Shown piece by piece: positions 1 to 64,000 of a DNA stretch of 64,000 nucleotides. How positions within the stretch are numbered: position 1 is the stretch's first letter; every line of letters starts with the position of its first letter. Made by a program: the position numbers and the translations under genes. The notes beneath the pieces are model-generated. The model ran no database searches. It was not told where the DNA came from and saw only the letters and a program-made list of their open reading frames with translations. The stretch spans positions 124,001-188,000 of the forward strand of contig NZ_AULA01000001.1 in NCBI RefSeq assembly GCF_000425045.1, given 5' to 3'. The stretch comes from Acidaminococcus intestini DSM 21505. GTDB taxonomy: Bacteria > Bacillota > Negativicutes > Acidaminococcales > Acidaminococcaceae.

Positions 1-352
1 TGCCTGCGTCGAGCATCCATTGTTCCGGCGCCGCACCCTGGAAGAGGAAGTACAGGGTCTTGCCACGCAGGCTGCCGCTTGCAGCGGGGCCGTAGAAGCG
101 ATCCAAGAGGGTGCGCACGCTGCCGCAGATGTTATGCCAATAAAGCGGCGAACCGATGACAATGGTATCGGCGGCTTTGATCTTTGCCATGACTTCATCA
201 AATTGATCGCCGGCAAGGCGCTGGCCATAGACGTTGATGCGATAATCCGTCAGGTTCAGGGTTTCATAGTCACGGCTCCCCAGCAGGGCCGCTGCAAGGC
301 GTGCCGTGTTGCCTTTTTTGTTAGGACTGCCGTTAATAAATAAAATGCTCAT
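1..352 (-). CDS. Flavodoxin-fold NAD(P)H:FMN oxidoreductase, 3' part missing
   Basis: The first 117 codons are present and the gene runs off the left edge. The N-terminus has a beta strand followed by an FMN-phosphate loop (NGSPNKKGNT), then a flavin-contacting GSPLYWHNICG segment around residues 75-85 and LLDRFYG after it. This is the NADPH-dependent FMN reductase/NAD(P)H dehydrogenase flavodoxin-like fold. It starts 5 bp downstream of the SDR gene and is the last visible member of an operon of one hydrolase and two SDRs. A cytoplasmic flavin or quinone reductase is likely; the substrate cannot be told. No signal peptide is present. Confidence 0.8.
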   Translation of the reverse strand, partial: MSILFINGSPNKKGNTARLAAALLGSRDYETLNLTDYRINVYGQRLAGDQFDEVMAKIKAADTIVIGSPLYWHNICGSVRTLLDRFYGPAASGSLRGKTLYFLFQGAAPEQWMLDAG

Positions 353-357
353 GGTGA

Positions 358-1188
358 TTACTCCTTAAAGTCTGTTCTGTTGCTGGTTACTTCCCATGCC
401 TTATATTCATCAAGGCGAGCTGTAAGCCGCGATTTGCCGTAAGCCTGGGCATCGCTTCCGAGGAGGAGGCGCAGGGGCATCTTCCCGCTGTGCACAAGGT
501 CCACAAGGACGCGGCCCGCTTCATCAGGATCGCCCTGCTGCGTGCCATCAGTATGGTCGTTGCGGATGCGGCGCGTACCGGCCGTCTTTTCGTAGTCCCC
601 CAGTTCCACGCTCGATTCCTTAAGGGACGTGCCGGCAAAATTCGTACGGAAGGCACCGGGTTCAATGATCATGACATGGATTCCCAAGTCCTTCGTTTCC
701 CCGTAAAGGGCTTCCGAGATGGATTCCAAGGCGCTTTTTGTGGCGGCATAGTAGCCGGATCCCAAGGCTGCGCCCAAAGCGGCGATGGACGAAACGTTCG
801 CAATGGTGCCGCGATGGTTCTTCCGCATGATGGGAAGGACGGCTTTTATGAGGGCAATGGGTCCGAAAAGATTCGTCTGGAAGAGCTGGTCCACTTCTTT
901 TGGAACGCCTTCTTCCACGGCAGCGCGGTAGCCATAGCCGGCGTTATTGATGAGGACGTCGATGGTGCCAAAGCGCTCCAAGCCTTTTTCTACGGCATTT
1001 TTGATGTCTTCTTCCTTCGTAACGTCAAGGGACAGGGCAAGGGCTTGCTCTGGATAGGCATCCACCAAGTCTTTCAAGGTTTCGACGCGGCGCGCCGTCA
1101 CAATCACCTGGTCCCCACTTTTAAGGACGGCTTTCGCAAAGCCCCGTCCAAGGCCGGAGGAACAGCCTGTAATAAGCCAAGTCTGCAT
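358..1188 (-). CDS. Short-chain dehydrogenase/reductase (SDR)
   Basis: A 276-residue classical SDR and probable cytoplasmic NAD(P)-dependent oxidoreductase. The cofactor motif TGCSSGLGRG is at residues 8-17, NNAG lies near residue 85, and the catalytic Ser and YxxxK (YYAATK) are around residues 135-155. The start is supported by an AAAAGGAG ribosome site about 9 nt upstream. It is the same length as the SDR just upstream (1260-2090), and the two look like an old tandem duplication that has diverged. It sits in an operon with a dienelactone-hydrolase-like enzyme and a flavodoxin-fold reductase. The substrate is unknown. Confidence 0.88.
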   Translation of the reverse strand: MQTWLITGCSSGLGRGFAKAVLKSGDQVIVTARRVETLKDLVDAYPEQALALSLDVTKEEDIKNAVEKGLERFGTIDVLINNAGYGYRAAVEEGVPKEVDQLFQTNLFGPIALIKAVLPIMRKNHRGTIANVSSIAALGAALGSGYYAATKSALESISEALYGETKDLGIHVMIIEPGAFRTNFAGTSLKESSVELGDYEKTAGTRRIRNDHTDGTQQGDPDEAGRVLVDLVHSGKMPLRLLLGSDAQAYGKSRLTARLDEYKAWEVTSNRTDFKE

Positions 1189-1259
1189 AGTGGTATCGTC
1201 TCCTTTTCATGCAAAAGGCAGCAGAGCAACTGCTCTCACTGCCTTTTCATTTCATTCAA

Positions 1260-2090
1260 TTATTCTTCAAAATCCGTCTTCGACGCAGCCGCTTCATAAG
1301 ACGCAATGTCTTTTAGTTCCGCCTCATAGCGTGCTTTCATAGCCCGGCAGCAGGCAGCACCAATGAGGATACGCGGCGGCAGGTTCCCCTTTTCCACCAT
1401 ATCTAGGAGGAACTGGGCGGCCTTTTGCGGATTGCCTGTCTGGGTGTAGGTATTTTCCGCAAGGAACTTTGCGGCTTTATGGGCGCTGCTGTCCTTGTAG
1501 GCATCAAGCCTTGCAGAAGGATTCCTAAAGGAATGCTTGCTTCTGAAATCGGTCCGGAAAGAACCTGGGCAAACAGCAGACACAGCAATGCCAAATTCGC
1601 CAAGCTCTGCCCGCAAGACATCGGACAGACCGACGACGGCGAATTTTGCGGCGCAATACGCGCTGCTCCCGCTAAAGCCCATGAGCCCGCCTTGGCTTGA
1701 AACGTTCAGGATGACGCCCTTCCCCGCCTTTCTCATGAGGGGAATGACGCGGCGCGTAACGTTTACGACGCCAAAGTAATCCGTTTCAAAAAGGTTCCGC
1801 AGGTCTTCGTCCGTCGTTTCTTCAAAAGCCCCGCTGAAGCCAAAGCCTGCGTTATTGATGAGGACATCGATGCGGCCAAAACGATCCATCCCATCCTTGA
1901 TGGCCTTTTCCACTTCGTCCGTCTTCGTCACGTCCATGACCACGGTGAGGACGGAAGGATGTTTGAAAATGTCATCATGGGGAACGCGGCGCACGGTGGC
2001 AATAACCTTATCGCCCCGTTTTACCGCTTCTTCCGTAAAGGCACGGCCAAACCCGCGGCTTGCTCCCGTAATGAACCATACTCGTTCCAT
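1260..2090 (-). CDS. Short-chain dehydrogenase/reductase (SDR)
   Basis: A 276-residue classical SDR. TGASRGFGRAF at residues 8-18 is the Rossmann cofactor loop, NNAG follows near residue 88, and the catalytic tetrad includes the Ser of NVSSQGG and YCAAK. Gly-Phe-Gly in the cofactor loop is typical of the subgroup often annotated as oxidoreductase or SDR family NAD(P)-dependent. It begins 13 bp after the upstream hydrolase stops, with a GGAGTG ribosome site, and is followed 71 bp later by its paralogue at 358-1188. All are presumably transcribed from the MerR-type promoter at 3363-3393. The substrate is unknown. Confidence 0.88.
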   Translation of the reverse strand: MERVWFITGASRGFGRAFTEEAVKRGDKVIATVRRVPHDDIFKHPSVLTVVMDVTKTDEVEKAIKDGMDRFGRIDVLINNAGFGFSGAFEETTDEDLRNLFETDYFGVVNVTRRVIPLMRKAGKGVILNVSSQGGLMGFSGSSAYCAAKFAVVGLSDVLRAELGEFGIAVSAVCPGSFRTDFRSKHSFRNPSARLDAYKDSSAHKAAKFLAENTYTQTGNPQKAAQFLLDMVEKGNLPPRILIGAACCRAMKARYEAELKDIASYEAAASKTDFEE

Positions 2091-2103
2091 GAGATTTCAC
2101 TCC

Positions 2104-3267
2104 TTAAAGATTGCCTTTGTAGAAGGAAGCCAATTTGCCTTCGATTTCATTGACGTATTTCGGAACCCAATAGGTCTGGATGTGGGTAGCCCCTTTGACG
2201 AGGTAGAGTTCCTTGTTATTCGTGCCCGTCGCCTTCTTGAAGGCGTCCTGCGTCATGTAGAGCGTATCAGCCTTGTCACCGGCAATCATGAGGAGCGGCT
2301 GGTTGATCAAGTCCATATTGTCTGCCTCATCAAAGGTAAAGAGGTCGAGGTTGCTGCGGACCGTGTACTGGAAGGTAGAGTTAGGATGACGATGGGTCTT
2401 CCCATAATAGATGTAGCCTTCGCTGTAAAGGGTCGGCATCTTCTTCAGTTCTTCTTCAGGGATATCCTGGGTTTCCATGCCCGCGGTGCGTTTGATGGCC
2501 GCACCCTTTGCTTCGGCGGCGCGCTGCTGACTCGATTCAAGGAGCCGCTTTTGGATCGTGTCACGGCCGCTGTTCAAAAAGCCATTGCGGCGAACGATGC
2601 CGAAGTTGAACATGGAAAGCGTTGCTACCGCCTTGACGCGCTTATCCGTCTGGGTTGCCTTCAAGGTGTAGCCACCGCCGCCGCAGATACCAAGGGCACC
2701 GATGCGGCTGTCATCGACGCCAGGATAGGACGCAATCACGTCAACCATGCCGTGGATATCTTCCGTGCGGAAGGCAGGATTGTCGAGCATATGGGGCGTA
2801 CCGCCGCTGGCACCTTGGAAGGAAGCATCGGCTGTAATGGTGATATAGCCTTCTTCCGCAAGTTTCTGGGCATAAAGGCCTGCCACCTGTTCCTTGACGC
2901 CGCCATTTGGATGAGCCACGACGATGGCCGGATATTTCTTTCCGCTCGTCTTGTCGTAACCTGCCGGCGTATAGATATTCGCAGCTATGGTGTTGCCATT
3001 GAGGGTATAGCGGACGGGGTGGATGTTGACCTTGCCGTTTTCATTCTTCGTAATCGCCCCTTGATAAACAAGGCCAAAAGGATTCTTGTTAGGGCTCTTG
3101 ATATCCTTTAAGGGAATCTCCACAAGATTGGCTCCGCCATAAAAAGTAATGCCGTTATTTTTGATATCTTTTACGGAATCAGCGGCAGGGGCGGCATACC
3201 CCACGGCCCCAAGGGCCATGACACTGGAAAGGACGAGGGCTGCTGCAGCCATTTTCTTTACCTTCAT
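2104..3267 (-). CDS. Exported alpha/beta hydrolase, dienelactone-hydrolase-like
   Basis: A 387-residue protein with a clear Sec signal peptide (residues 1 to about 26: MKVKK, Ala/Leu-rich core, VGYAAPA cleavage region), so it is probably periplasmic. It has the alpha/beta-hydrolase fold: an oxyanion strand AIVVAHPNGG near residue 115 and a nucleophile elbow GICGGGGY near residue 195. The elbow has Cys rather than Ser at its centre, as in dienelactone hydrolases. A late Asp (AGDKAD) and His (ATHIQ) would complete the triad. It is first in an operon with two SDRs and a flavodoxin-fold protein, under the MerR-type promoter at 3363-3393. The substrate is unknown. Confidence 0.8.
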   Translation of the reverse strand: MKVKKMAAAALVLSSVMALGAVGYAAPAADSVKDIKNNGITFYGGANLVEIPLKDIKSPNKNPFGLVYQGAITKNENGKVNIHPVRYTLNGNTIAANIYTPAGYDKTSGKKYPAIVVAHPNGGVKEQVAGLYAQKLAEEGYITITADASFQGASGGTPHMLDNPAFRTEDIHGMVDVIASYPGVDDSRIGALGICGGGGYTLKATQTDKRVKAVATLSMFNFGIVRRNGFLNSGRDTIQKRLLESSQQRAAEAKGAAIKRTAGMETQDIPEEELKKMPTLYSEGYIYYGKTHRHPNSTFQYTVRSNLDLFTFDEADNMDLINQPLLMIAGDKADTLYMTQDAFKKATGTNNKELYLVKGATHIQTYWVPKYVNEIEGKLASFYKGNL

Positions 3268-3362
3268 AAATAATCACTCCTTATCTTACCTGATACGATG
3301 GAAAAACACCGATGCGCATCCTATAAAAAGGATTGAAAAGCACCGATTGCCTTGATGGTTCC

Positions 3363-3393
3363 ACTTTACTATTCGGTAGTTGCTACCTGTCAA
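3363..3393 (-). promoter_or_regulatory. MerR-type promoter with GGTAG-TTG-CTACC dyad
   Basis: Read on the minus strand: a perfect -35 TTGACA (3388-3393), a 19-bp spacer, and -10 TAAAGT (3363-3368). The first 13 bp of the spacer (3375-3387) form a perfect inverted repeat, GGTAG-N3-CTACC. A 19-bp spacer holding a dyad is the hallmark of promoters activated by MerR-family proteins through DNA distortion. The same layout appears at 9722-9752 and 14629-14659, and the only MerR gene in the window is at 14790. It would drive the hydrolase-SDR-SDR-flavodoxin operon. Confidence 0.75.
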
Positions 3394-3589
3394 TAGTTTT
3401 TCTAAAAAATATCTGGAATTTTTTAGAATGGAATAATTAAGTATTTGTCGGATGTTCTTGGAAGCCTACGAAATCCTTATATCGGTAGATTGTACCGGAT
3501 AAAAAAACATCGTCTGTAATGCTAAAAACAGCAAGCAGCTTTCATGCAGTCTTCTCCGAAGCACAATCCCGTACCTACCGAGCAAAGGG

Positions 3590-4290
3590 AAAACCGTGCA
3601 GACGCGAACCCAAACCGTCCCCTGACGGGGGAGCGGGTTCGAAAAGATTTGCCCGGAAACATGTGCCTGCGACATTTCGTTCTCGCTCCAAAAGCGTCCT
3701 TCGAAACTTCGGGCAAATGGTCCTCACTACCGTTCGTAATGAAACGTCGCTGTGCGTCCTCATCCACCACCGAAACCGGAAAATGGTAATGATAAACGCT
3801 TATGGAAATTTCCACACAACATGAGTGCCAATAAATTATGTTAGCGGCCCCGTCGTACACGAAAACGGTTCCCCTATCTCTGCGACCGCAATGGATTTAT
3901 ACGGGTACAGCTGTAGGGGATAAAAGGGCTCACTCTCTGCTGTTCCACACCAGAAGACCGGCCTTTCCGGCAGAGGAAACTCCGAATGCTCCTATCGTCG
4001 CTGCCCTCTGAGTAAGCTTTCTGCACAAATTTTTCAGCATAAGAGAAAACGAAAAATTCGGCGACTCACTTAACCGCCCTGCACGATCTCTTGTTTCGCT
4101 TTTTCTAAGGCAGATGGAAGTTCGCGTATCGAGCTCAGAGGCAAAAAAAAAGATGGGGATTGTTCTAAGCGCTATCGTTATCTTCCCATTTCAAAGAAGC
4201 AGCCTCTTACAAAATCCAAATAAAAACCAAGAGCCCAAAACCGAACCTGCGTCTATGTTCGGTTTTGGGCTTGCTTTATAATCTTTTACC
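3590..4290 (+). repeat. Left copy of a roughly 700-bp inverted non-coding repeat
   Basis: This stretch matches the reverse complement of 15430-16170. Similarity comes in blocks. The strongest covers about 3995-4100, containing TTTCAGCATAAGAGAAAACG inside a GAATTTTTC/GAAAAATTC hairpin and then GGCGACTCACTTAACC. Others include CGTCGTACACGAA, AATGGATTTATACGGGT, GGCCTTTCCGGCAGAGGAAA and CCAAACCGTCCCCTGACGGGG. Both copies have the CAAAACCGAAC hairpin at the same end. No reading frame is conserved between the copies. A third, partial copy lies at about 12285-12482. It is either a decayed mobile element or a structured RNA; I cannot name the family. Confidence 0.75.
4232..4271 (-). terminator. Bidirectional-looking terminator hairpin at the end of the left repeat
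   Basis: A perfect 15-bp stem (AGCCCAAAACCGAAC, 10-nt loop, complementary arm). On the minus strand it is followed by CTTGGTTTTTATTTGG, so it can end the carboxylesterase transcript that stops at 4505. The same hairpin, with one mismatch, ends the merR transcript at 15455-15494. Between here and the esterase stop (4291-4504) I see nothing else. Confidence 0.7.
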
Positions 4291-4504
4291 TGGTGGTCTT
4301 TCTCCCATTTGTTTTTTATCAATTCGGTTCAGCGGGGTCCGTCCAATTGTGAGGAGCCCTCACTTCCACTGACAAAATTCTCACAGCCACAGGTTTCTAT
4401 GCGTCCGTATTTTCTCCCATTGCATTCGTATAGAATTAAGCAATGGAGGCACGCTGCAGTGGAGAATCAGAGCACTTTTTACTCCAACCCCACACCCTCT
4501 ATTC

Positions 4505-6232
4505 TTAATATGTATAACCCGGATCAAGAAGCTTCAAAAGGGCTTCGTCATGGTGACGGGCAAGGCGGATCTTGTTGTCAAAAATCATGGTGGCGCCGCT
4601 GTCCTTCGTATACGCGTCCCACTTCGGCAGGGCATCCGTCTGCGGCGTCCCATAGCGGGCAAAATGGACCCAAGCGTCACTCATGCGGTCTTCCAGGATA
4701 TGTGCTTCCTTGCTTCCGCCAGTACGGCTCAGCATGCGGTCCACATTATGGAAGACAAAGGGGATTTCCGCCGTATGATAGGACATGTACGTCCCAACCA
4801 TAAGCGGCGATTCCCAACTGAAAAGATAGGCGTAGACCGGAGCTCCGCCTTGTGCGGCCTTACGGCGCATAATCTTCAAGATTGGCTGGCGGATCAGGGT
4901 ATCGATATAAAGGGCATCGGCCTTTTTCTTATTGGGATACGCCTTTAGAAATTCGCTCACGACGGCGTCTTTTTTATCGCCGTAGGCCTGTTTGAGGCGC
5001 TTTTCTACTTCAGCATCCGTCCAGGTATTTTTATTGTCATACTGACGGTCCGCAGCGTCTACAATATCCTGAAACCCTGTCCATTCCGTCAAGTTGGTCC
5101 CAATGAGCAGCGGCACCTTGCGGCCCGCTTCGGCAAAGCCTGTTTCCGTCACAGGGTTGGTGGGAAGGAAATCCCCATCGACGACAGGTTCCCAGCTAAG
5201 ACCGTAGCCTGTCCCGAGGGCCTGAGGGACCTTATATTCGGTGCCCACGGTCTTAAGGGCTTTACGCGAGGCTGCGGCAAGCGTTTCATAAGGAATCGTC
5301 TGCAGGCGTTCGAGATTGTCCTTTGTCACGCCCAGCTCTTTCAAAGTAAGATCTGTCACTTTTTCACTCTGCTCTTTGCTCATGACGTAGGGGCCCATGG
5401 ACTCGACGGCGCCGCTTTCCACGATGCCTTTTTGGAAGAGCCCTTTTGCACTCGGAGCAGTCATGAGGGTGAGCACCTTGGCACCGCCGCCGGATTCACC
5501 AAAGATGGTGACGTTTTGCGGGTCGCCGCCAAAGGAGGCAATGTTATGTTTCACCCATTTGAGGGCATCCACAAGGTCTACGATTCCAATGTTGGCCGAA
5601 TCCTTATACTGGGGGCCATATTTTTCAAGGTTGAAATGACCGGCAAGGTTCAAGCGGTGATTCACGGAAACAACGACCACATCACCGCGACGGCTGAGGT
5701 TGGCGCCGTCATAAGCGGGTGACTCCAGGGAAGAACCGGCTTCAAAACCGCCGCCATGGAGCCAAACCATGACGGGGCGCTTTTTCCCATCCGTGAGGTT
5801 TGGTGTCCACACGTTGAGGTTCAAGCAGTTATTATCCATGGTAAAACTGCGGCCCGGTTCTCCCCACTCCCCATTGGGAAAATTGCCTTGGGCCTGAGGT
5901 GAAATGGGGCCGACCTGCGTTGCCATACGGATCCCGCGCCACGGCTTCACTGGTTTTGCGGCCTCAAAGCGGTGCGTGGCTTCCGCATAGGGAATGCCAT
6001 AATAGGAATAGATCCCATTTTTGATGAATCCTTGTACGCGGCCCGCGTCCGTCTCTGTCACGGCAATTCCGGGTCCCGCCTGAAAAGTCTGGTCTTTTTG
6101 GGAAAGGGATGCTTGAACGCGAGCAGCCGCTTTTTCGGCAGCAAGCGTCGGTGCAGCAGCTCTGGCAAAAGCCGGGGCCGATGAAAGCAAAGCAGAAAGA
6201 ACAAGTAACGATACCCATTTTGAAGATTGCAT
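4505..6232 (-). CDS. Exported type-B carboxylesterase
   Basis: A 575-residue carboxylesterase/para-nitrobenzyl-esterase family protein that hydrolyses ester bonds. It has a Sec signal peptide (residues 1 to about 24, ending near AFARAAA), the family signature from Tyr-Gly-Ile-Pro-Tyr to WLHGGGFEAGS (oxyanion hole), the nucleophile elbow FGESGGG, and a C-terminal catalytic-His region HTAEIPFVF. An in-frame ATG lies 75 bp upstream, but an AAAGGAGG site 5 nt before this ATG and the position of the signal peptide favour the start given. It ends about 230 bp from the terminator hairpin at 4232. No promoter dyad of the island type was found upstream, so its membership of the MerR regulon is unclear. 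Confidence 0.88.
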   Translation of the reverse strand: MQSSKWVSLLVLSALLSSAPAFARAAAPTLAAEKAAARVQASLSQKDQTFQAGPGIAVTETDAGRVQGFIKNGIYSYYGIPYAEATHRFEAAKPVKPWRGIRMATQVGPISPQAQGNFPNGEWGEPGRSFTMDNNCLNLNVWTPNLTDGKKRPVMVWLHGGGFEAGSSLESPAYDGANLSRRGDVVVVSVNHRLNLAGHFNLEKYGPQYKDSANIGIVDLVDALKWVKHNIASFGGDPQNVTIFGESGGGAKVLTLMTAPSAKGLFQKGIVESGAVESMGPYVMSKEQSEKVTDLTLKELGVTKDNLERLQTIPYETLAAASRKALKTVGTEYKVPQALGTGYGLSWEPVVDGDFLPTNPVTETGFAEAGRKVPLLIGTNLTEWTGFQDIVDAADRQYDNKNTWTDAEVEKRLKQAYGDKKDAVVSEFLKAYPNKKKADALYIDTLIRQPILKIMRRKAAQGGAPVYAYLFSWESPLMVGTYMSYHTAEIPFVFHNVDRMLSRTGGSKEAHILEDRMSDAWVHFARYGTPQTDALPKWDAYTKDSGATMIFDNKIRLARHHDEALLKLLDPGYTY

Positions 6233-6665
6233 AAAAACCTCCTTTATTTTTACTCGACGCATGGATGGCGCCGATCTGCTCCAGTTAAACCAGACTTCTT
6301 TTTTCATGATTCACCCAATCGGTCATGCAGCTAAAGAAAACCGCTCATGATCAAGCGCTTTATTTCTGTCAGTTTTGCACACTAGGGGTTTCTTATCTAC
6401 TGGCAGAAGTCCTGCGTCAATCTGGGCGATTTTCTTTAGTCGTACAACTTTATGGGACGATGATTAAGCCTATGGTTTTGACTTTTAGAGCAAGATCCGC
6501 AGGCTTTAGACAGCCTTAAGGCCTTTAGGCCAGCCACCTCGGGCGGTCTGAGCCAAGCTGCACCACAACATCTTTTCCAGCTGACGCTTGGCACAGCTTT
6601 TTTGCGGTATTCAGCCGGTCATATTTTTTACTAGCTTTAACCTCACAGTTATAGGCCGCTTTTCT
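6233..6665. other. Intergenic stretch with a plus-strand terminator-like hairpin
   Basis: 433 bp between the dehydrogenase stop and the esterase start. About 6554-6603 can form GCCAAGCTG...CAGCTgacGCTTGGC followed 5 nt later by six T on the plus strand. A 64-codon plus-strand reading frame (6325-6519) has no recognisable similarity and no good ribosome site. I see no promoter consensus that can be defended. Confidence 0.4.
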
Positions 6666-7832
6666 TTAATACGCCTCCTCAAAGATTTCTCTGATTTCTT
6701 CCTTACCCAGCTGCCGGAAGCTGCCGGGAGAAGCAACGCAGCCAGCGGCAACGTCAACAAGGACGGCATGGTCGATGTTCATGTCGCGCAGTCTCGTTGG
6801 AAGGCCGATTTCCTTGATAAAAGCGGTCAGGGCCTCGATGCCTTTTTGGGCACGCGTCAGTTCGTCGCCTTCACTAGGGTCGATATCAAAGACTTTTTCA
6901 GCAAAACGGGCAAACTTTTTGGTCCCATCCTTTACGATATGACGGTAGTAGACGGGATGCAGTACGGCAAGACCAGCGCCGTGGTTGCAGAAGGTATAGG
7001 CGCCCAGGCTGTGTTCCAGGATGTGGCACTGGAAGTCCGTCTTCTTTCCCAGTTTGAGGATCCGGTTTTCCGCCATAGTCGCAAGCCATACAAGGTTGCT
7101 GCGGGCTCCTTCGTCGTGAGGATCCACAAGGATGGCCCGGATATTATCGACAGCGCTTCTCATAAGGGCTTCGTTCATGACGTCAGACACGTTATTGTCA
7201 TTGGGTTCACTGAAATAGATTTCCATCATATGGGAGAGGCTGTCAAAAGCACCGGAGATGAACTGGAATTTCGGCACTGTTTCCGTATATTTGGGGTTCA
7301 AGATGGCAAATTGAGCGTTCAGTTCCGGATAGTCGCGGCCCGTCTTTACTTTGAGGGATTCGTTTGTAATGACGCTGCCGCCGTTCGTTTCACTCCCCGT
7401 TCCCGATACGGTAAGGACAATGCCAAGGGGAATGGGTTTTGTTTCGATCTTACCAGCATGGGCCCAATACGCGTCCCACAGGTCCCCATCATAGACGGCA
7501 CCAAGAGAAATGGCTTTGGAGCAGTCCATGACGCTGCCGCCGCCTACAGCCAGAATGAGGTCCACCTTTTCTTTTTTAGCAAGGGCTGCCCCTTCAAGGA
7601 CCTTGGCATAGGTCGGGTTGCTGCGGATGCCGGAAAATTCGACAACGGTCTTGCCGGCTGTCTTAAGATATCCCATGATTTCTTCATAGATACCCGTTTT
7701 CTTGATGCTGCCCCCACCGTAGGTCAGCATGACCTTGGGGCCGTATTGAGCGAGCAGGCCCGGCAGATAAGTGGAGACACTATCGTTTCCAAAATAGACT
7801 TTCGTAGAATTTTGAAACACGAAACTATTCAT
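6666..7832 (-). CDS. Iron-containing alcohol dehydrogenase (butanol-dehydrogenase-like)
   Basis: A 388-residue group III Fe-dependent alcohol dehydrogenase reducing aldehydes or oxidising alcohols with NAD(P)H. Visible are the cofactor loop GGGSVMDCSKA (near residue 93) and metal-binding Asp/His residues in the DSLSHMMEIYFS and HSLGAYTFCNHGAGLAVLHP segments. No signal peptide, so cytoplasmic. A GTG codon 9 bp upstream is in frame, but the ATG used here has AAAGGTG at proper spacing. It lies 103 bp after the lipoprotein flavodoxin gene, separated by a hairpin (7879-7914), so it may be transcribed by partial read-through from the 9722-9752 promoter. Confidence 0.9.
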   Translation of the reverse strand: MNSFVFQNSTKVYFGNDSVSTYLPGLLAQYGPKVMLTYGGGSIKKTGIYEEIMGYLKTAGKTVVEFSGIRSNPTYAKVLEGAALAKKEKVDLILAVGGGSVMDCSKAISLGAVYDGDLWDAYWAHAGKIETKPIPLGIVLTVSGTGSETNGGSVITNESLKVKTGRDYPELNAQFAILNPKYTETVPKFQFISGAFDSLSHMMEIYFSEPNDNNVSDVMNEALMRSAVDNIRAILVDPHDEGARSNLVWLATMAENRILKLGKKTDFQCHILEHSLGAYTFCNHGAGLAVLHPVYYRHIVKDGTKKFARFAEKVFDIDPSEGDELTRAQKGIEALTAFIKEIGLPTRLRDMNIDHAVLVDVAAGCVASPGSFRQLGKEEIREIFEEAY

Positions 7833-7878
7833 GATTGTCACCTTTCTTTTTTCTTGTTTCCTTGTTTTTCACGGAAAA

Positions 7879-7914
7879 CCCCGGACCAAAGGACCAAAGG
7901 GCTCCAGTCCGGGG
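7879..7914 (-). terminator. Hairpin between flavodoxin and dehydrogenase genes
   Basis: CCCCGGAC (7879-7886) pairs with GTCCGGGG (7907-7914). On the minus strand only three or four T follow, so termination is probably partial. It lies directly after the flavodoxin stop codon. Confidence 0.5.
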
Positions 7915-7935
7915 TCTTTGACAATTTTTCATGGT

Positions 7936-8571
7936 TTATTTCAGGGATTTCACCCAGCTGATGACATCCTGGCTGAGCACGTTTCCTTCAAAGCGATGGC
8001 CTTCAAGCCATTTGCCCGTACCCGCTGCCTTTTCAAGATTTGTACCGCTGTCCCCCATTGGTGTAGACATGCTCGTGGCAAAAGGAATGACCGTCTTACC
8101 TGTAAAGTCATGCTTTTCTACAAAGGTGTAGACCACATGAGGTGCCTGACGCCACCAATGCGGGAAACCGATGAAGACGCGGTCGTATTTGGCCCAGTCC
8201 TTTGCGTCGCCTACATAATCCGGGCGCAGGGACGGATTATTGTGTTCTTTCTGAACACGGCTGTTTTTGTCATTGTAGTTCAAATCATTTAGCGTGTAGG
8301 GCTGTTCCGGTTTGATTTCAAAAAGGTCAGCGCCCGTTTCTTTGGCAATGGTCTCAGCGACCTTTTTCGTGTGACCTGTTGCGGAAAAATAGACGACGAG
8401 GGTCTTTCCGCTCTTATCCGCCATTGCGGCTGCGGCCGGCTTTGTCTCTTTTACGGGCTCCGTCTGCGCCGCCTGGCTGCTGCAGCCCGTACTCACAAGA
8501 AAGAGGCTCGTCAGCGTCACAACAGCGAAAACGTGGCGCAGGAGATTTTTAAAGGAAAATGCTTTCTGCAT
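7936..8571 (-). CDS. Flavodoxin-domain lipoprotein
   Basis: A 211-residue protein with a lipoprotein signal peptide (hydrophobic core, lipobox LVSTGC near residue 31) followed by a flavodoxin domain. The FMN-phosphate loop is YFSATGHTKK (about residues 64-73); GFPHWWRQAPHVV contributes the flavin-flanking loop. Export of a flavodoxin is unusual because FMN has to be supplied outside the cytoplasm and no twin-arginine motif is present. The start was chosen because AAGGAGG sits 10 nt upstream; an ATG 9 bp earlier would be only 1 nt from that site. It lies 15 bp after the hydrolase at 8587-9657. It is probably an envelope-bound electron carrier or FMN reductase. Confidence 0.85.
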   Translation of the reverse strand: MQKAFSFKNLLRHVFAVVTLTSLFLVSTGCSSQAAQTEPVKETKPAAAAMADKSGKTLVVYFSATGHTKKVAETIAKETGADLFEIKPEQPYTLNDLNYNDKNSRVQKEHNNPSLRPDYVGDAKDWAKYDRVFIGFPHWWRQAPHVVYTFVEKHDFTGKTVIPFATSMSTPMGDSGTNLEKAAGTGKWLEGHRFEGNVLSQDVISWVKSLK

Positions 8572-8586
8572 GCTTGTCATGCCTCC

Positions 8587-9657
8587 TTATCTAGCAAGCC
8601 CATTTGCTTTCATCCAGTCTTCCAGGATATCCGCAATGGCTTCATTATTCGTATCGCTCATGAGAAAGTGTGTGTTGCCCTTGATGCCTTTTTTCGGCAG
8701 GTGAAGGAGCGTTGCCTTGCCGCCGTGATGGTTGACCGCGTCGACCCACAGCTTTGCCATGGCAAGACGGACGCGCCAGTTATCAAGGTTCCATGCCTCC
8801 GTCCGTTCCGTCGGGATATTGTCGCCGTAGACGACGAGAATGGGTCTCTTCGTAAGTTTTTCAAAGTCCGAAAGCTTCACGGCCGTCCCTTTAAGGGCGC
8901 CGAAAGGACTTGACGTTTCCATAGGAGCGGGTACTTCGCCTTCGGGGAAGATGAAGCCGCTTCCCGGTTCAAGGGCAATGATGCCTTTCACATGATCACT
9001 TTTGATGGCCGTCCACCAGCCAGGACCGCCTCCCTGGGAGTGGGTCACAAGGACGCCGTCGCCGCTTCTTTCAAAGACCTTTGCCATAGCGTCGCTGATG
9101 ACCTGTTCATCAAAAGCACCCGTGTTGGGAGTCATGCTGCGGAAAAACTCTTCCCGTGCCGCTTCGTCCCACTTGACGTCGACACCGGGATAATAATTCG
9201 GATAGAGGCCAATGCGGAAGTTATCATACCAAAGCTGCTCCATGGGTGTCTTTGATACGGTTCCTCCCGTCGTTGACTGACCAGCTCGGCCGCGGCGGGG
9301 TTGATCCACGACGTAGGTGGCATACCCTTTTTCAAGGAAGATATTTTGGAAACCATCCCGCCCATCAGGCGTTGTTTCCCAGGTCTTGCCGGACTGACCG
9401 GCCCCATGAAGGAACACAATCACATTCTTTTTGGCCTTCACAGGCTTTTGATAGAACACATAGGCGTGATCACCGTGAAGGGTCTGACCGGAAGGATCAA
9501 GAGGCTTACTGTTATCGAGCGTTCCCGGTGCCGTCACAACCGTCCCCCCTGCCGTAAAACTTCCCTGGTCCGCAAGCGTCACAGGGTTATGGAAAGCTTC
9601 TGCAGAGGCCGTAAGAGCAAGGGAAAGGACGAGCGCCGCCAAAAGGTTCTGTTTCAT
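8587..9657 (-). CDS. Exported alpha/beta hydrolase
   Basis: A 356-residue protein with a Sec signal peptide (LLAALVLSLALTASAEAF). The oxyanion strand is IVFLHGAGQSGKTWE (near residue 80), the nucleophile elbow is THSQGG (Ser near 207), and an acid-bearing LVVYGDNIP and a late NTHFLM His complete the triad. It closely resembles the unsignalled paralogue at 10723-11772; both carry WETTPDGR-GFQ after the oxyanion loop and GNTHFLM near the C-terminus. It is first gene after the MerR-type promoter at 9722-9752, followed by the flavodoxin lipoprotein. An esterase or lactonase is likely; the substrate is unknown. Confidence 0.83.
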   Translation of the reverse strand: MKQNLLAALVLSLALTASAEAFHNPVTLADQGSFTAGGTVVTAPGTLDNSKPLDPSGQTLHGDHAYVFYQKPVKAKKNVIVFLHGAGQSGKTWETTPDGRDGFQNIFLEKGYATYVVDQPRRGRAGQSTTGGTVSKTPMEQLWYDNFRIGLYPNYYPGVDVKWDEAAREEFFRSMTPNTGAFDEQVISDAMAKVFERSGDGVLVTHSQGGGPGWWTAIKSDHVKGIIALEPGSGFIFPEGEVPAPMETSSPFGALKGTAVKLSDFEKLTKRPILVVYGDNIPTERTEAWNLDNWRVRLAMAKLWVDAVNHHGGKATLLHLPKKGIKGNTHFLMSDTNNEAIADILEDWMKANGLAR

Positions 9658-9721
9658 GGACTATTCCTCCTTAAGGTCTTATGATGATAGGGTTTTCATC
9701 GGTTCTTCTCTTCATGACTTT

Positions 9722-9752
9722 ATTCTACTATTCGGTAGTAAATACCGGTCAA
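9722..9752 (-). promoter_or_regulatory. MerR-type promoter with GGTAT-TTA-CTACC dyad
   Basis: On the minus strand: -35 TTGACC (9747-9752), a 19-bp spacer and -10 TAGAAT (9722-9727). The dyad occupies 9734-9746 with one mismatch from GGTAG-N3-CTACC. Geometry is identical to the promoters at 3363-3393 and 14629-14659. It would drive the hydrolase and the flavodoxin lipoprotein, perhaps with read-through to the dehydrogenase. Confidence 0.7.
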
Positions 9753-9789
9753 GTATTTTTTTATCCTTACCATTCTTTTTTTACAGCCC

Positions 9790-10710
9790 TCAGCCAAGTC
9801 CGGTGACAAGAGCAACTACCGGCATAGTGATGACCGCAGCGGCCGTTGTTACCGCAACACCTTGGACTGAAACAGGATAACCTTCTTTATTGTAGAGATT
9901 GGCCAAAAGAGGAATGACATTGCCCGACGGCGTAGCAAGGGCGGCCATCAAAACCGCAAGTAGGTAGGTGTTATCAACGAACTGTTTCAAGATAAGTGTC
10001 ACAACAATGGGGAGAACAAGCATTTTGAGGATGGTAAAAGCAATAATCTTCTGATTGATGAGGCTCTTCCAGTCCGTATCAAGGAGGAAGGAACCCAGGA
10101 GCATCATGGCAAGAGGGCCCGTCATGCTCCCCACCATACGGATAGAACTGGTAAGGATATAGGGCAGTTTGATGCCGGACAGATAGATAACAATGGCAAG
10201 GACGCAGGATATCATGCCCGGATTAACGAGGTTCTTCCAGCGAAAAGGTTCCTTGGCGCCACCACCGCCCTTGATGGTTTCAATGACATAGGAGAAAAAG
10301 AGCAGGTTGAAGGGAATGAGAAGAACCGTCATATAAATGAGCGCTTCCTTTCCATAAATAGCATCCACCATGGGAACGCCCATGAAGCCGATGTTCGTAA
10401 AGACGACCATGACGTTCACGATGCCTTTTTCCGCCTTGCCATAGTGAAGGATCCTCGGAATGAGGAAGGCTGCGAGCATCAAGAGGGCCAGCATGACAAC
10501 GACGACACCAAAAGCATAAAGAAGGGCACCGCCTTCCATATGGGGCCCATCTCCGGTCACACCGGAAAGGATGATGGCCGGATAAGCAACCTGCAGGACA
10601 AGCTGCGTAATCTGGCCCTGATTATCCGGCGTCAGGATATTCTTTTTCCGTGCCCAGGCGCCGACGACCATGATGATGACAAAAATCAGCATCTGCTGTA
10701 AGACTTGCAT
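9790..10710 (-). CDS. AEC-family transporter (auxin efflux carrier/malonate permease type)
   Basis: A 306-residue integral membrane protein with about ten hydrophobic segments in two five-helix halves. This is the auxin-efflux-carrier fold, which in bacteria includes malonate and other organic-acid carriers. The N-terminal half has LVLQVAYPAIILSG and the C-terminal half MAALATPSGNVIPLLANLY, the typical place for the conserved Pro-containing broken helices. It begins 12 bp after the hydrolase at 10723-11772, so the two form a pair, perhaps exporting or importing an acid related to the hydrolase reaction. The substrate cannot be deduced. Confidence 0.87.
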   Translation of the reverse strand: MQVLQQMLIFVIIMVVGAWARKKNILTPDNQGQITQLVLQVAYPAIILSGVTGDGPHMEGGALLYAFGVVVVMLALLMLAAFLIPRILHYGKAEKGIVNVMVVFTNIGFMGVPMVDAIYGKEALIYMTVLLIPFNLLFFSYVIETIKGGGGAKEPFRWKNLVNPGMISCVLAIVIYLSGIKLPYILTSSIRMVGSMTGPLAMMLLGSFLLDTDWKSLINQKIIAFTILKMLVLPIVVTLILKQFVDNTYLLAVLMAALATPSGNVIPLLANLYNKEGYPVSVQGVAVTTAAAVITMPVVALVTGLG

Positions 10711-10722
10711 GATAAAACCTCC

Positions 10723-11772
10723 TTAGGAAAGGCCCTTGGCAGAAAGCCAGTCCGCCATGAGACCTGCAATGACTTCATTGTTTTTATCGGCCATGAGGAA
10801 ATGGGTATTGCCCTTGATGCCAAGGTCGGGCAGATGGACGATTTCCGCCATCCCGCCGTGTCGGTTGACGCAGGACACAAATTCTTTTGCCATCATGAAT
10901 TCGCTGCGCCACTTATCGGGGCCAATTTCATCAGTCGTGCCATCCGAAATGTGGTCACCATAAAAAAGGACCATGGGAAGCTTCGTCAGGGCAAGGAAGG
11001 ACTCAAGGGGAACGCCCATGGCCTGGGCCTTGACGGGATCGTAGAGAGTCGGCACGGGTTCCGGTACTTCCCCTTCAGGAAAAATAAAGGGCGATCCACC
11101 CGGTTCAAAAGCGATAATGGCCTTGACCTTATCCGTGCGGAAGGGGGTGCGCCAGCCAATGGTGCCGCCCATGGAATGGGTCACGAGGATGGACGGGCCC
11201 ATCTTTTCAAGGAGTGCGGCCATGGCATTGGCACTCACATCGTCATCAAGTTCGCCTTCGTACGGCGTCCAAGAGCGCTGGAACTGGTTATACGTCTCAG
11301 CGTCGCCAGCCATGGCCGAATCTTCGTAGGGGACGGGCGTATCCCCGTCAAAAATGCCGCAGCGACAAAGCATGTACATCGTCTTATCGGCATACAGAGG
11401 ATTTTTTGCATAAGGATTGCGCCCGTCATCCGCTTTTAAGGCAAGACCGGCTTCCCCCATGCGGGGCTGGTCGATGAGGACCGTCGTGTAACCCTTGCGC
11501 AAAAAAAGGGTCTGAAAGCCTTCGCGGCCATCAGGCGTCGTTTCCCATGTCCGTTTGCACTGAGCGCCGCCGTGCTGAAAAATGAGCGGATAGGGACGCG
11601 CGTCCACGGGTACCTGGTAAAAGGCATAGGCATGGTCCCCATAGGCAATCTGTCCTTCTGGTTCAAGAAAATGGTCCGTGCGGAAAACGCCGTCATGTTT
11701 CAGCGTCGATCCGCCGATGGCAAAACTGCCTTGTTCAGCAATGATAAGAGGTTGTTTGGGGTTATTGGACAT
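10723..11772 (-). CDS. Cytoplasmic alpha/beta hydrolase, paralogue of 8587-9657
   Basis: 349 residues with no signal peptide. Shared with its exported paralogue are an oxyanion segment (QHGGAQCKRTWE near residue 65), WETTPDGREGFQ, an IDQPRMGEAG segment, the nucleophile elbow THSMGG (Ser near 196), FEPGGSPFIFPEG, and a C-terminal GNTHFLM that supplies the His. The pair therefore looks like one enzyme type kept in two compartments. It forms a two-gene unit with the AEC carrier downstream. Upstream is a GGAGCA-N5-TGCTCC dyad (11797-11813), unlike the island's other operators. Confidence 0.82.
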   Translation of the reverse strand: MSNNPKQPLIIAEQGSFAIGGSTLKHDGVFRTDHFLEPEGQIAYGDHAYAFYQVPVDARPYPLIFQHGGAQCKRTWETTPDGREGFQTLFLRKGYTTVLIDQPRMGEAGLALKADDGRNPYAKNPLYADKTMYMLCRCGIFDGDTPVPYEDSAMAGDAETYNQFQRSWTPYEGELDDDVSANAMAALLEKMGPSILVTHSMGGTIGWRTPFRTDKVKAIIAFEPGGSPFIFPEGEVPEPVPTLYDPVKAQAMGVPLESFLALTKLPMVLFYGDHISDGTTDEIGPDKWRSEFMMAKEFVSCVNRHGGMAEIVHLPDLGIKGNTHFLMADKNNEVIAGLMADWLSAKGLS

Positions 11773-11796
11773 GGTTGGTTCCTTTCTTTTTTACTT

Positions 11797-11813
11797 GGAG
11801 CAGAAATTGCTCC
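11797..11813. promoter_or_regulatory. Palindrome GGAGCA-N5-TGCTCC upstream of the hydrolase/AEC pair
   Basis: A perfect 6+6 dyad 24 bp before the hydrolase start. It could be an operator for a repressor encoded elsewhere. No convincing -35/-10 pair surrounds it, and it does not match the MerR dyad sequence. Confidence 0.35.
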
Positions 11814-11830
11814 GATTCGATGGAGTTAGG

Positions 11831-11875
11831 TGTCCCCATTACTGAAAAAAGATTTTCTTGATAGTAATGGGGACA
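11831..11875. terminator. 13-bp perfect hairpin of a dispersed CCCCATT family
   Basis: TGTCCCCATTACT pairs perfectly with AGTAATGGGGACA. Similar hairpins with a CCCCATT or CTCCATT stem occur at 19234-19277, 23625-23668, 38575-38611 and 43086-43130. Here there is no run of T on either side, so a repeat or RNA-processing role is as likely as termination. DNA to its right (to about 12030) resembles 19280-19440. Confidence 0.45.
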
Positions 11876-12249
11876 TGACCTATCGTAAGAAGTCACGTAA
11901 CACAAATTCATTTTAAAGTCACCCAAAAAAATGCCGTCGTCGGGCGGGCCACTCCTAAGAATATTTTCGGATTGCAGAAGAAACCTTTTTTGCCTACGGT
12001 CCATATCGACCCATCTGCGTTGTCAAACGCATAACAAATGTCTGCTAAGTTTATAATGGACGCCGGCTATATGTACTCAAATGCGGATCCGGTACTTTGG
12101 CAGCTGCCTGGTCCTATAAAAGGCGGCTGTAAGGGAAAAGACCAGAATGCAAAAGAACCAAAAGGCGTGACTAGTCCGAAGCACAGGGGTATCGCTCTTC
12201 GGATTATTTCCCTTGGGATGACAAGAAACGTGTTTTCAGGGGCGAGGGA

Positions 12250-12482
12250 CCAAAACCAGGAAAATTTTACAAGCATATATCATTAAAATTTCCTGGTTTT
12301 GGTGGTGGACGAGGACGCAAAGCGAACGTATCCTTGCAAGCGACAGCAAGGCTTATTCGCCCGGAGTCTCGAAGGACGCTTTTGGAGCGAAGCGGAAGTC
12401 CGAGAAACATGTTTGAGGGCGGATTAAGTTCGTTCCCACCCTTCGACGAAAGGACGTTTGGGGCCGAACTTACGGTCTTTTC
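12250..12482. repeat. Partial third copy of the island repeat, preceded by a long hairpin
   Basis: From about 12289 the sequence follows the right-hand repeat (15989-16200) in the same orientation: CCTGGTTTTGGTGGTGGACGAGGACGC, GACGCTTTTGGAGCGAAG, AACATGTTTGAG and GAACTTACGGTC all have counterparts there (longer strings shown only in part). Just before it, CCAAAACCAGGAAA (12250-12263) and TTTCCTGGTTTTGG (12289-12302) form a perfect 14-bp stem. About 100-150 bp to the left is a fragment, GGCGGCTGTAAGGGAAAAG, that matches the repeat in the opposite orientation, so this copy has been rearranged. The rest of 11876-12568 holds no gene I can support. Confidence 0.55.
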
Positions 12483-12568
12483 ACCAGCCGCCTCCGGTGG
12501 CCTTAGCCAAGGAAGGCCCTAATTATTTTGCCTTCCGCCTTAGCCGTTTGACGGGTACACCGTCAAAC

Positions 12569-13081
12569 TCATTCGATATCAGGATGTACGACCGCCTCAA
12601 ACCACTCCGTCGACACCCCTTCCTTCCGTTCCATCACAGCCACATGCTGAAAGGTGTGATGAGGTGCGGCACCATGCCAATGCTTGACGCCTTCGGGGAT
12701 GGTGACACTCTTTCCAGGGAGCAGTTTCTGCGGCTTTTCACCCCAGATCTGGTAATAGCCCTCCCCTGCCGTTCCCAGAAGGATCTGGCAGGACCCATGG
12801 TGGACGTGCCAATGTGTGCGGGCGCCGTCATAAAAAGTCACGGCGGCCGCCATAGGCCCTATGCTTGATAAGGGGGCTACGTAGCTATCCCCCGTAAAGT
12901 GGTCCACATTGCGGGCATTGTAGACGCCGACAGGAAAGGCCGCCGCCTTTTCCTCTTCCAGTGCTTTTTGTACAACAGCGACGTCCGTCGGTGCAGCAAA
13001 AGTCGTTCCCACATTCATGATAAGGGCTGCACAAAATGACAGGAGACCTGCTTTTTTTAGGAAATTCTTTCGCATTCTCAC
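12569..13081 (-). CDS. Exported cupin-domain protein
   Basis: A 170-residue protein with a signal peptide (residues 1 to about 30, ending GTTFAAP) and one cupin barrel. Metal ligands are probably in HWHVHHGSCQ (cupin motif 1, near residue 100) and the motif-2 histidine in PEGVKHWHGAAPHH. Similar small cupins accompany carboxymuconolactone-decarboxylase-like proteins in many bacterial redox operons. Its start codon overlaps the stop of the upstream flavoprotein gene by 4 bp (ATGA), implying translational coupling. It is last gene of the operon led by the promoter at 14629-14659; a hairpin GTTTGACGG...CCGTCAAAC begins at its stop codon. The catalytic role is unknown. Confidence 0.85.
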   Translation of the reverse strand: MRMRKNFLKKAGLLSFCAALIMNVGTTFAAPTDVAVVQKALEEEKAAAFPVGVYNARNVDHFTGDSYVAPLSSIGPMAAAVTFYDGARTHWHVHHGSCQILLGTAGEGYYQIWGEKPQKLLPGKSVTIPEGVKHWHGAAPHHTFQHVAVMERKEGVSTEWFEAVVHPDIE

Positions 13082-13725
13082 GCCTCCTCTCCGTGGATAA
13101 AGTTCATGAAGGCGGCCGGCTCTTTTTTGGGCTGGGCAAGATTGGCCTTTTTTGCAAGCTCCATGGCTTTCAGGAGATAGGCCATATTGCGGCCCAATAC
13201 GTGCAGGGTCCAGACCCCTTCCTTATCCTTAAGGACTTCTTCCGCCGTCGTGCCATGGACCTGGTTCCAATAGCGGCTCGAGACAATGGGCATTTCTTGG
13301 ATGGCAAAGTACTTGTTCATCTCGTCAAAGGCCGCCGTGGTCCCCGCCCTGCGGGCACTGATGACGGCTGCGGCCGGTTTGAGGTAAAATGCTTTGTTGC
13401 CGTTTCCCCGTGCCTCAGAATAAAAAGCCCGGTCGAGAAACGTCTTCATATTCCCCGCAAGAGCCGCATAGTGGACGGGCGACCCAAAAAGAAAGCCGTC
13501 TGCCTCTAAGGCCTTTTTGCGGAATACATTCACGGCGTCATCAAAAACGCAGTCATGACGCTTGTCACACTGATGACAGGCGATGCAGCCACCAATGGGT
13601 TTGATGCCGATCCAAAATTCCTCCGTTTCAATTCCCTCTTCGTGGAGGACATCAGCCACAAGGCCAAGGGCTGTATGGGTGCAGCCATTTTTATGGGGAG
13701 AACCGTTTACAAGTAAAACTTTCAT
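13078..13725 (-). CDS. Iron-sulfur flavoprotein / NADPH-dependent FMN reductase family
   Basis: 215 residues of flavodoxin-like fold. The FMN loop NGSPHKNGCTH is at residues 7-17, and a compact cysteine motif C-x2-C-x2-C-x5-C (about residues 48-60, GCIACHQCDKRHDC) follows. That spacing is the mark of the iron-sulfur flavoprotein group, where it binds a 4Fe-4S cluster next to FMN. GSPVHYAALAGNMKTFLDR supplies the flavin loop. It is cytoplasmic, as no signal peptide is present. It lies between the carboxymuconolactone-decarboxylase-like gene (18 bp upstream) and the overlapping cupin gene. It probably moves electrons for the operon's reductive chemistry. Confidence 0.85.
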   Translation of the reverse strand: MKVLLVNGSPHKNGCTHTALGLVADVLHEEGIETEEFWIGIKPIGGCIACHQCDKRHDCVFDDAVNVFRKKALEADGFLFGSPVHYAALAGNMKTFLDRAFYSEARGNGNKAFYLKPAAAVISARRAGTTAAFDEMNKYFAIQEMPIVSSRYWNQVHGTTAEEVLKDKEGVWTLHVLGRNMAYLLKAMELAKKANLAQPKKEPAAFMNFIHGEEA

Positions 13726-13743
13726 ATTGATTCATTCGCTCCT

Positions 13744-14574
13744 TTATTTTTTAGGAAAAGCTTCGTTTGCAGCCCGCAGGTTATTGAGGGTCCGCGGGAA
13801 ACCGACATAGGGGTTGAGGACCGTGAGCACGCCGATTACTTCGTCTTCCGTAGCTCCTGCCGCAAGATAGCCCCGCACATGGGATTTAAACTGCGGTTCG
13901 TCATTGCCAAGGGTGCCGATCGCTGCGACCGTGAGCATTTCCCGTGTCTTAAGATCCAAACTTCTGCGCGTGTAAATATCGCCAAAACAAAAGGCCGACA
14001 GGTCATCCTGCAGATGTTTTTGGTTAGCTGGCGTGTTTTTGCGCATAGTCACGATGCGCTCGCCATAAGTTGCAACCTGGAAGGCAAGGCCCTTTTCAAG
14101 GCGGTCTCCATCCGTCGTTGCGGCCTGGTTTTCAAGGGGCAGTTTCACCCCTTCTTCCTTAAAGACGCGGTTTACGCGTTCCATAGCTGTCAGCACCTTA
14201 GGAAAGCCAATATAGGGCGCCAGATGGTAAATGGCCTCGCGCACGTCAAGGGGCGTCACACCGTCAGTCAAGGCGCCGCGGACATTCTTTTCAAGTAAGT
14301 CTTGTGCCCCGCTTGCCGTGAGGGTTGCTATGGTCACAAGGTGCTGTTCCCGCCGCGTGAGACGGGCCTGTTCCATAATATCTCCATAAATATAGCCCTT
14401 CATCATAGCCTCAAGTTCTGGATCGGTCTTCTCAAGACCGAGCGACTGCTCTGCCATGGCGGTTTTGTAGTTTCTCTCCGCCACATCACTGCGGCCGGAC
14501 CCAGCTGCTGCAAAACCGCTCCCACCTAGGATGCCAAAAAGACCAAGGGTCATGCCAATGATTTTCCAATTCAT
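13744..14574 (-). CDS. Exported protein with two carboxymuconolactone-decarboxylase-like domains
   Basis: 276 residues: a signal peptide (residues 1 to about 25), then two repeats of the AhpD/CMD helical domain. Domain 1 (about 60-135) has RREQHLVTIATLTASGAQ and YIGFPKVLTAMERVN; domain 2 (about 185-270) has KTREMLTVAAIGTLGN and YVGFPRTLNNLRAAN. Neither carries the CxxC of AhpD peroxidase partners, so a thiol peroxidase role is unlikely, and the true reaction is unknown. It is the first gene of the operon (then flavoprotein and cupin) and is divergent from merR, the usual arrangement for a regulated target. Confidence 0.85.
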   Translation of the reverse strand: MNWKIIGMTLGLFGILGGSGFAAAGSGRSDVAERNYKTAMAEQSLGLEKTDPELEAMMKGYIYGDIMEQARLTRREQHLVTIATLTASGAQDLLEKNVRGALTDGVTPLDVREAIYHLAPYIGFPKVLTAMERVNRVFKEEGVKLPLENQAATTDGDRLEKGLAFQVATYGERIVTMRKNTPANQKHLQDDLSAFCFGDIYTRRSLDLKTREMLTVAAIGTLGNDEPQFKSHVRGYLAAGATEDEVIGVLTVLNPYVGFPRTLNNLRAANEAFPKK

Positions 14575-14628
14575 AAAAACACCTCATTTCCATTAGGATG
14601 GCTGTCATGGTTTCCATTCGATGGCCCC

Positions 14629-14659
14629 ACTGTATCATCCGGGAGCAACTACCTGTCAA
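14629..14659 (-). promoter_or_regulatory. MerR-type promoter with GGTAG-TTG-CTCCC dyad
   Basis: On the minus strand: -35 TTGACA (14654-14659), a 19-bp spacer and -10 TACAGT (14629-14634). The dyad at 14641-14653 differs from GGTAG-N3-CTACC at one base. It lies in the 215-bp space between the divergent merR gene and the CMD-like gene, and it drives the CMD/flavoprotein/cupin operon. Confidence 0.75.
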
Positions 14660-14682
14660 TACTTTTTTCAAAGAAAAACAAT

Positions 14683-14753
14683 TTGCTATTTAGCGGCATT
14701 TTATATATAATAACCGAAGCTCGTCATGTGTTTCTTTTTCGGTAATTAATACC
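14683..14753 (+). promoter_or_regulatory. merR promoter and autoregulatory-looking dyad
   Basis: The plus strand shows -35 TTGCTA (14683-14688), a 17-bp spacer and a perfect -10 TATAAT (14706-14711). Downstream at 14741-14753 is GGTAA-TTA-ATACC, a relative of the operator in the three island promoters. It sits in the transcribed leader about 37 bp before the start codon and is not inside a 19-bp spacer, so binding there would be expected to repress rather than activate. Confidence 0.6.
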
Positions 14754-14789
14754 GCAAAGCATCCGATACCCCTAGAAGGAGGAAACACA

Positions 14790-15242
14790 ATGGATAAAGA
14801 AATCAAAGAGAAACTTCATATTGAAAAAGTCGTCAACACAGGAAGACTTTACCCCATGAAAGAAGCCTGTGAGCAAACGGGCCTTGCCTATGAAACCCTA
14901 AAATTTTACTGCAACATCGGCCTTGTTCCCGGCGTCAAACGGGATGCCAGGAACCGCCGCGTCTTTAACGACAAGGACATTTCCTGGATCAAGAGCCTCA
15001 CATGCCTCAAAAACTGCGACATGTCCATCGAGGAAATGAAGGAATACCTCGCCCTGTGCCTGAAAGGCCAGTCCACCATCCCAGAACGAAAAGAAATGCT
15101 CATGAAAAAACGGGCCATCCTCATCAAAAAGCATAGCGAAATCCAGGCCGCCATTGAATATATCGACCTTAAACAGGATTTTTATGATGAAGTATTGAGC
15201 GGAAAGATCGAGTATTTCAGTAATCTGGTGGGGGAGGAATAA
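14790..15242 (+). CDS. MerR-family transcriptional regulator
   Basis: 150 residues. An N-terminal winged helix-turn-helix (about residues 20-85) has the MerR pattern: YPMKEACEQTGLAYETLKFYCNIG, partly shown, where MerR proteins have the Tyr/Glu-rich recognition helix, then GLVPGVKRDARNRRVF and DISWIKSLTCLKNCDMSIEEM. A long coiled-coil dimerisation helix follows (about 100-140). No conserved C-terminal Cys pair for metal sensing is visible, so an organic or electrophilic signal is more likely. A strong GAAGGAGGAAACACA ribosome site precedes the ATG. It is the probable regulator of the three promoters that carry the dyad; the ligand is unknown. Confidence 0.9.
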   Translation: MDKEIKEKLHIEKVVNTGRLYPMKEACEQTGLAYETLKFYCNIGLVPGVKRDARNRRVFNDKDISWIKSLTCLKNCDMSIEEMKEYLALCLKGQSTIPERKEMLMKKRAILIKKHSEIQAAIEYIDLKQDFYDEVLSGKIEYFSNLVGEE

Positions 15243-15309
15243 GTGTTGCTCTGCTCATAAAACGGAGGGCTAAGTTGATGAAGACCGTGAGGAAAAACAC
15301 TGTGAGTCC

Positions 15310-15343
15310 GGCGCCAAATTGATTTTTCGATCACACGTCCTGC
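15310..15343. repeat. Short direct repeat, copy 1
   Basis: GGCGCCAAATTGATTTTTCGATCACACGTCCTGC resembles 16235-16272 (GGCGTCGAATTGATCTTTCGATCATACGGTCC... then CTGC), shown here in pieces of the same order. The two copies bracket the right-hand 700-bp repeat and could be the ends of a former insertion. Confidence 0.45.
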
Positions 15344-15429
15344 AAACAAGATTGCTTGGTGGATACTCCCGCCTTGGCAAGGCGGAACGGCTTTCACCGT
15401 GTCCAAAGCAAAAGGCCGTAAGGCGAAAG

Positions 15430-16170
15430 ATTGTAAGGTAAAAACCATAAGAAAAGCCCAAAACCGAACGTAGACAGCGGTTCGATTTTGGGCTTTTGGT
15501 TTTTATTTAGCTTTTGTGAGAAGCTGTTCTTTTGGAAATATAGGGATCACAACAGCATCTGGTACGACCTGCGTCCAATCTTTTCCTTTAGAACTTGATG
15601 CAACGCATCGCTCCGCCTTGGTAAGACGGTAAGCGCATCGCCGATTGATTCGCAAGCTTCCATGTGCCTTAGAAAAAGCGATGCAAGAGATTCCGCAGGG
15701 TGGTTAAGTGAGTCGCCGAATTTTTCGTTTTCTCTTATGCTGAAAAATTCGTGCAGAAAGCTTACTCATAGGGCAGCGACGATAGGAGCAGTCGGAGTTT
15801 CCTCTGCCGGAAAGGCCGTTCTTCTGATGTGAAACAGCAGAGAGCGCCCCCTTTTATCCCTTACAGCCGCACCCGTATAAATCCATTGCGGCTGCGGAGG
15901 GAAAAGAATCGTCTTCGTGTACGACGGACCCGCTAAAAAATATATTGCCACTCATATTGTGACGAAATTTCCATAAACATTTATCAACATAGTTTCCCGG
16001 TTGTGGTGGTAGATGAGGAATGCCGTTGACGTTTCCTTGCGAGCGATTAGCGAGGCAGATTCGACCAAGTTCTGAGGCTGCTTTGGAGCGATGGCGAAAA
16101 GCCGAAGAACATGTTTGAAAGCGAATCATTTCGGATCCGTTTCCCCGTCAGGGGACGGTTTGGGTCCGGC
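15430..16170 (-). repeat. Right copy of the roughly 700-bp inverted repeat
   Basis: Reverse-complement partner of 3590-4290, with long near-identical blocks around 15700-15800 (GGTTAAGTGAGTCGCCGAAT, the GAAAAATTC/GAATTTTTC hairpin, GAAAGCTTACTCA, AGGGCAGCGACGATAGGAG) and 15800-15960 (TTTCCTCTGCCGGAAAGGCC, ATAAATCCATTGCGG, TTCGTGTACGACGG). It is slightly longer than the left copy because of extra sequence around 15540-15640. No gene is visible within it. With the left copy it encloses about 11 kb of the island, a configuration in which recombination could invert the segment. Confidence 0.75.
15455..15494 (+). terminator. merR terminator, homologous to the one at 4232-4271
   Basis: AGCCCAAAACCGAAC (15455-15469) pairs with GTTCGATTTTGGGCT (15480-15494), with one mismatch, followed on the plus strand by TTTGGTTTTTATTTAGC. 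It lies 210 bp after the merR stop and forms the outer end of the right repeat. Confidence 0.65.
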
Positions 16171-16234
16171 GTAACTTGTGCCAACAAGTGCCTTAAAAGA
16201 CCGTAGTGTATGGCGCCAAACCGCCCTACGGGAG

Positions 16235-16272
16235 GGCGTCGAATTGATCTTTCGATCATACGGTCCTACTGC
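16235..16272. repeat. Short direct repeat, copy 2
   Basis: Partner of 15310-15343, with the shared core AATTGATnTTTCGATCAnACG and TCCT/CTGC ends. It sits just beyond the inner end of the right-hand repeat. The rest of 16171-16326 shows only small palindromes. Confidence 0.4.
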
Positions 16273-16326
16273 CTTTTCGCTCGGCAGCATTGGCATCAAA
16301 TCAGTTTGCTCTTTAGGCTGACGCCT

Positions 16327-17034
16327 TTACTTTTCCGAATGATCGGCCATATCTACAAACTCACAATTCAAGGCCTTTAATTTTTCATAGACCCAATCCT
16401 GGTTGCAGGATCCCGTTTCTTCGAGTTGGCGTAGGTTGGCCTGGTCCCGGGCCGTAATCTTCTTTGACTGTTCCAGGACCTGTTCGGCCTGGTCCGGACG
16501 AATAAAGACAATCCCGTCCGAATCGGCAACAACGATATCACCAGGATACACAATCTGTCCCCCGACAACAATCGGCACGTTGACTTCCCCCGGTCCGTTA
16601 AAGAATGGTCCGTTAGGGCTGACGCCTTTGGTAAAGACGAGAAAATCGTCCATTTCAGCAAGGGCCGCCGAGTCACGGGTTGCCCCATCGATGATAAGGC
16701 CCTTGACGCCGCGAGCTTTGCAGTATTTGGCCGTCACTTCGCCTGCCACGGCGCGGTCTGCGAACCCACCAGCATCGATGACAACAACATCGCCCCGTTT
16801 CGTATACTGGATTGCGGCGCGAAAAAGCAGGTTGTCCCCATGGGGCAGACGGATGGTAAAGGCCGTTCCCACGACAGAACGGGTGTATTTCTTAAGAGGC
16901 GTAATGCTGTGATCAACAGCCCCAAAACGGCTCATCGTATCGTCCAGATCGGACGTAGCAAGATCATAGAATTGGCGGACAAGTTCCTTTGGCGGACGCG
17001 TAAAGTCCTTGATGATGCGGCAACCAATATTCAT
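16327..17034 (-). CDS. RraA-like / HMG-aldolase-type protein
   Basis: 235 residues of the RraA/dimethylmenaquinone-methyltransferase-like fold, which includes 4-hydroxy-4-methyl-2-oxoglutarate aldolase and oxaloacetate decarboxylase as well as the RNase E inhibitor RraA. The family's GVKGLIIDGATRD motif (about residue 115) supplies the metal/substrate Arg-Asp, and VVIDAGG precedes it. The longer C-terminus (about 200-235) and general context favour the metal-dependent aldolase/decarboxylase group over RNase E control. AAAAAAGGAGA upstream supports this start over an in-frame ATG 39 bp earlier. It has its own promoter at 17072-17099. Confidence 0.8.
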   Translation of the reverse strand: MNIGCRIIKDFTRPPKELVRQFYDLATSDLDDTMSRFGAVDHSITPLKKYTRSVVGTAFTIRLPHGDNLLFRAAIQYTKRGDVVVIDAGGFADRAVAGEVTAKYCKARGVKGLIIDGATRDSAALAEMDDFLVFTKGVSPNGPFFNGPGEVNVPIVVGGQIVYPGDIVVADSDGIVFIRPDQAEQVLEQSKKITARDQANLRQLEETGSCNQDWVYEKLKALNCEFVDMADHSEK

Positions 17035-17071
17035 ATAATTATCTCCTTTTTTCTTTAAGTACCAAAATGCC

Positions 17072-17099
17072 ATTATAGACGTTTTACAAAATTTTGCAA
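17072..17099 (-). promoter_or_regulatory. Promoter of the RraA-like gene
   Basis: The minus strand shows -35 TTGCAA (17094-17099), a 16-bp spacer and -10 TATAAT (17072-17077), about 37 bp before the start codon and just after the niaR stop. Confidence 0.65.
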
Positions 17100-17103
17100 G
17101 CCT

Positions 17104-17610
17104 TTACTTAACCAAAAAGCCCGCCGCCTCTAGGGCCTCTTTAATCTCATTGAGGGCCTCCCTACTGGGAGCTTCCACGGTATGGTAATGGACGCCGCCA
17201 GCGATATTGGACAAGGGAGCTTCCGGATGGGCCCGGATGGCTTTCATGAAACGCTGCACATCCCGCCGACTCGATAGATTGAGTTTTCCTTCCAGCGTCC
17301 CATAGACAGGATGATCGATGGTCACGTTGCGGACCGTAGCTCCTGCATCAACGAAGATATTGAGTTCCTCTTCCATCCGTGACAGGTCGTGACGGACCTT
17401 GAAGCGATGCACGCGGCACGCCTCTCCCAAGATGAGATACCCCCGGTTTGTCGAAATGACCGGCACGTCCTGGGCGCGCAGAAGCGCGATATCTTGCACA
17501 ATGACCTGACGGCTCACTTGAAAGGCAGCGGCAAGGACCGCCCCTGAAATCGGCGTTTTGGCTCCCTGCAGCCGCTGCCTGAGATTTTCGCGTCGTGTAT
17601 GTCCATCCAT
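17104..17610 (-). CDS. niaR: NiaR-type transcriptional repressor of NAD synthesis/niacin uptake
   Basis: 168 residues: an N-terminal winged HTH (about 5-60, with VLAAAFQVSRQVIVQDIALLR as the HTH, shown partly) and a C-terminal 3H domain named for its conserved histidines. Those histidines are visible as HRFKVRH (near 78), DHPVYG (near 110) and GVHYHTV (near 148). In Firmicutes NiaR binds nicotinic acid and represses nad and niacin-transport genes. None of those is in the window, so targets lie elsewhere. It is divergent from 17816-18886. The ribosome site GGAAGGGTGG is upstream of the ATG. Confidence 0.9.
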   Translation of the reverse strand: MDGHTRRENLRQRLQGAKTPISGAVLAAAFQVSRQVIVQDIALLRAQDVPVISTNRGYLILGEACRVHRFKVRHDLSRMEEELNIFVDAGATVRNVTIDHPVYGTLEGKLNLSSRRDVQRFMKAIRAHPEAPLSNIAGGVHYHTVEAPSREALNEIKEALEAAGFLVK

Positions 17611-17661
17611 CTAAATTGCCACCCTTCCTCTGATTAGTATTTGACCGACCTTATTAGGGCC

Positions 17662-17690
17662 ATTTTTTCACAAATCACCTGTCCTGTCAA
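17662..17690 (-). promoter_or_regulatory. Possible niaR promoter
   Basis: The minus strand has a perfect TTGACA (17685-17690) and, 17 bp on, a weak AAAAAT -10 (17662-17667). GACAGGACAGGTG overlaps the -35 and could be an autoregulatory site, but I cannot check it against a NiaR-box model. Confidence 0.35.
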
Positions 17691-17767
17691 TTTTCCCACT
17701 CGCCTTAAAAAAGAGAGATAAGATTTTACAAAAAAAATGGATTTTTACGGTTTCTTTGGCAGAAACC

Positions 17768-17776
17768 TGCTATAAT
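17768..17776 (+). promoter_or_regulatory. Extended -10 promoter element
   Basis: TGCTATAAT: a perfect TATAAT with the upstream TGn of extended -10 promoters, 40 bp before the 17816 start. No good -35 is seen at standard spacing, as is common with extended -10 elements. Confidence 0.5.
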
Positions 17777-17815
17777 GAGGAACGTGATTTTAATGTAGGA
17801 AAGTGAGTGAACACG

Positions 17816-18886
17816 ATGGCAAATATGAATGACCGCTATATGGAAGAATACGAAGCGGCCCGCAGCGGCAGACCCAGCATCCAGGAAACGCTGACGAAGG
17901 CGCAGGAACAGGAACGAAAGAAAAAACGGCACCGCTATGAAAAAATAGGGGCCGCCCTCCTCGTCCTGATTGGTGCCTTGAGTTGGTACTTCTTCTACTA
18001 CACCCAGACGCCGCAGTATACGGTCAAACAGATTCAAAAAGCGGTCCAGCAGCATGACGCCGTAACGGTCCACCAAAAAGTTGATATGGACGGCCTGCTT
18101 TCAAAGAGCACCGACGCCATCCGCGATGCCGAGTGGGAGCTCAATCCAGACAGCGAATTCACGGAAGAAGACAAGCCCGAATTCATCAAGCACATGAAAG
18201 AAGTCATCGATAACGGCATCCTGACCGGTGACTGGACTGACTCCTACCAAAAGACCCATCCCGAGCGGGCCCTCAAGGTCAACCTGGGAGACCTTTCCCT
18301 GACCGAGATCAAGGACGTGAAGACGCAAAAAGACGAAGCCCTGGTCAATGTCAAGATGAAAAATGATGCCAGTAAGAGCGATGACATCCTCGTCCTGCGC
18401 CTGCGCAAAGACAAAAAAGGCTGGAAGCTCGAGGAAATCATGAACCTCAAATGGTACTACACCAAGATCCTCAAAGGGGAAGGCATGACGAAAAAAGAAA
18501 ACGCCCCCACCCCAGGAACGGACGCCGCCCTCTATGAAGCCGTCAAAAACAAGATTGCCGAAGAAGTCCCAGAAGCCAAAGTCATCTTGAACCAACTGCC
18601 GCAGGCATCGGGGACGAAGGGGACCAAGGAAATTACGCCGGAAGACGCCAAAAAAGTCGAGGACGCCGCCCAAAAAATGCAGACAATCTTGGAAAAACCG
18701 GTTGCCGGCAAAGTCCTCCGCTCCCTATTGGAACATCAGGATGAACTGCAGGCAAAGACCCAGCAGCTCCTTGAAAAAGTCCAGAACGGAAACAACACCA
18801 AGGAAATCGTGGACCAGCTGAAACAAAACGAGACCCTCCTGGAATGGGGGAACAAAATCCTGACCTGGGTCATCAATAACCTCTAA
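17816..18886 (+). CDS. Single-pass membrane protein of unknown function
   Basis: 356 residues. A basic, Glu/Lys-rich cytoplasmic N-terminus (about 1-45) is followed by one transmembrane segment (about 46-66, IGAALLVLIGALSWYFFYY). A large external region then has a DUF2939-like first half: QYTVKQIQKAVQQHDA around residue 72 resembles proteins whose loop begins with a TPxYxxxxIxxAixxxD motif. A Lys/Glu-rich helical C-terminal half (250-356) ends in WGNKILTWVINNL. The start was chosen at this ATG rather than a GTG 9 bp upstream because of spacing to GGAAAGTGAG. The function is not recognised. Confidence 0.75.
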   Translation: MANMNDRYMEEYEAARSGRPSIQETLTKAQEQERKKKRHRYEKIGAALLVLIGALSWYFFYYTQTPQYTVKQIQKAVQQHDAVTVHQKVDMDGLLSKSTDAIRDAEWELNPDSEFTEEDKPEFIKHMKEVIDNGILTGDWTDSYQKTHPERALKVNLGDLSLTEIKDVKTQKDEALVNVKMKNDASKSDDILVLRLRKDKKGWKLEEIMNLKWYYTKILKGEGMTKKENAPTPGTDAALYEAVKNKIAEEVPEAKVILNQLPQASGTKGTKEITPEDAKKVEDAAQKMQTILEKPVAGKVLRSLLEHQDELQAKTQQLLEKVQNGNNTKEIVDQLKQNETLLEWGNKILTWVINNL

Positions 18887-18890
18887 CCCT

Positions 18891-18925
18891 AAGGACGTAA
18901 ACGTTTGTCGCTTGCGTCCTTTTTT
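18891..18925 (+). terminator. Rho-independent terminator of the 17816 gene
   Basis: AAGGACG and CGTCCTT arms separated by a short loop, then six T, starting 4 bp after the stop codon. Confidence 0.75.
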
Positions 18926-19233
18926 GCTGCCTCCTCAAGAGGGCGTGCGGCCCAAAAGATCTTCTGTCCTTTCCCTTTTTTCACCGGAACGGGGCGCGCC
19001 TTTCAACGTTAGAGGCCAGGACTGTCGTATCATGATCTTTGGATGATAGGAAAAACGATTCTCCTACGATAAACCGCATAATACTGCTCATCTTTTTTTC
19101 CACTCTGATTCCATCATCCGTGCCCCGTTCACGTTATTTATTTTATTGCAGCACTGGGGAAAGGTGATGCGGGGGCAGTCAATTGGACTGGATTTGTTCA
19201 GATCAAAGATCGCTCTGATTCACCACAATGACG

Positions 19234-19277
19234 TGCCTCCATTACACTATGAAAAATCTATGGAAGTAATGGAGGCA
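19234..19277. terminator. 12-bp hairpin, CTCCATT family
   Basis: TGCCTCCATTAC pairs perfectly with GTAATGGAGGCA. There is no T run, and no gene ends immediately before it. See the related hairpins at 11831, 23625, 38575 and 43086. Confidence 0.4.
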
Positions 19278-19383
19278 TGACGATTCGTACCATGTTTCGT
19301 TCCTGATTGGGGATACCTTACGCCTGGGCGCCCCCCTCCTAACCACGTGTCGTCACTCCCGCGCCCAGCTCATCAAAGCGGGA

Positions 19384-19528
19384 GCTTTTTACAAATTCGT
19401 CCCATATGGGCCCATCTACTTTGTCGCCCGCGACCTCAATCTCCTCGACGTACACAAACCGTATGCCTCGTCGCTGAGGCCGGGAGCGCTTCGTATCTGA
19501 ACCCATCGGAACCGAATTTGTAAAAAGC
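19384..19528. repeat. 16-bp perfect inverted repeat enclosing about 113 bp
   Basis: GCTTTTTACAAATTCG at 19384-19399 and its exact reverse complement at 19513-19528. It could be the ends of a miniature element or a very large hairpin. No coding content lies between the arms. Confidence 0.5.
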
Positions 19529-19807
19529 AAATGGAGTAAAAGAATAAAAAAGCAGCACTATTTTTCGTATCAACCCAGATACGTAATACCGAGAAATCTT
19601 TGTACGGCGTCGCCCTTCCGCTCTCGCGTTTTTCCTAGCATCTGGACCAATCTGGGCCATATTCGAAAAAGGTAAATGAAAAGAGACCGTGAGGGAAAAA
19701 ATTTGAAAGTGCATCCCCATACAAAAAACCTCCCACCCCTACCAACTAGTAGGAACAGGAGGGCTTTTTCTCCTTATAAACTCTCATACTTAAAAGGAGT
19801 CATAGAA

Positions 19808-20341
19808 ATGCAGGAGGCAAAGGATCTTCACTTTACTGAAAATTACCTGCCGCAGATCAGCAAAAAGTCAGGAATGGATTCGCTGCTACATTTATCCTCC
19901 AGGAACAAATGAAGAAACACAAATGCTTTCAAGCTATGGGATGAAGCAAAATGCAATGTCCACGACAGGCATTTACATTTTTGACAACCAGTTCCGCGAA
20001 GCACAGAAACTCGAGAGGTTTGAGCCATGCCGTCAAGAGGGGGAAACTCTTTTCTATGCTGTAACATATGGAAAAATAAACCCCAACCATTTCTTAAATG
20101 GGTAAAAAGGCATTACCTTGGTAAAGGTTCCCCGAAAGGCAATTTTGCAAAAGTTATCAGTCTTGCATCCGAGCAGGAAACCTTCCCGGAAGATGCCAAT
20201 CTTGATATCACAATCAGCTCTCTCCAGACACGTTATGCCTGCAGCGAAACCATTCAAACAGCCACGAACCGGTGGAAGGAATACGTAAAAACGCATAATA
20301 AAAATTCTTTCTTTTTTCTTACATGCACCCTTCTTGCATAG
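19808..20341 (+). pseudogene. Decayed or frameshifted gene of unknown family
   Basis: Three consecutive plus-strand segments look coding but lie in different frames. The first starts at the ATG at 19808 and runs to about 19912. The second runs through about 19870-20105 and contains YIYPPGTNEETQ, IYIFDNQFREAQKLERFEP and ETLFYAVTYGK. The third runs from about 20100 to 20341 and contains GNFAKVISLASEQETFPED and NRWKEYVKTHNK. The DNA is more AT-rich than its neighbours. I do not recognise the protein. The simplest reading is a horizontally acquired gene broken by at least two frameshifts; unrelated chance reading frames cannot be excluded. Confidence 0.4.
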
Positions 20342-20404
20342 TACAAAGGGGGTTCCTTATATCAAGCAACATAGGTGCCTTGGTCTTACAGCCAGTCCTT
20401 CAAC

Positions 20405-20605
20405 TTATGACTCATACAGCCTATGGGCGCTTTCCATAAAGGCTTCCAATTCGTTTGCCATCAGACGGTTCGGGTTGTTGTAGTCCATATAAACACAGCA
20501 AAGCGTGCCGTTTTGCACCATCTCCACAGGGCAGGCAACAATCTTAGCAAGGTGCTGGTTTTTGAGGAGCCAAAATTCTCCAGTTTGCGGAATGGGTCGA
20601 TCCAT
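20405..20605 (-). CDS. Small hypothetical protein (66 aa)
   Basis: 66 residues with no signal peptide or membrane segment. A GAAAGGAACTGACA ribosome site lies just before the ATG. The sequence has a mixed hydrophobic core (EFWLLKNQHLAKIVACPVEM, then LCCVYMDYNN), suggestive of a small beta-rich domain, and an acidic helical tail. It is isolated between a decayed gene and a MATE exporter. The family is not recognised. Base composition and the ribosome site make it plausible as a real gene. Confidence 0.5.
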   Translation of the reverse strand: MDRPIPQTGEFWLLKNQHLAKIVACPVEMVQNGTLCCVYMDYNNPNRLMANELEAFMESAHRLYES

Positions 20606-20848
20606 TGTCAGTTCCTTTCTTGAAAGAGGGTAGGTATCATCTTGTCATTTTTTCGTAAGTCTCCCCTAGTATAAGGCACTATCCGGATTCCTTGCAATAT
20701 CTGGATTCCATTTACCATTTTAGGATGCAAGAAGTACAAAAAGCAGGACTCACTTTACGTCTTGCCTATCTTTTCGCATGTTTATGCTTTCATTATTCTG
20801 CTCCACTTGCCAGAACTTTACGGGCGTTATGGTACAGGAAAGGGTGCA

Positions 20849-22186
20849 TTACGTTTTCCCCTTTTCCTTTCCGCGAAGAAAAGATATCATCTTAGGCAGC
20901 TCATAACAAGTCATGGCAATCCAGCCAATCAGCATGGCATAGGCAACGGAAAGAAAGCCCACAGAAAAATAAAATGCAAGAATGGCGCAGCTTGCGACGC
21001 GGACACTAATATTAACAACACTGCTGTAAAGGGTTGTGGATAGCTCACCCATTCCCCTGAAAAATCCCTGCATCACATTCGTCAGGGCGCACAGCAAATA
21101 GATCCAGCTCATGGTAAGGAGATAAGCCTCTCCCAATCGGATAATGGCCAGCTCTTGTGTAAAAAGGCCCAAGATCCGTCCACTTGCGCCATACATCACC
21201 CCAGCAAAGGCCAACACATAGATAAGGGAAAAGGAAAGACTTGCAAAAATACTCCTGCGCACCCGTGCGGACGTACCCGCTCCGATATTCTGGGCAATGA
21301 AGGTGGTCATGGCATAGGCTATCGTCGATAAAGGCACCATGGCATAATCTTCAAACCGGCTGCTGACGCTGTAGGCGGCAATGACGGTCGTACCAAGCGT
21401 GTTCACAATCGCTTGGGTGCCCAGTTTGCCAATCTGCAGGGAAGACTGCTGCAGGGCGCTCACCATACTGAAAGAAAAGATTTTTTTTACTATGGTCCAC
21501 TCAACGGCAAGATGCTGCTTGATCGCAAGTTTACCCATAAAACTTGCAAGAAAAGGCAAACAGAACAAGGATGAGAGCAATTCGCAAAGGACCGTGCTTG
21601 CGGCAGCACCTACGATGCCCCAGCCAAAAACAACAACAAAAAGATAATCACCAAGAACATTGAGCCCCGCACTTACAGCGAGAATGAAGAGCGTCGTTTG
21701 ACTGTCCCCCATGGCCCTTAGGACCGTTGAAAAATAGCCATAGCAAAAATGGAAAAAGAGCCCCACCATGATGATCCTCACGTAGAGCGCTGCTTCCGTT
21801 AAGATAGCCACTGGGACTTGAAGAAGAAGCAGGATGGGCCGCGCAAACATAATCAGCACGGCTGAAAGAGCAAGGGACACCAGGGCTCCTGCGGCAAGGC
21901 CGCTCACTATCTGGCGGCGCAGGGCTTCCTTGTCTTTTGCCCCATAGGCCTTACCAATAAGGATGCTTGCGCCAAGGCAGATGCCATTGATAAAAAGAAG
22001 TGAAAACGTCATGAGCGGATTGCTCGTTCCCACCGCTGCAAGAGCCAAATCCCCAATATAGCGGCCAACAATGGCACTATCGACAGCATTGTAGGTCAGG
22101 GTGAGGTAATTGGATAAAATAAGCGGCAGTAAATAAGAAAGAAGCTGGTGGGAAATATTTCCTTTTGTCAAGTCATGGGTTTTCAC
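20849..22186 (-). CDS. MATE-family multidrug/Na+ antiporter
   Basis: 445 residues with twelve hydrophobic segments and the MATE N-terminal pattern: LTKGNISHQLLSYLLPLILSNYL (partly shown), then YNAVDSAIVGRYIG, and its pseudo-repeat in the second half (SFSMVSALQQSSLQIG). These exporters expel cationic drugs or other compounds against Na+ or H+. A GTG start after GGTGAT is used; an ATG 96 bp upstream would add a hydrophilic stretch not expected in this family. An ATTATA -10 complement lies near 22254. The substrate is unknown. Confidence 0.87.
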   Translation of the reverse strand: MKTHDLTKGNISHQLLSYLLPLILSNYLTLTYNAVDSAIVGRYIGDLALAAVGTSNPLMTFSLLFINGICLGASILIGKAYGAKDKEALRRQIVSGLAAGALVSLALSAVLIMFARPILLLLQVPVAILTEAALYVRIIMVGLFFHFCYGYFSTVLRAMGDSQTTLFILAVSAGLNVLGDYLFVVVFGWGIVGAAASTVLCELLSSLFCLPFLASFMGKLAIKQHLAVEWTIVKKIFSFSMVSALQQSSLQIGKLGTQAIVNTLGTTVIAAYSVSSRFEDYAMVPLSTIAYAMTTFIAQNIGAGTSARVRRSIFASLSFSLIYVLAFAGVMYGASGRILGLFTQELAIIRLGEAYLLTMSWIYLLCALTNVMQGFFRGMGELSTTLYSSVVNISVRVASCAILAFYFSVGFLSVAYAMLIGWIAMTCYELPKMISFLRGKEKGKT

Positions 22187-22507
22187 GGAAATCACCAACC
22201 TTATTATCTTTTCCACCGCAGGATGAGACGATAAAAAGCTTCCGCTGTCTTGATTATACCATTTACTAGGGGCTAACGGCATCTTTAAATGAAGGCTAGG
22301 AAACTGAAACTGCAGTCTGGAAGATCCAGCTCGACCACTAAAGCAATCATAGCTTACCCTTCCCTTTCTGTAGCTTAACAGTCCTTATCCAAGAAACACA
22401 CCCTCTTCCCGTTGACCTATCCGTTAGTTTCATCGCCTCCCTTCGCATAAAAAACGACCGAATACAGTTTTCTGCATTCGGTCAGGGGAATACATGATGA
22501 TAATCTT
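22187..22507. other. Intergenic stretch between MATE exporter and binding-protein gene
   Basis: Holds the MATE gene's leader with a TATAAT on the minus strand (22254-22259) but no clear -35, and the binding-protein terminator at 22456-22483. Nothing else is recognisable. Confidence 0.4.
22456..22483 (-). terminator. Rho-independent terminator of the binding-protein gene
   Basis: On the minus strand GACCGAATGCAG-AAAA-CTGTATTCGGTC with one mismatch, then GTTTTTTATG, 25 bp after the stop codon. Confidence 0.8.
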
Positions 22508-23347
22508 TTACAGTCCCAGTGCTTTTTCTGCACTTTCCGGCAGGTTCGGGGCTTTCTGGTTGAACCATTTCTTATAGAGTTTTGCATACGTGCCATCTTT
22601 TTTCATATCCGCAATGGCTTTATTGATGGCATCCTTGAGTTCTTTATCGTCTTGATTTAGGACAAAACCCAAGAGTTCCGATTTAGAATCAGGGATAGGA
22701 ATGACGCGGACTTTTCCCTTGCCTTTACCTTCAAGGGTGGAAAAATATTCACCCACCGGTTTGTCAACGATGGCAGCTGGCGCATTCCCAACCTGGACTT
22801 CGAGAAGGGCGTTAGCGCTGGAGTCAAACTGTTTAGCCACCATACCGTGGCTTTCGGCGTATTTGGCACCTGTTGTGCCAACCATAACGGCGACGTTCTT
22901 GCCCTTAAGATCAGCAGCCGACTGGACAGGACTATCCGTGGGAACAACAATGGCCAGTTTCGATTCGTAGAAAGGCGCCGCAAAGGCAACTTTCTTAGCC
23001 CGCTCTTTTGTCATGGTCATACCTGTAGCGGCAACGTCGACTTGTTTTGATTGGATGGCCGGAATGATACCGTTAAAAGGAATATTTTCCATCTGCGGCT
23101 CGCGGCCAAGGCGCTTTGCCACTTCCCGGATCATATCGATTTCCATGCCTTTATAATCGCTTTCGTCGCCACTCGTGCCTTTATCTTTAAATTCAAAAGG
23201 CACATAGGTTGCATTTGTCGCAATCTTGAGAACTTTTTTAGCGTCCGCGTTTTTTGCCGTCTCTTTATTGGTACCGCAGGCCGCGACTGATAGGGCAAGT
23301 GCGGCACCCAGTCCGGCGGCAAGAAGTTTTTTATAAATCTTTTTCAT
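22508..23347 (-). CDS. Amino-acid ABC transporter substrate-binding lipoprotein
   Basis: 279 residues: a lipoprotein signal with lipobox LSVAAC (Cys near residue 24), then a type-3 extracellular solute-binding domain. The N-lobe strand LKIATNATYVPFEF, the family signature G-x-EIDMIREVAKRLG, and the TGMTMTKERAKKVAFAAPFY and AVMVGTTGAKYAE segments match polar amino-acid (glutamine/cystine-type) binders. In this diderm it would be anchored in a membrane facing the periplasm. The start with GGGAGG upstream replaces one 60 bp earlier. No permease or ATPase gene adjoins it, so its transporter is encoded elsewhere. Confidence 0.9.
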   Translation of the reverse strand: MKKIYKKLLAAGLGAALALSVAACGTNKETAKNADAKKVLKIATNATYVPFEFKDKGTSGDESDYKGMEIDMIREVAKRLGREPQMENIPFNGIIPAIQSKQVDVAATGMTMTKERAKKVAFAAPFYESKLAIVVPTDSPVQSAADLKGKNVAVMVGTTGAKYAESHGMVAKQFDSSANALLEVQVGNAPAAIVDKPVGEYFSTLEGKGKGKVRVIPIPDSKSELLGFVLNQDDKELKDAINKAIADMKKDGTYAKLYKKWFNQKAPNLPESAEKALGL

Positions 23348-23375
23348 GATAGGACCTCCCTGTAAGCATGGGATT

Positions 23376-23404
23376 ATTATACAGCTAAGCGAATTTTTAT
23401 GCAA
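23376..23404 (-). promoter_or_regulatory. Promoter of the amino-acid-binding protein
   Basis: The minus strand shows -35 TTGCAT (23399-23404), a 17-bp spacer and -10 TATAAT (23376-23381), 29 bp before the start codon. No T-box or riboswitch structure is visible in the short leader. Confidence 0.7.
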
Positions 23405-23624
23405 CAAGAATCAATCCTTCATAATAGGCCAAATGTCCCTATACGCCTTGAGGAATACAGGAGCTTTTTTAGTGCAATCTCAATCGGTCTCTCGAGGATC
23501 TCTTTTCCATGGAATCAGTGCAGTCAGCGCCCTTTGTGGATTCTTCCTAAAAAGACGCATGGCGGCATATTTTAGTTCCTTTCGGATGAACCTGCAACGC
23601 ATGCCTTCTCGTCATGAAACAACA

Positions 23625-23668
23625 TACCCCCATAGCTCTCAAATCGTTTATCTGAGGCTATGGGGGTA
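23625..23668 (-). terminator. Hairpin after lpxI, CCCCAT family
   Basis: TACCCCCATAGC pairs with GCTATGGGGGTA, 48 bp after the lpxI stop. It is the probable end of the envelope operon, though the T run is poor. The remainder of 23405-23624 holds nothing I can name. Confidence 0.5.
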
Positions 23669-23715
23669 CGCATCACCCTTTACGATATACGGCGCAATCA
23701 CAGGCCAAGTGTCTT

Positions 23716-24546
23716 TTATCTTCCAGCGGTTTCCTCACTCATGGAAACGACAACGAGGTTATGCTCATTGGCAAGGGCAAGGGCCTGTTCTCTTTCTACA
23801 AAAAGAGTACGGCCGGTTTCCATGACGATGCCGGCACAGCCCGATTCAATCATGGATTCCATGGTCTTTACACCGACACCGGGCACGTCAAAGCGATGGT
23901 CCTGGGCCGGTTTGGCCGTCTTTGCGACAATGGCCCCCCTGCCCAGGCTGCCGCCGCGCTTGATGCAGGCATCGGTACCTTCGATGGCTTCCACGGCCAT
24001 AATGGCCATGTCCTTGACGACGACCGTTTGACCAATATCAAGACCGCCAATCTTTTTAGCCATCCTGAAACCATATTTCATGTCTTCCCATTCCTTATCC
24101 GTCGGTTTACGGCGGCTAAGAACACCTTCTTCCGGCATGATGTGCTTGAGGAAGAGGGTCTGGTCCATGACGTGGATTCCCATCTCTTCAAGTTTTGCCA
24201 CAAGGGCATTCATGATGGTGTCGTCATGACGATCCGGCAGGGACATAAGGAGCTTTACAGCCTGCCAGTCCGGAATGAGGATGCCTCCTTTATAGAGGAT
24301 TTCTTTTGTTACCTTGCCAATCATGGTGACTTCGCTGACCCCTTCATTTTTGAGGGTGCTGAAGATTTTCCCAACTTTGCCGATATTGATTGCATAAAAG
24401 ACGTCGGCTTCCTTTGGGAGATCTTCATGGGTTTCGGGCACAAGGGCGATAGCGACGGTGCGGTAGCCTGCCTGTTTGGCGCCGCGTACGACGTCAACGG
24501 GCAAGTGTCCTACGCCAGCAAGGACGCCTAAGGTCTTTTCCATCAT
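23716..24546 (-). CDS. lpxI: UDP-2,3-diacylglucosamine diphosphatase LpxI
   Basis: 276 residues of the LpxI family, the enzyme that hydrolyses UDP-2,3-diacylglucosamine to lipid X in bacteria lacking LpxH. The N-terminal domain begins LGVLAGVGHLPVDVVRGAKQ, and the C-terminal catalytic domain has KRGGSLGRGAIVAKTAKPAQD followed by DVPGVGVKTME. It follows lpxA by 4 bp. In many genomes lpxB follows lpxI, but here the operon stops, so lpxB must be elsewhere. Cytoplasmic, peripheral enzyme of lipid A synthesis. Confidence 0.93.
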   Translation of the reverse strand: MMEKTLGVLAGVGHLPVDVVRGAKQAGYRTVAIALVPETHEDLPKEADVFYAINIGKVGKIFSTLKNEGVSEVTMIGKVTKEILYKGGILIPDWQAVKLLMSLPDRHDDTIMNALVAKLEEMGIHVMDQTLFLKHIMPEEGVLSRRKPTDKEWEDMKYGFRMAKKIGGLDIGQTVVVKDMAIMAVEAIEGTDACIKRGGSLGRGAIVAKTAKPAQDHRFDVPGVGVKTMESMIESGCAGIVMETGRTLFVEREQALALANEHNLVVVSMSEETAGR

Positions 24547-24550
24547 GGAA

Positions 24551-25360
24551 TCACTCCCTCCCGTGGGAGACGGATGAACGGCAAATACCCCGTTCTACGC
24601 TGCGTAAAAAGCGCATAAAATGCTCAACTTCTTCGTAGCTGTCAAGTTCCTGTTCCATAGTGGCAATAGCATCTGGCAGGGAAAGGCCACGTTTATAAAG
24701 AATCTTATAAGCCTTTTTCAGCTCCCGGCGAACAGGCATGGCAATTCCAGCACGGGAAATGCCTACGCTGTTAAGGCCTGCCACGACGGGTGGGTTGCCA
24801 GCAACGATGACAAAAGGCGGTACATCCTGGTTGATTCGGCTCATGCCGCCGCACATGCAGTTGCGGCCAATCTTGGTGAACTGGTGCACAGCCGTGAGAC
24901 CGCCGATGACGGCGCGGTCTTCGACAATGACGTGACCGGCCAGGGTCGCCACGTTGCTCATGATGACGTTGTTGCCGACAATGCAGTTATGGGCAACATG
25001 GGTATAGGCCATCATCAGGACATTGTTGCCGATGCGCGTTTCATTGCCTTCCCCGACAGCGCGATGAACAGAAGCACATTCGCGGATGGTCACATGGTCA
25101 CCAATAATGGTCGCCGTATCTTCCCCTTTATATTTAAGGTCCTGGGGCACTTCCCCAATGCTGGCCCCCTGGAAGAATTCACAGCCTTTTCCGATGGTCG
25201 TACGCCCCGTAATGACGACATGCGGATGAATGATGGTCCCTTCCCCAATCTTGACATCCGGTCCAATGACTGAATAAGGACCAATCTTTACGTTTGGGCC
25301 AATCTGTGCATGCGGGTCGATGATTGCTGTTTCATGAATTAAACTGGAATCTGCACTCAT
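24551..25360 (-). CDS. lpxA: UDP-N-acetylglucosamine acyltransferase LpxA
   Basis: 269 residues. A left-handed beta helix of hexapeptide repeats (about 1-190) includes IGPNVKIGPYSVIG, and the LpxA-specific GEVPQDLKYKGE lies near residue 72. The catalytic-His segment AYTHVAHNCIVGNN is near residue 125, and a helical C-terminal domain follows. It catalyses the first step of lipid A synthesis, adding a 3-hydroxyacyl chain from ACP to UDP-GlcNAc. It is flanked by fabZ (17 bp upstream) and lpxI (4 bp downstream) in the lpxC-fabZ-lpxA-lpxI order. Confidence 0.96.
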   Translation of the reverse strand: MSADSSLIHETAIIDPHAQIGPNVKIGPYSVIGPDVKIGEGTIIHPHVVITGRTTIGKGCEFFQGASIGEVPQDLKYKGEDTATIIGDHVTIRECASVHRAVGEGNETRIGNNVLMMAYTHVAHNCIVGNNVIMSNVATLAGHVIVEDRAVIGGLTAVHQFTKIGRNCMCGGMSRINQDVPPFVIVAGNPPVVAGLNSVGISRAGIAMPVRRELKKAYKILYKRGLSLPDAIATMEQELDSYEEVEHFMRFLRSVERGICRSSVSHGRE

Positions 25361-25377
25361 ACTGATTCACCCCTTGT

Positions 25378-25818
25378 TTATTGCTTGTTCTCGGCCAGAG
25401 CAAAGAAGAAGTCCCCTTCGCAGGCTGGTTCCCCATCGACGGTGCCTTCGCAGTGGGCAACGCCCATGTTGCCTTTGATTTTCGTAATGACTGCCGTCGT
25501 AACGAGCTGATCACCCGGTTTGATTGGACGGCGGAAACGCACCTTGTCGATCTTGCCAAAGACAGCAATCTTACCGCGGTTTTCTTCCGGATAAAGCAGC
25601 GTCACGCCCCCAACCTGTGCCATGGCTTCAATGAGCAGGACACCCGGCATGATGGGATTACCCGGGAAGTGGCCCATGAACTGCGGTTCGTTGAAGGTGA
25701 TATTCTTGATACCCACAGCCCGTTTCATCGGTTCCAGTTCGACCACACGGTCAACGAGGAGCATGGGATACCGATGGGGAAGGATTTTTTGGATTTCCTG
25801 AATGTCTAACGTAATCAT
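25378..25818 (-). CDS. fabZ: 3-hydroxyacyl-ACP dehydratase FabZ
   Basis: 146 residues of hot-dog fold. Catalytic His in LPHRYPMLLVDRV (near residue 15) and catalytic Glu in HFPGNPIMPGVLLIEAMAQ (near residue 65) are present. It dehydrates 3-hydroxyacyl-ACP in fatty-acid elongation and competes with LpxA and LpxD for that substrate, which explains its place between lpxC and lpxA. Length is normal; there is no fusion to LpxC as seen in Bacteroidetes. Confidence 0.96.
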   Translation of the reverse strand: MITLDIQEIQKILPHRYPMLLVDRVVELEPMKRAVGIKNITFNEPQFMGHFPGNPIMPGVLLIEAMAQVGGVTLLYPEENRGKIAVFGKIDKVRFRRPIKPGDQLVTTAVITKIKGNMGVAHCEGTVDGEPACEGDFFFALAENKQ

Positions 25819-25860
25819 TTTCTTGACTCCTTACTTTCAAAATCTAAGGCGCTGCGGCGA

Positions 25861-26709
25861 TTACTGGGCCGGATTCGCCTTGCGGTAGGCATCGATTTGG
25901 CGGGAAACGCTGTCGTTGAAGGCGTGCCCCGATTTCATACAGATAACATGGGCCGATATGGGTCCCAACAGATACAAGTCACCAATGACATCAAGGATCT
26001 TATGACGGATAAGCTCGTCAGGGAAGCGGACCTTGGACAGGGTTCCCCCGTCCTTAGTAAAGACAACGACATTTTCGACGGTGCCGCCAAGGCCAAGGCC
26101 CATCTTGCGCAGTTGGGCAATTTCCTCTTCAAAGGCTACGGTTCTTGCCGGAGCAATTTCCTGGGAAAGCGTATCCCCCGCATCCGTCACATCAAGGACC
26201 TGGGTCCCAAGCAGCGGATGGGGATTGATGGAGGTAAAGGTCACGCGAAAGCCGTCATAAGGCAGGACCACAAGATAGCGGTCGCCGTCATAACAGCTGA
26301 AGGCGTGATCAATGGCGTAGACGTGACGCGGTGCGTCCTGTTCAAGAAGGCCCATCCTTAAGATAGGATCCATGAAGCCTTTGGCTGAGCCATCACCAAC
26401 AGGCGGTTCGGCGCTGTTCATTTCGATGTAGCAGTTATCAATGGCAAGGATGGCAAGGGCGGCCATGACGTGTTCGATGGTCGTGACGCTGGCTCCGTTT
26501 TCAGTCAGCGTCGTGGCTCGTGTCGTTGCCGAAATATTTGAAGCAATGGCTCGCACACTGGGCCGACCCTCAAGATCCGTACGGATAAAGACAATGCCTG
26601 TGTCCGCAGGAGCCGGCTTCAGCGTCATTGCAACTGGGTTGCCGGAGTGGAGCCCAATCCCGTCACAGCAGACATCTGCTTTGAGGGTGTGCTGTTTATT
26701 GTTGTCCAT
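25861..26709 (-). CDS. lpxC: UDP-3-O-acyl-N-acetylglucosamine deacetylase LpxC
   Basis: 282 residues, the committed zinc deacetylase of lipid A synthesis. The zinc ligands and catalytic residues are visible: TTIEHVMAAL (first His, near 77), EPPVGDGSAKGF (near 105), IRHKILDVIGDLYLLG (His and Asp, near 235) and the C-terminal base in KSGHAFND. The N-terminal GIGLHSG is the usual opening. A standalone LpxC. It sits in the lpxD...lpxL-like-lpxC-fabZ-lpxA-lpxI operon. Confidence 0.96.
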   Translation of the reverse strand: MDNNKQHTLKADVCCDGIGLHSGNPVAMTLKPAPADTGIVFIRTDLEGRPSVRAIASNISATTRATTLTENGASVTTIEHVMAALAILAIDNCYIEMNSAEPPVGDGSAKGFMDPILRMGLLEQDAPRHVYAIDHAFSCYDGDRYLVVLPYDGFRVTFTSINPHPLLGTQVLDVTDAGDTLSQEIAPARTVAFEEEIAQLRKMGLGLGGTVENVVVFTKDGGTLSKVRFPDELIRHKILDVIGDLYLLGPISAHVICMKSGHAFNDSVSRQIDAYRKANPAQ

Positions 26710-26729
26710 ATTGAATCACCTTTCTATGT

Positions 26730-27647
26730 TCAATTGCCCGTCATGGGCGTGCTGAAATGCTTGCGGTCACGGTAACGTCTCTTTCCATCCTTCCAGCGGT
26801 CATGGACCCAGAACCACATAGCCGGGTCGCGGCGGATTTCCTCTTCGGCAATCCGGATGAGCTTTTCCATGATAACGTGGCTGTTTTCTTCTCGGCTCAG
26901 TTGGGGATCTGCGTGAAAACAGGGATGAATAACGGCCGTAAGCGTCCCATCAGGCTGATTATGCATGAAAAGCGGGACAATGGGAGCTTTGAAGACCCGT
27001 GCCAGCTGGGCTGCCCCATCAGGGACACGGGCCGGTTTCCCAAACAGTTCAAGGTGCTCCCCCGTATGGGCAGAATCTTGATCGTAGAGAATTCCTACAA
27101 GATGTTTATCTTTTAGATAACGTCCGATGGAAAGCATGCTGCTCTTTCCATGGTTGTAGGTGACATGCTGGCCGACCATCTGCCGGTATTCGTTGATGAA
27201 GCGGTCCGCGTCACCATCGTTTTGTTTGCGGGTGATGGAAAGGATGGGATAGCCCAGAAGGGCCATACTGGCCCCCAGCATTTCCCAATTTCCGTAATGG
27301 GCCGTACACATGATGACGCCGCGGCCTTCGGCATAAGCCTCTTCGAGGTGTTCCAGGCCTTCGAAGTGGACAAGGTTCCTAAAATTGGCTTGATTGATGA
27401 GGGGATAGCGCAGGACTTCGATGAGCATGCGCCCGAAACGGGTAACGCTCTCCTTGGCGATGCGTTCTGCTTCAGTCTCAGACACGCCAAGACATTCCTT
27501 GACGTTTTCCTTGGCCATATAGCGCCGCCATTTGGGTGTAGCCAACCAGCCAATTTGGCCCAAGGCATAGGCCAGGGCATCATTGAAGCAGGTTGGCTGC
27601 ACGCAGGCAATCCGGCTCATCAGTTTCATGAGGGAATACGCAAGCAT
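26730..27647 (-). CDS. Lipid A acyltransferase, LpxL/HtrB-like
   Basis: 305 residues of the lysophospholipid-acyltransferase/HtrB family, which adds secondary acyl chains to lipid A precursors at the inner membrane. The catalytic HX4E is seen as HYGNWE (near residue 123), with RKQNDGDAD and LYDQDSAHTGEHLELFGKPA further on as in LpxL/LpxM proteins. The N-terminal hydrophobic stretch expected for membrane anchoring is weak. It lies 20 bp before lpxC. The exact acyl position cannot be told, so no symbol is given. Confidence 0.88.
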   Translation of the reverse strand: MLAYSLMKLMSRIACVQPTCFNDALAYALGQIGWLATPKWRRYMAKENVKECLGVSETEAERIAKESVTRFGRMLIEVLRYPLINQANFRNLVHFEGLEHLEEAYAEGRGVIMCTAHYGNWEMLGASMALLGYPILSITRKQNDGDADRFINEYRQMVGQHVTYNHGKSSMLSIGRYLKDKHLVGILYDQDSAHTGEHLELFGKPARVPDGAAQLARVFKAPIVPLFMHNQPDGTLTAVIHPCFHADPQLSREENSHVIMEKLIRIAEEEIRRDPAMWFWVHDRWKDGKRRYRDRKHFSTPMTGN

Positions 27648-27790
27648 TGCAGCAGTGCCTCCTTAAGGCAGGGTCTCCTTCTTTGGCACCCCTTCCCGCG
27701 GGAATGAGCTGCCCAAAGGGCCCTTGAAAGGATGCGGCGCTGCCTTGGGACAAATCAGCCCGAAAGGCGGCCGCGGACCTTTCTCATGAG

Positions 27791-28399
27791 TTAGAAAGTA
27801 AAGTTGACGCTCCCATAAAGATGATGGGTCCGATAGCCAACTTCAGCCGTCGTAAATTTAGCAAGGGGAATGGATGCGCCATAGTTGAAATGGCTGCCGT
27901 CATATTCCCCCATAAGGGTAAGGGACTGGCTTCCGAGCTTGATGTCCTTTTCAATGGCACCAAATCCCTTTTTGTATTGGTCCGTACCAATCCCGCCATG
28001 AATCTTAAACCCAAACGGCAGGGCCTTACTGACGACAACATAACCGCGACGGTCCTTTTCATCCCCCAGGTCGTCGCCGCCAATGGCAATGGCCGGAGTT
28101 ACAGGGGTTTCGCGCAGAAGCTCCCATTTCGCACTTACTGTGCTATAGATATCGCTGTCTTTCGGATCAAAGCGGGCGCCTGCCACTTCAAGGCCCAGGG
28201 GCAAGGCCACATTGCCATGAAGGATCTGTCCATCCTTTGTCATGTCGTAACCAACGGAAACATGGCCTGGCAAACGGACAAAGGCGCTCGGGGTATTAAT
28301 AATGCCGCTCGTTCCGTTTGGCGTAATCTTGGCTTCTGCCGCTAGCGGCATGGCAGAAGCAAGCGTCAGAATGGCAAGGGTCGCAACAGTCTTTTTCAT
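27791..28399 (-). CDS. Small exported beta-barrel-like protein, YjbH-related
   Basis: 202 residues with a Sec signal peptide (residues 1 to about 23, MPLAAEA). GTSGIINTPSAFVRLPGHVSVGYD (partly shown) resembles the start of YjbH-family outer-membrane proteins. The rest is alternating polar/apolar strands with glycine turns, ending in NFTF; a terminal Phe is the outer-membrane sorting signal recognised by BamA. It is much shorter than full YjbH, so perhaps an eight-stranded barrel. It sits between lpxD and the LpxL-like gene, a conserved-looking envelope context. The function is unknown. Confidence 0.7.
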   Translation of the reverse strand: MKKTVATLAILTLASAMPLAAEAKITPNGTSGIINTPSAFVRLPGHVSVGYDMTKDGQILHGNVALPLGLEVAGARFDPKDSDIYSTVSAKWELLRETPVTPAIAIGGDDLGDEKDRRGYVVVSKALPFGFKIHGGIGTDQYKKGFGAIEKDIKLGSQSLTLMGEYDGSHFNYGASIPLAKFTTAEVGYRTHHLYGSVNFTF

Positions 28400-28414
28400 G
28401 AAACCAAAACTCCT

Positions 28415-29449
28415 TTATTTATCGTCTTTTTTCTCGAGGGTTTCCACGAGTTTTTCCAGTTTGCGGACTTTTTTCACAAGATCACCGAGCTTACGCTGAC
28501 TGGCCATCATGCGCAGCCAGTCTACATGGCTCTGCGCCGGGAAGCCAGCCCAGACAACATTGTCCGGGACGTCACTGATGATGCCGGTTCGCCCGGCAAA
28601 GGTGCAGTTGCTGCCAATCTTGAGGTGGCCTGCGGTCGCGGCCTGACCGCCAAAAGTCGTATTGTGGCCTACCGTGACAGATCCTGAAATACCGACGTGG
28701 GCCACAAGGATGCAGTTTTCTCCGATAACATCATTATGCCCGACATGGACAAGGTTATCGATCTTGGTGCCCTTGCCGATGACCGTACTGTCAACGGTTG
28801 CTCGGTCAATACAGGTGTTGCAGCCGATTTCGACATCATCGCCAACAACGACGTTCCCTGTCTGAAGGACCTTGGTATGCTTTCCTTCGCTCGTGATATA
28901 GCCAAAGCCATCACCGCCGATGACACAGCCAGCCTGGAGGATGACCCGGTCACCGATGATACAGTTTTCACGGACTGTGACATTCGAATAAAAAGTGCAG
29001 TCGCTGCCCACTTTTGCATGGCGGCCGATATAAACGTGCGGGTAGATGATGGCATTATCCCCAATTTCAGCATCTTCTGCAATATAGGCAAAAGGCAGGA
29101 TGGCGGCATTTTTTCCAATACGAGCCGTCGGATGGACAAATGCGTACTGACTGATACCTGATTCGACACTTTCAGGCGGACGGAAGAGCATCAGCAGTTT
29201 GGCAAAAGCCGCCCGTGGATTCTTTACACGGATCAGGGCCTGGGGTCCTTTGAGTTCTCCTTCTTCAGGAATCATGATGGCGCCGGCCCGGCTCTTACCG
29301 GCCAGTTCCAAATAGGGCGGTACGGCAAAGGAAATTTCCGTAGGGCCTGCTTCCTCAAGCCCGTTCACGCCTGTAAGCTTCAGGGAAGGATCTCCTTGGA
29401 TAATACTACCCTGTAAGAGATCTGCCAGTTCCTGCAGCGTTTTTTCCAT
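28415..29449 (-). CDS. lpxD: UDP-3-O-(3-hydroxyacyl)glucosamine N-acyltransferase LpxD
   Basis: 344 residues. The N-terminal uridine-binding domain (about 1-100) has PTEISFAVPPYL. A long hexapeptide left-handed helix follows with the catalytic-His region DNLVHVGHNDVIGEN (near residue 240) and FGGQAATAGHL. A C-terminal helix ends in a coiled, Lys/Glu-rich tail. It transfers the second 3-hydroxyacyl chain in lipid A synthesis. The ATG with AAAGGATG 9 nt upstream is preferred over one 9 bp earlier that overlaps it. It follows the OmpH-like genes, as in the classical bamA-skp-lpxD order. Confidence 0.95.
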   Translation of the reverse strand: MEKTLQELADLLQGSIIQGDPSLKLTGVNGLEEAGPTEISFAVPPYLELAGKSRAGAIMIPEEGELKGPQALIRVKNPRAAFAKLLMLFRPPESVESGISQYAFVHPTARIGKNAAILPFAYIAEDAEIGDNAIIYPHVYIGRHAKVGSDCTFYSNVTVRENCIIGDRVILQAGCVIGGDGFGYITSEGKHTKVLQTGNVVVGDDVEIGCNTCIDRATVDSTVIGKGTKIDNLVHVGHNDVIGENCILVAHVGISGSVTVGHNTTFGGQAATAGHLKIGSNCTFAGRTGIISDVPDNVVWAGFPAQSHVDWLRMMASQRKLGDLVKKVRKLEKLVETLEKKDDK

Positions 29450-29583
29450 AGCTAACATCCTTTCTTGTGATTTGTTCAGTCTGGGCAGTGCGCTCCCCTG
29501 CGTACCTGTCTATCCCAGAGTGACAAAAATGGAGCGTTGGAATACGGGAAAAAGGCGAACACACGGTTCGCCCTTTATGTCCA

Positions 29584-29988
29584 TTATTTCATGGCTTTGA
29601 TGATGTCTTCCGTGACGTCGACGCCGCCTTGCGGAACAGCTTCCTTCACGAGAATGGCACCGAGGTTCTTTTCCTTGGCAACCTGAGCCGCGGCAGCTTC
29701 AAAACTGCTCTTTACTTTATTTTGCTGCTCAGCCTGGAAGGTACGGATTTTGGCACTTTTTTCCGTATAGATTTTTTTTGCTTCTTCATCGCTCTTACCC
29801 TCTGTTTCCTTGGTAAGTTCGTCTTCCATAGCCTTGCCTTTTTCCTGCAGTTCCTTTGTGGCATTCTTGAAGACTTCACTGTCCGTCTGGACCTTCTGCA
29901 TATCTACAACGCCAAACTGCTGATTGCGGCCACAGCCAAAAGCAAAGATGGCCATAACGATCATACCGATTGCCAAAATTTTTTTCAT
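29584..29988 (-). CDS. OmpH/Skp-like lipoprotein
   Basis: 134 residues. The lipoprotein signal is short (MKKILAIGMIVMAIFAFGC, Cys at 19). The mature part begins FGVVDMQKVQTDSEVF, matching the OmpH/Skp opening, followed by a long Lys/Glu coiled-coil (about 40-100) and a closing strand AILVKEAVPQGGVDVTEDIIKAM that returns to the body domain, as in Skp. Skp-type proteins are periplasmic chaperones for unfolded outer-membrane proteins; lipid anchoring of one is unusual. It is third of three consecutive OmpH-like genes below bamA. Confidence 0.85.
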   Translation of the reverse strand: MKKILAIGMIVMAIFAFGCGRNQQFGVVDMQKVQTDSEVFKNATKELQEKGKAMEDELTKETEGKSDEEAKKIYTEKSAKIRTFQAEQQNKVKSSFEAAAAQVAKEKNLGAILVKEAVPQGGVDVTEDIIKAMK

Positions 29989-30002
29989 GTTTCTGATCCC
30001 TC

Positions 30003-30926
30003 TTACTCAACTATATTTTGTACTTCTTTTTCCACGTCGTCCGTGATGTCATCGGCCGATATATTGGCCCGCGGATTCCGAAAAACCAGGGTGTACTTCC
30101 TGGTAAGATTGATTTTCTTGATGGCGCTGAGGATATCACTGTCGATTTCCTCACGCAGTTTCTGCGTCTCCGCGTCCTGACGCTGGATCTGAGTATCCAT
30201 GGAAGCAATGAGCGTATCAAGCTCTTTTTGTCCAGGTTGCTGTTCTTTTTTCGTCAGGTCAAGACCCGTTTCTTCCTTTACAAGATCCACCGTAAGGGAT
30301 TGTTGGAAGGCATCCATGCGGGCACGGCTTTCGCTGATATCAGAAGCCATCTGCTCCTTGATCCACGCCGCTTTCTTTTCCTCGATGGCCTCAATGGCCT
30401 CACGGCGCTTATCCAAAAGCTCCTGTTCTTCTTGGAGCAAGGCATTTTGGGAGGCTTCACTCATCTTGATACTGCCAAGCTTTAAGCGCACATTAAAGAG
30501 CGGGATACGGAAGCGGGTTTCCACATCTTCCCGGTCCTTTTGGACATAGGATTCAGCCGCTGCATCAAGGCTTTCCGCCTTTTTCTGGAGAAGATCCTGT
30601 TCCTGGGCTTCTTTTTCCGCAACCTTTGCCGCCAACTGGGCGGAACGGAAGCGGTCTCGGCCCTTTCCTGCAAGGGAGCGCATCTTACCCAAAATGGCAA
30701 GCTGCTGATGACCGTCCTTGAGCTGCCGCTCCCGGAGGGCCTTTGCTGTTTCAAGGTCCGTTTTTTGTTTTTGCCACACCTTGTACTTGGGATGCTGTTT
30801 GACGAGCCGGTCCCAGTCCACGACGGCAAACCGTGGTACTTCCCTCGAAAGGAGGCCGTTTTTCAGGGACGCACAGCCCGCTGTCACCATAAGGCACGCC
30901 ACTAGGAGGCAGATAAGCTTCCTCAT
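30003..30926 (-). CDS. Large OmpH-like coiled-coil lipoprotein
   Basis: 307 residues with a lipoprotein signal (LLVACLMVTAGC). After the Cys comes RFAVVDWDRLVKQHPKYKVW, an OmpH-type opening, followed by about 180 residues of Glu/Lys/Gln/Arg-rich coiled coil and a final strand TLVFRNPRANISADDITDDV resembling the OmpH closing strand. It is therefore an OmpH-fold protein with tentacles nearly twice the usual length. AAGGAGGGACCT before the ATG fixes the start. It lies 24 bp after the first OmpH gene. Possibly a chaperone or spacer between membranes; not proven. Confidence 0.75.
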   Translation of the reverse strand: MRKLICLLVACLMVTAGCASLKNGLLSREVPRFAVVDWDRLVKQHPKYKVWQKQKTDLETAKALRERQLKDGHQQLAILGKMRSLAGKGRDRFRSAQLAAKVAEKEAQEQDLLQKKAESLDAAAESYVQKDREDVETRFRIPLFNVRLKLGSIKMSEASQNALLQEEQELLDKRREAIEAIEEKKAAWIKEQMASDISESRARMDAFQQSLTVDLVKEETGLDLTKKEQQPGQKELDTLIASMDTQIQRQDAETQKLREEIDSDILSAIKKINLTRKYTLVFRNPRANISADDITDDVEKEVQNIVE

Positions 30927-30950
30927 AGGTCCCTCCTCCTTCATGAGCCC

Positions 30951-31439
30951 TTAGTTTTTCTTGGCTTGTTTCTGGAGTTCTGCCTGGACATCAGCCGTCA
31001 CATCAACACCGCCATAAACGACAGCGCCTTCATTGACGATGACCGTAAGCCCCTTGGTCTTGCCGACGGCGACAATGGCGTCATCAACTTTTTTCTTCAA
31101 GGGGTCGACAAGTTCTTTCTGCTTATCCTCGAGGCCTTTTTGCAGCTCTTCGTGGAGCTTTTGCTTATCGGCGTCGCTCATGTCCTTGCTTTTTTCGTTG
31201 TACTGGCTTTCAGCATCCTGGGCAGCTTTCTGCATTTCCACCTGAGCATCCTGGATGCCTGGGACGGCCTGGACCAGTTGGTTGTAGTTTACTTTGCCAA
31301 TGGCAGAATCAGTTGTTCCGCCGGAACCACCCGTGAGACCGGCACCCCGCACAGCAATGGCGAAAGCACCGATGACGAAGATGGCGGCAATCGCAAGGGA
31401 CACCACTTTCACGTTTTTCTTATTGGCAAATTCAATCAT
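30951..31439 (-). CDS. OmpH/Skp-family periplasmic chaperone, membrane-anchored
   Basis: 162 residues. An N-terminal transmembrane segment (about 11-30, VVSLAIAAIFVIGAFAIAV) lacks a good cleavage site and may remain as an anchor. The OmpH domain runs from IGKVNYNQLVQAVPGIQDAQ through a Lys/Asp/Glu coiled coil to LTVIVNEGAVVYGGVDVTADV, with a Lys-rich end. First of three OmpH-like genes directly after bamA (28 bp), the classic bamA-skp adjacency. Confidence 0.88.
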   Translation of the reverse strand: MIEFANKKNVKVVSLAIAAIFVIGAFAIAVRGAGLTGGSGGTTDSAIGKVNYNQLVQAVPGIQDAQVEMQKAAQDAESQYNEKSKDMSDADKQKLHEELQKGLEDKQKELVDPLKKKVDDAIVAVGKTKGLTVIVNEGAVVYGGVDVTADVQAELQKQAKKN

Positions 31440-31466
31440 TTCTATCCCTCGTTCCTCGTTTTTCTC

Positions 31467-33665
31467 TTAGAATTGTCCACCGAAGCTGAAGTGGAAGCGG
31501 CCGCCCCGATCAGAACTGTCAAGGCGATAGCCATAGTCCAGACGGATTGGGCCAAGCGGGGAGTTGATGCGCAGTCCCAAGCCCACCGTGTACTTCAGGT
31601 CGGACAGGTCAAAATCCGTTTCATCATAATCCTTGCTCCAAGCATAGCCAGCATCCGTAAAGGTGACACCCTGAACCTGCTTGATGATTGGATAACGGAA
31701 TTCCAGGGAGCCCTTCAGCATGCTGTTGCCCTTGAACTGGTCATCGCGGTAGCCACGCAGGAATTCACTGCCGCCGACGGTAAAGCGCTGGCTGAGCGGC
31801 ATATCCCCGTTGGCATAGCCGGCACCGAGATTAAGTGCCCAGACATTGTCCTTACCCATGCGATAGTAGTAACGATAATCGGCTTGATATTTTTCAAAGC
31901 GGAAGTCACCGCCGAAGTTTGCCCATTCAAAAGAATACATGGTACGCTTGCCTTCGCGGGGATCATAAATGTTATCACGCGTATCAAGGATACGGGCAAA
32001 GGTGATACTGCGGGTCGTACCGAAGTTCTTCTTACGGCGTTCCGCAGCAACGTCTTCACCAAGATACCTGCCTTCATCAACGCCTTCAAAGTACTGGTTC
32101 GAATCGTAGCCATCGACCTTGCCCTTGTACTTGTCGTCGCGGTTTTTCAAGGTAATCTGGTTAGTGATAAATTCGTTGTCAGTGACGCGGCTGAAGAAAA
32201 TTTCTTCGCCGATGCGCTTTTTGTAGTAACGGGCAATTTCATCGCCGTCACGATCGTAATCGGCATATTCGTTCGTCATATTATAGAACGTAAAGCCCGC
32301 CGTAGTTTCCTTGTCATCAATCCACGGTTTGATGTAGGAGACTTCAAAGTTGGTATTGGTTTCATCATCGCCGCCAAATTCCCAACGGACATTGACACTG
32401 TCACCCGTCCCGCGGAAGTTCTTATCGCCGACGCTGACCATGCCTAAGAAACCATCTGCATCGGAGTACCCGGCCCCAATGCCGAAAGTTCCCGTGCTCT
32501 GCTCAACGACCGTGATTTCAACGGATACGGTATTGGGCATCTGACCTGGATTCAGTCGGATATTGACATCCTCGAAGAAGCCGAGGTTGTAGATTTTCTG
32601 CATGGAACGGCGCGCCAGCTTGGCGTTGAAGGGATCGCCCTTTTTCATGCGCATTTCACGGATGATGACATAATCCTTCGTCTTTGTGTTGCCCTTGACG
32701 CGATAATCTTCAATGACGCCTTCAGCAACCTGAAGGATAAGATGGCCATCAGGGAGCATGCGGATATCGCTGACTTTAGCCAAAATATAGCCTTGTTCCG
32801 CATAGAGGCTTTCCACCTTGCGGGCCCCGACATTGACGTCGCGGGAATTCACCACTTCGCCTTCCTTAAGTCCCATGGCACGGATGATGTCATGGCTCGA
32901 GATCTTCGTGTTGCCTTCAACTTCAAGTTCCGTGAGGATGGGGTTTTCAGCGACATGATAGACAATCTGGACGCCTTCGGGAACGCGGGTAAAGGTCGGA
33001 ACGATATCATAGAACCAGCCAGTTTCATAAAGGGAACGGATGTCGTCCTGCATTTGAACCGCAGTAAACTTCGTACCCGCGCTCATCTTGAGGCTGTCTT
33101 GAAGGACTTCCGCCTTTTCATGCTGATTGCCCTCAAAGGTTACTTTCGTCACCGTCAGATTCTCATATCCCTTAACTGAATTGGCAAGCTTATCGTATTC
33201 GTCAACAATGCCTGCTCCATCATCAGGCGTAAGGAAACTGCGGCCAGGCGCCTTGCGGTTTTGGGCTTCGGCGATTTCCTTCTGCTGCTGCATACGGGCT
33301 GCCAGCTGCTCATCCTGGGCTTCTTGCTCCTTGCTTTCTTTTTGGAGGGTTTCCTTCCCCACCTTTTCGATATAGGTAATGCCATTGCGGCGCACTTCAC
33401 GATAGATGGGCTTATCAGGCAGGGTTTCTTCTGTCTTGGCACTCTCTTTTTGAGAGTCATCCGTGATTCCAGTTCCGGTGCCAATTCCTTCTTTTGCTTC
33501 TTCCGTTACCTCAATGGTTCCGACTTCTCCCGATTGGGTCTGGACCCCATTTTTGGTCAACGTCACTTCCTGGCTGTGGGAAACCTCTGCATAGGCAGGC
33601 GAACTCAGCAGTAAAGATGCAAAAATGGCTGCCGACAGCTGTTGCCAATGTAATTTGCTATTCAT
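31467..33665 (-). CDS. bamA: Outer-membrane protein assembly factor BamA
   Basis: 732 residues. A signal peptide (1 to about 26) is followed by a low-complexity Glu/Thr/Lys-rich linker (about 27-160) with a coiled stretch. About three POTRA domains follow (approximately 165-400), then the 16-stranded Omp85 barrel. The barrel's conserved lid-loop motif LRGYRDDQFKG lies near residue 640, and the chain ends SFGGQF with the terminal Phe. It inserts beta-barrel proteins into the outer membrane. POTRA number is lower than the five of proteobacterial BamA, as in other diderm Firmicutes. The ompH-like and lpx genes follow. Confidence 0.95.
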   Translation of the reverse strand: MNSKLHWQQLSAAIFASLLLSSPAYAEVSHSQEVTLTKNGVQTQSGEVGTIEVTEEAKEGIGTGTGITDDSQKESAKTEETLPDKPIYREVRRNGITYIEKVGKETLQKESKEQEAQDEQLAARMQQQKEIAEAQNRKAPGRSFLTPDDGAGIVDEYDKLANSVKGYENLTVTKVTFEGNQHEKAEVLQDSLKMSAGTKFTAVQMQDDIRSLYETGWFYDIVPTFTRVPEGVQIVYHVAENPILTELEVEGNTKISSHDIIRAMGLKEGEVVNSRDVNVGARKVESLYAEQGYILAKVSDIRMLPDGHLILQVAEGVIEDYRVKGNTKTKDYVIIREMRMKKGDPFNAKLARRSMQKIYNLGFFEDVNIRLNPGQMPNTVSVEITVVEQSTGTFGIGAGYSDADGFLGMVSVGDKNFRGTGDSVNVRWEFGGDDETNTNFEVSYIKPWIDDKETTAGFTFYNMTNEYADYDRDGDEIARYYKKRIGEEIFFSRVTDNEFITNQITLKNRDDKYKGKVDGYDSNQYFEGVDEGRYLGEDVAAERRKKNFGTTRSITFARILDTRDNIYDPREGKRTMYSFEWANFGGDFRFEKYQADYRYYYRMGKDNVWALNLGAGYANGDMPLSQRFTVGGSEFLRGYRDDQFKGNSMLKGSLEFRYPIIKQVQGVTFTDAGYAWSKDYDETDFDLSDLKYTVGLGLRINSPLGPIRLDYGYRLDSSDRGGRFHFSFGGQF

Positions 33666-33994
33666 ACATAACCCCCTACAAGTTTCGGTTAGAATCCTTC
33701 TAGCTGGTTGGATTCAGTAAATACACGCTACAATTATACCCTTTAGAAAGAAAAATTACTAGTCAAAGGCAGGATTCGAGAAAAAAGTTCACAAAAAAGA
33801 ATTCCCCTTTCCGGCCTTTTTCTAGGCGGCTCCTAGCTCAGAAAAAGGCAGAAGGGGAAAACGATCAGTCAAAGGGGGCGGGCTCCAGACTGGAAGAGGG
33901 CGCTCGCTCCCCATAGCCCGTGAGCCCACCGCCACCTTACGCCGAAAAGGAGCAATGGGCCACGCACCTAGGTCAATCAGGGCCGTGCTTTTCT
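33666..33994. other. Gap between tamB and bamA: terminator and bamA leader
   Basis: It contains the tamB terminator (33804-33857) and, on the minus strand, a TATAAT at about 33735-33740 upstream of bamA with a TTGACT too far away (about 22 bp) to be a normal -35. The part at 33858-33994 shows nothing recognisable. Confidence 0.4.
33804..33857 (-). terminator. Terminator downstream of tamB
   Basis: On the minus strand CCCCTT-ct-GCCTTTTTCT...AGAAAAAGGC-cgga-AAGGGG, a two-part stem of 16 bp, followed by AATTCTTTTTTG. It lies about 138 bp after the tamB stop and separates tamB from bamA transcription. Confidence 0.75.
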
Positions 33995-36900
33995 TTAGAA
34001 CCTCGTATGATACTGTACACCATACCAGGCCCTGTTTTCTTCGTCGACGGATACGCTGAGGTTCAGGCGGCGGTTGAGGAAGTATTCCGCAAAGATGCTC
34101 GAGTCTTCCCCATCGAAGCTTGCCGTATAGCCAAGACGAAGTTTGTCGCCGAAACTTTTAGCCACAAGCCAGTTGTATTGCCGCCGATCATCGCCAATCA
34201 CTTCATTTGCCCGTTTCGCATCGACGCTAAAGCCAATGCCGGACTGGAGACTCCCACTGTAGACGCGCAGTTCGTCCAGCTGCAGGGCCTGTTTGATGGC
34301 ATCTTCCACATCGGACAGGTAGCTTAGCTGGATACCAGCGTCGATGAGCCCCATCCAATCATTGTTGGTCAGGTCCGCGTTATCCGTCTTCAAGGTCAGG
34401 AAGCGTTTGAGCGTATTTTCATCCTTGGGCGGATCACTCTTTAGATGGACCTGCAGTCCATCCATGGACAGCGGTCCTTCGATGGTGGCAAGGATCATGT
34501 ACTGGCCAAGACGCGTAAAAGCTTTCATATCAAGGTGGGGCGTAAACGTTCCTCGCTCCGGCCAAGTGACGATGCTGCGGCCCATCCTAAAGGGGGTATT
34601 GAGGTAATTGAGGGTCCCCTTTGTCAGATTGATGGCGCCTGTAATGTCCGGATCTGCTGTCGTTCCCCCGAGGTGGATCTTGCCGCCGCCCCAGATATCA
34701 TAGAACGACGCCGTATGAAGGTGCATCTTCTCCCCGAGATCAACTGTAAAGTCAAGACCAATAGGCGATCCGCCACTGCCAAAACTCGGCACGGAGGTCA
34801 GTCCGATATAGAGGTCCTCCAGATTGAGAGCGCCCGCTACAAATGGGATCCCATTTTTCTGTGTAACGGAAATGTCCCCATTGACCTTGCCTCCAATCTG
34901 CCGCGAATCAATGAAGACATCGCGGATAGCCGCCGTAAGGGCATAAGGCGATTCCCCGCCATGAAGTTCATAGCTTCCTGACGCCATGACGCTGCCATGA
35001 TCGCCAATGACGGCAGACAGTTCCTTAAGATTGACTTTCGTTCCTGCAAATTCTGTATCTAGCTTCACGTGGTCGATGGTATTATTCATGCCCCGCAGCT
35101 TGATGGTGCCGTCATCGAGACGAATCGCACCATCTAAGGTATAGTCCTCCAAGGTCCCGCTCACATTGAGGTTTCCTTTCATAGGACCGGTTGCCCACTG
35201 GACATATTTCGTAAGCGTCGGCAGGATGTCAAGATTTGCATTGTCAAGGTGCAAGTCAAGGTTCATCTGCGCGTCGGGATTACGGCGATTCTCCTTGGCC
35301 CGTAACAGGTCAAGGGGCAGGGTACCGTAGGCAGACAGCTTATAGATTCCGCGCTGGACAAGGAACTGGTTCAAAGTAAACATACCATCCCGCAGTGTGG
35401 CCATGCCGTAAATGGAGTCGAAGGTTACTCCGCTTACAGAGCCGCCCGTTACTTCAAGGGAGAAGTTCCCATTTGGATCATCAAAGGGCCCCTTGACCTG
35501 TGCGGCCATATTGAGGGCACCCCCAATTTCCGGCGGATCATCAAGGCTTACCGTAAGGATCTTAGGCGAAATGCCATTTGCCGCGACTTCAAGGTCCAAG
35601 GTCCGGTTCTTCATATCCACTTCACCTTGGGCAGCAAAGAGACCGCCGCCTTTTTCAAAGGCCTGGAGCTGGTTGATATGCCAAACGCCGAGGTGACCAA
35701 AAATATCAAAATCAGCGGAATCAAAGGGAACACCCTGCACTTTTCCATCTTCCACCTTACCTTTGATGGCAAGGCCCGTTCGGCGTCCATTCGGATTAAG
35801 GGCAATGGTACCGGAAAGAAACCCATCAATATCAAGGTCGTAGCCGCCCATTTTAAGGAGACTCCGCACGTTCCCCCGCTCCACTTCCGCTTTCCACTGG
35901 TAGTAATGGTTCAAAAGGTCAATATGAGCGGACAGGAAATAGTCTCCTCCTGATTTCTGCTGGAAGGAGCCTTCAAGTTCGTTGATTTTGCCCCCCGTGG
36001 AATCAATGGATAGGGCAAGTCCCGTGAACTCCTCACCGTTGATGATTACGGAATTTGAAGACAATACACCGGTGAAAAGCGGATTGGAAAGGTTGCCGCT
36101 TACAGCCCCGTTAAAGTTCACGCTGCCTTGGAGACTGGCTGCTTCCTTAAGCCAAGGCAGACGCTGGAGCATGATGCCGTAGGCGTCGATTCCTAGGGCA
36201 AGGTCTCCATTTTTAGCAATGGTCCCTGCAAAGGTTGCGGTCGATGTCAAGGCCTGGAGCTTGAAGTTTTTCATCGTAATAGCGCCGTCATTGACGGAGT
36301 AGTCACCAGATAGCTCATCGACAAGGAACTTATTGACCGAGCCATCGTAGGCCCGCACATGACCCGTAATATTAGGATTTTTTAGCGTCCCTGTCACGTG
36401 GACCGTATTGGTGAGGTTTCCTGTAACAGGAAGAGGCAGGGCAAAGGCATCGGAGAAAGGTTCAAGACGTACGCCCTTGGTGACGACTGTCAGGTCAAGC
36501 CAGGGATCATCACCCGTAAGGACAACGGAGCCATCAAGTTCGTGACGGCCTTGCGGCGGATCAAGCTCCACCTTCGTCAGACGGACGACACGATCCTTCC
36601 AGCTGACAAGACCGTGGGCTTCTTTTGCGATAAAGCCTTTAACGGAGACATCCTTGAGGGAAAAGGCTGCCGTCCCTTCTGGGTCATCCGTGGTTCCTTC
36701 AATCATCATGTGAGCAGAAAGAAGACCCTCTCCTTCTTCTCCGAAGGAGGCAAGGATAGGTTCCACAGGGAGATCCGTAACATAAAAATTTCCCTTAAGG
36801 GCTGAGCCTTCAAGACTGCCCGAGCCTGTCACAGAGCCGCCATTTTCCGAATCTGCCGCAAAGCGGTCCAAGGTCAAGCGACCCTTTTCATACACAGCGC

Positions 36901-38314
36901 CCAAATCAACATGGGTAAAGGAGAGCCCATGGACCGTGAGGGACAGATCATCACTAAGGACGTGGGCAAAAAGGTCATCATCATAGCGTCCCTCAGCATA
37001 GAGGTCGCCGGAAAGGACAATGCTGCCTACATCAGGGGCCACCGCTCCCAAATCAAGACTCTCGCTTTTAAGCGTCGCAGCAAAAGTGCGGTCCTGCGTA
37101 TCATATGAAGCCGTCAAGGTCCCTTTGCCGCCAGCAAGATAGAAGGTTCCGTCCGTAACGTTTACTTGGGTTCCCTGAGCCGAAAGGGGCAAGTGAAGGT
37201 TATCTATTTCATATCCTTTCACGGTCAAGGCCGGACTGTCCACGGTTCCCGCGGCAAGAAGGCTGTCAAAAGAGCCATCCAGGGAGGCACTTGCCGTAAC
37301 ACGGCCTGAAAGAGGAAGGTCCAAGGGAATTGCGTCAAGGTCAAAGTCATCCGTCTTTACAGCAAATTGGTGAAAAACAGGCGTCTGTGCGTCAGTAAGG
37401 TCAAGTCCCCCATTCAAGGTAACCGATGACCTATCAAGGGACACCGTAAAATCTGTAAAAGCAAGGTCCTTATTATCAAAGTGGACCGTTCCTACAGCCG
37501 TAAGCGGCAGCAAGAGATTGTCCTTATGAACGGATAAGGATAGGGAATCTGCCTTGACGCTCCCCGAAAGCTTACTTTCCTGATCATCGTTGCGCCAGGT
37601 AACAGAAAGCTTTGAAAGGGTTCCTGCAAGATCCGCTATAGGGGCATAGTGCGCCACAAGGGCCGCGTAGGGCGTTACGCAAAAAGTTTCAGTGCTCGCC
37701 GACACTTCTCCGGTTCCGTCACTTTTAATGGAACCGATCAGCTGCAGTGTCTCCCCCTTTTCCGTCGTAAGATCCATGTCAAGACCATAGACAGGGTTAT
37801 GGACAAGGTCAATGGAACCGGATGCACCGACATGCCATGTGCCATAAGGCGTTGAAAGCTGAATCGAGCCTCGATTGACCGTCACTAAGCCGCGGAAGTC
37901 CTCACTGGACGACTCAGACTTTTTAATAAGATTTTCCACGTTCCAGCGATCGCTGCTGTCCATGACCATATACACCGTTGGATTGTTGATGGCAACAAGG
38001 CTCACCATCCTGCTAGTCCCGTGTCCCAGCAACAGGTTCAATGGATTGACGCGAACAGCGACTTCCGGAATCTTTGCCACAAGGATACCCGCTCGGTCAT
38101 AGATTGCACTGTCCTTGATGCGGAAGGTCAGGTCCGGGCTGACTTCAATCCGGTCAATATGGAGTTTTCCGTTGATATACTGAGCCGCTGTTTCCTCCAC
38201 CATGGGCCGCACCGTGGGAAGCACCCTTGGCATGAGAACCTTGAATGTCCCTACATAGAGTGCCGGTATGACAAGGAGAAGGAAAGGCAGGCGTTTTTTC
38301 CATTTTGGCCGCAT
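33995..38314 (-). CDS. tamB: TamB-like translocation and assembly module protein
   Basis: 1439 residues. A basic N-terminus and an uncleaved signal anchor (about 10-27) are followed by more than 1200 residues of repetitive beta strands (AsmA/TamB taco-like groove). The DUF490 domain makes up the C-terminal ~350 residues, ending in barrel-like strands and a terminal Phe (HTRF). TamB spans the periplasm and takes part in outer-membrane protein assembly and lipid transfer. No tamA lies beside it; in Negativicutes BamA is thought to serve as partner. Flanked by tolC and bamA. Confidence 0.92.
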   Translation of the reverse strand: MRPKWKKRLPFLLLVIPALYVGTFKVLMPRVLPTVRPMVEETAAQYINGKLHIDRIEVSPDLTFRIKDSAIYDRAGILVAKIPEVAVRVNPLNLLLGHGTSRMVSLVAINNPTVYMVMDSSDRWNVENLIKKSESSSEDFRGLVTVNRGSIQLSTPYGTWHVGASGSIDLVHNPVYGLDMDLTTEKGETLQLIGSIKSDGTGEVSASTETFCVTPYAALVAHYAPIADLAGTLSKLSVTWRNDDQESKLSGSVKADSLSLSVHKDNLLLPLTAVGTVHFDNKDLAFTDFTVSLDRSSVTLNGGLDLTDAQTPVFHQFAVKTDDFDLDAIPLDLPLSGRVTASASLDGSFDSLLAAGTVDSPALTVKGYEIDNLHLPLSAQGTQVNVTDGTFYLAGGKGTLTASYDTQDRTFAATLKSESLDLGAVAPDVGSIVLSGDLYAEGRYDDDLFAHVLSDDLSLTVHGLSFTHVDLGAVYEKGRLTLDRFAADSENGGSVTGSGSLEGSALKGNFYVTDLPVEPILASFGEEGEGLLSAHMMIEGTTDDPEGTAAFSLKDVSVKGFIAKEAHGLVSWKDRVVRLTKVELDPPQGRHELDGSVVLTGDDPWLDLTVVTKGVRLEPFSDAFALPLPVTGNLTNTVHVTGTLKNPNITGHVRAYDGSVNKFLVDELSGDYSVNDGAITMKNFKLQALTSTATFAGTIAKNGDLALGIDAYGIMLQRLPWLKEAASLQGSVNFNGAVSGNLSNPLFTGVLSSNSVIINGEEFTGLALSIDSTGGKINELEGSFQQKSGGDYFLSAHIDLLNHYYQWKAEVERGNVRSLLKMGGYDLDIDGFLSGTIALNPNGRRTGLAIKGKVEDGKVQGVPFDSADFDIFGHLGVWHINQLQAFEKGGGLFAAQGEVDMKNRTLDLEVAANGISPKILTVSLDDPPEIGGALNMAAQVKGPFDDPNGNFSLEVTGGSVSGVTFDSIYGMATLRDGMFTLNQFLVQRGIYKLSAYGTLPLDLLRAKENRRNPDAQMNLDLHLDNANLDILPTLTKYVQWATGPMKGNLNVSGTLEDYTLDGAIRLDDGTIKLRGMNNTIDHVKLDTEFAGTKVNLKELSAVIGDHGSVMASGSYELHGGESPYALTAAIRDVFIDSRQIGGKVNGDISVTQKNGIPFVAGALNLEDLYIGLTSVPSFGSGGSPIGLDFTVDLGEKMHLHTASFYDIWGGGKIHLGGTTADPDITGAINLTKGTLNYLNTPFRMGRSIVTWPERGTFTPHLDMKAFTRLGQYMILATIEGPLSMDGLQVHLKSDPPKDENTLKRFLTLKTDNADLTNNDWMGLIDAGIQLSYLSDVEDAIKQALQLDELRVYSGSLQSGIGFSVDAKRANEVIGDDRRQYNWLVAKSFGDKLRLGYTASFDGEDSSIFAEYFLNRRLNLSVSVDEENRAWYGVQYHTRF

Positions 38315-38656
38315 GATCCGCCTTTCTGGAACGGGATACCGTTCCCCTTGGGAAAATCAGGTGAAAAAGGGGCTGGTTGTTCCGTTTTCCCATAGATACA
38401 ACTATAGTATACCAAAGTGAAGGGAAAGAAGAAAATAAATTTTAGTTGAACGGGATTAGGAATGCTGTAATGCTATGAGAGAGTGACGCTAAAACTGTAA
38501 GGTGCGGTGAAAAGTCATTCGCGGTCCGACGGGCCGGCCCTTTCCTAAGGTGAGACGTCCATCACACAAAAGAACATGCCCCCATTGTTTCCATAGAACA
38601 ATGGGGGCATGTCTTCATATCAAACCGGTACGATTTGTGCGCCGAGCACTCCTATC
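38315..38656. other. Gap between tolC and tamB
   Basis: Minus-strand TATACT near 38413-38418 could be the tamB -10, without a convincing -35. The tolC terminator is at 38575-38611. The stretch 38505-38560 (AAAGTCA...GACGGGC-GGCC-TTTCCTAAG) resembles 11912-11958. Confidence 0.35.
38575..38611 (-). terminator. tolC terminator, CCCCATT family
   Basis: A perfect 15-bp stem (CATGCCCCCATTGTT with its complement, 7-nt loop), followed on the minus strand by TTCTTTTGTG. It is 46 bp after the tolC stop and the best terminator of this hairpin family. Confidence 0.75.
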
Positions 38657-39976
38657 TTATTCTTCCACATCCGTCGGAACACCCATGGACTGTTCAAGCA
38701 GTGCCCATGACGTGTTGTAATCATAGAGGGCTTGGATGTAGTTATTTTTGGCGGTCGTCAGGGCAACGGAAGCATCGAGGACGTCCGTGTTCGTTCCCAC
38801 ACCGGCCTGGTAGCGCAGCTGGGCGATACGGTAATCTTCTTCTGCTTGTTCAACCGCGACTTCCGTTGTCTTGATGCGTTTTTCTGCTTCCCGCATGCTA
38901 AGGTACGACGTTCTGACAGCAAGATTCACTTGGTCGCTGATCTGGCGATAGCTTTCCTCAGCTTTGACGACGTTAGCCTTGGCCTGACGGATCTTAGCAG
39001 CATTGACGCCATAGTCCCAGATGTTGAAGTCCACAGAAGCCCCAACGGACCACTCATATTTATGGGCACCAGGGAAACGGTCATCAGCCCAGCCATTAGC
39101 GGCGCTGAGGCTCACCTGCGGCAGGGTTGCCGCGTTGGCAATCTTTTGTTCTGCTTTTGCCATATCAACGGAAGCCTGGGCCTGATGGATCTCGGGCCGG
39201 TTCAGCATGGCGTAGGAAAGGCAGTTATCAAGGGTATAGTCATTGGGTTTATATTCCAGCCCTTCACTCAGGGAAAGAGGCGTCCCCGTCGGAAGCCCCA
39301 AGACGTTGTTCAAGGTGGCTACGGCCACATCATAGGAATTTTGGGCCTGGGTCAGGGTCTGCTGGGCATCGACAAGTTCCACCTGACTGCGAAGAACATC
39401 GACTTTTGCGGAAACACCTACATTAAACTGGGACTGGGTATTCCTCAGATGCTCAGCCAGCCGGTCCACGGTTTCTTTCTGGAGGTTCACCGTATTGATG
39501 CTTTCAAGGACATCATAATATCCCTTGGCCGCATTGTAGCGCGTCGTCTGGTAGGCGCTATTCATGCCATATTCATAATATTTTTGGTTGGCCTTGGCTT
39601 CTTCTATCTGACCTTCGAGTTTCCCGCCCGTGTAGATAGGAACGGAAATGCTCACAGTGTTCGTGCTGCTGTTTGTCCCCACAGGGCCAGTAGCGAGCGT
39701 TGCACCAGCAGCCGTCTTATACCTCATGTTCCGCCCCGTGGAATGAGCAAAATCAATGCTTCCCCAACGAGCTGCCCGAGCCGCGTCAAGTCCGGCCTTA
39801 GCGGCATCCAGTTCGGACGAGGAAATCTTGACATCAGAGTTATTTTCAAGGGCCATGCGAACGGCCTTATTCAGATCGAGGCTGACAGATTGAGGTGCCT
39901 CTTGGGCAAAAGCGGTGCCAAGAGACAGGACACTCAAGAAGACAGCGCCGATCAGTGCTTTTTTATGGATATGCAT
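38657..39976 (-). CDS. TolC-family outer-membrane channel
   Basis: 439 residues. A signal peptide (1 to about 24, ending GTAFA) is followed by two outer-membrane-efflux-protein repeats: LNKAVRMALENNSDVKISSS and, in the second half, LSYAMLNRPEIHQAQASVDM, each followed by long helices (tunnel) and barrel strands. It exports substrates across the outer membrane together with inner-membrane pumps. The ATG with GAGGAGGG upstream is used. Its promoter and a TetR-type operator lie just upstream (40001-40053). It follows mlaD and precedes tamB; partner pump genes are not adjacent. Confidence 0.92.
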   Translation of the reverse strand: MHIHKKALIGAVFLSVLSLGTAFAQEAPQSVSLDLNKAVRMALENNSDVKISSSELDAAKAGLDAARAARWGSIDFAHSTGRNMRYKTAAGATLATGPVGTNSSTNTVSISVPIYTGGKLEGQIEEAKANQKYYEYGMNSAYQTTRYNAAKGYYDVLESINTVNLQKETVDRLAEHLRNTQSQFNVGVSAKVDVLRSQVELVDAQQTLTQAQNSYDVAVATLNNVLGLPTGTPLSLSEGLEYKPNDYTLDNCLSYAMLNRPEIHQAQASVDMAKAEQKIANAATLPQVSLSAANGWADDRFPGAHKYEWSVGASVDFNIWDYGVNAAKIRQAKANVVKAEESYRQISDQVNLAVRTSYLSMREAEKRIKTTEVAVEQAEEDYRIAQLRYQAGVGTNTDVLDASVALTTAKNNYIQALYDYNTSWALLEQSMGVPTDVEE

Positions 39977-40000
39977 GACGTATCGTACCCTCCTCAAATT

Positions 40001-40016
40001 CTGACTGGCTAGTCAG
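40001..40016. promoter_or_regulatory. TetR-type operator at the tolC promoter
   Basis: CTGACT-GGCT-AGTCAG, a 6+6 dyad positioned at the expected transcription start, 9-14 bp downstream of the -10 box. Dyads of the TGACT-N4-AGTCA kind are typical of TetR/AcrR-type repressors of efflux genes. No TetR gene is in the window. Confidence 0.6.
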
Positions 40017-40024
40017 TAATACAC

Positions 40025-40053
40025 ATTATATGCGCAATATTTTTGAAAGTCAA
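40025..40053 (-). promoter_or_regulatory. tolC promoter
   Basis: The minus strand shows -35 TTGACT (40048-40053), a 17-bp spacer and -10 TATAAT (40025-40030). It is close to consensus and lies between mlaD and tolC, so tolC can be expressed independently of the mla operon. Confidence 0.8.
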
Positions 40054-40101
40054 CGGGGTGAGCCGGTTTTTACTCCCGTTCCACCAATTGTTCACAAATC
40101 C

Positions 40102-41358
40102 TTAAAAACGGGCCCTCAGTCCCAAGTAGGTGAGATCACTATGCCCATCAAGGACATCCATGTTTTCTCCAATGAGGGACAGTTTTGGGGAAAAGGCCCA
40201 CTCAGCGCCTACCTTGAGCTTACCGTCATTGAAGTCATAGTAATCCGTAAAGAGATGGAATTTGGGCGACAAGAGCCAATCCGCACCAACACCAAATTCG
40301 CCTTCCATGAGGCCAACACGGCCCACAATGAACTTGCCAAGGCGCTTGTTGTAATGGAAATTGAAATCATCATCGCCGCCGGCGTCGCTCACACCGAGGT
40401 AGAAGAAATCATTTTGGCTTGTCGGCAGTTCGGCACCGATATCGGCACGCCATTTACTGTCCTTGTCGCGATACATGACATCTGTCCGGATGCGGGCATC
40501 GGCAACGACGCCCATGACGCGGTTTGCTTTTTCGCTTGTTTCAGCCGCGTTATGGATGGTAATCTTAAGATCGTCCTGGACCTTAGGGTCGGTCACAACG
40601 CCCTGAAGGGAAGCCGCTGTTTCCTTGATGGTTTCACTGACGTCCTTCATATTGGCCGCCATGAGGGCTACGTTGCGGCCCGTTTCGCCGTTATTGTCAG
40701 CCTGGGTCATGATGCTGTTCATGTGGACTGTCATTTCCTTCATTTGGCCGACCATGGCATGGATATCACCTTGGTTATCCTGGGCCATCTGGGCCAAAGC
40801 CTTCGTAAAGGCATTGAGGTTCTTTGTGATTTCTCCGGTCTGGACAAAACCTTCCCGCATGGACTTCTGGACAGCTTTATCACCAAAGACGTTGCTGAAG
40901 GCATCAGCAACCGTCTCCAATTTTTCCATAACCTTGCCCGATGAACTCATGAGCTTATCAACGCCTCCCGTTGTTTGCCCCGTGATTGTCTCCCCTTCCC
41001 GGAAGGTGACACCTGTAGCAATCTCCGGAGGGGTAATGGTAACAAACTTGGTTCCCATGACGCCGTCCATGCCAATGCCAAACTGGGAATTACGGGGCAC
41101 TTTTTGTTTCTGGTCAATTTTCATGACAACCTTGACTTTGGACCCATCGACGAGAATATCATCGACCTTTCCAATCGGAACACCGGCAAAGCGGACTTCG
41201 TTGCCGACTTTGAGACCATTGACATTGTCAAAGATGACATTGAGCTTATACTGCCGGGACGCAAAACTGAATACACCCAAAAAGGTGAGCATCAGCGCCA
41301 GGATAACAAACCCTCCCAGCGTCACGGCTCCAACTTTTACTTCGTCTGTGGATTTCAT
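40102..41358 (-). CDS. mlaD: MCE-domain protein MlaD with C-terminal barrel-like domain
   Basis: 418 residues. An N-terminal transmembrane helix (about 10-32) is followed by one MCE domain (about 36-115, KLNVIFDNVNGLKVGNEVRF then VKVVMKID). A long helical region (about 140-290) follows, then roughly 120 residues of alternating strands ending LGLRARF with terminal Phe. This is the layout known from Veillonella, where MlaD reaches from the inner membrane MlaEF complex to the outer membrane through its own barrel. It carries phospholipid between membranes. ATG after AAAGGAGTG. It starts 4 bp downstream of mlaF. Confidence 0.9.
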   Translation of the reverse strand: MKSTDEVKVGAVTLGGFVILALMLTFLGVFSFASRQYKLNVIFDNVNGLKVGNEVRFAGVPIGKVDDILVDGSKVKVVMKIDQKQKVPRNSQFGIGMDGVMGTKFVTITPPEIATGVTFREGETITGQTTGGVDKLMSSSGKVMEKLETVADAFSNVFGDKAVQKSMREGFVQTGEITKNLNAFTKALAQMAQDNQGDIHAMVGQMKEMTVHMNSIMTQADNNGETGRNVALMAANMKDVSETIKETAASLQGVVTDPKVQDDLKITIHNAAETSEKANRVMGVVADARIRTDVMYRDKDSKWRADIGAELPTSQNDFFYLGVSDAGGDDDFNFHYNKRLGKFIVGRVGLMEGEFGVGADWLLSPKFHLFTDYYDFNDGKLKVGAEWAFSPKLSLIGENMDVLDGHSDLTYLGLRARF

Positions 41359-41362
41359 GATT

Positions 41363-42124
41363 TCACTCCTTTGTTGGGTTCTCTTCAAATAGGTCACTGC
41401 GGATGAAGGCCTTTACAAGGGGCTGGTTCGTATGACGGGCCTCGTGGGGCGTCCCAGAAAAGACAATCTTACCCTGATTGAGCATGAGGATTCGGTCCGC
41501 GCAGAGGAAGGCGGACGCCATATCGTGGGTTACAAGGATGGACGTGATGCCCCGCTTACGTTTCGTATCAAGGATAAGCTGACTGATGTTTGCCGCCATA
41601 ATGGGATCAAGGCCAGCCGTAGGTTCATCATAAAGGATGATTTCAGGATCAAGGGCAAGGGCACGGGCGAGGCCAACGCGCTTTTTCATTCCCCCAGAAA
41701 GTTCTGCGGGATAGGCCTTTTCGTTCCCAGAAAGTCCTACGGACGAAAGAAGATCCCTTACCCGCAGTTTGATATCGTCTGTTAGCATGTGGGTATGCTG
41801 TTTAAGACCAAAGGCCACATTTTCTTCCACTGTCAGAAAATCAAAAAGGGCAGAATACTGGAAAACCATCCCCATGTGAAGCCGCAGGTCGTTCCACTGT
41901 TTTTCCGTAAAATGATTGACCTCACGGCCTTTTATCCGGACACTGCCCCCCATCGGCTCAAGAAGCCCAATAAGAAGTTTCAGGGTCGTACTTTTGCCCG
42001 TACCGCTCGGACCGATAATAGCAACGGTCTCTCCTTTTTCAACGGAAAAGGATACATGGTCAAGGACCGTCTTGTCCCCAAAGGACATGTCCACGTCCTT
42101 AAATTCAATTACCGTTTCGCTCAT
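41363..42124 (-). CDS. mlaF: Phospholipid ABC transporter ATPase MlaF
   Basis: 253 residues, a complete ABC ATPase: Walker A GPSGTGKST (near 40), Q-loop MVFQYSALFD, signature LSGGMKKR, Walker B IILYDEPTAGLDP and switch His TH. The LSGGMKKRVGLARAL form is typical of MlaF/Ttg2A. The start follows GGAGG; an ATG 12 bp upstream contains part of that site and is less likely. It begins 1 bp after the mlaE stop. Cytoplasmic energising subunit of MlaEFD. Confidence 0.94.
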   Translation of the reverse strand: MSETVIEFKDVDMSFGDKTVLDHVSFSVEKGETVAIIGPSGTGKSTTLKLLIGLLEPMGGSVRIKGREVNHFTEKQWNDLRLHMGMVFQYSALFDFLTVEENVAFGLKQHTHMLTDDIKLRVRDLLSSVGLSGNEKAYPAELSGGMKKRVGLARALALDPEIILYDEPTAGLDPIMAANISQLILDTKRKRGITSILVTHDMASAFLCADRILMLNQGKIVFSGTPHEARHTNQPLVKAFIRSDLFEENPTKE

Positions 42125-42125
42125 A

Positions 42126-42908
42126 TCAGCCTCCATGGACGTACAACATAACGGAGAGGAAATAGTTGAAGATAAAGATCAGGATAATGGAAAGAACAAC
42201 GGATGCCGTTGTAGCCTTGCCTACCCCTTCGGCCCCTTGCTGAGCATTAAGGCCCTTATGGCATCCGATGACGGCGATGATGGCACCAAAAACGGAACCT
42301 TTGATGAGGCCGCCCACAAGGTCCCAAGATTCAACGAAGCCACGAATGGATTCGATGAACATATGGCTCCCGATTCCGGCATAGTTCATAGCAACAAACC
42401 CGCCGCCGATATCACCGACGAGGTTGGCATAAATAACCAGGATGGGCATCATGAGCACAATGGCGAGAAAGCGCGGGGCCACAAGATACTGGGTTGGACT
42501 GGTCGCCATAACGCGTAGGGCATCGATTTGTTCCGTGACCTTCATGGTACCGATTTCAGCAGCAATGGCGGCTCCGATCCGGCCGGCCACAACAACACCG
42601 GCAAGGATAGGTGCCAACTCGCGGGCCATAGCAATGGCCACAATGCCGCCGACGGAATCAGCTGCACCAAAACGGACAAATTCCTTCGCCGTCTGAACGG
42701 ATAGGACCATGCCCGTACACATACTCGTCATGCTTACAATGGGCAGGGAATCTGCCCCAAGCTTTGCCATCTGGCGCAGGACCTCCCGCGGTGTGGCCTT
42801 GGAAAGGGCGGCGCAGGTCGCAAAAAAAAGATTCATGATGCGTCCTGTCGCCCGAAAGGCATAAACGGCCCGGTGGCCCAAATAGGCACAGATTGTCTTA
42901 AGTCCCAT
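42126..42908 (-). CDS. mlaE: Phospholipid ABC transporter permease MlaE
   Basis: 260 residues of the MlaE permease family with about five or six hydrophobic segments. Conserved parts include AKEFVRFGAADSVGGIVAIA, MARELAPILAGVVVAGRIGAAIAAEIGTMKVTEQIDAL (partly quoted here as ELAPILAG and IGTMKVTEQIDAL) and the C-terminal ATTASVVLSIILIFIFNYFL. It forms the inner-membrane dimer of the phospholipid transporter. First gene of mlaE-F-D, with two dyads in its promoter region. Confidence 0.94.
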   Translation of the reverse strand: MGLKTICAYLGHRAVYAFRATGRIMNLFFATCAALSKATPREVLRQMAKLGADSLPIVSMTSMCTGMVLSVQTAKEFVRFGAADSVGGIVAIAMARELAPILAGVVVAGRIGAAIAAEIGTMKVTEQIDALRVMATSPTQYLVAPRFLAIVLMMPILVIYANLVGDIGGGFVAMNYAGIGSHMFIESIRGFVESWDLVGGLIKGSVFGAIIAVIGCHKGLNAQQGAEGVGKATTASVVLSIILIFIFNYFLSVMLYVHGG

Positions 42909-42925
42909 GACGTAACTCCTTTATT

Positions 42926-42973
42926 GCAGGAACGCAGGCGTTCTGCATACTTAGAACTCGTTCTAATATTATA
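42926..42973 (-). promoter_or_regulatory. mla promoter region with two GAAC...GTTC dyads
   Basis: The minus strand has TATAAT at 42968-42973. Immediately downstream are TTAGAAC-TC-GTTCTAA (42951-42966, 7+2+7) and GAACGC-AG-GCGTTC (42930-42943). Both share GAAC/GTTC half-sites, as in TetR-family operators of envelope and fatty-acid genes. The -35 is weak. Repression by a TetR-type regulator encoded elsewhere is likely. Confidence 0.55.
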
Positions 42974-43085
42974 CCGCATTTTGTGGAAAAAATTAATGAA
43001 AAAATAGGTCTCTTTATGAAGCATTGCTGGCCCGTCACGACTTGTATGCGAAAAAAATCGTCCGGGCAGTTTTCCTGATACGGCA

Positions 43086-43130
43086 TGAGCCCATTGCTTC
43101 AGGACCCTCTTTCCTAAAGCAATGGGCTCA
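43086..43130 (-). terminator. Hairpin after the S55 peptidase gene, CCCATT family
   Basis: TGAGCCCATTGCTT pairs perfectly with AAGCAATGGGCTCA (14 bp), 41 bp after the stop codon. T-poor on the minus strand. It separates this operon from mlaE. Confidence 0.5.
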
Positions 43131-43170
43131 CTATCATTATCAAGGTGCCGCAATTATTGCGGGAATCATT

Positions 43171-44886
43171 TTACCGCTTTTTCACCTGCACTGTAATTCC
43201 TGTTTCCCCGCTGATGATGAAGTCCATGGTATATTTCTGCTTGTTTGGGCTTCCTTTGAGGAGGGTCGAGACACCGGAAGCAAAGCTTTGGGCATCTCCG
43301 TCCTTAGCTTCTACAGAATCAAGATTCTGGGCAAGATCTACGACAATTTCATTATTGGCATCCATAGTATTGAAGTCACTCAGGAAATCCTTGAATTCCC
43401 GCTGAGCATTGGCCATAGAGCCAGCCATCTGCTCATCCCCCGCATTTTGCTGGTTACGGCGGTTCAAGGCGTTTTGCAGCCATTGTGTCGCGTTGCCGCT
43501 GCGTACAATGAGGTTCATGGGCCCCGGTTTCTGCTTATCAGGGACCTTGAAGTGGATGGTCCTCGTAAATTCCTTGGCCCGATAGGGCTTAAAGGTCAGG
43601 CGAATGGGCAGATCCCCACCCTGTACCACAGGCTGATTGGGGAAGGAGGCGCTGACCAATTCCGCTACTTCGCACTGAGCGCTTGTTTCCACATCAACAT
43701 TGACATCAAAGATCTTCACCGTGTCAAAGCGGTTGTTCATAAGCATATCAAGCGCGATATTGAGCTCGGAATTCGTGATCTTGCCGATGTCCTTGCTGCT
43801 ATAGAACATGTTCTCCCGGCGCAGGCGGATGGGTCCTTCCTTCTCTCCCTGGGCAGTTACGGTGAAACGGATACGGCTTGTTCCGCCGCCTTTACGGTCC
43901 TTGGCAAGGCTTACGGCGTTATACGCAACTCCATCCACAAGGGTTGGCACAAGGTCCTCATCAGTGACAAGCTGAACATTCGTTGATTGGTGAAGGCCAC
44001 GGTCCATATCAGTGACAGACACGTACATAGGGATGATCTTGGCATTTTCTCCCAATTTTCCCGCAACGCCGCTTAAGCGATCCTCTGTAATGCGCCCCAA
44101 GGTATCACCAAGAGAGCCCACTTTAAAGGCGCTCTGAATATTAGGGACAGCTGCATAGATATAGGCATTCGTCATGAAATAGTCACTCTTACCATGCTGC
44201 ATAAACGGATGACCAAAAGCCAGGATATGGCCATCATCCCCCACCCAAGTAACAGTGCCAATGGCACCAATATTCATGTCGCCCCGGACCAAGGAAACAC
44301 CGACGGAGCTTCCCGGTTCGAGTCCCACACCGGAAAGAGCATCAGCCCCTGTCGGTACGGCATAACTTGTAAGGCCAAAGGGTTTCAAGTTCTCGTTGAG
44401 GTGATGAAGCCCATCTTCCGTAAACCCACTGACCATGAGGGGCGTGCTTTTTGCTGCGAGGCCCTCAAAGACGGACGGACGCGGATCAGGTTCCTGAAGC
44501 ATATCGAGCATCTGGTTGATGGGGGTCAAAAAGCAGTAGTTAGGGTCTGAAAAGGCCTGTCCATACGCCACAGCACCGGCTAGGCGTCCATCAATATAGA
44601 CCGGGCTGCCGCTCATGCCTTGGGAAATACCGCCATTTTTTCTGAGGTTATCTCCAGAAGCACGGATGAGGATGCTATAGCCCCCTGTTTCCGAGCCGGT
44701 CACGCCAAGGACCTCCACATCAAAGGTCTCTATCTTGGTACCTTGGAAAACGGTCTTGCCGTAGCCCGTCATGCCTGGGCGCAGCTCCTCTACCGCAATG
44801 GTGGGTACATTGGCAAATGCCACCGAAATGAGCATCATCCAAACAAGGCTTACCATGAGCCCCATTCGTTTCAAAAAGCGTAGCAT
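43171..44886 (-). CDS. SpoIVB-type S55 peptidase domain protein
   Basis: 571 residues. A signal peptide or anchor (about 5-25) is followed directly by the S55 domain: VEELRPGMTGYGKTVFQG near the start, GGISQGMSGSPVYIDGRLAGAV with the catalytic Ser (near 91), and FGHPFMQHG, a likely catalytic-His region, near 180. The C-terminal ~300 residues are beta-rich and of unknown fold. In Bacillus SpoIVB cleaves SpoIVFA during sporulation; here it is an envelope protease of unknown target. Last gene of the group downstream of murA and mreB. Confidence 0.85.
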   Translation of the reverse strand: MLRFLKRMGLMVSLVWMMLISVAFANVPTIAVEELRPGMTGYGKTVFQGTKIETFDVEVLGVTGSETGGYSILIRASGDNLRKNGGISQGMSGSPVYIDGRLAGAVAYGQAFSDPNYCFLTPINQMLDMLQEPDPRPSVFEGLAAKSTPLMVSGFTEDGLHHLNENLKPFGLTSYAVPTGADALSGVGLEPGSSVGVSLVRGDMNIGAIGTVTWVGDDGHILAFGHPFMQHGKSDYFMTNAYIYAAVPNIQSAFKVGSLGDTLGRITEDRLSGVAGKLGENAKIIPMYVSVTDMDRGLHQSTNVQLVTDEDLVPTLVDGVAYNAVSLAKDRKGGGTSRIRFTVTAQGEKEGPIRLRRENMFYSSKDIGKITNSELNIALDMLMNNRFDTVKIFDVNVDVETSAQCEVAELVSASFPNQPVVQGGDLPIRLTFKPYRAKEFTRTIHFKVPDKQKPGPMNLIVRSGNATQWLQNALNRRNQQNAGDEQMAGSMANAQREFKDFLSDFNTMDANNEIVVDLAQNLDSVEAKDGDAQSFASGVSTLLKGSPNKQKYTMDFIISGETGITVQVKKR

Positions 44887-44959
44887 AGGTCCTCCCTACT
44901 TTTGTTATAGATACGAAAAAGAAGCTGCAACCCTTCACGCGCTGCAGCTTTAAGACTTG

Positions 44960-45268
44960 TTATGGTTCTTCAATCTGGGCAACAACTTGGCCAGCTGAAA
45001 CCGTACTTCCTGGCTTTGCCGATACGGAAACGACCTTGCCGCTGCAGTTGGCTCTTGCAGCCGGTGCCGAACCAGCAAGGGTCTTGACCGTAACCAGGAC
45101 GCTGCCTTCCTGGACAGAAGCCCCAACGGAAACAGCGGTCACCACCTGTCCGGAAAGACTGGCTGTCTGCGGTCTTGTGGTTGCTGCCTGAGCAATACCC
45201 AGCGCGGCAATGACCATAAGGATAGCGAGGGCCCACACATTTCTTTTATGGAGTAAATTTCTCATCAT
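44960..45268 (-). CDS. Exported biotinyl/lipoyl-like domain protein
   Basis: 102 residues: a signal peptide (about 1-28, ALAILMVIAALGIAQA) and one small domain with the two half-motifs of the biotinyl/lipoyl fold, SGQVVTAVSVGASVQEGSVL and SGKVVSVSAKPGSTVSAGQV. The usual E-A-M-K-M modification site is replaced by VKTLAG, so attachment of biotin or lipoate is doubtful. Such unmodified domains occur in HlyD-type adaptors. Standing alone and exported it is unusual. ATG after AAGGTGG. It sits between the glycosidase-family and S55 peptidase genes. Confidence 0.75.
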   Translation of the reverse strand: MMRNLLHKRNVWALAILMVIAALGIAQAATTRPQTASLSGQVVTAVSVGASVQEGSVLVTVKTLAGSAPAARANCSGKVVSVSAKPGSTVSAGQVVAQIEEP

Positions 45269-45355
45269 GATATCCACCTTCTTTATGACAACGACAAATT
45301 AGGTTTCGTTGTAGCTATCATTATATATCGAAAGTATCCCTTCATGCAAGTCCCC

Positions 45356-46768
45356 TTAGCGCGGGAAAAGGCCCAGAGCCACACGGACTGGCCGTTCAGC
45401 ACCATCGCTGGGACGGTTCTTCACGGCTCCATTCACCACCATTTCACTGGATCCTCCGCCGTCAAAGTTCATGGCCCGATCCGCGCCAAGCTGGATCAGG
45501 TAACGTGCCAGTTCAGGAAGGGTCATCCCTGCACTGCGGCTTGACCGCCCGTCTGCCACCACAACAAGGATAGTCCCATCCTTCTTGATGCCAACCGCGG
45601 TCCGGGGTGCCCGTCCATCCGCGATATCGGAAGGAATCTCCTCAAGACTTGCCGTCACATTCACAAGGCCGTCATAAACCAGAAGAGGCCCTGCCGTACC
45701 CACACTAGGCGCCTTATCGGCAAGAGGACTGCCAAGACTGGTCTTGATCTTGACCTTATCCCCAACAGCAAGGGGGCGCAAGAAGTCCGCTGCCGTTCCA
45801 TGTCCGGAAAGAACGGTCATGTTCCAGCTCATGGGCATGCTGCCTGTTGTGCCGGTCTTTATGACGCGGCCGTTACGGATGGCCACTTCCACGCCTGCCG
45901 CGTTCGTATCCGTTGTATCGTCATAGCCATTATTATAAAAAATCAGGTCATTTTCAAGGCGCATGCGATTCAGACCCGTTATCTTCATTTCCGCCCCATC
46001 AGGTCGGGTCACGGTGCCCGTAAAAGAAAGCCGCGGCAAGATGGCTGCTTTTCCCTTTTCTTCAAGAACGAGACCTGTGCGGGGCGTTTCTTCCATACCA
46101 AGCCACTTGCCACGAATCTTGAGATTTCCAACAACCCAGATATCGGAGTCAAAATAGGAAGCATTGACAAGGGCCTTGGCCCCAGAACGGCGGGAAATCA
46201 TGGAAAGGGTCCCCTTTTGGATGGTGTGGCCATAGCCCGGTACAAATTGGAGTTCATAAGCACTGTCAGGCGCAATCGTGAGAACGTAGGTGTCAACATT
46301 GCCTGCTCCCAAATTAACGCGGCTCTTTCGGTAGGTCACCCCTTTGCCGAGGTTCTCGCCCGTTTTTTGGGGGGATTCCGTGCTGCTTTTGCTCTTTGTC
46401 GGAAAATCAATGACCAAGCGGCCTGGCTTCTTAAGGAAAAAGACCTTGTAGTCCGGTACACTTTCCCGGAAGGTGACGACAAGACGGCTCTTTTTTCCCA
46501 ATGGCGCCAGGACCGCGTTTTTGACGCGCCGGTCCCTCACCCGTACGGACCGCGTCCGGTCCGTCTTGGCGTCAAAGGTAAGGGTGAGTGTCCTGCCTTG
46601 GGCCCGTTCCTCATAGTGCATAGTCTCATCAATATCCATGACAAGCCGCGCCCGTGTATCCTTGACGCCGCCCCGAAGGTCACTGATGGTTGCTGCCATG
46701 GCCGAACCAGCCATAAGACTTGCTAGAAGCGCAATGGTCAGGGTTCGCCCAATTTGTTTTATGTTCAT
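45356..46768 (-). CDS. Exported phosphodiester glycosidase (NAGPA) family protein with AMIN-like N-terminus
   Basis: 470 residues. A signal peptide (1 to about 25) is followed by an AMIN-like beta domain (about 27-120, LVVTF and PGRLVIDFP strands), which in other proteins binds peptidoglycan or localises to the septum. The NAGPA domain (about 150-468) has LVNASYFD, GIKKDGTILVVVADGRS, GMTLPELARYLIQLGADRAM (20 residues shown) and NFDGGGSSEMVVNG. The family cleaves N-acetylglucosamine-1-phosphodiesters in animals; bacterial members act on envelope glycans. The position near murA and mreB supports a cell-wall role. Confidence 0.88.
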   Translation of the reverse strand: MNIKQIGRTLTIALLASLMAGSAMAATISDLRGGVKDTRARLVMDIDETMHYEERAQGRTLTLTFDAKTDRTRSVRVRDRRVKNAVLAPLGKKSRLVVTFRESVPDYKVFFLKKPGRLVIDFPTKSKSSTESPQKTGENLGKGVTYRKSRVNLGAGNVDTYVLTIAPDSAYELQFVPGYGHTIQKGTLSMISRRSGAKALVNASYFDSDIWVVGNLKIRGKWLGMEETPRTGLVLEEKGKAAILPRLSFTGTVTRPDGAEMKITGLNRMRLENDLIFYNNGYDDTTDTNAAGVEVAIRNGRVIKTGTTGSMPMSWNMTVLSGHGTAADFLRPLAVGDKVKIKTSLGSPLADKAPSVGTAGPLLVYDGLVNVTASLEEIPSDIADGRAPRTAVGIKKDGTILVVVADGRSSRSAGMTLPELARYLIQLGADRAMNFDGGGSSEMVVNGAVKNRPSDGAERPVRVALGLFPR

Positions 46769-46838
46769 GTTTTTTGTTCCCTCTCATACAGATGAAAACG
46801 GGGCGCCGCACAGCAGCACCCCGTCTATGATGTTGTTG

Positions 46839-47879
46839 CTATTCCTGATGGAGCAGTCCGTCCATGATGACCGAATGGGAAAAAGCCTTGCCGGCTCCGA
46901 TGGCAACGCAGTCCAAAGGATCTTTAGCGACCTTTGTCCGAATGTGTGTATCAGACTGGACAACGTCGGCCAGTCCCTCCAAAAGAGCACCCCCACCCGT
47001 CAGGACAATGCCTTCACTAAGGATATCCGCCGCAAGCTCCGGCGGCGTCTTTTCGAAAACGGAACGGATGCATGATAGGATCTGGGATACGGGTTCCCCC
47101 ATGGCACGCATTGTGTCACGGCTCGTCATGCGCAGTGCAGTCGGCAGGCCCGTAATCTGATCACGTCCGCGGACGAGCATATCACCGTGCATTCCCAGAC
47201 GGCTCACACTGCCAATCTGGAGTTTGATTTCTTCGGCCACGTTGTCTGCGACCTGAATGTTCAGATCCTTTTTGAGGTAACGCACAATGGCCTCATCAAA
47301 TTTATTGCCGCCGATGCGCAGTGCCTTGCTGGCAACAATACCGCCAAGGCTGATGACGGCCACATCCGTCGTCCCGCCGCCAATATCGACGACCATGCGT
47401 CCTTTTGCTTCCCGCACGTCGATGTCAGCTCCAATGGCCGCTGCCAAGGGTTCCTCAATGAGAAAGGTCCTTGCCGCGCCAGCCTGGGCACAAGCCTCAA
47501 TGACAGCTCGCTTTTCAACACTTGTCACTCCCGTCGGGATGCAGACCATAAGACGGGGCTTAAAAAAGATGTTGCGTCCCACGACCCGTTCGAGAACAGT
47601 ACCAAGCATGCCGGCAGTCGCTTCATAGTCGGCGACAACGCCGCCAGCAAGAGGTTGGACCACATCGATGCGGTCAGGCGTCTTCCCCAGCATTTCCTTT
47701 GCCCGCCGACCGACGGCAACGACTTTTCCATTTGTTTTGTCAATGGCCACCATGGAAGGCTCACGGTAAACAATGCCCCGCTCTGGCAGGAAAATAAGCA
47801 GATTGCTCGTTCCCAGGTCCACGCCGACGTCAACATTGGTAAAGAGCCTTGACAGGAAACCTTCTTCCAGCCGCTTCAT
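46839..47879 (-). CDS. mreB: Actin-like rod-shape protein MreB/Mbl
   Basis: 346 residues. Actin-fold nucleotide motifs: phosphate-1 DVGVDLGTSNLLIF (near 18), PTGVTSVEKRAVIEA, phosphate-2 DIGGGTTDVAVISLGG (near 165) and adenosine LTGGGALLEGL (near 295). MreB filaments guide cell-wall synthesis beneath the inner membrane. There is no mreC-mreD beside it; its place directly after murA and near the ATP synthase operon parallels Bacillus mbl, so this is likely the Mbl-type paralogue. It follows murA by 7 bp. Confidence 0.92.
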   Translation of the reverse strand: MKRLEEGFLSRLFTNVDVGVDLGTSNLLIFLPERGIVYREPSMVAIDKTNGKVVAVGRRAKEMLGKTPDRIDVVQPLAGGVVADYEATAGMLGTVLERVVGRNIFFKPRLMVCIPTGVTSVEKRAVIEACAQAGAARTFLIEEPLAAAIGADIDVREAKGRMVVDIGGGTTDVAVISLGGIVASKALRIGGNKFDEAIVRYLKKDLNIQVADNVAEEIKLQIGSVSRLGMHGDMLVRGRDQITGLPTALRMTSRDTMRAMGEPVSQILSCIRSVFEKTPPELAADILSEGIVLTGGGALLEGLADVVQSDTHIRTKVAKDPLDCVAIGAGKAFSHSVIMDGLLHQE

Positions 47880-47886
47880 ATGCGCC

Positions 47887-49146
47887 TCAGCCTACGCGCT
47901 GGATGTCGGCCCCAAGGGCCGTCATCTTCGTTACTAGATTCTCGTAGCCGCGGTCGATATGGTAGATATCGGTGATTTCCGTTGTACCATCAGCCACAAG
48001 TCCCGCAAGGACCATGGCCGCCCCAGCCCGCAGGTCCGTCGCCCGTACCTGGCAGCCATAAAGCTTATCCACGCCTTCAATGAGAGCTGCCCTGCCGCCG
48101 CTTGTCTTGATGTTGGCTCCCATGCGCAGGAGCTCATCCACATGCATGAAACGGTTTTCAAAGACCGTTTCAAGGACCGAACTCTGTCCATCGGCAATGC
48201 ACATCATGGCCATGACCTGGGCCTGCATATCCGTTGGGAACCCTGGGTAAGGCAAGGTCTTGATTGTAATCGGCTTGAGTTTTCTCGGTCCCACGACGCG
48301 CACGTCGTTGATTCCTTCTTCAACGGTACAGCCTGCCTCACGGAGTTTGGCAATGAGCGGTTTCATATGTTCGCACAGGACATTTTCCACCTTGATGTCC
48401 CCCTGAGTCATGGCACTGGCCACCATATAGGTTCCAGCTTCGATGCGGTCGGGGATGACAATATGCTCACCGCCCTTCATGCTTTCCACCCCATCGATAT
48501 GGATGGCCGTCGTACCTGCACCGCGCACCTTTCCTCCCATCACATTGATGTAGTTGGCAAGGTCAACGATTTCCGGTTCCTGGGCTGCATTTTCAATGAT
48601 GGTCGTGCCTTTGGCCATGGAAGCCGCCATCATAAGGTTTTCCGTCGCTCCAACACTGGGGAAATCAAGGTAGATGGTCGTTCCCACAAGTCCGTTCGGA
48701 GCCGAGGCCTCAATACTGCCATGACCTTGTTCAATCCGTGCTCCCAGCGCCTCAAAGCCTTTCAGATGGATATCAATGGGACGCGTCCCAATGGCGCAGC
48801 CCCCGGGCAGAGAAATCTTGGCTTTTCCCACACGGGCAAGAAGTGATCCCATGACAAGGAACGAAGCTCGCATGGTGCTCACAAGGTCGTAGGGAGCTTC
48901 ATACCCCGTAACGACATGGCTGTCGATTTTCAGTGTATGAGGTTTGGATGCATCGACTTTAAGGCCCAGGCACTCCAGGACCTTGCAGATGGTCGATACA
49001 TCTTCCAGTTCAGGCACTTCTGAAATGACGCTGCCTTCCGTCCCCAGGACAGAGGCGGCAATGATGGGCAGGACCGCATTCTTGGCCCCGCTCACGCGAA
49101 CCGTTCCCGAAAGGCGGTGTCCGCCTTTGACTACCAATTTTTCCAC
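47887..49146 (-). CDS. murA: UDP-N-acetylglucosamine 1-carboxyvinyltransferase MurA
   Basis: 419 residues: the first committed step of peptidoglycan synthesis, adding enolpyruvate to UDP-GlcNAc. Fold opening [20 protein letters not shown] and the catalytic Cys loop [16 protein letters not shown] (Cys near 115) are intact, so it should be fosfomycin-sensitive by this criterion. A GTG start preceded by GTGAGGG fits the family; the in-frame ATG 57 bp upstream gives an unlikely extension. The gene group 2TM-murA-mreB follows the ATP synthase operon. Confidence 0.95.
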
Positions 49147-49220
49147 TCTGATTCCCTCACTTCTTTGACTGGGGCCTTGACCCAGTACAAGGCTAAACTT
49201 CAATCAAAAACCACAGGCGC

Positions 49221-49652
49221 CTAATGGCGGACGCCCATGCGGTGCTTTCGTAATTTTTCCTGTCTTTCAAGCTCGTCTTCAAACTGCTCGCGCAGGGCTT
49301 CTTTCTCCTCTTCTACGCGTTCCTTGGTTTCCTTGAATCCATCTGGATCCCTTTTCTTGTAACCTTTTTCAGCCTTTGACCACGCCTTGCGGTCAGCATC
49401 GGCTTTTTTCATCCGCGCCCGGCTCTTGCGGCGTTTGATGAGCTCCCGCACCTGACGTTTGGACAGTTTGGTCTGTGACAGGTGCTGATAGCGGCGAATG
49501 AGATACAGGACAAGCATGGGCGGGAAAAAGGCCACCGCAACAATCCAAAAATTTGGATGGTGCATTTTGGTCCTTTTTGCGTCCCAATGGACAAACGCAA
49601 CAGAAACAACGAGGAACACAACTCCCAGAACGTGTCTCACGCCCAATGGCAC
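49221..49652 (-). CDS. Small membrane protein with two TM segments and a charged tail
   Basis: 143 residues. Hydrophobic segments at about 6-23 and 34-52 are followed by an 85-residue Lys/Arg/Glu-rich helical tail likely in the cytoplasm (QVRELIKRRKSRARMKKAD, FEDELERQEKLRKHR). No family recognised. It precedes murA by 74 bp and probably heads the murA-mreB unit; TATAAT on the minus strand lies at about 49724-49729. Confidence 0.7.
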   Translation of the reverse strand: MPLGVRHVLGVVFLVVSVAFVHWDAKRTKMHHPNFWIVAVAFFPPMLVLYLIRRYQHLSQTKLSKRQVRELIKRRKSRARMKKADADRKAWSKAEKGYKKRDPDGFKETKERVEEEKEALREQFEDELERQEKLRKHRMGVRH

Positions 49653-49784
49653 CCCCTCAAATGTCCATGGGTCTTGTTACGTCATCATGCGACGATTGAT
49701 TTTCTTGCTAACTTTTAGATTATACCATACTATACGGCGCTTGCCTACTGTATAGGGCAAAGAAATAAGGCCCTTGGCGCATAA

Positions 49785-49818
49785 AGCGGGAACCAGGACC
49801 ATGGCCCCAGTTCCCGCT
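49785..49818 (-). terminator. Terminator of the ATP synthase operon
   Basis: AGCGGGAAC pairs with GTTCCCGCT around a 16-nt loop, 4 bp after the small coiled-coil gene's stop. The T run is short (TTTATG). Confidence 0.6.
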
Positions 49819-49822
49819 GAAA

Positions 49823-50011
49823 TCAAAAAATGGAATGCATACGGATACGATCGGCTAGAATGTTATAGTACGTCTCTTTTTCTCGGATGGTCTTTTTAAG
49901 GCGCGCCCGCTGCTCGTCTGTATGGGTTTCCTCGAGACGTTCCTTCAGCTCGGCAATCTCGGCCTTTAGTTGACCCATCTTGCTTGCAGCCATCTTGCTG
50001 ATAAAATCCAT
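49823..50011 (-). CDS. Small coiled-coil protein at the end of the atp operon (62 aa)
   Basis: 62 residues, nearly all one helix hairpin: KMGQLKAEIAELKERLEET and DEQRARLKKTIREKETYYNI have heptad spacing of Leu/Ile. No signal or membrane segment. It follows atpC by 48 bp with a G-rich ribosome site. Function not recognised; it could be an accessory or regulatory small protein, and its place between atpC and the terminator suggests it is co-transcribed. Confidence 0.6.
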   Translation of the reverse strand: MDFISKMAASKMGQLKAEIAELKERLEETHTDEQRARLKKTIREKETYYNILADRIRMHSIF

Positions 50012-50059
50012 TGTGGCTGTCCCCCTCTCGCAAAACATGCTGCAGACAGTTGATTTTCA

Positions 50060-50500
50060 TTAGGTTTCCCATTCATAGGGTGCGACATGCCCCATGAGGT
50101 TTGCCGTCTTGAGCCGTGCTTCGGCTCGGCGCAGCGTCTTTTCCGTATGTTCAATATCGGTGAGGACGCCGGGACGGGTTAGGCGCGCCGCAGCTTCATC
50201 GCGGACAGCCTCCCATTTTTTCACATCAATATGTTCTGCAAGTTCTGCCTTGGGCGTGAGGATGATGACCTTGTTATCCTTGACTTCGGCGAACCCGCCT
50301 TCAACATATAATAGAATAACATGGTTGTTTCCATCCTGCAACTTAAGGGTCCCCTCACCGAGAACGGCAATGAGGGGTCCGTGGTTTGCGAGGATTCCAA
50401 TACCGCCTGTGACCGTATTAAGGAGCACATAGGCAATATCCTTTCGCTTCATGAGATACTGATCAGGCGTCAGGACCTCAAGGGTCATTAAACTTGCCAT
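50060..50500 (-). CDS. atpC: ATP synthase epsilon subunit
   Basis: 146 residues. The N-terminal beta sandwich has GGIGILANHGPLIAVLGEGTLKL (shown in part: GILANHGPLIA) and FAEVKDNKVIILTPKAE; the C-terminal helical hairpin follows (EKTLRRAEARLKTA). It rotates with gamma and can inhibit ATP hydrolysis. It starts 1 bp after the atpD stop. Confidence 0.95.
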   Translation of the reverse strand: MASLMTLEVLTPDQYLMKRKDIAYVLLNTVTGGIGILANHGPLIAVLGEGTLKLQDGNNHVILLYVEGGFAEVKDNKVIILTPKAELAEHIDVKKWEAVRDEAAARLTRPGVLTDIEHTEKTLRRAEARLKTANLMGHVAPYEWET

Positions 50501-50501
50501 A

Positions 50502-51995
<1,494 letters not shown>

Positions 51996-52904
51996 TTATT
52001 TCAAGGCTTCCGCCCCGCCCACAATTTCATTGATTTCCGTCGTAATGGACGACTGCCGGACCTTCTGGTAATGCAGGCGCAGTTTTCCTAGGAGAGTATT
52101 GGCATTATCTGTAGCAGTCGTCATGGCCGTCATACGAGCGGCGAGCTCACTGGCGGAACTTTGGATGAGGGCCGTAAAAATCTGACTCTTGAGATAGTAA
52201 GAAGCCAGATAGGGAAGCATCTCCCCAGCTTCCGGTTCGTAGACAAGGGTCGAAAAATCCGTTGGGTCATCTTTTTCCCACACTTCCTGGGCTTGCCATT
52301 GCTCATCATTTTCAAAGTTCGTCTTCAGGGGCAGGATGGCATCAGTGCGGGGAATCTGGACCATAGGAGACTTAAAGTACGTAAAGATGAGGTCCACTTC
52401 GTCCACTTCGCGGTGCGTAAACATACTAGCCGCATAGTCGGCAATCTCCTCGGCGGCTTCGTAGGTTGGCTTCTCGCTGAATCCTTCCCATTCCCGCACG
52501 ACGTTGTAGCCGTGGTGCAACAGTCCCAGACGGGCCTGCTTTCCTACAGCAATGAGAGGGGACTCTTCCTTTCCACGAAGCTCGATGGCCGTGTGCTTGA
52601 CTATGTTGCTGTTATAGGAACCGGCAAGACCCTTATCGGAACCGATCACAATATAGGCCGTCCTGTACAGAGGCCGCCGTTCAAGGAGCGGGTTCTTTAC
52701 AGGATCCAAATGGGCCAGGACGGACGGATCACTGATGGCTTCCTGAAGGAGGCGCTGGAGCTTCCTTGCAAAGGGCAGGCTCGCCGTGGCTCGCTGCTGG
52801 GCCTGATGCATACGGGCCGACGCGACCATCTGCATGGCACCGGTAATTTTTCCGATGCTGCTGACGCTCTTCATGTGGGCCCTGATTCCACTGGTATTGG
52901 CCAT
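51996..52904 (-). CDS. atpG: ATP synthase gamma subunit
   Basis: 302 residues. The rotor shaft's N-terminal helix (IRAHMKSVSSIGKITGAMQM) and C-terminal helix (SITTEINEIVGGAEAL) with a central Rossmann-like domain (YIVIGSDKGLAGSYNSNIV). Slightly longer than E. coli gamma (287), with an insertion around the WQAQEVWEKDD region. The second ATG is chosen because GGGAG is 9 nt before it. It starts 2 bp after the delta-alpha fusion stops. Confidence 0.95.
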   Translation of the reverse strand: MANTSGIRAHMKSVSSIGKITGAMQMVASARMHQAQQRATASLPFARKLQRLLQEAISDPSVLAHLDPVKNPLLERRPLYRTAYIVIGSDKGLAGSYNSNIVKHTAIELRGKEESPLIAVGKQARLGLLHHGYNVVREWEGFSEKPTYEAAEEIADYAASMFTHREVDEVDLIFTYFKSPMVQIPRTDAILPLKTNFENDEQWQAQEVWEKDDPTDFSTLVYEPEAGEMLPYLASYYLKSQIFTALIQSSASELAARMTAMTTATDNANTLLGKLRLHYQKVRQSSITTEINEIVGGAEALK

Positions 52905-52906
52905 GA

Positions 52907-54775
52907 TCATTCACTCCCTATAGGGGCATCTTCCGGCGTGGGGATAAAGACCTTGTTATGATCCGTAAGTGCATCATTCAAGGTTTCCTTGACCTCATCC
53001 GTCAGTTTCCCCGTACTCGAGATCTGCGCGAGGATGCCTTCGTAATGGGCCTTGATGTAGGTCAGCATCTCATGTTCATAGCGAATGACATCGGACACAG
53101 GGATATGGTCCATATATCCCTGTGTCACAGCATACAGTCCAATGACTTCTTCTGCCATGGTCAGGGGATGATACTGGGCTTGTTTCAGCATTTCTGTCAC
53201 GCGGGCCCCACGGTCAAGCTGCATCTTGGTTGCTTTATCGAGATCGGAACCAAACTGAGCAAAGGCGGCGAGTTCCCGATACTGGGCCAACGTGAGTCGC
53301 AGCGTTCCCGCAACGGATTTCATGGCCTTTGTCTGGGCAGCCCCACCAACACGAGAAACGGAAAGACCGGCGTTAATGGCAGGCCGCACACCGGAATTGA
53401 AAAGATCCGTTTCCAAATAAATCTGCCCATCCGTAATGGAAATGACGTTCGTTGGAATATACCCGCTCACGTCGCCAGCTTGGGTCTCGATGATAGGAAG
53501 AGCCGTCATGCTCCCTCCGCCATGGGCTTTATTTCGGCGGCAAGCACGTTCAAGCAGTCTGGAATGGAGATAAAACACATCGCCCGGATAAGCTTCCCGT
53601 CCAGGCGGACGGCGCAGGAGCAGGCTCATGGCGCGGTAAGCCACCGCGTGCTTGCTTAGGTCATCATAAACAATGAGGACATCTTTGCCCTGATCCATGA
53701 AGTATTCCCCAACAGCCGCTCCGGCATAAGGCGCCAGATACTGCAGCGGGGCCGTATCGGCAGCGGTCGCGGCAACAATGAGGGTATAGCCGGAAGCTCC
53801 ATATTTTTCAAAAGCAGCCGATAAACGGGCTACACTGGAAGCTTTCTGCCCAATGGCTACATAAATGCAGATGACGTTCTTACCTTTTTGATTGAGGATA
53901 GTATCGATGGCAATGGCCGTTTTTCCCGTTCCGCGGTCACCGATAATGAGTTCACGCTGGCCGCGGCCAATCGGAACAAGGGCATCCACAGCCTTAAGAC
54001 CTGTTTCCAGAGGTACATCAACAGGCTGTCGCGCTGCAATGCCAGGAGCCGGTGATTCGATAGGACGATAATCGGAAGCTTTGATGCTGCCCCGCCCGTC
54101 CAGGGGCAGACCCAAAGGACTGATGATGCGACCCAGCATTTCCTCGCTCACGGGAATGCTCATAATCTTCCCTGTGCGGCGCACCGTGTCCCCTTCCTTG
54201 ACCTGACTGGCACCGCCCAAAAGGACGATGCCCACCTCTTGTGGCCAAAGGTTCTGGACCATGCCGTAAATCCCATCATGGAGAGAAACAAGTTCACCGC
54301 TCATAGCTCCCCCAAGACCCGTCGCTGTACAGATTCCGTCGCCGACAGTCTTGACTATTCCGATTTCCTCAAGACCCACTTCATTATCAAAATGTTCAAC
54401 GCCGGCTTTCAGTGCGTCTGTCAGATGATCCGTGCCGGACAGGCTCTCTTCTCTTAGGTGGATAGTCTTCATGAGTTCATCCATCTTTTCAAGCTGGCGC
54501 TTGACCGTGGCATCGAAGATATGATCTTCATAGCGAACGGCAATGCCGCCCACAACAGAAGGATCCACCGTGCGAGACGCGATTTCAACATTTTTTCCAA
54601 ACTTTTCACTTAAAAGCTTTGTTACAAGGACTTCTTCGTCCCCGACGAGCGGTCTTGCCGTCGTCACGTCAAGGGGAAGAACGGAACCAGCAGGGAAAAT
54701 CGCCCTGTCATCGTCCGTTACATGGAGCCGCATGAAGACCTGCTTCCAAAAGCTTTCCTTATTTTGACTATCCAT
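52907..54775 (-). CDS. atpA: ATP synthase alpha subunit with N-terminal delta C-domain fusion
   Basis: 622 residues against about 510 for normal alpha. Residues about 36-105 match the C-terminal domain of the delta subunit: [13 protein letters not shown], a helix, then [20 protein letters not shown] and [13 protein letters not shown]. From about 111 the chain is a complete alpha: [14 protein letters not shown], Walker A GDRGTGKT at 279-286 (E. coli 169-176, an offset of 110), and [21 protein letters not shown] near 460 (partly shown). No separate atpH exists between atpF and this gene, and delta's N-terminal helical domain is missing. The ribosome site GGGAGGAAAATAG is good. Confidence 0.92.
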
Positions 54776-54797
54776 ACGTTCTATTTTCCTCCCAAAA

Positions 54798-54816
54798 CGG
54801 CTGCCTGCGGCAGCCG
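54798..54816. terminator. Perfect 8-bp GC hairpin in the atpF-atpA gap
   Basis: CGGCTGCC-TGC-GGCAGCCG, 22 bp before the fusion gene's start. There is a short TTTT after it on the minus strand. It could be an attenuator or RNA-processing site that tunes the ratio of F0 to F1 subunits. It lies in the 133-bp gap where atpH would normally begin. Confidence 0.45.
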
Positions 54817-54908
54817 TGGAATCTCATGCATCACCTGAGGCCATTGTCACAAAAATGGCCGTTATGACGACGAAAAGAAGCCCGCCACAATGGGGAGCTT
54901 CCTTTTTT

Positions 54909-55394
54909 TCAGCGACTTTGGAGAGCCTCATCCGTCTTACGGGCCACAAGCGCCTGGTCTTCCTCACTGGTAAGTTTTGCCTGCAGGACGCGGCTGGCAA
55001 TTTCTGTACTGAGGGCAATAACCTGTTCACGCACATCAAGAAGGGCCTTTTTCTTTTCAGCTTCCACCCGCTCGCGGCCGCTTTCAAGGAGAGCATCCCG
55101 TTCCTTTTGTGCTTGGGCCAAAGCCTCGTCATGGAGCTTCTGGGCATCAGCGTTAGCCTTAGCAATGATATCGCTGGCTTCCTTACGGGCCGTCTTCAGC
55201 TGATTGGCATATTCAAGCTTTAGGGTCTCAGCTTCCTTACGGGCGTGTTCTGCCGAATCAAGGTCCTTGACAATGCGGTTGCGGCGATCATCCATGGCCT
55301 TTAACAGCGGCTTGTAGGCGAATTTTGCCAAGATCCAGAGCAGGATGATGAAGTTCACGATCTGGGCAATTATCGTATAGTTCACACTGACCAT
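54909..55394 (-). CDS. atpF: ATP synthase b subunit
   Basis: 161 residues. N-terminal membrane helix (about 5-25, IIAQIVNFIILLWILAKFAY with the typical Asn-Phe) then a long charged dimerising helix (DDRRNRIVKDLDSAEHARKE...). Normal length; no fusion to delta. It starts 32 bp after atpE. It should pair with the delta domain that here is part of the alpha polypeptide. Confidence 0.95.
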   Translation of the reverse strand: MVSVNYTIIAQIVNFIILLWILAKFAYKPLLKAMDDRRNRIVKDLDSAEHARKEAETLKLEYANQLKTARKEASDIIAKANADAQKLHDEALAQAQKERDALLESGRERVEAEKKKALLDVREQVIALSTEIASRVLQAKLTSEEDQALVARKTDEALQSR

Positions 55395-55426
55395 TCAAAG
55401 CACATCCTTTCTCGGAAACTGAAGCC

Positions 55427-55687
55427 TCATTTCGTCACAAAGGGATTGGCAAAGATGAGGACAATGGCGATAACGGAGGCAATAATAGGAATGGATTCGA
55501 CAAGACCGATGCCGATCAGCATGTTAGTCTGGAAGCTGCCGGCCTGTTCAGGCTGGCGGGCCATGCATTCGAGGGCCTTTGTGGCGACACTAGAGTCCCC
55601 GCGGGTGGCAGCAAAGGAGGCACCGACACCAATGAGGGCAGCCCCTAAGATAGAAGCAACAATGATAATGGTATTCGAATCAAGCAT
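55427..55687 (-). CDS. atpE: ATP synthase c subunit, two-carboxylate type
   Basis: 86 residues, two hydrophobic helices joined by the polar loop ARQPEQAG. Counting from the loop Arg, the ion-binding Glu lies at +20 (LVES) with Ser at +21, matching E65-S66 of Ilyobacter c. At -13, where Ilyobacter has Gln32, there is Asp (TRGDSS). A second carboxylate at this site is known from the Na+ c-ring of Fusobacterium nucleatum. An Arg two residues before the Asp within helix 1 is also unusual. ATG preceded by GAAAGGACG. Confidence 0.93.
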   Translation of the reverse strand: MLDSNTIIIVASILGAALIGVGASFAATRGDSSVATKALECMARQPEQAGSFQTNMLIGIGLVESIPIIASVIAIVLIFANPFVTK

Positions 55688-55717
55688 TTTGATCGTCCTT
55701 TCGTTTCTCAAAGAAAT

Positions 55718-56419
55718 TTACTCGTGGGCCTGTTTGAAAATAGGCGCCAAAGCAATGATGGTCAGCATGGTAAAGATAAAGGCCTGCAAGAAACCAATGA
55801 TCAAGCTGAAGCCGATCCAAAGATTAGGGATGATGAACGGGACCAGCTGATACAAGACGGCAAGCAGGATTTCACCGGCAAGGATGTTGCCAAAAAGACG
55901 CAGGGCCATGGTCAGTGGCTTTGCGAGCTCTTCCAAAAGATTGAGCGGCAGCATGAGGGCAAAAGGAGAAATGAGATGTTTGAAGTATTTCGGTCCCTGC
56001 TTGATGCAGCCAAAGATATAGGTTGCCACCGCAACCATGATGGATAGACCCAGCGCCACGTTGATATCATTCGTAGGTGACGAAAAATGGAAGGCTATGG
56101 AGGGCATCAATCCAATTTCGTTCGCCACAAAGATAAACAGGAACAGGGTGATGACAAAGGGAGTCGCCATCCGGCGTCCTTCAATGCCAAGGTTAGCGTC
56201 CATGAGTTTATCAAGCCACTCAATGAACATTTCAACGAGGTTCTGGATCCCGTGGGGAATCCGCTCCACGTGGCGGGTAGCCGCAAAGACAATCGCTGCC
56301 ACAATCAGCATGGTAAGCCATGACATGTACATGGTTTGCATGTTGATGACAACACCGGGCAGGATCTCCGTTGGTCCATAATGGATGATTTCCGTACCCG
56401 CAGCTTCTGCTACACCCAT
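55718..56419 (-). CDS. atpB: ATP synthase a subunit
   Basis: 233 residues, integral membrane stator of F0. The essential Arg is in PLTMALRLFGNILAGE (near 170), preceded by LPLNLLEELAKP and followed by the last two helices LIIGFLQAFIFTMLTIIALA. It supplies the half-channels for ions. It begins 12 bp after atpI and precedes atpE by 30 bp. Confidence 0.95.
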   Translation of the reverse strand: MGVAEAAGTEIIHYGPTEILPGVVINMQTMYMSWLTMLIVAAIVFAATRHVERIPHGIQNLVEMFIEWLDKLMDANLGIEGRRMATPFVITLFLFIFVANEIGLMPSIAFHFSSPTNDINVALGLSIMVAVATYIFGCIKQGPKYFKHLISPFALMLPLNLLEELAKPLTMALRLFGNILAGEILLAVLYQLVPFIIPNLWIGFSLIIGFLQAFIFTMLTIIALAPIFKQAHE

Positions 56420-56431
56420 GTTATCACTTCC

Positions 56432-56818
56432 TTAATCTGTAGGGAATTTCCCGATGCCCTTTCGGGCCATCTGGATGAGAAGAAGTCCATAAAAAAGCAA
56501 ATAGGAAAAAAGCACCCTGTGTCCACCCCAATCAAGCTTGAGACCAATGAGGACAAAGACCAGGACAGTACCAAGCCGCACGAACATCATGCGGTGCATG
56601 GAAAGCGCCGCATGATGGGGAGCCTTTTTCATGCCGCTGTAAAGGCCATAAAGGAACAAGGCCGAATCACACCAGCCAGCGAGGCTTCCCAGAAGCCAAC
56701 CGCCGGGCTGGGGTGAGAACATGAAGGCAAGGCCGCCTACCAAAGGAATTGCCAAGGCCTGGAGGGCCGCAAGACGAAGAACATCACGCTTAAATGAAGG
56801 CGGCAAGGGATGTGGCAT
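56432..56818 (-). CDS. atpI: ATP synthase subunit I (AtpI/UncI-like)
   Basis: 128 residues with four hydrophobic segments (LAALQALAIPLVGGLAFMF, GGWLLGSLAGWCDSALFLYGLY in part, LGTVLVFVLIGLKL, LFSYLLFYGLLLIQMA). AtpI helps c-ring assembly. The family is poorly conserved, and the call rests mainly on position directly before atpB and on topology. The ATG following AAGGGA is preferred; an upstream in-frame ATG would overlap wecB. Confidence 0.8.
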   Translation of the reverse strand: MPHPLPPSFKRDVLRLAALQALAIPLVGGLAFMFSPQPGGWLLGSLAGWCDSALFLYGLYSGMKKAPHHAALSMHRMMFVRLGTVLVFVLIGLKLDWGGHRVLFSYLLFYGLLLIQMARKGIGKFPTD

Positions 56819-56828
56819 ATGTTTTCCC

Positions 56829-57989
56829 TTATTTTTCACTTTCAAATTCCGTCATACGCCCCGTTTGATAACCATAGGCTTCCAAGAGATAACTTACAAT
56901 GCGCTCCGAGGCTTTGCCATCCCCATAGGGATTGACGGATTCGGCCATACTGCGGTAATAGGTTTCATCACTCAAAAGGCGCATGGTCGCGGCATATACA
57001 TCTTCCTTGCCCGTCCCGATGAGTTTCACCGTCCCTGCCGTAACTGCTTCAGGACGTTCCGTCGTATTCCGCAGGACAAGGACCGGTTTACCAAGAGCCG
57101 GAGCTTCTTCCTGGATTCCGCCCGAATCCGTAAGGACGATATCGACGCGAGCCATGAGATTGGCAAACGGTTCATAATCCATGGGTTCAATGAGGTGTAC
57201 GCGGTCCATCTTACCAAGGACCTGTTCCGCCACTTCCCGAACCTTGGGATTCTTGTGCATGGGGAAAATGGCTTCCGCTTCCGGATAGTCACGGAGAACT
57301 TCCTTCAGGGCCTGATAGACATGGCGCATCGGTGCCCCCAGGTTTTCCCGGCGATGGGTCGTCATGAGGATCAGCTTATGATTGCTCCGGATGGCCGCTT
57401 CCAGTTTCGGATTGTGGAAATCAAAGACATCCTTTACAGTCTTTTTAAGGGCATCGATGACCGTATTTCCCGTTACATAAATGGCATCTTCCGGGACATT
57501 TTCCTTTAGCAGGTTCCGCTTGGCGTTGCCGGTTGGTGCAAAATGAAAGTCAGCAATGGCACCGGTGAGCTTGCGGTTCATTTCTTCCGGATAGGGAGAA
57601 TATTTGTTTCCCGTACGCAGACCGGCTTCTACATGCCCAACACGGATTTGACGGTAAAAAGCAGCCAAAGCACCTACAAAAGTGGTTGTCGTATCTCCAT
57701 GGACAAGGACAAGATCGGGCTGGGCTTTTTCGAGAACATCCCTAAGGCCCATGAGAGCACGGGTCGTGACATCATAAAGGGTCTGTCCAGCTGTCATGAT
57801 GTTAAGGTCATAATCCGGCTTGATGTCAAAAAGGGTCATGACCTGATCCAGCATTTCCCGGTGCTGGGCCGTCACAGCAACAATCGGTTCGATAGTGTTC
57901 GGATATTTCCTCATTTCGAGAATAAGCGGACACATCTTGATGGCCTCCGGCCTCGTTCCAAAGATTGTCATGACTTTAAGTTTTTCCAT
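56829..57989 (-). CDS. wecB: UDP-N-acetylglucosamine 2-epimerase (non-hydrolysing)
   Basis: 386 residues of GT-B-like fold, interconverting UDP-GlcNAc and UDP-ManNAc. Opening TIFGTRPEAIKMCPLI, LVHGDTTTTFVGALAAFY, catalytic GHVEAGLRTG, SPYPEEMNRKL and the UDP-binding DSGGIQEEAPALGKPVLVLR are intact. It follows wecA by 15 bp, so polyprenyl-linked glycan precursors are made from this locus, perhaps for O-antigen-like or cell-wall polymers. Confidence 0.95.
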   Translation of the reverse strand: MEKLKVMTIFGTRPEAIKMCPLILEMRKYPNTIEPIVAVTAQHREMLDQVMTLFDIKPDYDLNIMTAGQTLYDVTTRALMGLRDVLEKAQPDLVLVHGDTTTTFVGALAAFYRQIRVGHVEAGLRTGNKYSPYPEEMNRKLTGAIADFHFAPTGNAKRNLLKENVPEDAIYVTGNTVIDALKKTVKDVFDFHNPKLEAAIRSNHKLILMTTHRRENLGAPMRHVYQALKEVLRDYPEAEAIFPMHKNPKVREVAEQVLGKMDRVHLIEPMDYEPFANLMARVDIVLTDSGGIQEEAPALGKPVLVLRNTTERPEAVTAGTVKLIGTGKEDVYAATMRLLSDETYYRSMAESVNPYGDGKASERIVSYLLEAYGYQTGRMTEFESEK

Positions 57990-58004
57990 AATTACGCCCC
58001 TATT

Positions 58005-59015
58005 CTAGCGATCCTTCAGGATGCCGATTTTCTTGGCACCAATGAAGATGATGGTAATGAGTACGCCCAGAAGGACAAGGGCATAAACCCCGTCCACTTC
58101 TGTAAGCAGTACGGCGGCAAGGCAAAGCCCTGCACTGATGAGATACATGAAAATAACAGCCTGACGCTGACTAAAGCCCATAGCAAGGAGCCGATGGTGG
58201 ATGTGACCTTTGTCGGGCTGAAAAATGGGCCGGCCATTTTTATAGCGACGCAAAATGGCAAAGGCCGTATCCATAATGGGAAGCCCCAAGGCAATGGCAG
58301 GGACCAAAAGTGCAATGGTCGCTGCACTCTTGACAGCGCCAAAGATTGAGATGGCCGCCAACATGTAACCCAAAAACAAGCTTCCCGTATCTCCCATGAA
58401 TATGGTAGCAGGATTGAAATTGTAACGGATGAACCCAATAATGGCACCAGCAAGGGAAGCCGTCATGATGGCGACTGGATACATGCCCTGCTGGAGCGCA
58501 ACCATAATGACCGTCACGGAGGCAATGGCCGAGACACCTGCCGCAAGGCCATCAAGACCGTCAATGAGGTTCACGACATTGGTCAGGCTGACAATCCAAA
58601 AAACAGTAAAGGGAACGGAAAGATAATCCAGATAAAAATAACCACCCCAAGGGTTATTGAGCCACTCGATGCGGACACCAAAAAGGACGGGAATCAAAGC
58701 CGCCACAATCTGTCCCACGAGTTTGACCTTGGCCGACAGCTGGATCATATCGTCGACCATGCCAACAGCTGCAATTGCGGCACCGCCCAAGAGAATCCCG
58801 ATGACATCCGTTGTCAGTTCAAGTGTTGTGAGCGCCGCCGTCATAAAGCCAATAAAAATGGCAAGACCGCCCATGCGCGGCATGATGCGGTGATGAACCT
58901 TTCTAGCATTCGGCCGGTCCACAGCGCCGAGGTGAAATGCCAGTTTTTTGACAGCCGGTGTCAGGATCCAGCTGATAACAAGAGAGAGGCCCAACGCCAC
59001 AAGATATGGTTTCAC
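58005..59015 (-). CDS. wecA: Undecaprenyl-phosphate GlcNAc-1-phosphate transferase (WecA/TagO-like)
   Basis: 336 residues, about eleven TM segments, MraY/WecA/TagO superfamily. Catalytic Asp-rich segments AVGMVDDMIQLSAK and VVNLIDGLDGLAAGVS, then IFMGDTGSLFLGY and the C-terminal DKGHIHHRLL with the His-rich loop of WecA/TagO. It starts lipid-linked glycan synthesis by moving GlcNAc-1-P onto undecaprenyl phosphate. Head gene of the wecA-wecB-atp run; wecA/TagO cannot be told apart from sequence alone. Confidence 0.92.
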   Translation of the reverse strand: MKPYLVALGLSLVISWILTPAVKKLAFHLGAVDRPNARKVHHRIMPRMGGLAIFIGFMTAALTTLELTTDVIGILLGGAAIAAVGMVDDMIQLSAKVKLVGQIVAALIPVLFGVRIEWLNNPWGGYFYLDYLSVPFTVFWIVSLTNVVNLIDGLDGLAAGVSAIASVTVIMVALQQGMYPVAIMTASLAGAIIGFIRYNFNPATIFMGDTGSLFLGYMLAAISIFGAVKSAATIALLVPAIALGLPIMDTAFAILRRYKNGRPIFQPDKGHIHHRLLAMGFSQRQAVIFMYLISAGLCLAAVLLTEVDGVYALVLLGVLITIIFIGAKKIGILKDR

Positions 59016-59144
59016 AAAAATCCCCTTCTGCGGAAGCTTCCGCCTTTGAGTCTATGTATTGCTGAAAGATGGGAAGCATCACTTCTTCCCGTTGGTACAT
59101 ACAAAGTATATTATAGTACATCGTCAGAAAATCTACAATGACTC

Positions 59145-59792
59145 TTACAGCCTATCCAACGATTTGCCCGTTCCTTCCTGTTCTATTACCGGACGGGAAA
59201 AGAGGATGAGTCCCCCTTTTTGTTTATAGCCCGTATCCCAAAGTTCCTTAAGAGAGAGCCAGCGCCAGGATCCACAGGTTGTGACTTTCACCATGACCTC
59301 ATCGTGGAAAGTCTCATAGCCCGTAAGCAGGAACCAGTGCCAAACAAGATCCCGAAAGCTAGGTGCGCGGTGCTTAAGATTAAGGTACGGCAGGGGCCAT
59401 CCGGCATCAATCTGGTGTTTTACAAGTTCAGCTGAGGATTCATAGGAATGATTCCCCGACCATCCTGTCAGGATAAGATCATTTATACCGCGGTCACACA
59501 AGTAGTTCGTAAAGCCTTCCATATAGATGGAAAGCTTGTCGATGCCTGTGATACGGGGCTTTAGGTAGGGTTTCATGATCATGCCCAGTTCCAGGTAGGC
59601 TGCTTTGGTCATTTTTTTCTGGGCCTGGGGCGCTGCATCAGGAAGGTTTTTATAAAGGGAAAAATAAAGGCTGCAGTCTGTTGCTGTAACGGCAGCACAG
59701 CCGCCCTTTCGCATCCACCAGTCGTGGGTAAACCATTCCTGGCTGCCCCCAAAAGCACCCTCTATGGAAAAATATGGAAGTTCACGTTTCAT
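59145..59792 (-). CDS. Conserved hypothetical protein, cysteine-containing
   Basis: 215 residues, no signal peptide or TM segment. The N-terminal RKGGCAAVTATDCSLYFSLY resembles the Cys-helix start of papain-like (C39/BtrH-N-type) folds, and HQIDAGWPLPYLNLKHR plus WHWFLLTGYE would supply the strand and His regions. Full catalytic assignment is not safe. Similar proteins occur widely in Clostridia and Negativicutes without known function. It stands alone, transcribed toward wecA but separated by 129 bp. Confidence 0.6.
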   Translation of the reverse strand: MKRELPYFSIEGAFGGSQEWFTHDWWMRKGGCAAVTATDCSLYFSLYKNLPDAAPQAQKKMTKAAYLELGMIMKPYLKPRITGIDKLSIYMEGFTNYLCDRGINDLILTGWSGNHSYESSAELVKHQIDAGWPLPYLNLKHRAPSFRDLVWHWFLLTGYETFHDEVMVKVTTCGSWRWLSLKELWDTGYKQKGGLILFSRPVIEQEGTGKSLDRL

Positions 59793-59875
59793 GAGTCCGC
59801 CCCCTCACAAATAAGTTAGGTATAGGTAATCTCTAGCGTGCCCCTAGTGTATCACATTTTTGTAGGAGAGGAAAT

Positions 59876-59959
59876 ATGGAAGGGAAAAACAAAAGGCAGG
59901 CTCCCTCACCAGCCAGGAAAAAGACAAATGAAATCAGTCCAGCCAAAATCGCAGGTTAG
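59876..59959 (+). CDS. Possible small basic peptide (27 aa)
   Basis: ATG with a near-ideal AGGAGAGGAAAT ribosome site, encoding a Lys/Arg-rich peptide (MEGKNKRQAPSPARKKTNEI...) ended by TAG. No family, no clear promoter. The ribosome site is the only positive evidence, so chance is possible. Confidence 0.25.
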   Translation: MEGKNKRQAPSPARKKTNEISPAKIAG

Positions 59960-60183
59960 GGTGACCAAAGATGACTTGAAGGTAGGTGTTCCACTCTTTT
60001 CCTTATCTTTGCCTTGCTGCAAGATGGCCTTAGCCTGGAATCGCCTTGACAAGATATGATGTTACCTTGGAATCATCTTTTTTCACTTCGCCATAAGGCA
60101 CAGCATGACAGCAAATCAAAACGGTTTTGTCCTTATTAAAAAGCCATGGGCGACCTTTCCCCTCAACTCCATAAATAAAAATC

Positions 60184-60223
60184 AGCTCCCCTGCCTTACC
60201 CTTTCGGTGGAAACAGGAGAGCT
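60184..60223 (-). terminator. Terminator of the chromate-transporter pair
   Basis: On the minus strand AGCTCTCCTG...CAGGGGAGCT (one mismatch), then GATTTTTATTTATGG. It lies 10 bp after the stop codon. Confidence 0.7.
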
Positions 60224-60233
60224 TTTTATTTTT

Positions 60234-60809
60234 CTACCTTCCAAAATGAAATACGACGCCAACCACGGCAGCTGCAGCAAGCCAGACCACAGGGTGGACC
60301 TTTTTGAACTTCGTCGTAAGGATGAGCAGTACAGCTGCCAATAAGAGACGGCTCCCAATGAGAGACGAGAAGAAGTTTCCCGTTTCTTTCCAAACAGCGG
60401 CGTCAATCAGGGTCACTTTTGCTACCAACAGTCCTGCTGCCGCTATCAGGCCGCAGGAGGCAGCCCTGAGACCATACATACCAGACTTGACGTAATGATT
60501 CTGGCCGAATTTCTTGAGCACACTGTAGATAGCGATTACAACGATAACAGACGGTGTCACAAGGCCAATGGTGGCAGATAACATCCCTGTCAGCCCATCA
60601 ATATGGAATCCCACATAGGTGGCCGTATTGACGCCAATAGGCCCTGGTGTCGATTCTGAGACGGCAATCATGTTGAGCAAATCCATCTGCGTAAACCAGT
60701 GTGTCTTATCAGCGAGTTTCGTTAAGAACGGGATGGTAGCCATGCCGCCGCCTATCGCAAATAGGCCAATCTTGAAATACTCTATGAACAGGGCTAAGAG
60801 AAGCATCAT
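60234..60809 (-). CDS. Chromate transporter family protein, second half-type subunit
   Basis: 191 residues with about five or six TM segments of one CHR domain. FKIGLFAIGGGMATIPFL and SESTPGPIGVNTATYVGFHI are the CHR signatures. Short CHR proteins come as pairs that replace the two-domain ChrA; the partner overlaps by 4 bp upstream (ATGA). They are linked to chromate export in characterised cases, but in anaerobes the natural substrate is uncertain. Confidence 0.88.
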   Translation of the reverse strand: MMLLLALFIEYFKIGLFAIGGGMATIPFLTKLADKTHWFTQMDLLNMIAVSESTPGPIGVNTATYVGFHIDGLTGMLSATIGLVTPSVIVVIAIYSVLKKFGQNHYVKSGMYGLRAASCGLIAAAGLLVAKVTLIDAAVWKETGNFFSSLIGSRLLLAAVLLILTTKFKKVHPVVWLAAAAVVGVVFHFGR

Positions 60810-61345
60810 GCGTCACCGTCCTTTCTTTTTGCCGCAATTCCGACAAGGCCGGCAGCCACGACGAGATAGGCGGGTGAAATGTCCGTGATCACGTTAATGA
60901 TAAGGACGAGAAAAAAAAGTACAGCGGTCAGTTTGTCCACGACGGCCTTTGCAAAAAGTTTCCGCACGGCCTGAAAAATCAGGATACATACCCCAACGCG
61001 AATTCCGGCAAAAGCATCGGCCACAGCAGGAATATGGGCAAAATTTGACAAAAAGGCCGCTATGGTTGTAATGATGACCATGGATGGGAAAATAACACCA
61101 AGCGTGGCCGCCAGTGCACCGGCAACACCTCGCAGCTTCATACCAATAAAGGTTGCCGTATTGACGGCTATGACACCAGGCGTGCACTGTCCAACGGCAT
61201 AATAGTCGGCCAGTTCTTCATCCGTTGCCCAGTGATATTTGTTTACAACTTCTGCCTGCAAGATGGGCAGCATTGCGTAGCCACCGCCAAAGGTTACCGC
61301 ACCCATGCGGGCAAACACGCTGAATAATTGCCAAAGTGAGGCCAT
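60806..61345 (-). CDS. Chromate transporter family protein, first half-type subunit
   Basis: 179 residues, one CHR domain: FARMGAVTFGGGYAMLPIL, then GQCTPGVIAVNTATFIGMKL, and hydrophobic helices to the end. ATG after AAAGGAGTCGATCCT is chosen over one 18 bp upstream. Translationally coupled to its partner through the 4-bp overlap; the two presumably form a heterodimer in the inner membrane. Confidence 0.88.
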   Translation of the reverse strand: MASLWQLFSVFARMGAVTFGGGYAMLPILQAEVVNKYHWATDEELADYYAVGQCTPGVIAVNTATFIGMKLRGVAGALAATLGVIFPSMVIITTIAAFLSNFAHIPAVADAFAGIRVGVCILIFQAVRKLFAKAVVDKLTAVLFFLVLIINVITDISPAYLVVAAGLVGIAAKRKDGDA

Positions 61346-61796
61346 AGGATCGACTCCTTTCATATTTTACAAGTGTAGCACATCGGCTTCCTAAATACTA
61401 CCGCCTGATAAAAATGATTCTTTATCCTAGTAAAAAAGAAACAGGAAAAAACATTTGAAATGGTCTTTTCCTGCTATCTTTTGCATTTTTTATATTTTCT
61501 TTTATTTTCTTATAAATTATGACATATTTACATAAAAATCATTGCGTACTTTTTGGATAAATCGTATCTATACGCCTTTTCATTATGCGTCGCCATCGCT
61601 ATTATTGAGTTCAATCATAAGAGCGTGATGAGAGAAACTCAGGCTGAAAGGAAAAGTAGGAAAAGGGCTCACCCCCTATTTAGAGCTGAACTTTCCCACT
61701 CCTTAGGAACGCGGCACAGCTTTCTATCAATGATCTGTTATCCCCCAACGAGCGAAGCAGGCTGCAAGCCTCTTTTTTCATAACCCAGACCGCTCT
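61346..61796. other. AT-rich intergenic stretch, possible plus-strand transcript
   Basis: 61430-61560 is strongly AT-rich. On the plus strand TTGCGT (about 61544) with TATCTA 17 bp later is promoter-like. AGGCT-GCA-AGCCT followed by CTTTTTTC at 61759-61778 is terminator-like though its stem is only 5 bp. No gene lies between, so a small RNA of about 210 nt is possible. No riboswitch class was recognised. Confidence 0.3.
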
Positions 61797-63146
61797 TTAC
61801 GCATGATATTTCTTTTCAATATAGCGCAGGCGGAGCGTTAAAAACAGGGCCGAAAAGAAGATTCCTGATATCAGGCCCATCCAGTAGCCATCGGCTTCTT
61901 TATGGAATCCATAGTCCATCACGAGCCCAATGGGAAGGGCAAGGACCCAATAAGCGGCAAGGGACGAATAGAAAGTTGCTTTGACATCTTTATAACCGCG
62001 TAAAATGCCTTGAATAGGCGCCGCCGTACTATCACAGAGCTGGAACGCAATAGCAAAACCAAGAAAATGCTCAATAGGCGCCACAAGGCTCGGATCCTGA
62101 GTGTAGAGCCTAGCTATAAGTGTCCGCCCGACAAGCAGGAAAACAGCAAAGGAAAGCCCGACCATGACATTGCCGACGCGGCCTGTCCTGCCATACAGCC
62201 GAGCCGCAGCATAATCCTTGGCTCCAACAAAGGCCCCAATAATGATAGTAAGGGAGAGGGAAAAACTAAGAGGCACCATATAGAGCAGATTCGTAAAGCT
62301 CATGGCGGCTTGGTTTGCCGCAACCGTCACAGTCCCAAACCTTGATACAAAAAGACATTCCACGCCAAAGATGCTCGTTTCAAGGAAGATTGCAACACCC
62401 ATGGGAATCCCCACGCGCAGATGCTCCCGCAGGTGACTGAAGGAAAAACCTGTACGATCAAAGACGCGGAAACTACGAAAGACGCCCAGATGCGTAACCA
62501 AAAAAGAAAAGGACAGAAAGAGCAGCCAGCAGGTAATGGCCGTTCCCACACCCGCTCCAGCGCCGCCCATACGGGGCAATCCCAGCTTTCCAAAGATAAA
62601 AAGGTAGTTCATGAAGCAGTTGACCGGCATGGTAAGAAGAAAAAGCCGCATGGTGAGCTGCGTATACCCCATGGTATCGACAAAAGAGCGCAGGATACTG
62701 GCTCCAAATAAGGGTACAATGCCCATGGCCACGTAGCTTAGATAGTTATGGCTTACAACCTCGACCGAGCTTTCAAGATTCATTAATGACAGGACCTTAT
62801 CAAGCTGCAGAATACCCACGCTGATGATGCTCACGCTGAGGATCAAGGCAAGCATCAGCCCACTGAAGACCGCGCCGGAAATCTTTTCATAGGCTTTTGC
62901 ACCGCGGTAGTTGGCGACAATCGGAGTCAAGGCCTGGAGGATGCCATTGAGTCCTGTGAAAATAGGCATCCAAATATTGGCTCCGATGGCAACCCCGGCG
63001 AGTTCGGCCGTGCCCGCGTGACCACTCATGATTGTATCGGCGAGGTTCATCCCCGTGATGGCAAGCTGGGTAATCAGGATTGGCACCATCACTTCCAGGA
63101 TTTTTTTCATCCGTCTTCCAAAGGACGGGGGCACGTTTTCTTGCAT
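61797..63146 (-). CDS. MATE-family efflux transporter (NorM-like)
   Basis: 449 residues, twelve TM segments. N-terminal half: ILEVMVPILITQLAITGMNL then DTIMSGHAGTAELAGVAIG, the NorM-type opening; second half: LRVGIPMGVAIFLETSIFGV with Glu in the expected helix 7. It probably exports drugs or metabolites with Na+ or H+. Different subgroup from the exporter at 20849-22186. The start follows AAGGAG by 9 nt. Upstream gene is sulfatase-like. Confidence 0.9.
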   Translation of the reverse strand: MQENVPPSFGRRMKKILEVMVPILITQLAITGMNLADTIMSGHAGTAELAGVAIGANIWMPIFTGLNGILQALTPIVANYRGAKAYEKISGAVFSGLMLALILSVSIISVGILQLDKVLSLMNLESSVEVVSHNYLSYVAMGIVPLFGASILRSFVDTMGYTQLTMRLFLLTMPVNCFMNYLFIFGKLGLPRMGGAGAGVGTAITCWLLFLSFSFLVTHLGVFRSFRVFDRTGFSFSHLREHLRVGIPMGVAIFLETSIFGVECLFVSRFGTVTVAANQAAMSFTNLLYMVPLSFSLSLTIIIGAFVGAKDYAAARLYGRTGRVGNVMVGLSFAVFLLVGRTLIARLYTQDPSLVAPIEHFLGFAIAFQLCDSTAAPIQGILRGYKDVKATFYSSLAAYWVLALPIGLVMDYGFHKEADGYWMGLISGIFFSALFLTLRLRYIEKKYHA

Positions 63147-63170
63147 CAGCATACACTCCTTACAAATAAA

Positions 63171-63220
63171 CCAAGGGAGGAACCGGCGGCGGGTGGTCCC
63201 GCCACTTGGCTCCTCCCCAA
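63171..63220 (-). terminator. Hairpin after the sulfatase-like gene
   Basis: On the minus strand GGGAGGAGCC...GGTTCCTCCC, with an inner GGCGGG/CCCGCC pairing, 29 bp after the stop; only a weak T-rich tail (TTGGTTTATTTG) follows. Confidence 0.5.
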
Positions 63221-63248
63221 TTGATAACAGGCTGAGGAAGTATGTGCC

Positions 63249-64000
63249 TTAAAGGGAAGGCATATACTTAAGATGCCGCTCCACATAGTTGTACATCACA
63301 TAATTTGCCAGGGCGTCCTTTTCCTCCCGATCCGGTGTTGGCTCGTCCAACGTGGAAACAAAGGATAAGTCGGCGGAATAGTAATAGGCTTTACCGCCAA
63401 AATAGCCCAAGGCATAGGGATGATCCGTAGGCTGCAGGAGATTTCTCCCCATGAATTCTTCCGGTACGGGGACGCCCATGAGCGCAAGGAGCGTCGGAGC
63501 CAGGTCTTCCTGGCTGCCATAATCCGTACTTTCGAGATTTTTCAACGGTTCCAGATTCTTACTCACAAAGATAAGAGGAATCGGCGCCACGCTCTTCTTG
63601 TCCTGCGGCTTTTGGACAAGGGTCTTATATTCCCCACCCGAATGGGGATTATGGTCGCTTGTAATCACAAAAAGGGTCCGATCATCCATGAGTCCTTCCT
63701 TTTCCGCTTCCTCAAAGAAATGCTTCACGGTCTGATCTACCCAATACATGCCGCACACGGTTACCGTGCCTTGGGTTCGCACGGACTCAGGCATGTTTTC
63801 GTAAGTAATCCCATAATAGGGATAAGGTTGGTGCATATCAAGGGTCTTCGTGACAACAAGGAATGACTGACCGCGGCTTTTCTTTAAAAAGCGCAGCATG
63901 TTGTCATACATGACATCGTTATGAAAACCCCAGCCACTTGCTCCAGAGTAGCCTTCTTTGGCAATATCTTCCTTAGCAAAATAGTGAGCCATACCAAACT
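63249..64000 (-). CDS. Sulfatase-superfamily protein (LTA-synthase/phosphoglycerol-transferase-like), N-terminus missing
   Basis: About 250 C-terminal residues; the gene continues past the right edge. Alkaline-phosphatase/sulfatase fold features: HQPYPYYGI-type segment near LDMHQPYPY, and the metal-binding TLFVITSDHNPHSG, followed by PLIFVSKN and the region QEDLAPTLLALMGVPVPEEFMGRNLL, typical of LtaS-type and membrane phosphoglycerol transferases (quoted in part). The membrane domain expected at the N-terminus is not visible. In a diderm lacking teichoic acids the acceptor may be a periplasmic glycan or lipid. It precedes the MATE exporter. Confidence 0.82.
   Translation of the reverse strand, partial: FGMAHYFAKEDIAKEGYSGASGWGFHNDVMYDNMLRFLKKSRGQSFLVVTKTLDMHQPYPYYGITYENMPESVRTQGTVTVCGMYWVDQTVKHFFEEAEKEGLMDDRTLFVITSDHNPHSGGEYKTLVQKPQDKKSVAPIPLIFVSKNLEPLKNLESTDYGSQEDLAPTLLALMGVPVPEEFMGRNLLQPTDHPYALGYFGGKAYYYSADLSFVSTLDEPTPDREEKDALANYVMYNYVERHLKYMPSL

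Follow-up and report, generated by a model that had tools for sequence, protein, structure and literature searches.

The locus examined here raises the question of whether a single MerR-family regulator switches on several separate sets of enzyme genes through one DNA element, in a kind of organism, the strict gut anaerobes, in which stress regulation is poorly mapped. The window (the whole stretch of 64,000 nucleotides of Acidaminococcus intestini DSM 21505 that was analysed, contig positions 124,001 to 188,000) holds three promoters with a 19-bp spacer, each with a dyad directly 3' of the -35 box (Table 1). The original prediction had placed three such promoters at these positions with zero or one dyad mismatch each; counted against the reference GGTAG-N3-CTACC, the mismatches were indeed 0, 1 and 1. 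A dyad inside an over-long (19-20 bp) spacer between the -35 and -10 boxes is a MerR-family feature, and all three promoters display it.

A genome-wide search with the combined -35 and dyad pattern (TTGACNGGTANNNNNTNCC) returned exactly three matches in the 2.28 Mb genome, which are the three claimed promoters, while the matches with one mismatch found elsewhere in the genome (n = 4) all scored below 5 bits at the promoter level. A 31-bp matrix was built from 72 sites that all lie outside the genus and are independent of the window sites. With this matrix promoters 1 to 3 scored 34.4, 34.1 and 33.9 bits, the next best position in the 64-kb window scored 0.1, and the maximum in simulated windows (n = 12) was 12.0. 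By itself, with as many as two mismatches allowed, the dyad was not enriched in the window (19 found versus 14.0 ± 3.7 expected); the decisive observation is that the dyad in promoter geometry, unlike the bare dyad, is enriched. One further dyad, at 3483-3497 (CGGTAGATTGTACCG), was set aside as a chance occurrence, since its score is a mere 7.7 and promoter boxes at 19-bp spacing are absent.

Table 1. Features of the window. Operon assignments are predicted, and signal peptides were judged by eye; G and L numbers denote congener genomes and genome loci.
Feature	Coordinates	Strand	Remarks
Flavodoxin-like/NADPH-FMN-reductase-like ORF	1..352	-	Operon 1, fourth gene; continues about 92 bp past the window edge (L173:9909-10352); family judged by sequence
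SDR	358..1188	-	Operon 1
SDR	1260..2090	-	Operon 1; orthologues under own distant operator in G005, G007
Dienelactone-hydrolase/S15-like alpha/beta hydrolase	2104..3267	-	Operon 1, first gene; apparent signal peptide; orthologues under same operator in G005, G006, G007
Promoter/operator 1	3363..3393	-	TTGACA-GGTAGCAACTACCGAATAG-TAAAGT; dyad GGTAG-CAA-CTACC(G); about 95 bp upstream of hydrolase start
Carboxylesterase	4505..6307	-	Probable end of operon 2, separated from the preceding gene by about 360 bp; apparent signal peptide; same order in G005, G006
Iron-containing alcohol dehydrogenase	6666..7841	-	Operon 2; best NCBIfam PRK15138, below cut-off
Flavodoxin (Flavodoxin_4)	7936..8580	-	Operon 2; apparent lipoprotein signal
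Alpha/beta hydrolase	8587..9657	-	Operon 2, first gene; apparent signal peptide; orthologue under operator in G005, G006, G007, G008
Promoter/operator 2	9722..9752	-	TTGACC-GGTATTTACTACCGAATAG-TAGAAT; dyad GGTAT-TTA-CTACC(G); 64 bp upstream of start codon
Cupin	12569..13081	-	Operon 3; apparent signal peptide; NCBIfam mandelonitrile-lyase-like, below cut-off
NADPH-dependent FMN reductase family	13078..13725	-	Operon 3
Double-CMD-domain (carboxymuconolactone-decarboxylase family) protein	13744..14574	-	Operon 3, first gene; apparent signal peptide; orthologues under operator in L008, G005, G006
Promoter/operator 3	14629..14659	-	TTGACA-GGTAGTTGCTCCCGGATGA-TACAGT; dyad GGTAG-TTG-CTCCC(G); 54 bp upstream of start codon; divergent from merR
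merR promoter, ordinary sigma-70-type	14683..14711	+	TTGCTA-17-TATAAT
Fourth dyad	14740..14754	+	CGGTA-ATTAA-TACCG (CGGTAATTAATACCG); merR leader; 2 mismatches; operator-like
MerR-family regulator	14790..15242	+	150 aa, NmlR/AdhR-like; cysteines C27, C41, C72, C76, C90

Gene spacing suggests that the genes behind each promoter would be co-transcribed, with the carboxylesterase beyond its gap as a likely addition to operon 2. The original claim of three operons stood, with the correction that operon 1 extends past the window edge into a fourth ORF. Just outside the window, a gene for a LysR-type regulator (L173:8832-9716, family from sequence) converges on the end of operon 1.

The link between regulator and operator was studied in 80 genome loci that encode an orthologue of the window's MerR protein, and in congeners. 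TTGACN followed by the dyad (up to two mismatches) was found 100 times in the 1.19 Mb of orthologue loci and congeners, versus 4 times for a reversed control pattern. When sites were chosen by the -35 box and dyad only, with no -10 box assumed, a spacing of 19 bp gave the best -10 box in 91 of 109 cases, and the site consensus was AAAAA-N3-C-TTGACC-GGTAG[TC][AT][AG]CTACCG-N2-TG-N-TA[TC][AG][AC]T. The matrix-scored promoter was present at 76 of the 80 orthologue loci and at none of 23 loci of NmlR-like paralogues. As for the four exceptions, L077 is cut at a contig end, L073 has a diverged site, and L059 and L086 (both from spirochaetes) carry, as judged by eye, a site of this type in which the dyad is shifted by about 1 base within a 19-bp spacer. 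Many paralogue loci carry another dyad, TTGACT-T[AG][AG]AGT-N2-ACT-like, in the 19-bp spacer, so that NmlR-like proteins adjoin a different operator from that of the window regulator. The sites at NmlR-like paralogue loci of the same bacterial family are TTGACT-TAAAGTGAACTTTAA-like, and the AGT-N2-ACT operator type does not occur at the window regulator's own sites.

Within the genus, genomes carrying the orthologue have exact promoter sites, and no exact site was found in congeners G001 and G004, which have no MerR match, or in G002, which has only a remote paralogue (E 3.7e-17). A survey of 398 genomes of the phylum found the orthologue in 8, four of which carry exact sites scoring at least 34; the only two exact matches outside orthologue carriers scored 9.1 or below 5. 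Since the loci were gathered via the regulator, the weight of the association is carried by the paralogue and no-orthologue controls. These comparisons strongly support the MerR protein encoded in the window as the putative regulator acting through this operator. The absence of sites where the gene is absent, and the targets that congeners share under the operator, likewise favour the original claim of one MerR protein serving three operons through MerR-type 19-bp promoters. It is very probable that one five-cysteine regulator turns on three detoxification-type enzyme gene sets via a common DNA switch. This pair of regulator and switch is also present in many other gut anaerobes. In the open-access literature searched, the operator strings tried had no match in the relevant bacterial regulation papers, and nothing specific to this regulon was found.

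By its sequence, the regulator is NmlR/AdhR-like yet distinct. It has the MerR-type winged HTH and dimerisation helix (Pfam MerR_1, 47.6 bits versus a cut-off of 21.6), and its predicted model matches MerR-family structures, but with 82.7 bits against a curated cut-off of 175 it falls outside NCBIfam NmlR (NF041849). The predicted fold (mean pLDDT 92) is closest to Haemophilus influenzae NmlR (HiNmlR; PDB 5D8C, 5D90, 5E01), described as 'lacking the sensor domain' (Z 13.6, 125 residues, rmsd 3.5), which is also its best profile match in the PDB. Both proteins have a MerR fold without a separate sensor domain, and no separate ligand-binding domain is present in the window regulator. Long-spacer promoters are shared with the NmlR family as well, although identity to HiNmlR is only about 30%. 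The five cysteines are near-invariant among 88 sequences (C27 in 82, C41 in 88, C72 in 87, C76 in 88 and C90 in 87), whereas NmlR-like paralogues usually retain C72 only. C72 aligns with C54 of HiNmlR, the conserved NmlR/AdhR sensor cysteine; the other four conserved cysteines are additional to those of HiNmlR.

A second relative, AdhR (YraB) of Bacillus subtilis, responds to formaldehyde and methylglyoxal by controlling an alcohol dehydrogenase and YraC, a protein of the CMD family, and its conserved cysteine C52, the formaldehyde-sensing position, is needed for the response to formaldehyde (PMC4776306, review). The window regulator shares with AdhR the alcohol dehydrogenase and CMD-family proteins among its predicted targets and, judged from the published description, a conserved sensor cysteine at the same position, but the AdhR target is the thiol-dependent AdhA instead of an iron-containing enzyme, and the breadth of the regulons differs. 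SoxR is comparable as a redox-responsive MerR-family activator on a long-spacer promoter; however, its cluster resides in a C-terminal loop, while the cysteines of the window regulator lie in the HTH and helices 3-4. The last of them is residue 90 of 150, and a SoxR-type C-terminal cysteine cluster is thus lacking.

The 'small-molecule sensor' of the original prediction needs correction in this light, as the model makes a small-molecule pocket unlikely. Since there is no ligand domain, the closest structures are those 'lacking the sensor domain' and five cysteines are near-invariant, a thiol (or metal/cluster) sensor is likelier, with thiol chemistry as the simplest reading and metal or cluster binding as its main rival. 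From the aldo/keto reductase, flavodoxin-type reductase and alcohol dehydrogenase targets found elsewhere, and from the one homologous cysteine, we infer a thiol-based carbonyl/quinone sensor rather than a pocket-type one.

Taken as a whole, we consider it probable that an electrophile-responsive five-cysteine MerR protein switches three detoxification operons via spacer dyads. This reading builds on results computed here: the presence of the sites and the fact that they are unique in the genome, the association of regulator and operator across genomes, the conserved set of five cysteines, and the reductases that recur as targets. The regulator, a distant NmlR/AdhR relative, would bind the dyad inside the 19-bp spacers of the three promoters and, without inducer, would keep them in an over-long, poorly used form. 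An electrophile, either a reactive carbonyl or a quinone, or possibly some other oxidant of thiols, would then react with the cysteines, and the modified regulator would distort the spacer so that the -35 and -10 boxes come into register. Operon 1 would thereby provide a hydrolase, two SDRs and a flavin reductase, operon 2 a hydrolase, a lipoprotein-type flavodoxin and an iron-containing alcohol dehydrogenase (with the carboxylesterase), and operon 3 the CMD protein, an FMN reductase and the cupin. Working together, and in part outside the cytoplasm, these products may reduce or hydrolyse reactive carbonyls, quinones and esters.

The same regulon and operator could also serve a regulator that holds a metal or an iron-sulphur cluster by its five cysteines, in which case the signal would be redox state, oxygen or metal and not direct electrophile modification. 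We regard this as rather unlikely. The near-invariant set, including C72-x3-C76, is absent as a set from the paralogues, all recognised named organisms carrying the gene are anaerobes, and within the MerR family SoxR carries a [2Fe-2S] cluster (PMC9909328), all of which would agree with bound metal; but the cysteines are scattered between the HTH and helix 4, unlike the C-terminal loop arrangement of SoxR, CueR and MerR, no metal-efflux gene is among the commonest target families, and bound metal is absent from the HiNmlR structures (PMC9909328).

Target genes in other genomes bear on the purpose of the regulon. In the congeners G005, G006, G007 and G008, orthologues of the first genes of the window operons lie under the same operator, and an SDR target was kept despite rearrangement: in G005 and G007 it is distant from merR but under an operator of its own. 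Of 96 first downstream genes outside the genus, 52 code for aldo/keto reductases, some of which carry 4Fe-4S domains; other first genes encode an iron-containing alcohol dehydrogenase, flavodoxin, flavin reductase or hydrolase, and the next genes FMN reductases and flavodoxins. The window hydrolases and esterases would also fit dietary ester release or breakdown, and the regulon might then handle plant or dietary esters and phenolics instead of stress: esterases would free phenolic acids, reductases and SDRs would process them, and a product would be the inducer. This has a small chance of being correct. The Acidaminococcus version does combine several apparently exported hydrolases with a carboxylesterase and a CMD protein, and an RraA-like aldolase gene is nearby, but hydrolase targets are largely limited to Negativicutes versions of the regulon, the targets elsewhere being chiefly aldo/keto and flavin reductases, and the regulator has no pocket domain. 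It is extremely unlikely that the dyads arose by chance or belong to some general promoter element that has nothing to do with this MerR protein, because the near-chance frequency of the bare two-mismatch dyad in the window is outweighed by the promoter-level score, the genome-wide uniqueness and the co-occurrence with the gene.

Two arrangements of the operator away from merR were noted in passing. In congener G005, the first gene under a distant operator copy encodes a 4Fe-4S dicluster protein (L147:6718-7512), and divergent operator-promoter pairs, a few dozen bases apart, occur in an Oscillospiraceae MAG (L080:4500-4600) and in Selenomonas ruminantium (L053:5900-5975).

Dozens of genomes show the regulator, its exact operator and its targets side by side, so that a simple pattern search is enough to predict the regulon. 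For the electrophile-sensing reading, the five conserved cysteines pose a concrete and testable question: by what means would a MerR protein that has no ligand domain detect electrophiles? Only tentatively can a larger picture be proposed, in which this MerR clade, unnamed in the open-access literature searched, would combine a five-cysteine sensor (a thiol relay, zinc or iron-sulphur site) in the DNA-binding half with an operator code of its own. It might then act as the chief switch for carbonyl/quinone stress in many gut anaerobes (Bacillota, Bifidobacterium, Eggerthellaceae, some spirochaetes), controlling a partly extracytoplasmic detoxification set in Acidaminococcus.

Lastly, the fourth related dyad that had been claimed for the merR leader is present. 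The transcription start predicted for the ordinary merR promoter is about 22-36 bp upstream of this dyad, and no -35 or -10 box at 19-bp spacing was found for it in the leader. Its dyad score of 14.0 is close to the 15.0 of promoter 3; scores like it occurred twice in 2 Mb of intergenic-like simulated sequence, which corresponds to about 0.0001 expected in the leader (in a post hoc test). The fourth dyad is thus operator-like, and a chance origin is unlikely. In the congeners G003 and G008, a complete 19-bp operator-promoter in the merR leader reads into merR, which suggests auto-activation there; none was seen by eye in G005, G006 and L008. Autoregulation in the genus is therefore probable, apparently as activation in G003 and G008. 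In the window genome, the fourth dyad, which lacks promoter boxes, could be a roadblock or a remnant, and feedback on merR through it, originally predicted as repression, is possible.

A hydrolase gene and an AEC-type transporter gene at 9790-11772 have no recognisable operator in the window, while their orthologues are under the operator in G005 and also in G006, where the transporter gene comes first. The gap at 11840-12560, which separates this hydrolase gene from the cupin gene, is made up of short interspersed repeats, two modules of about 190 bp with 44 genome matches, and further copies are located at 3651-3813 and 15964-16126. Because the hydrolase has its own operator in G005, repeat insertion may have displaced the operator here. 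Within this repeat-rich gap, at 12255-12300, a long AT-rich inverted repeat (CCAGGAAATTTT ... AAAATTTTCCTGG) was recognised by eye.
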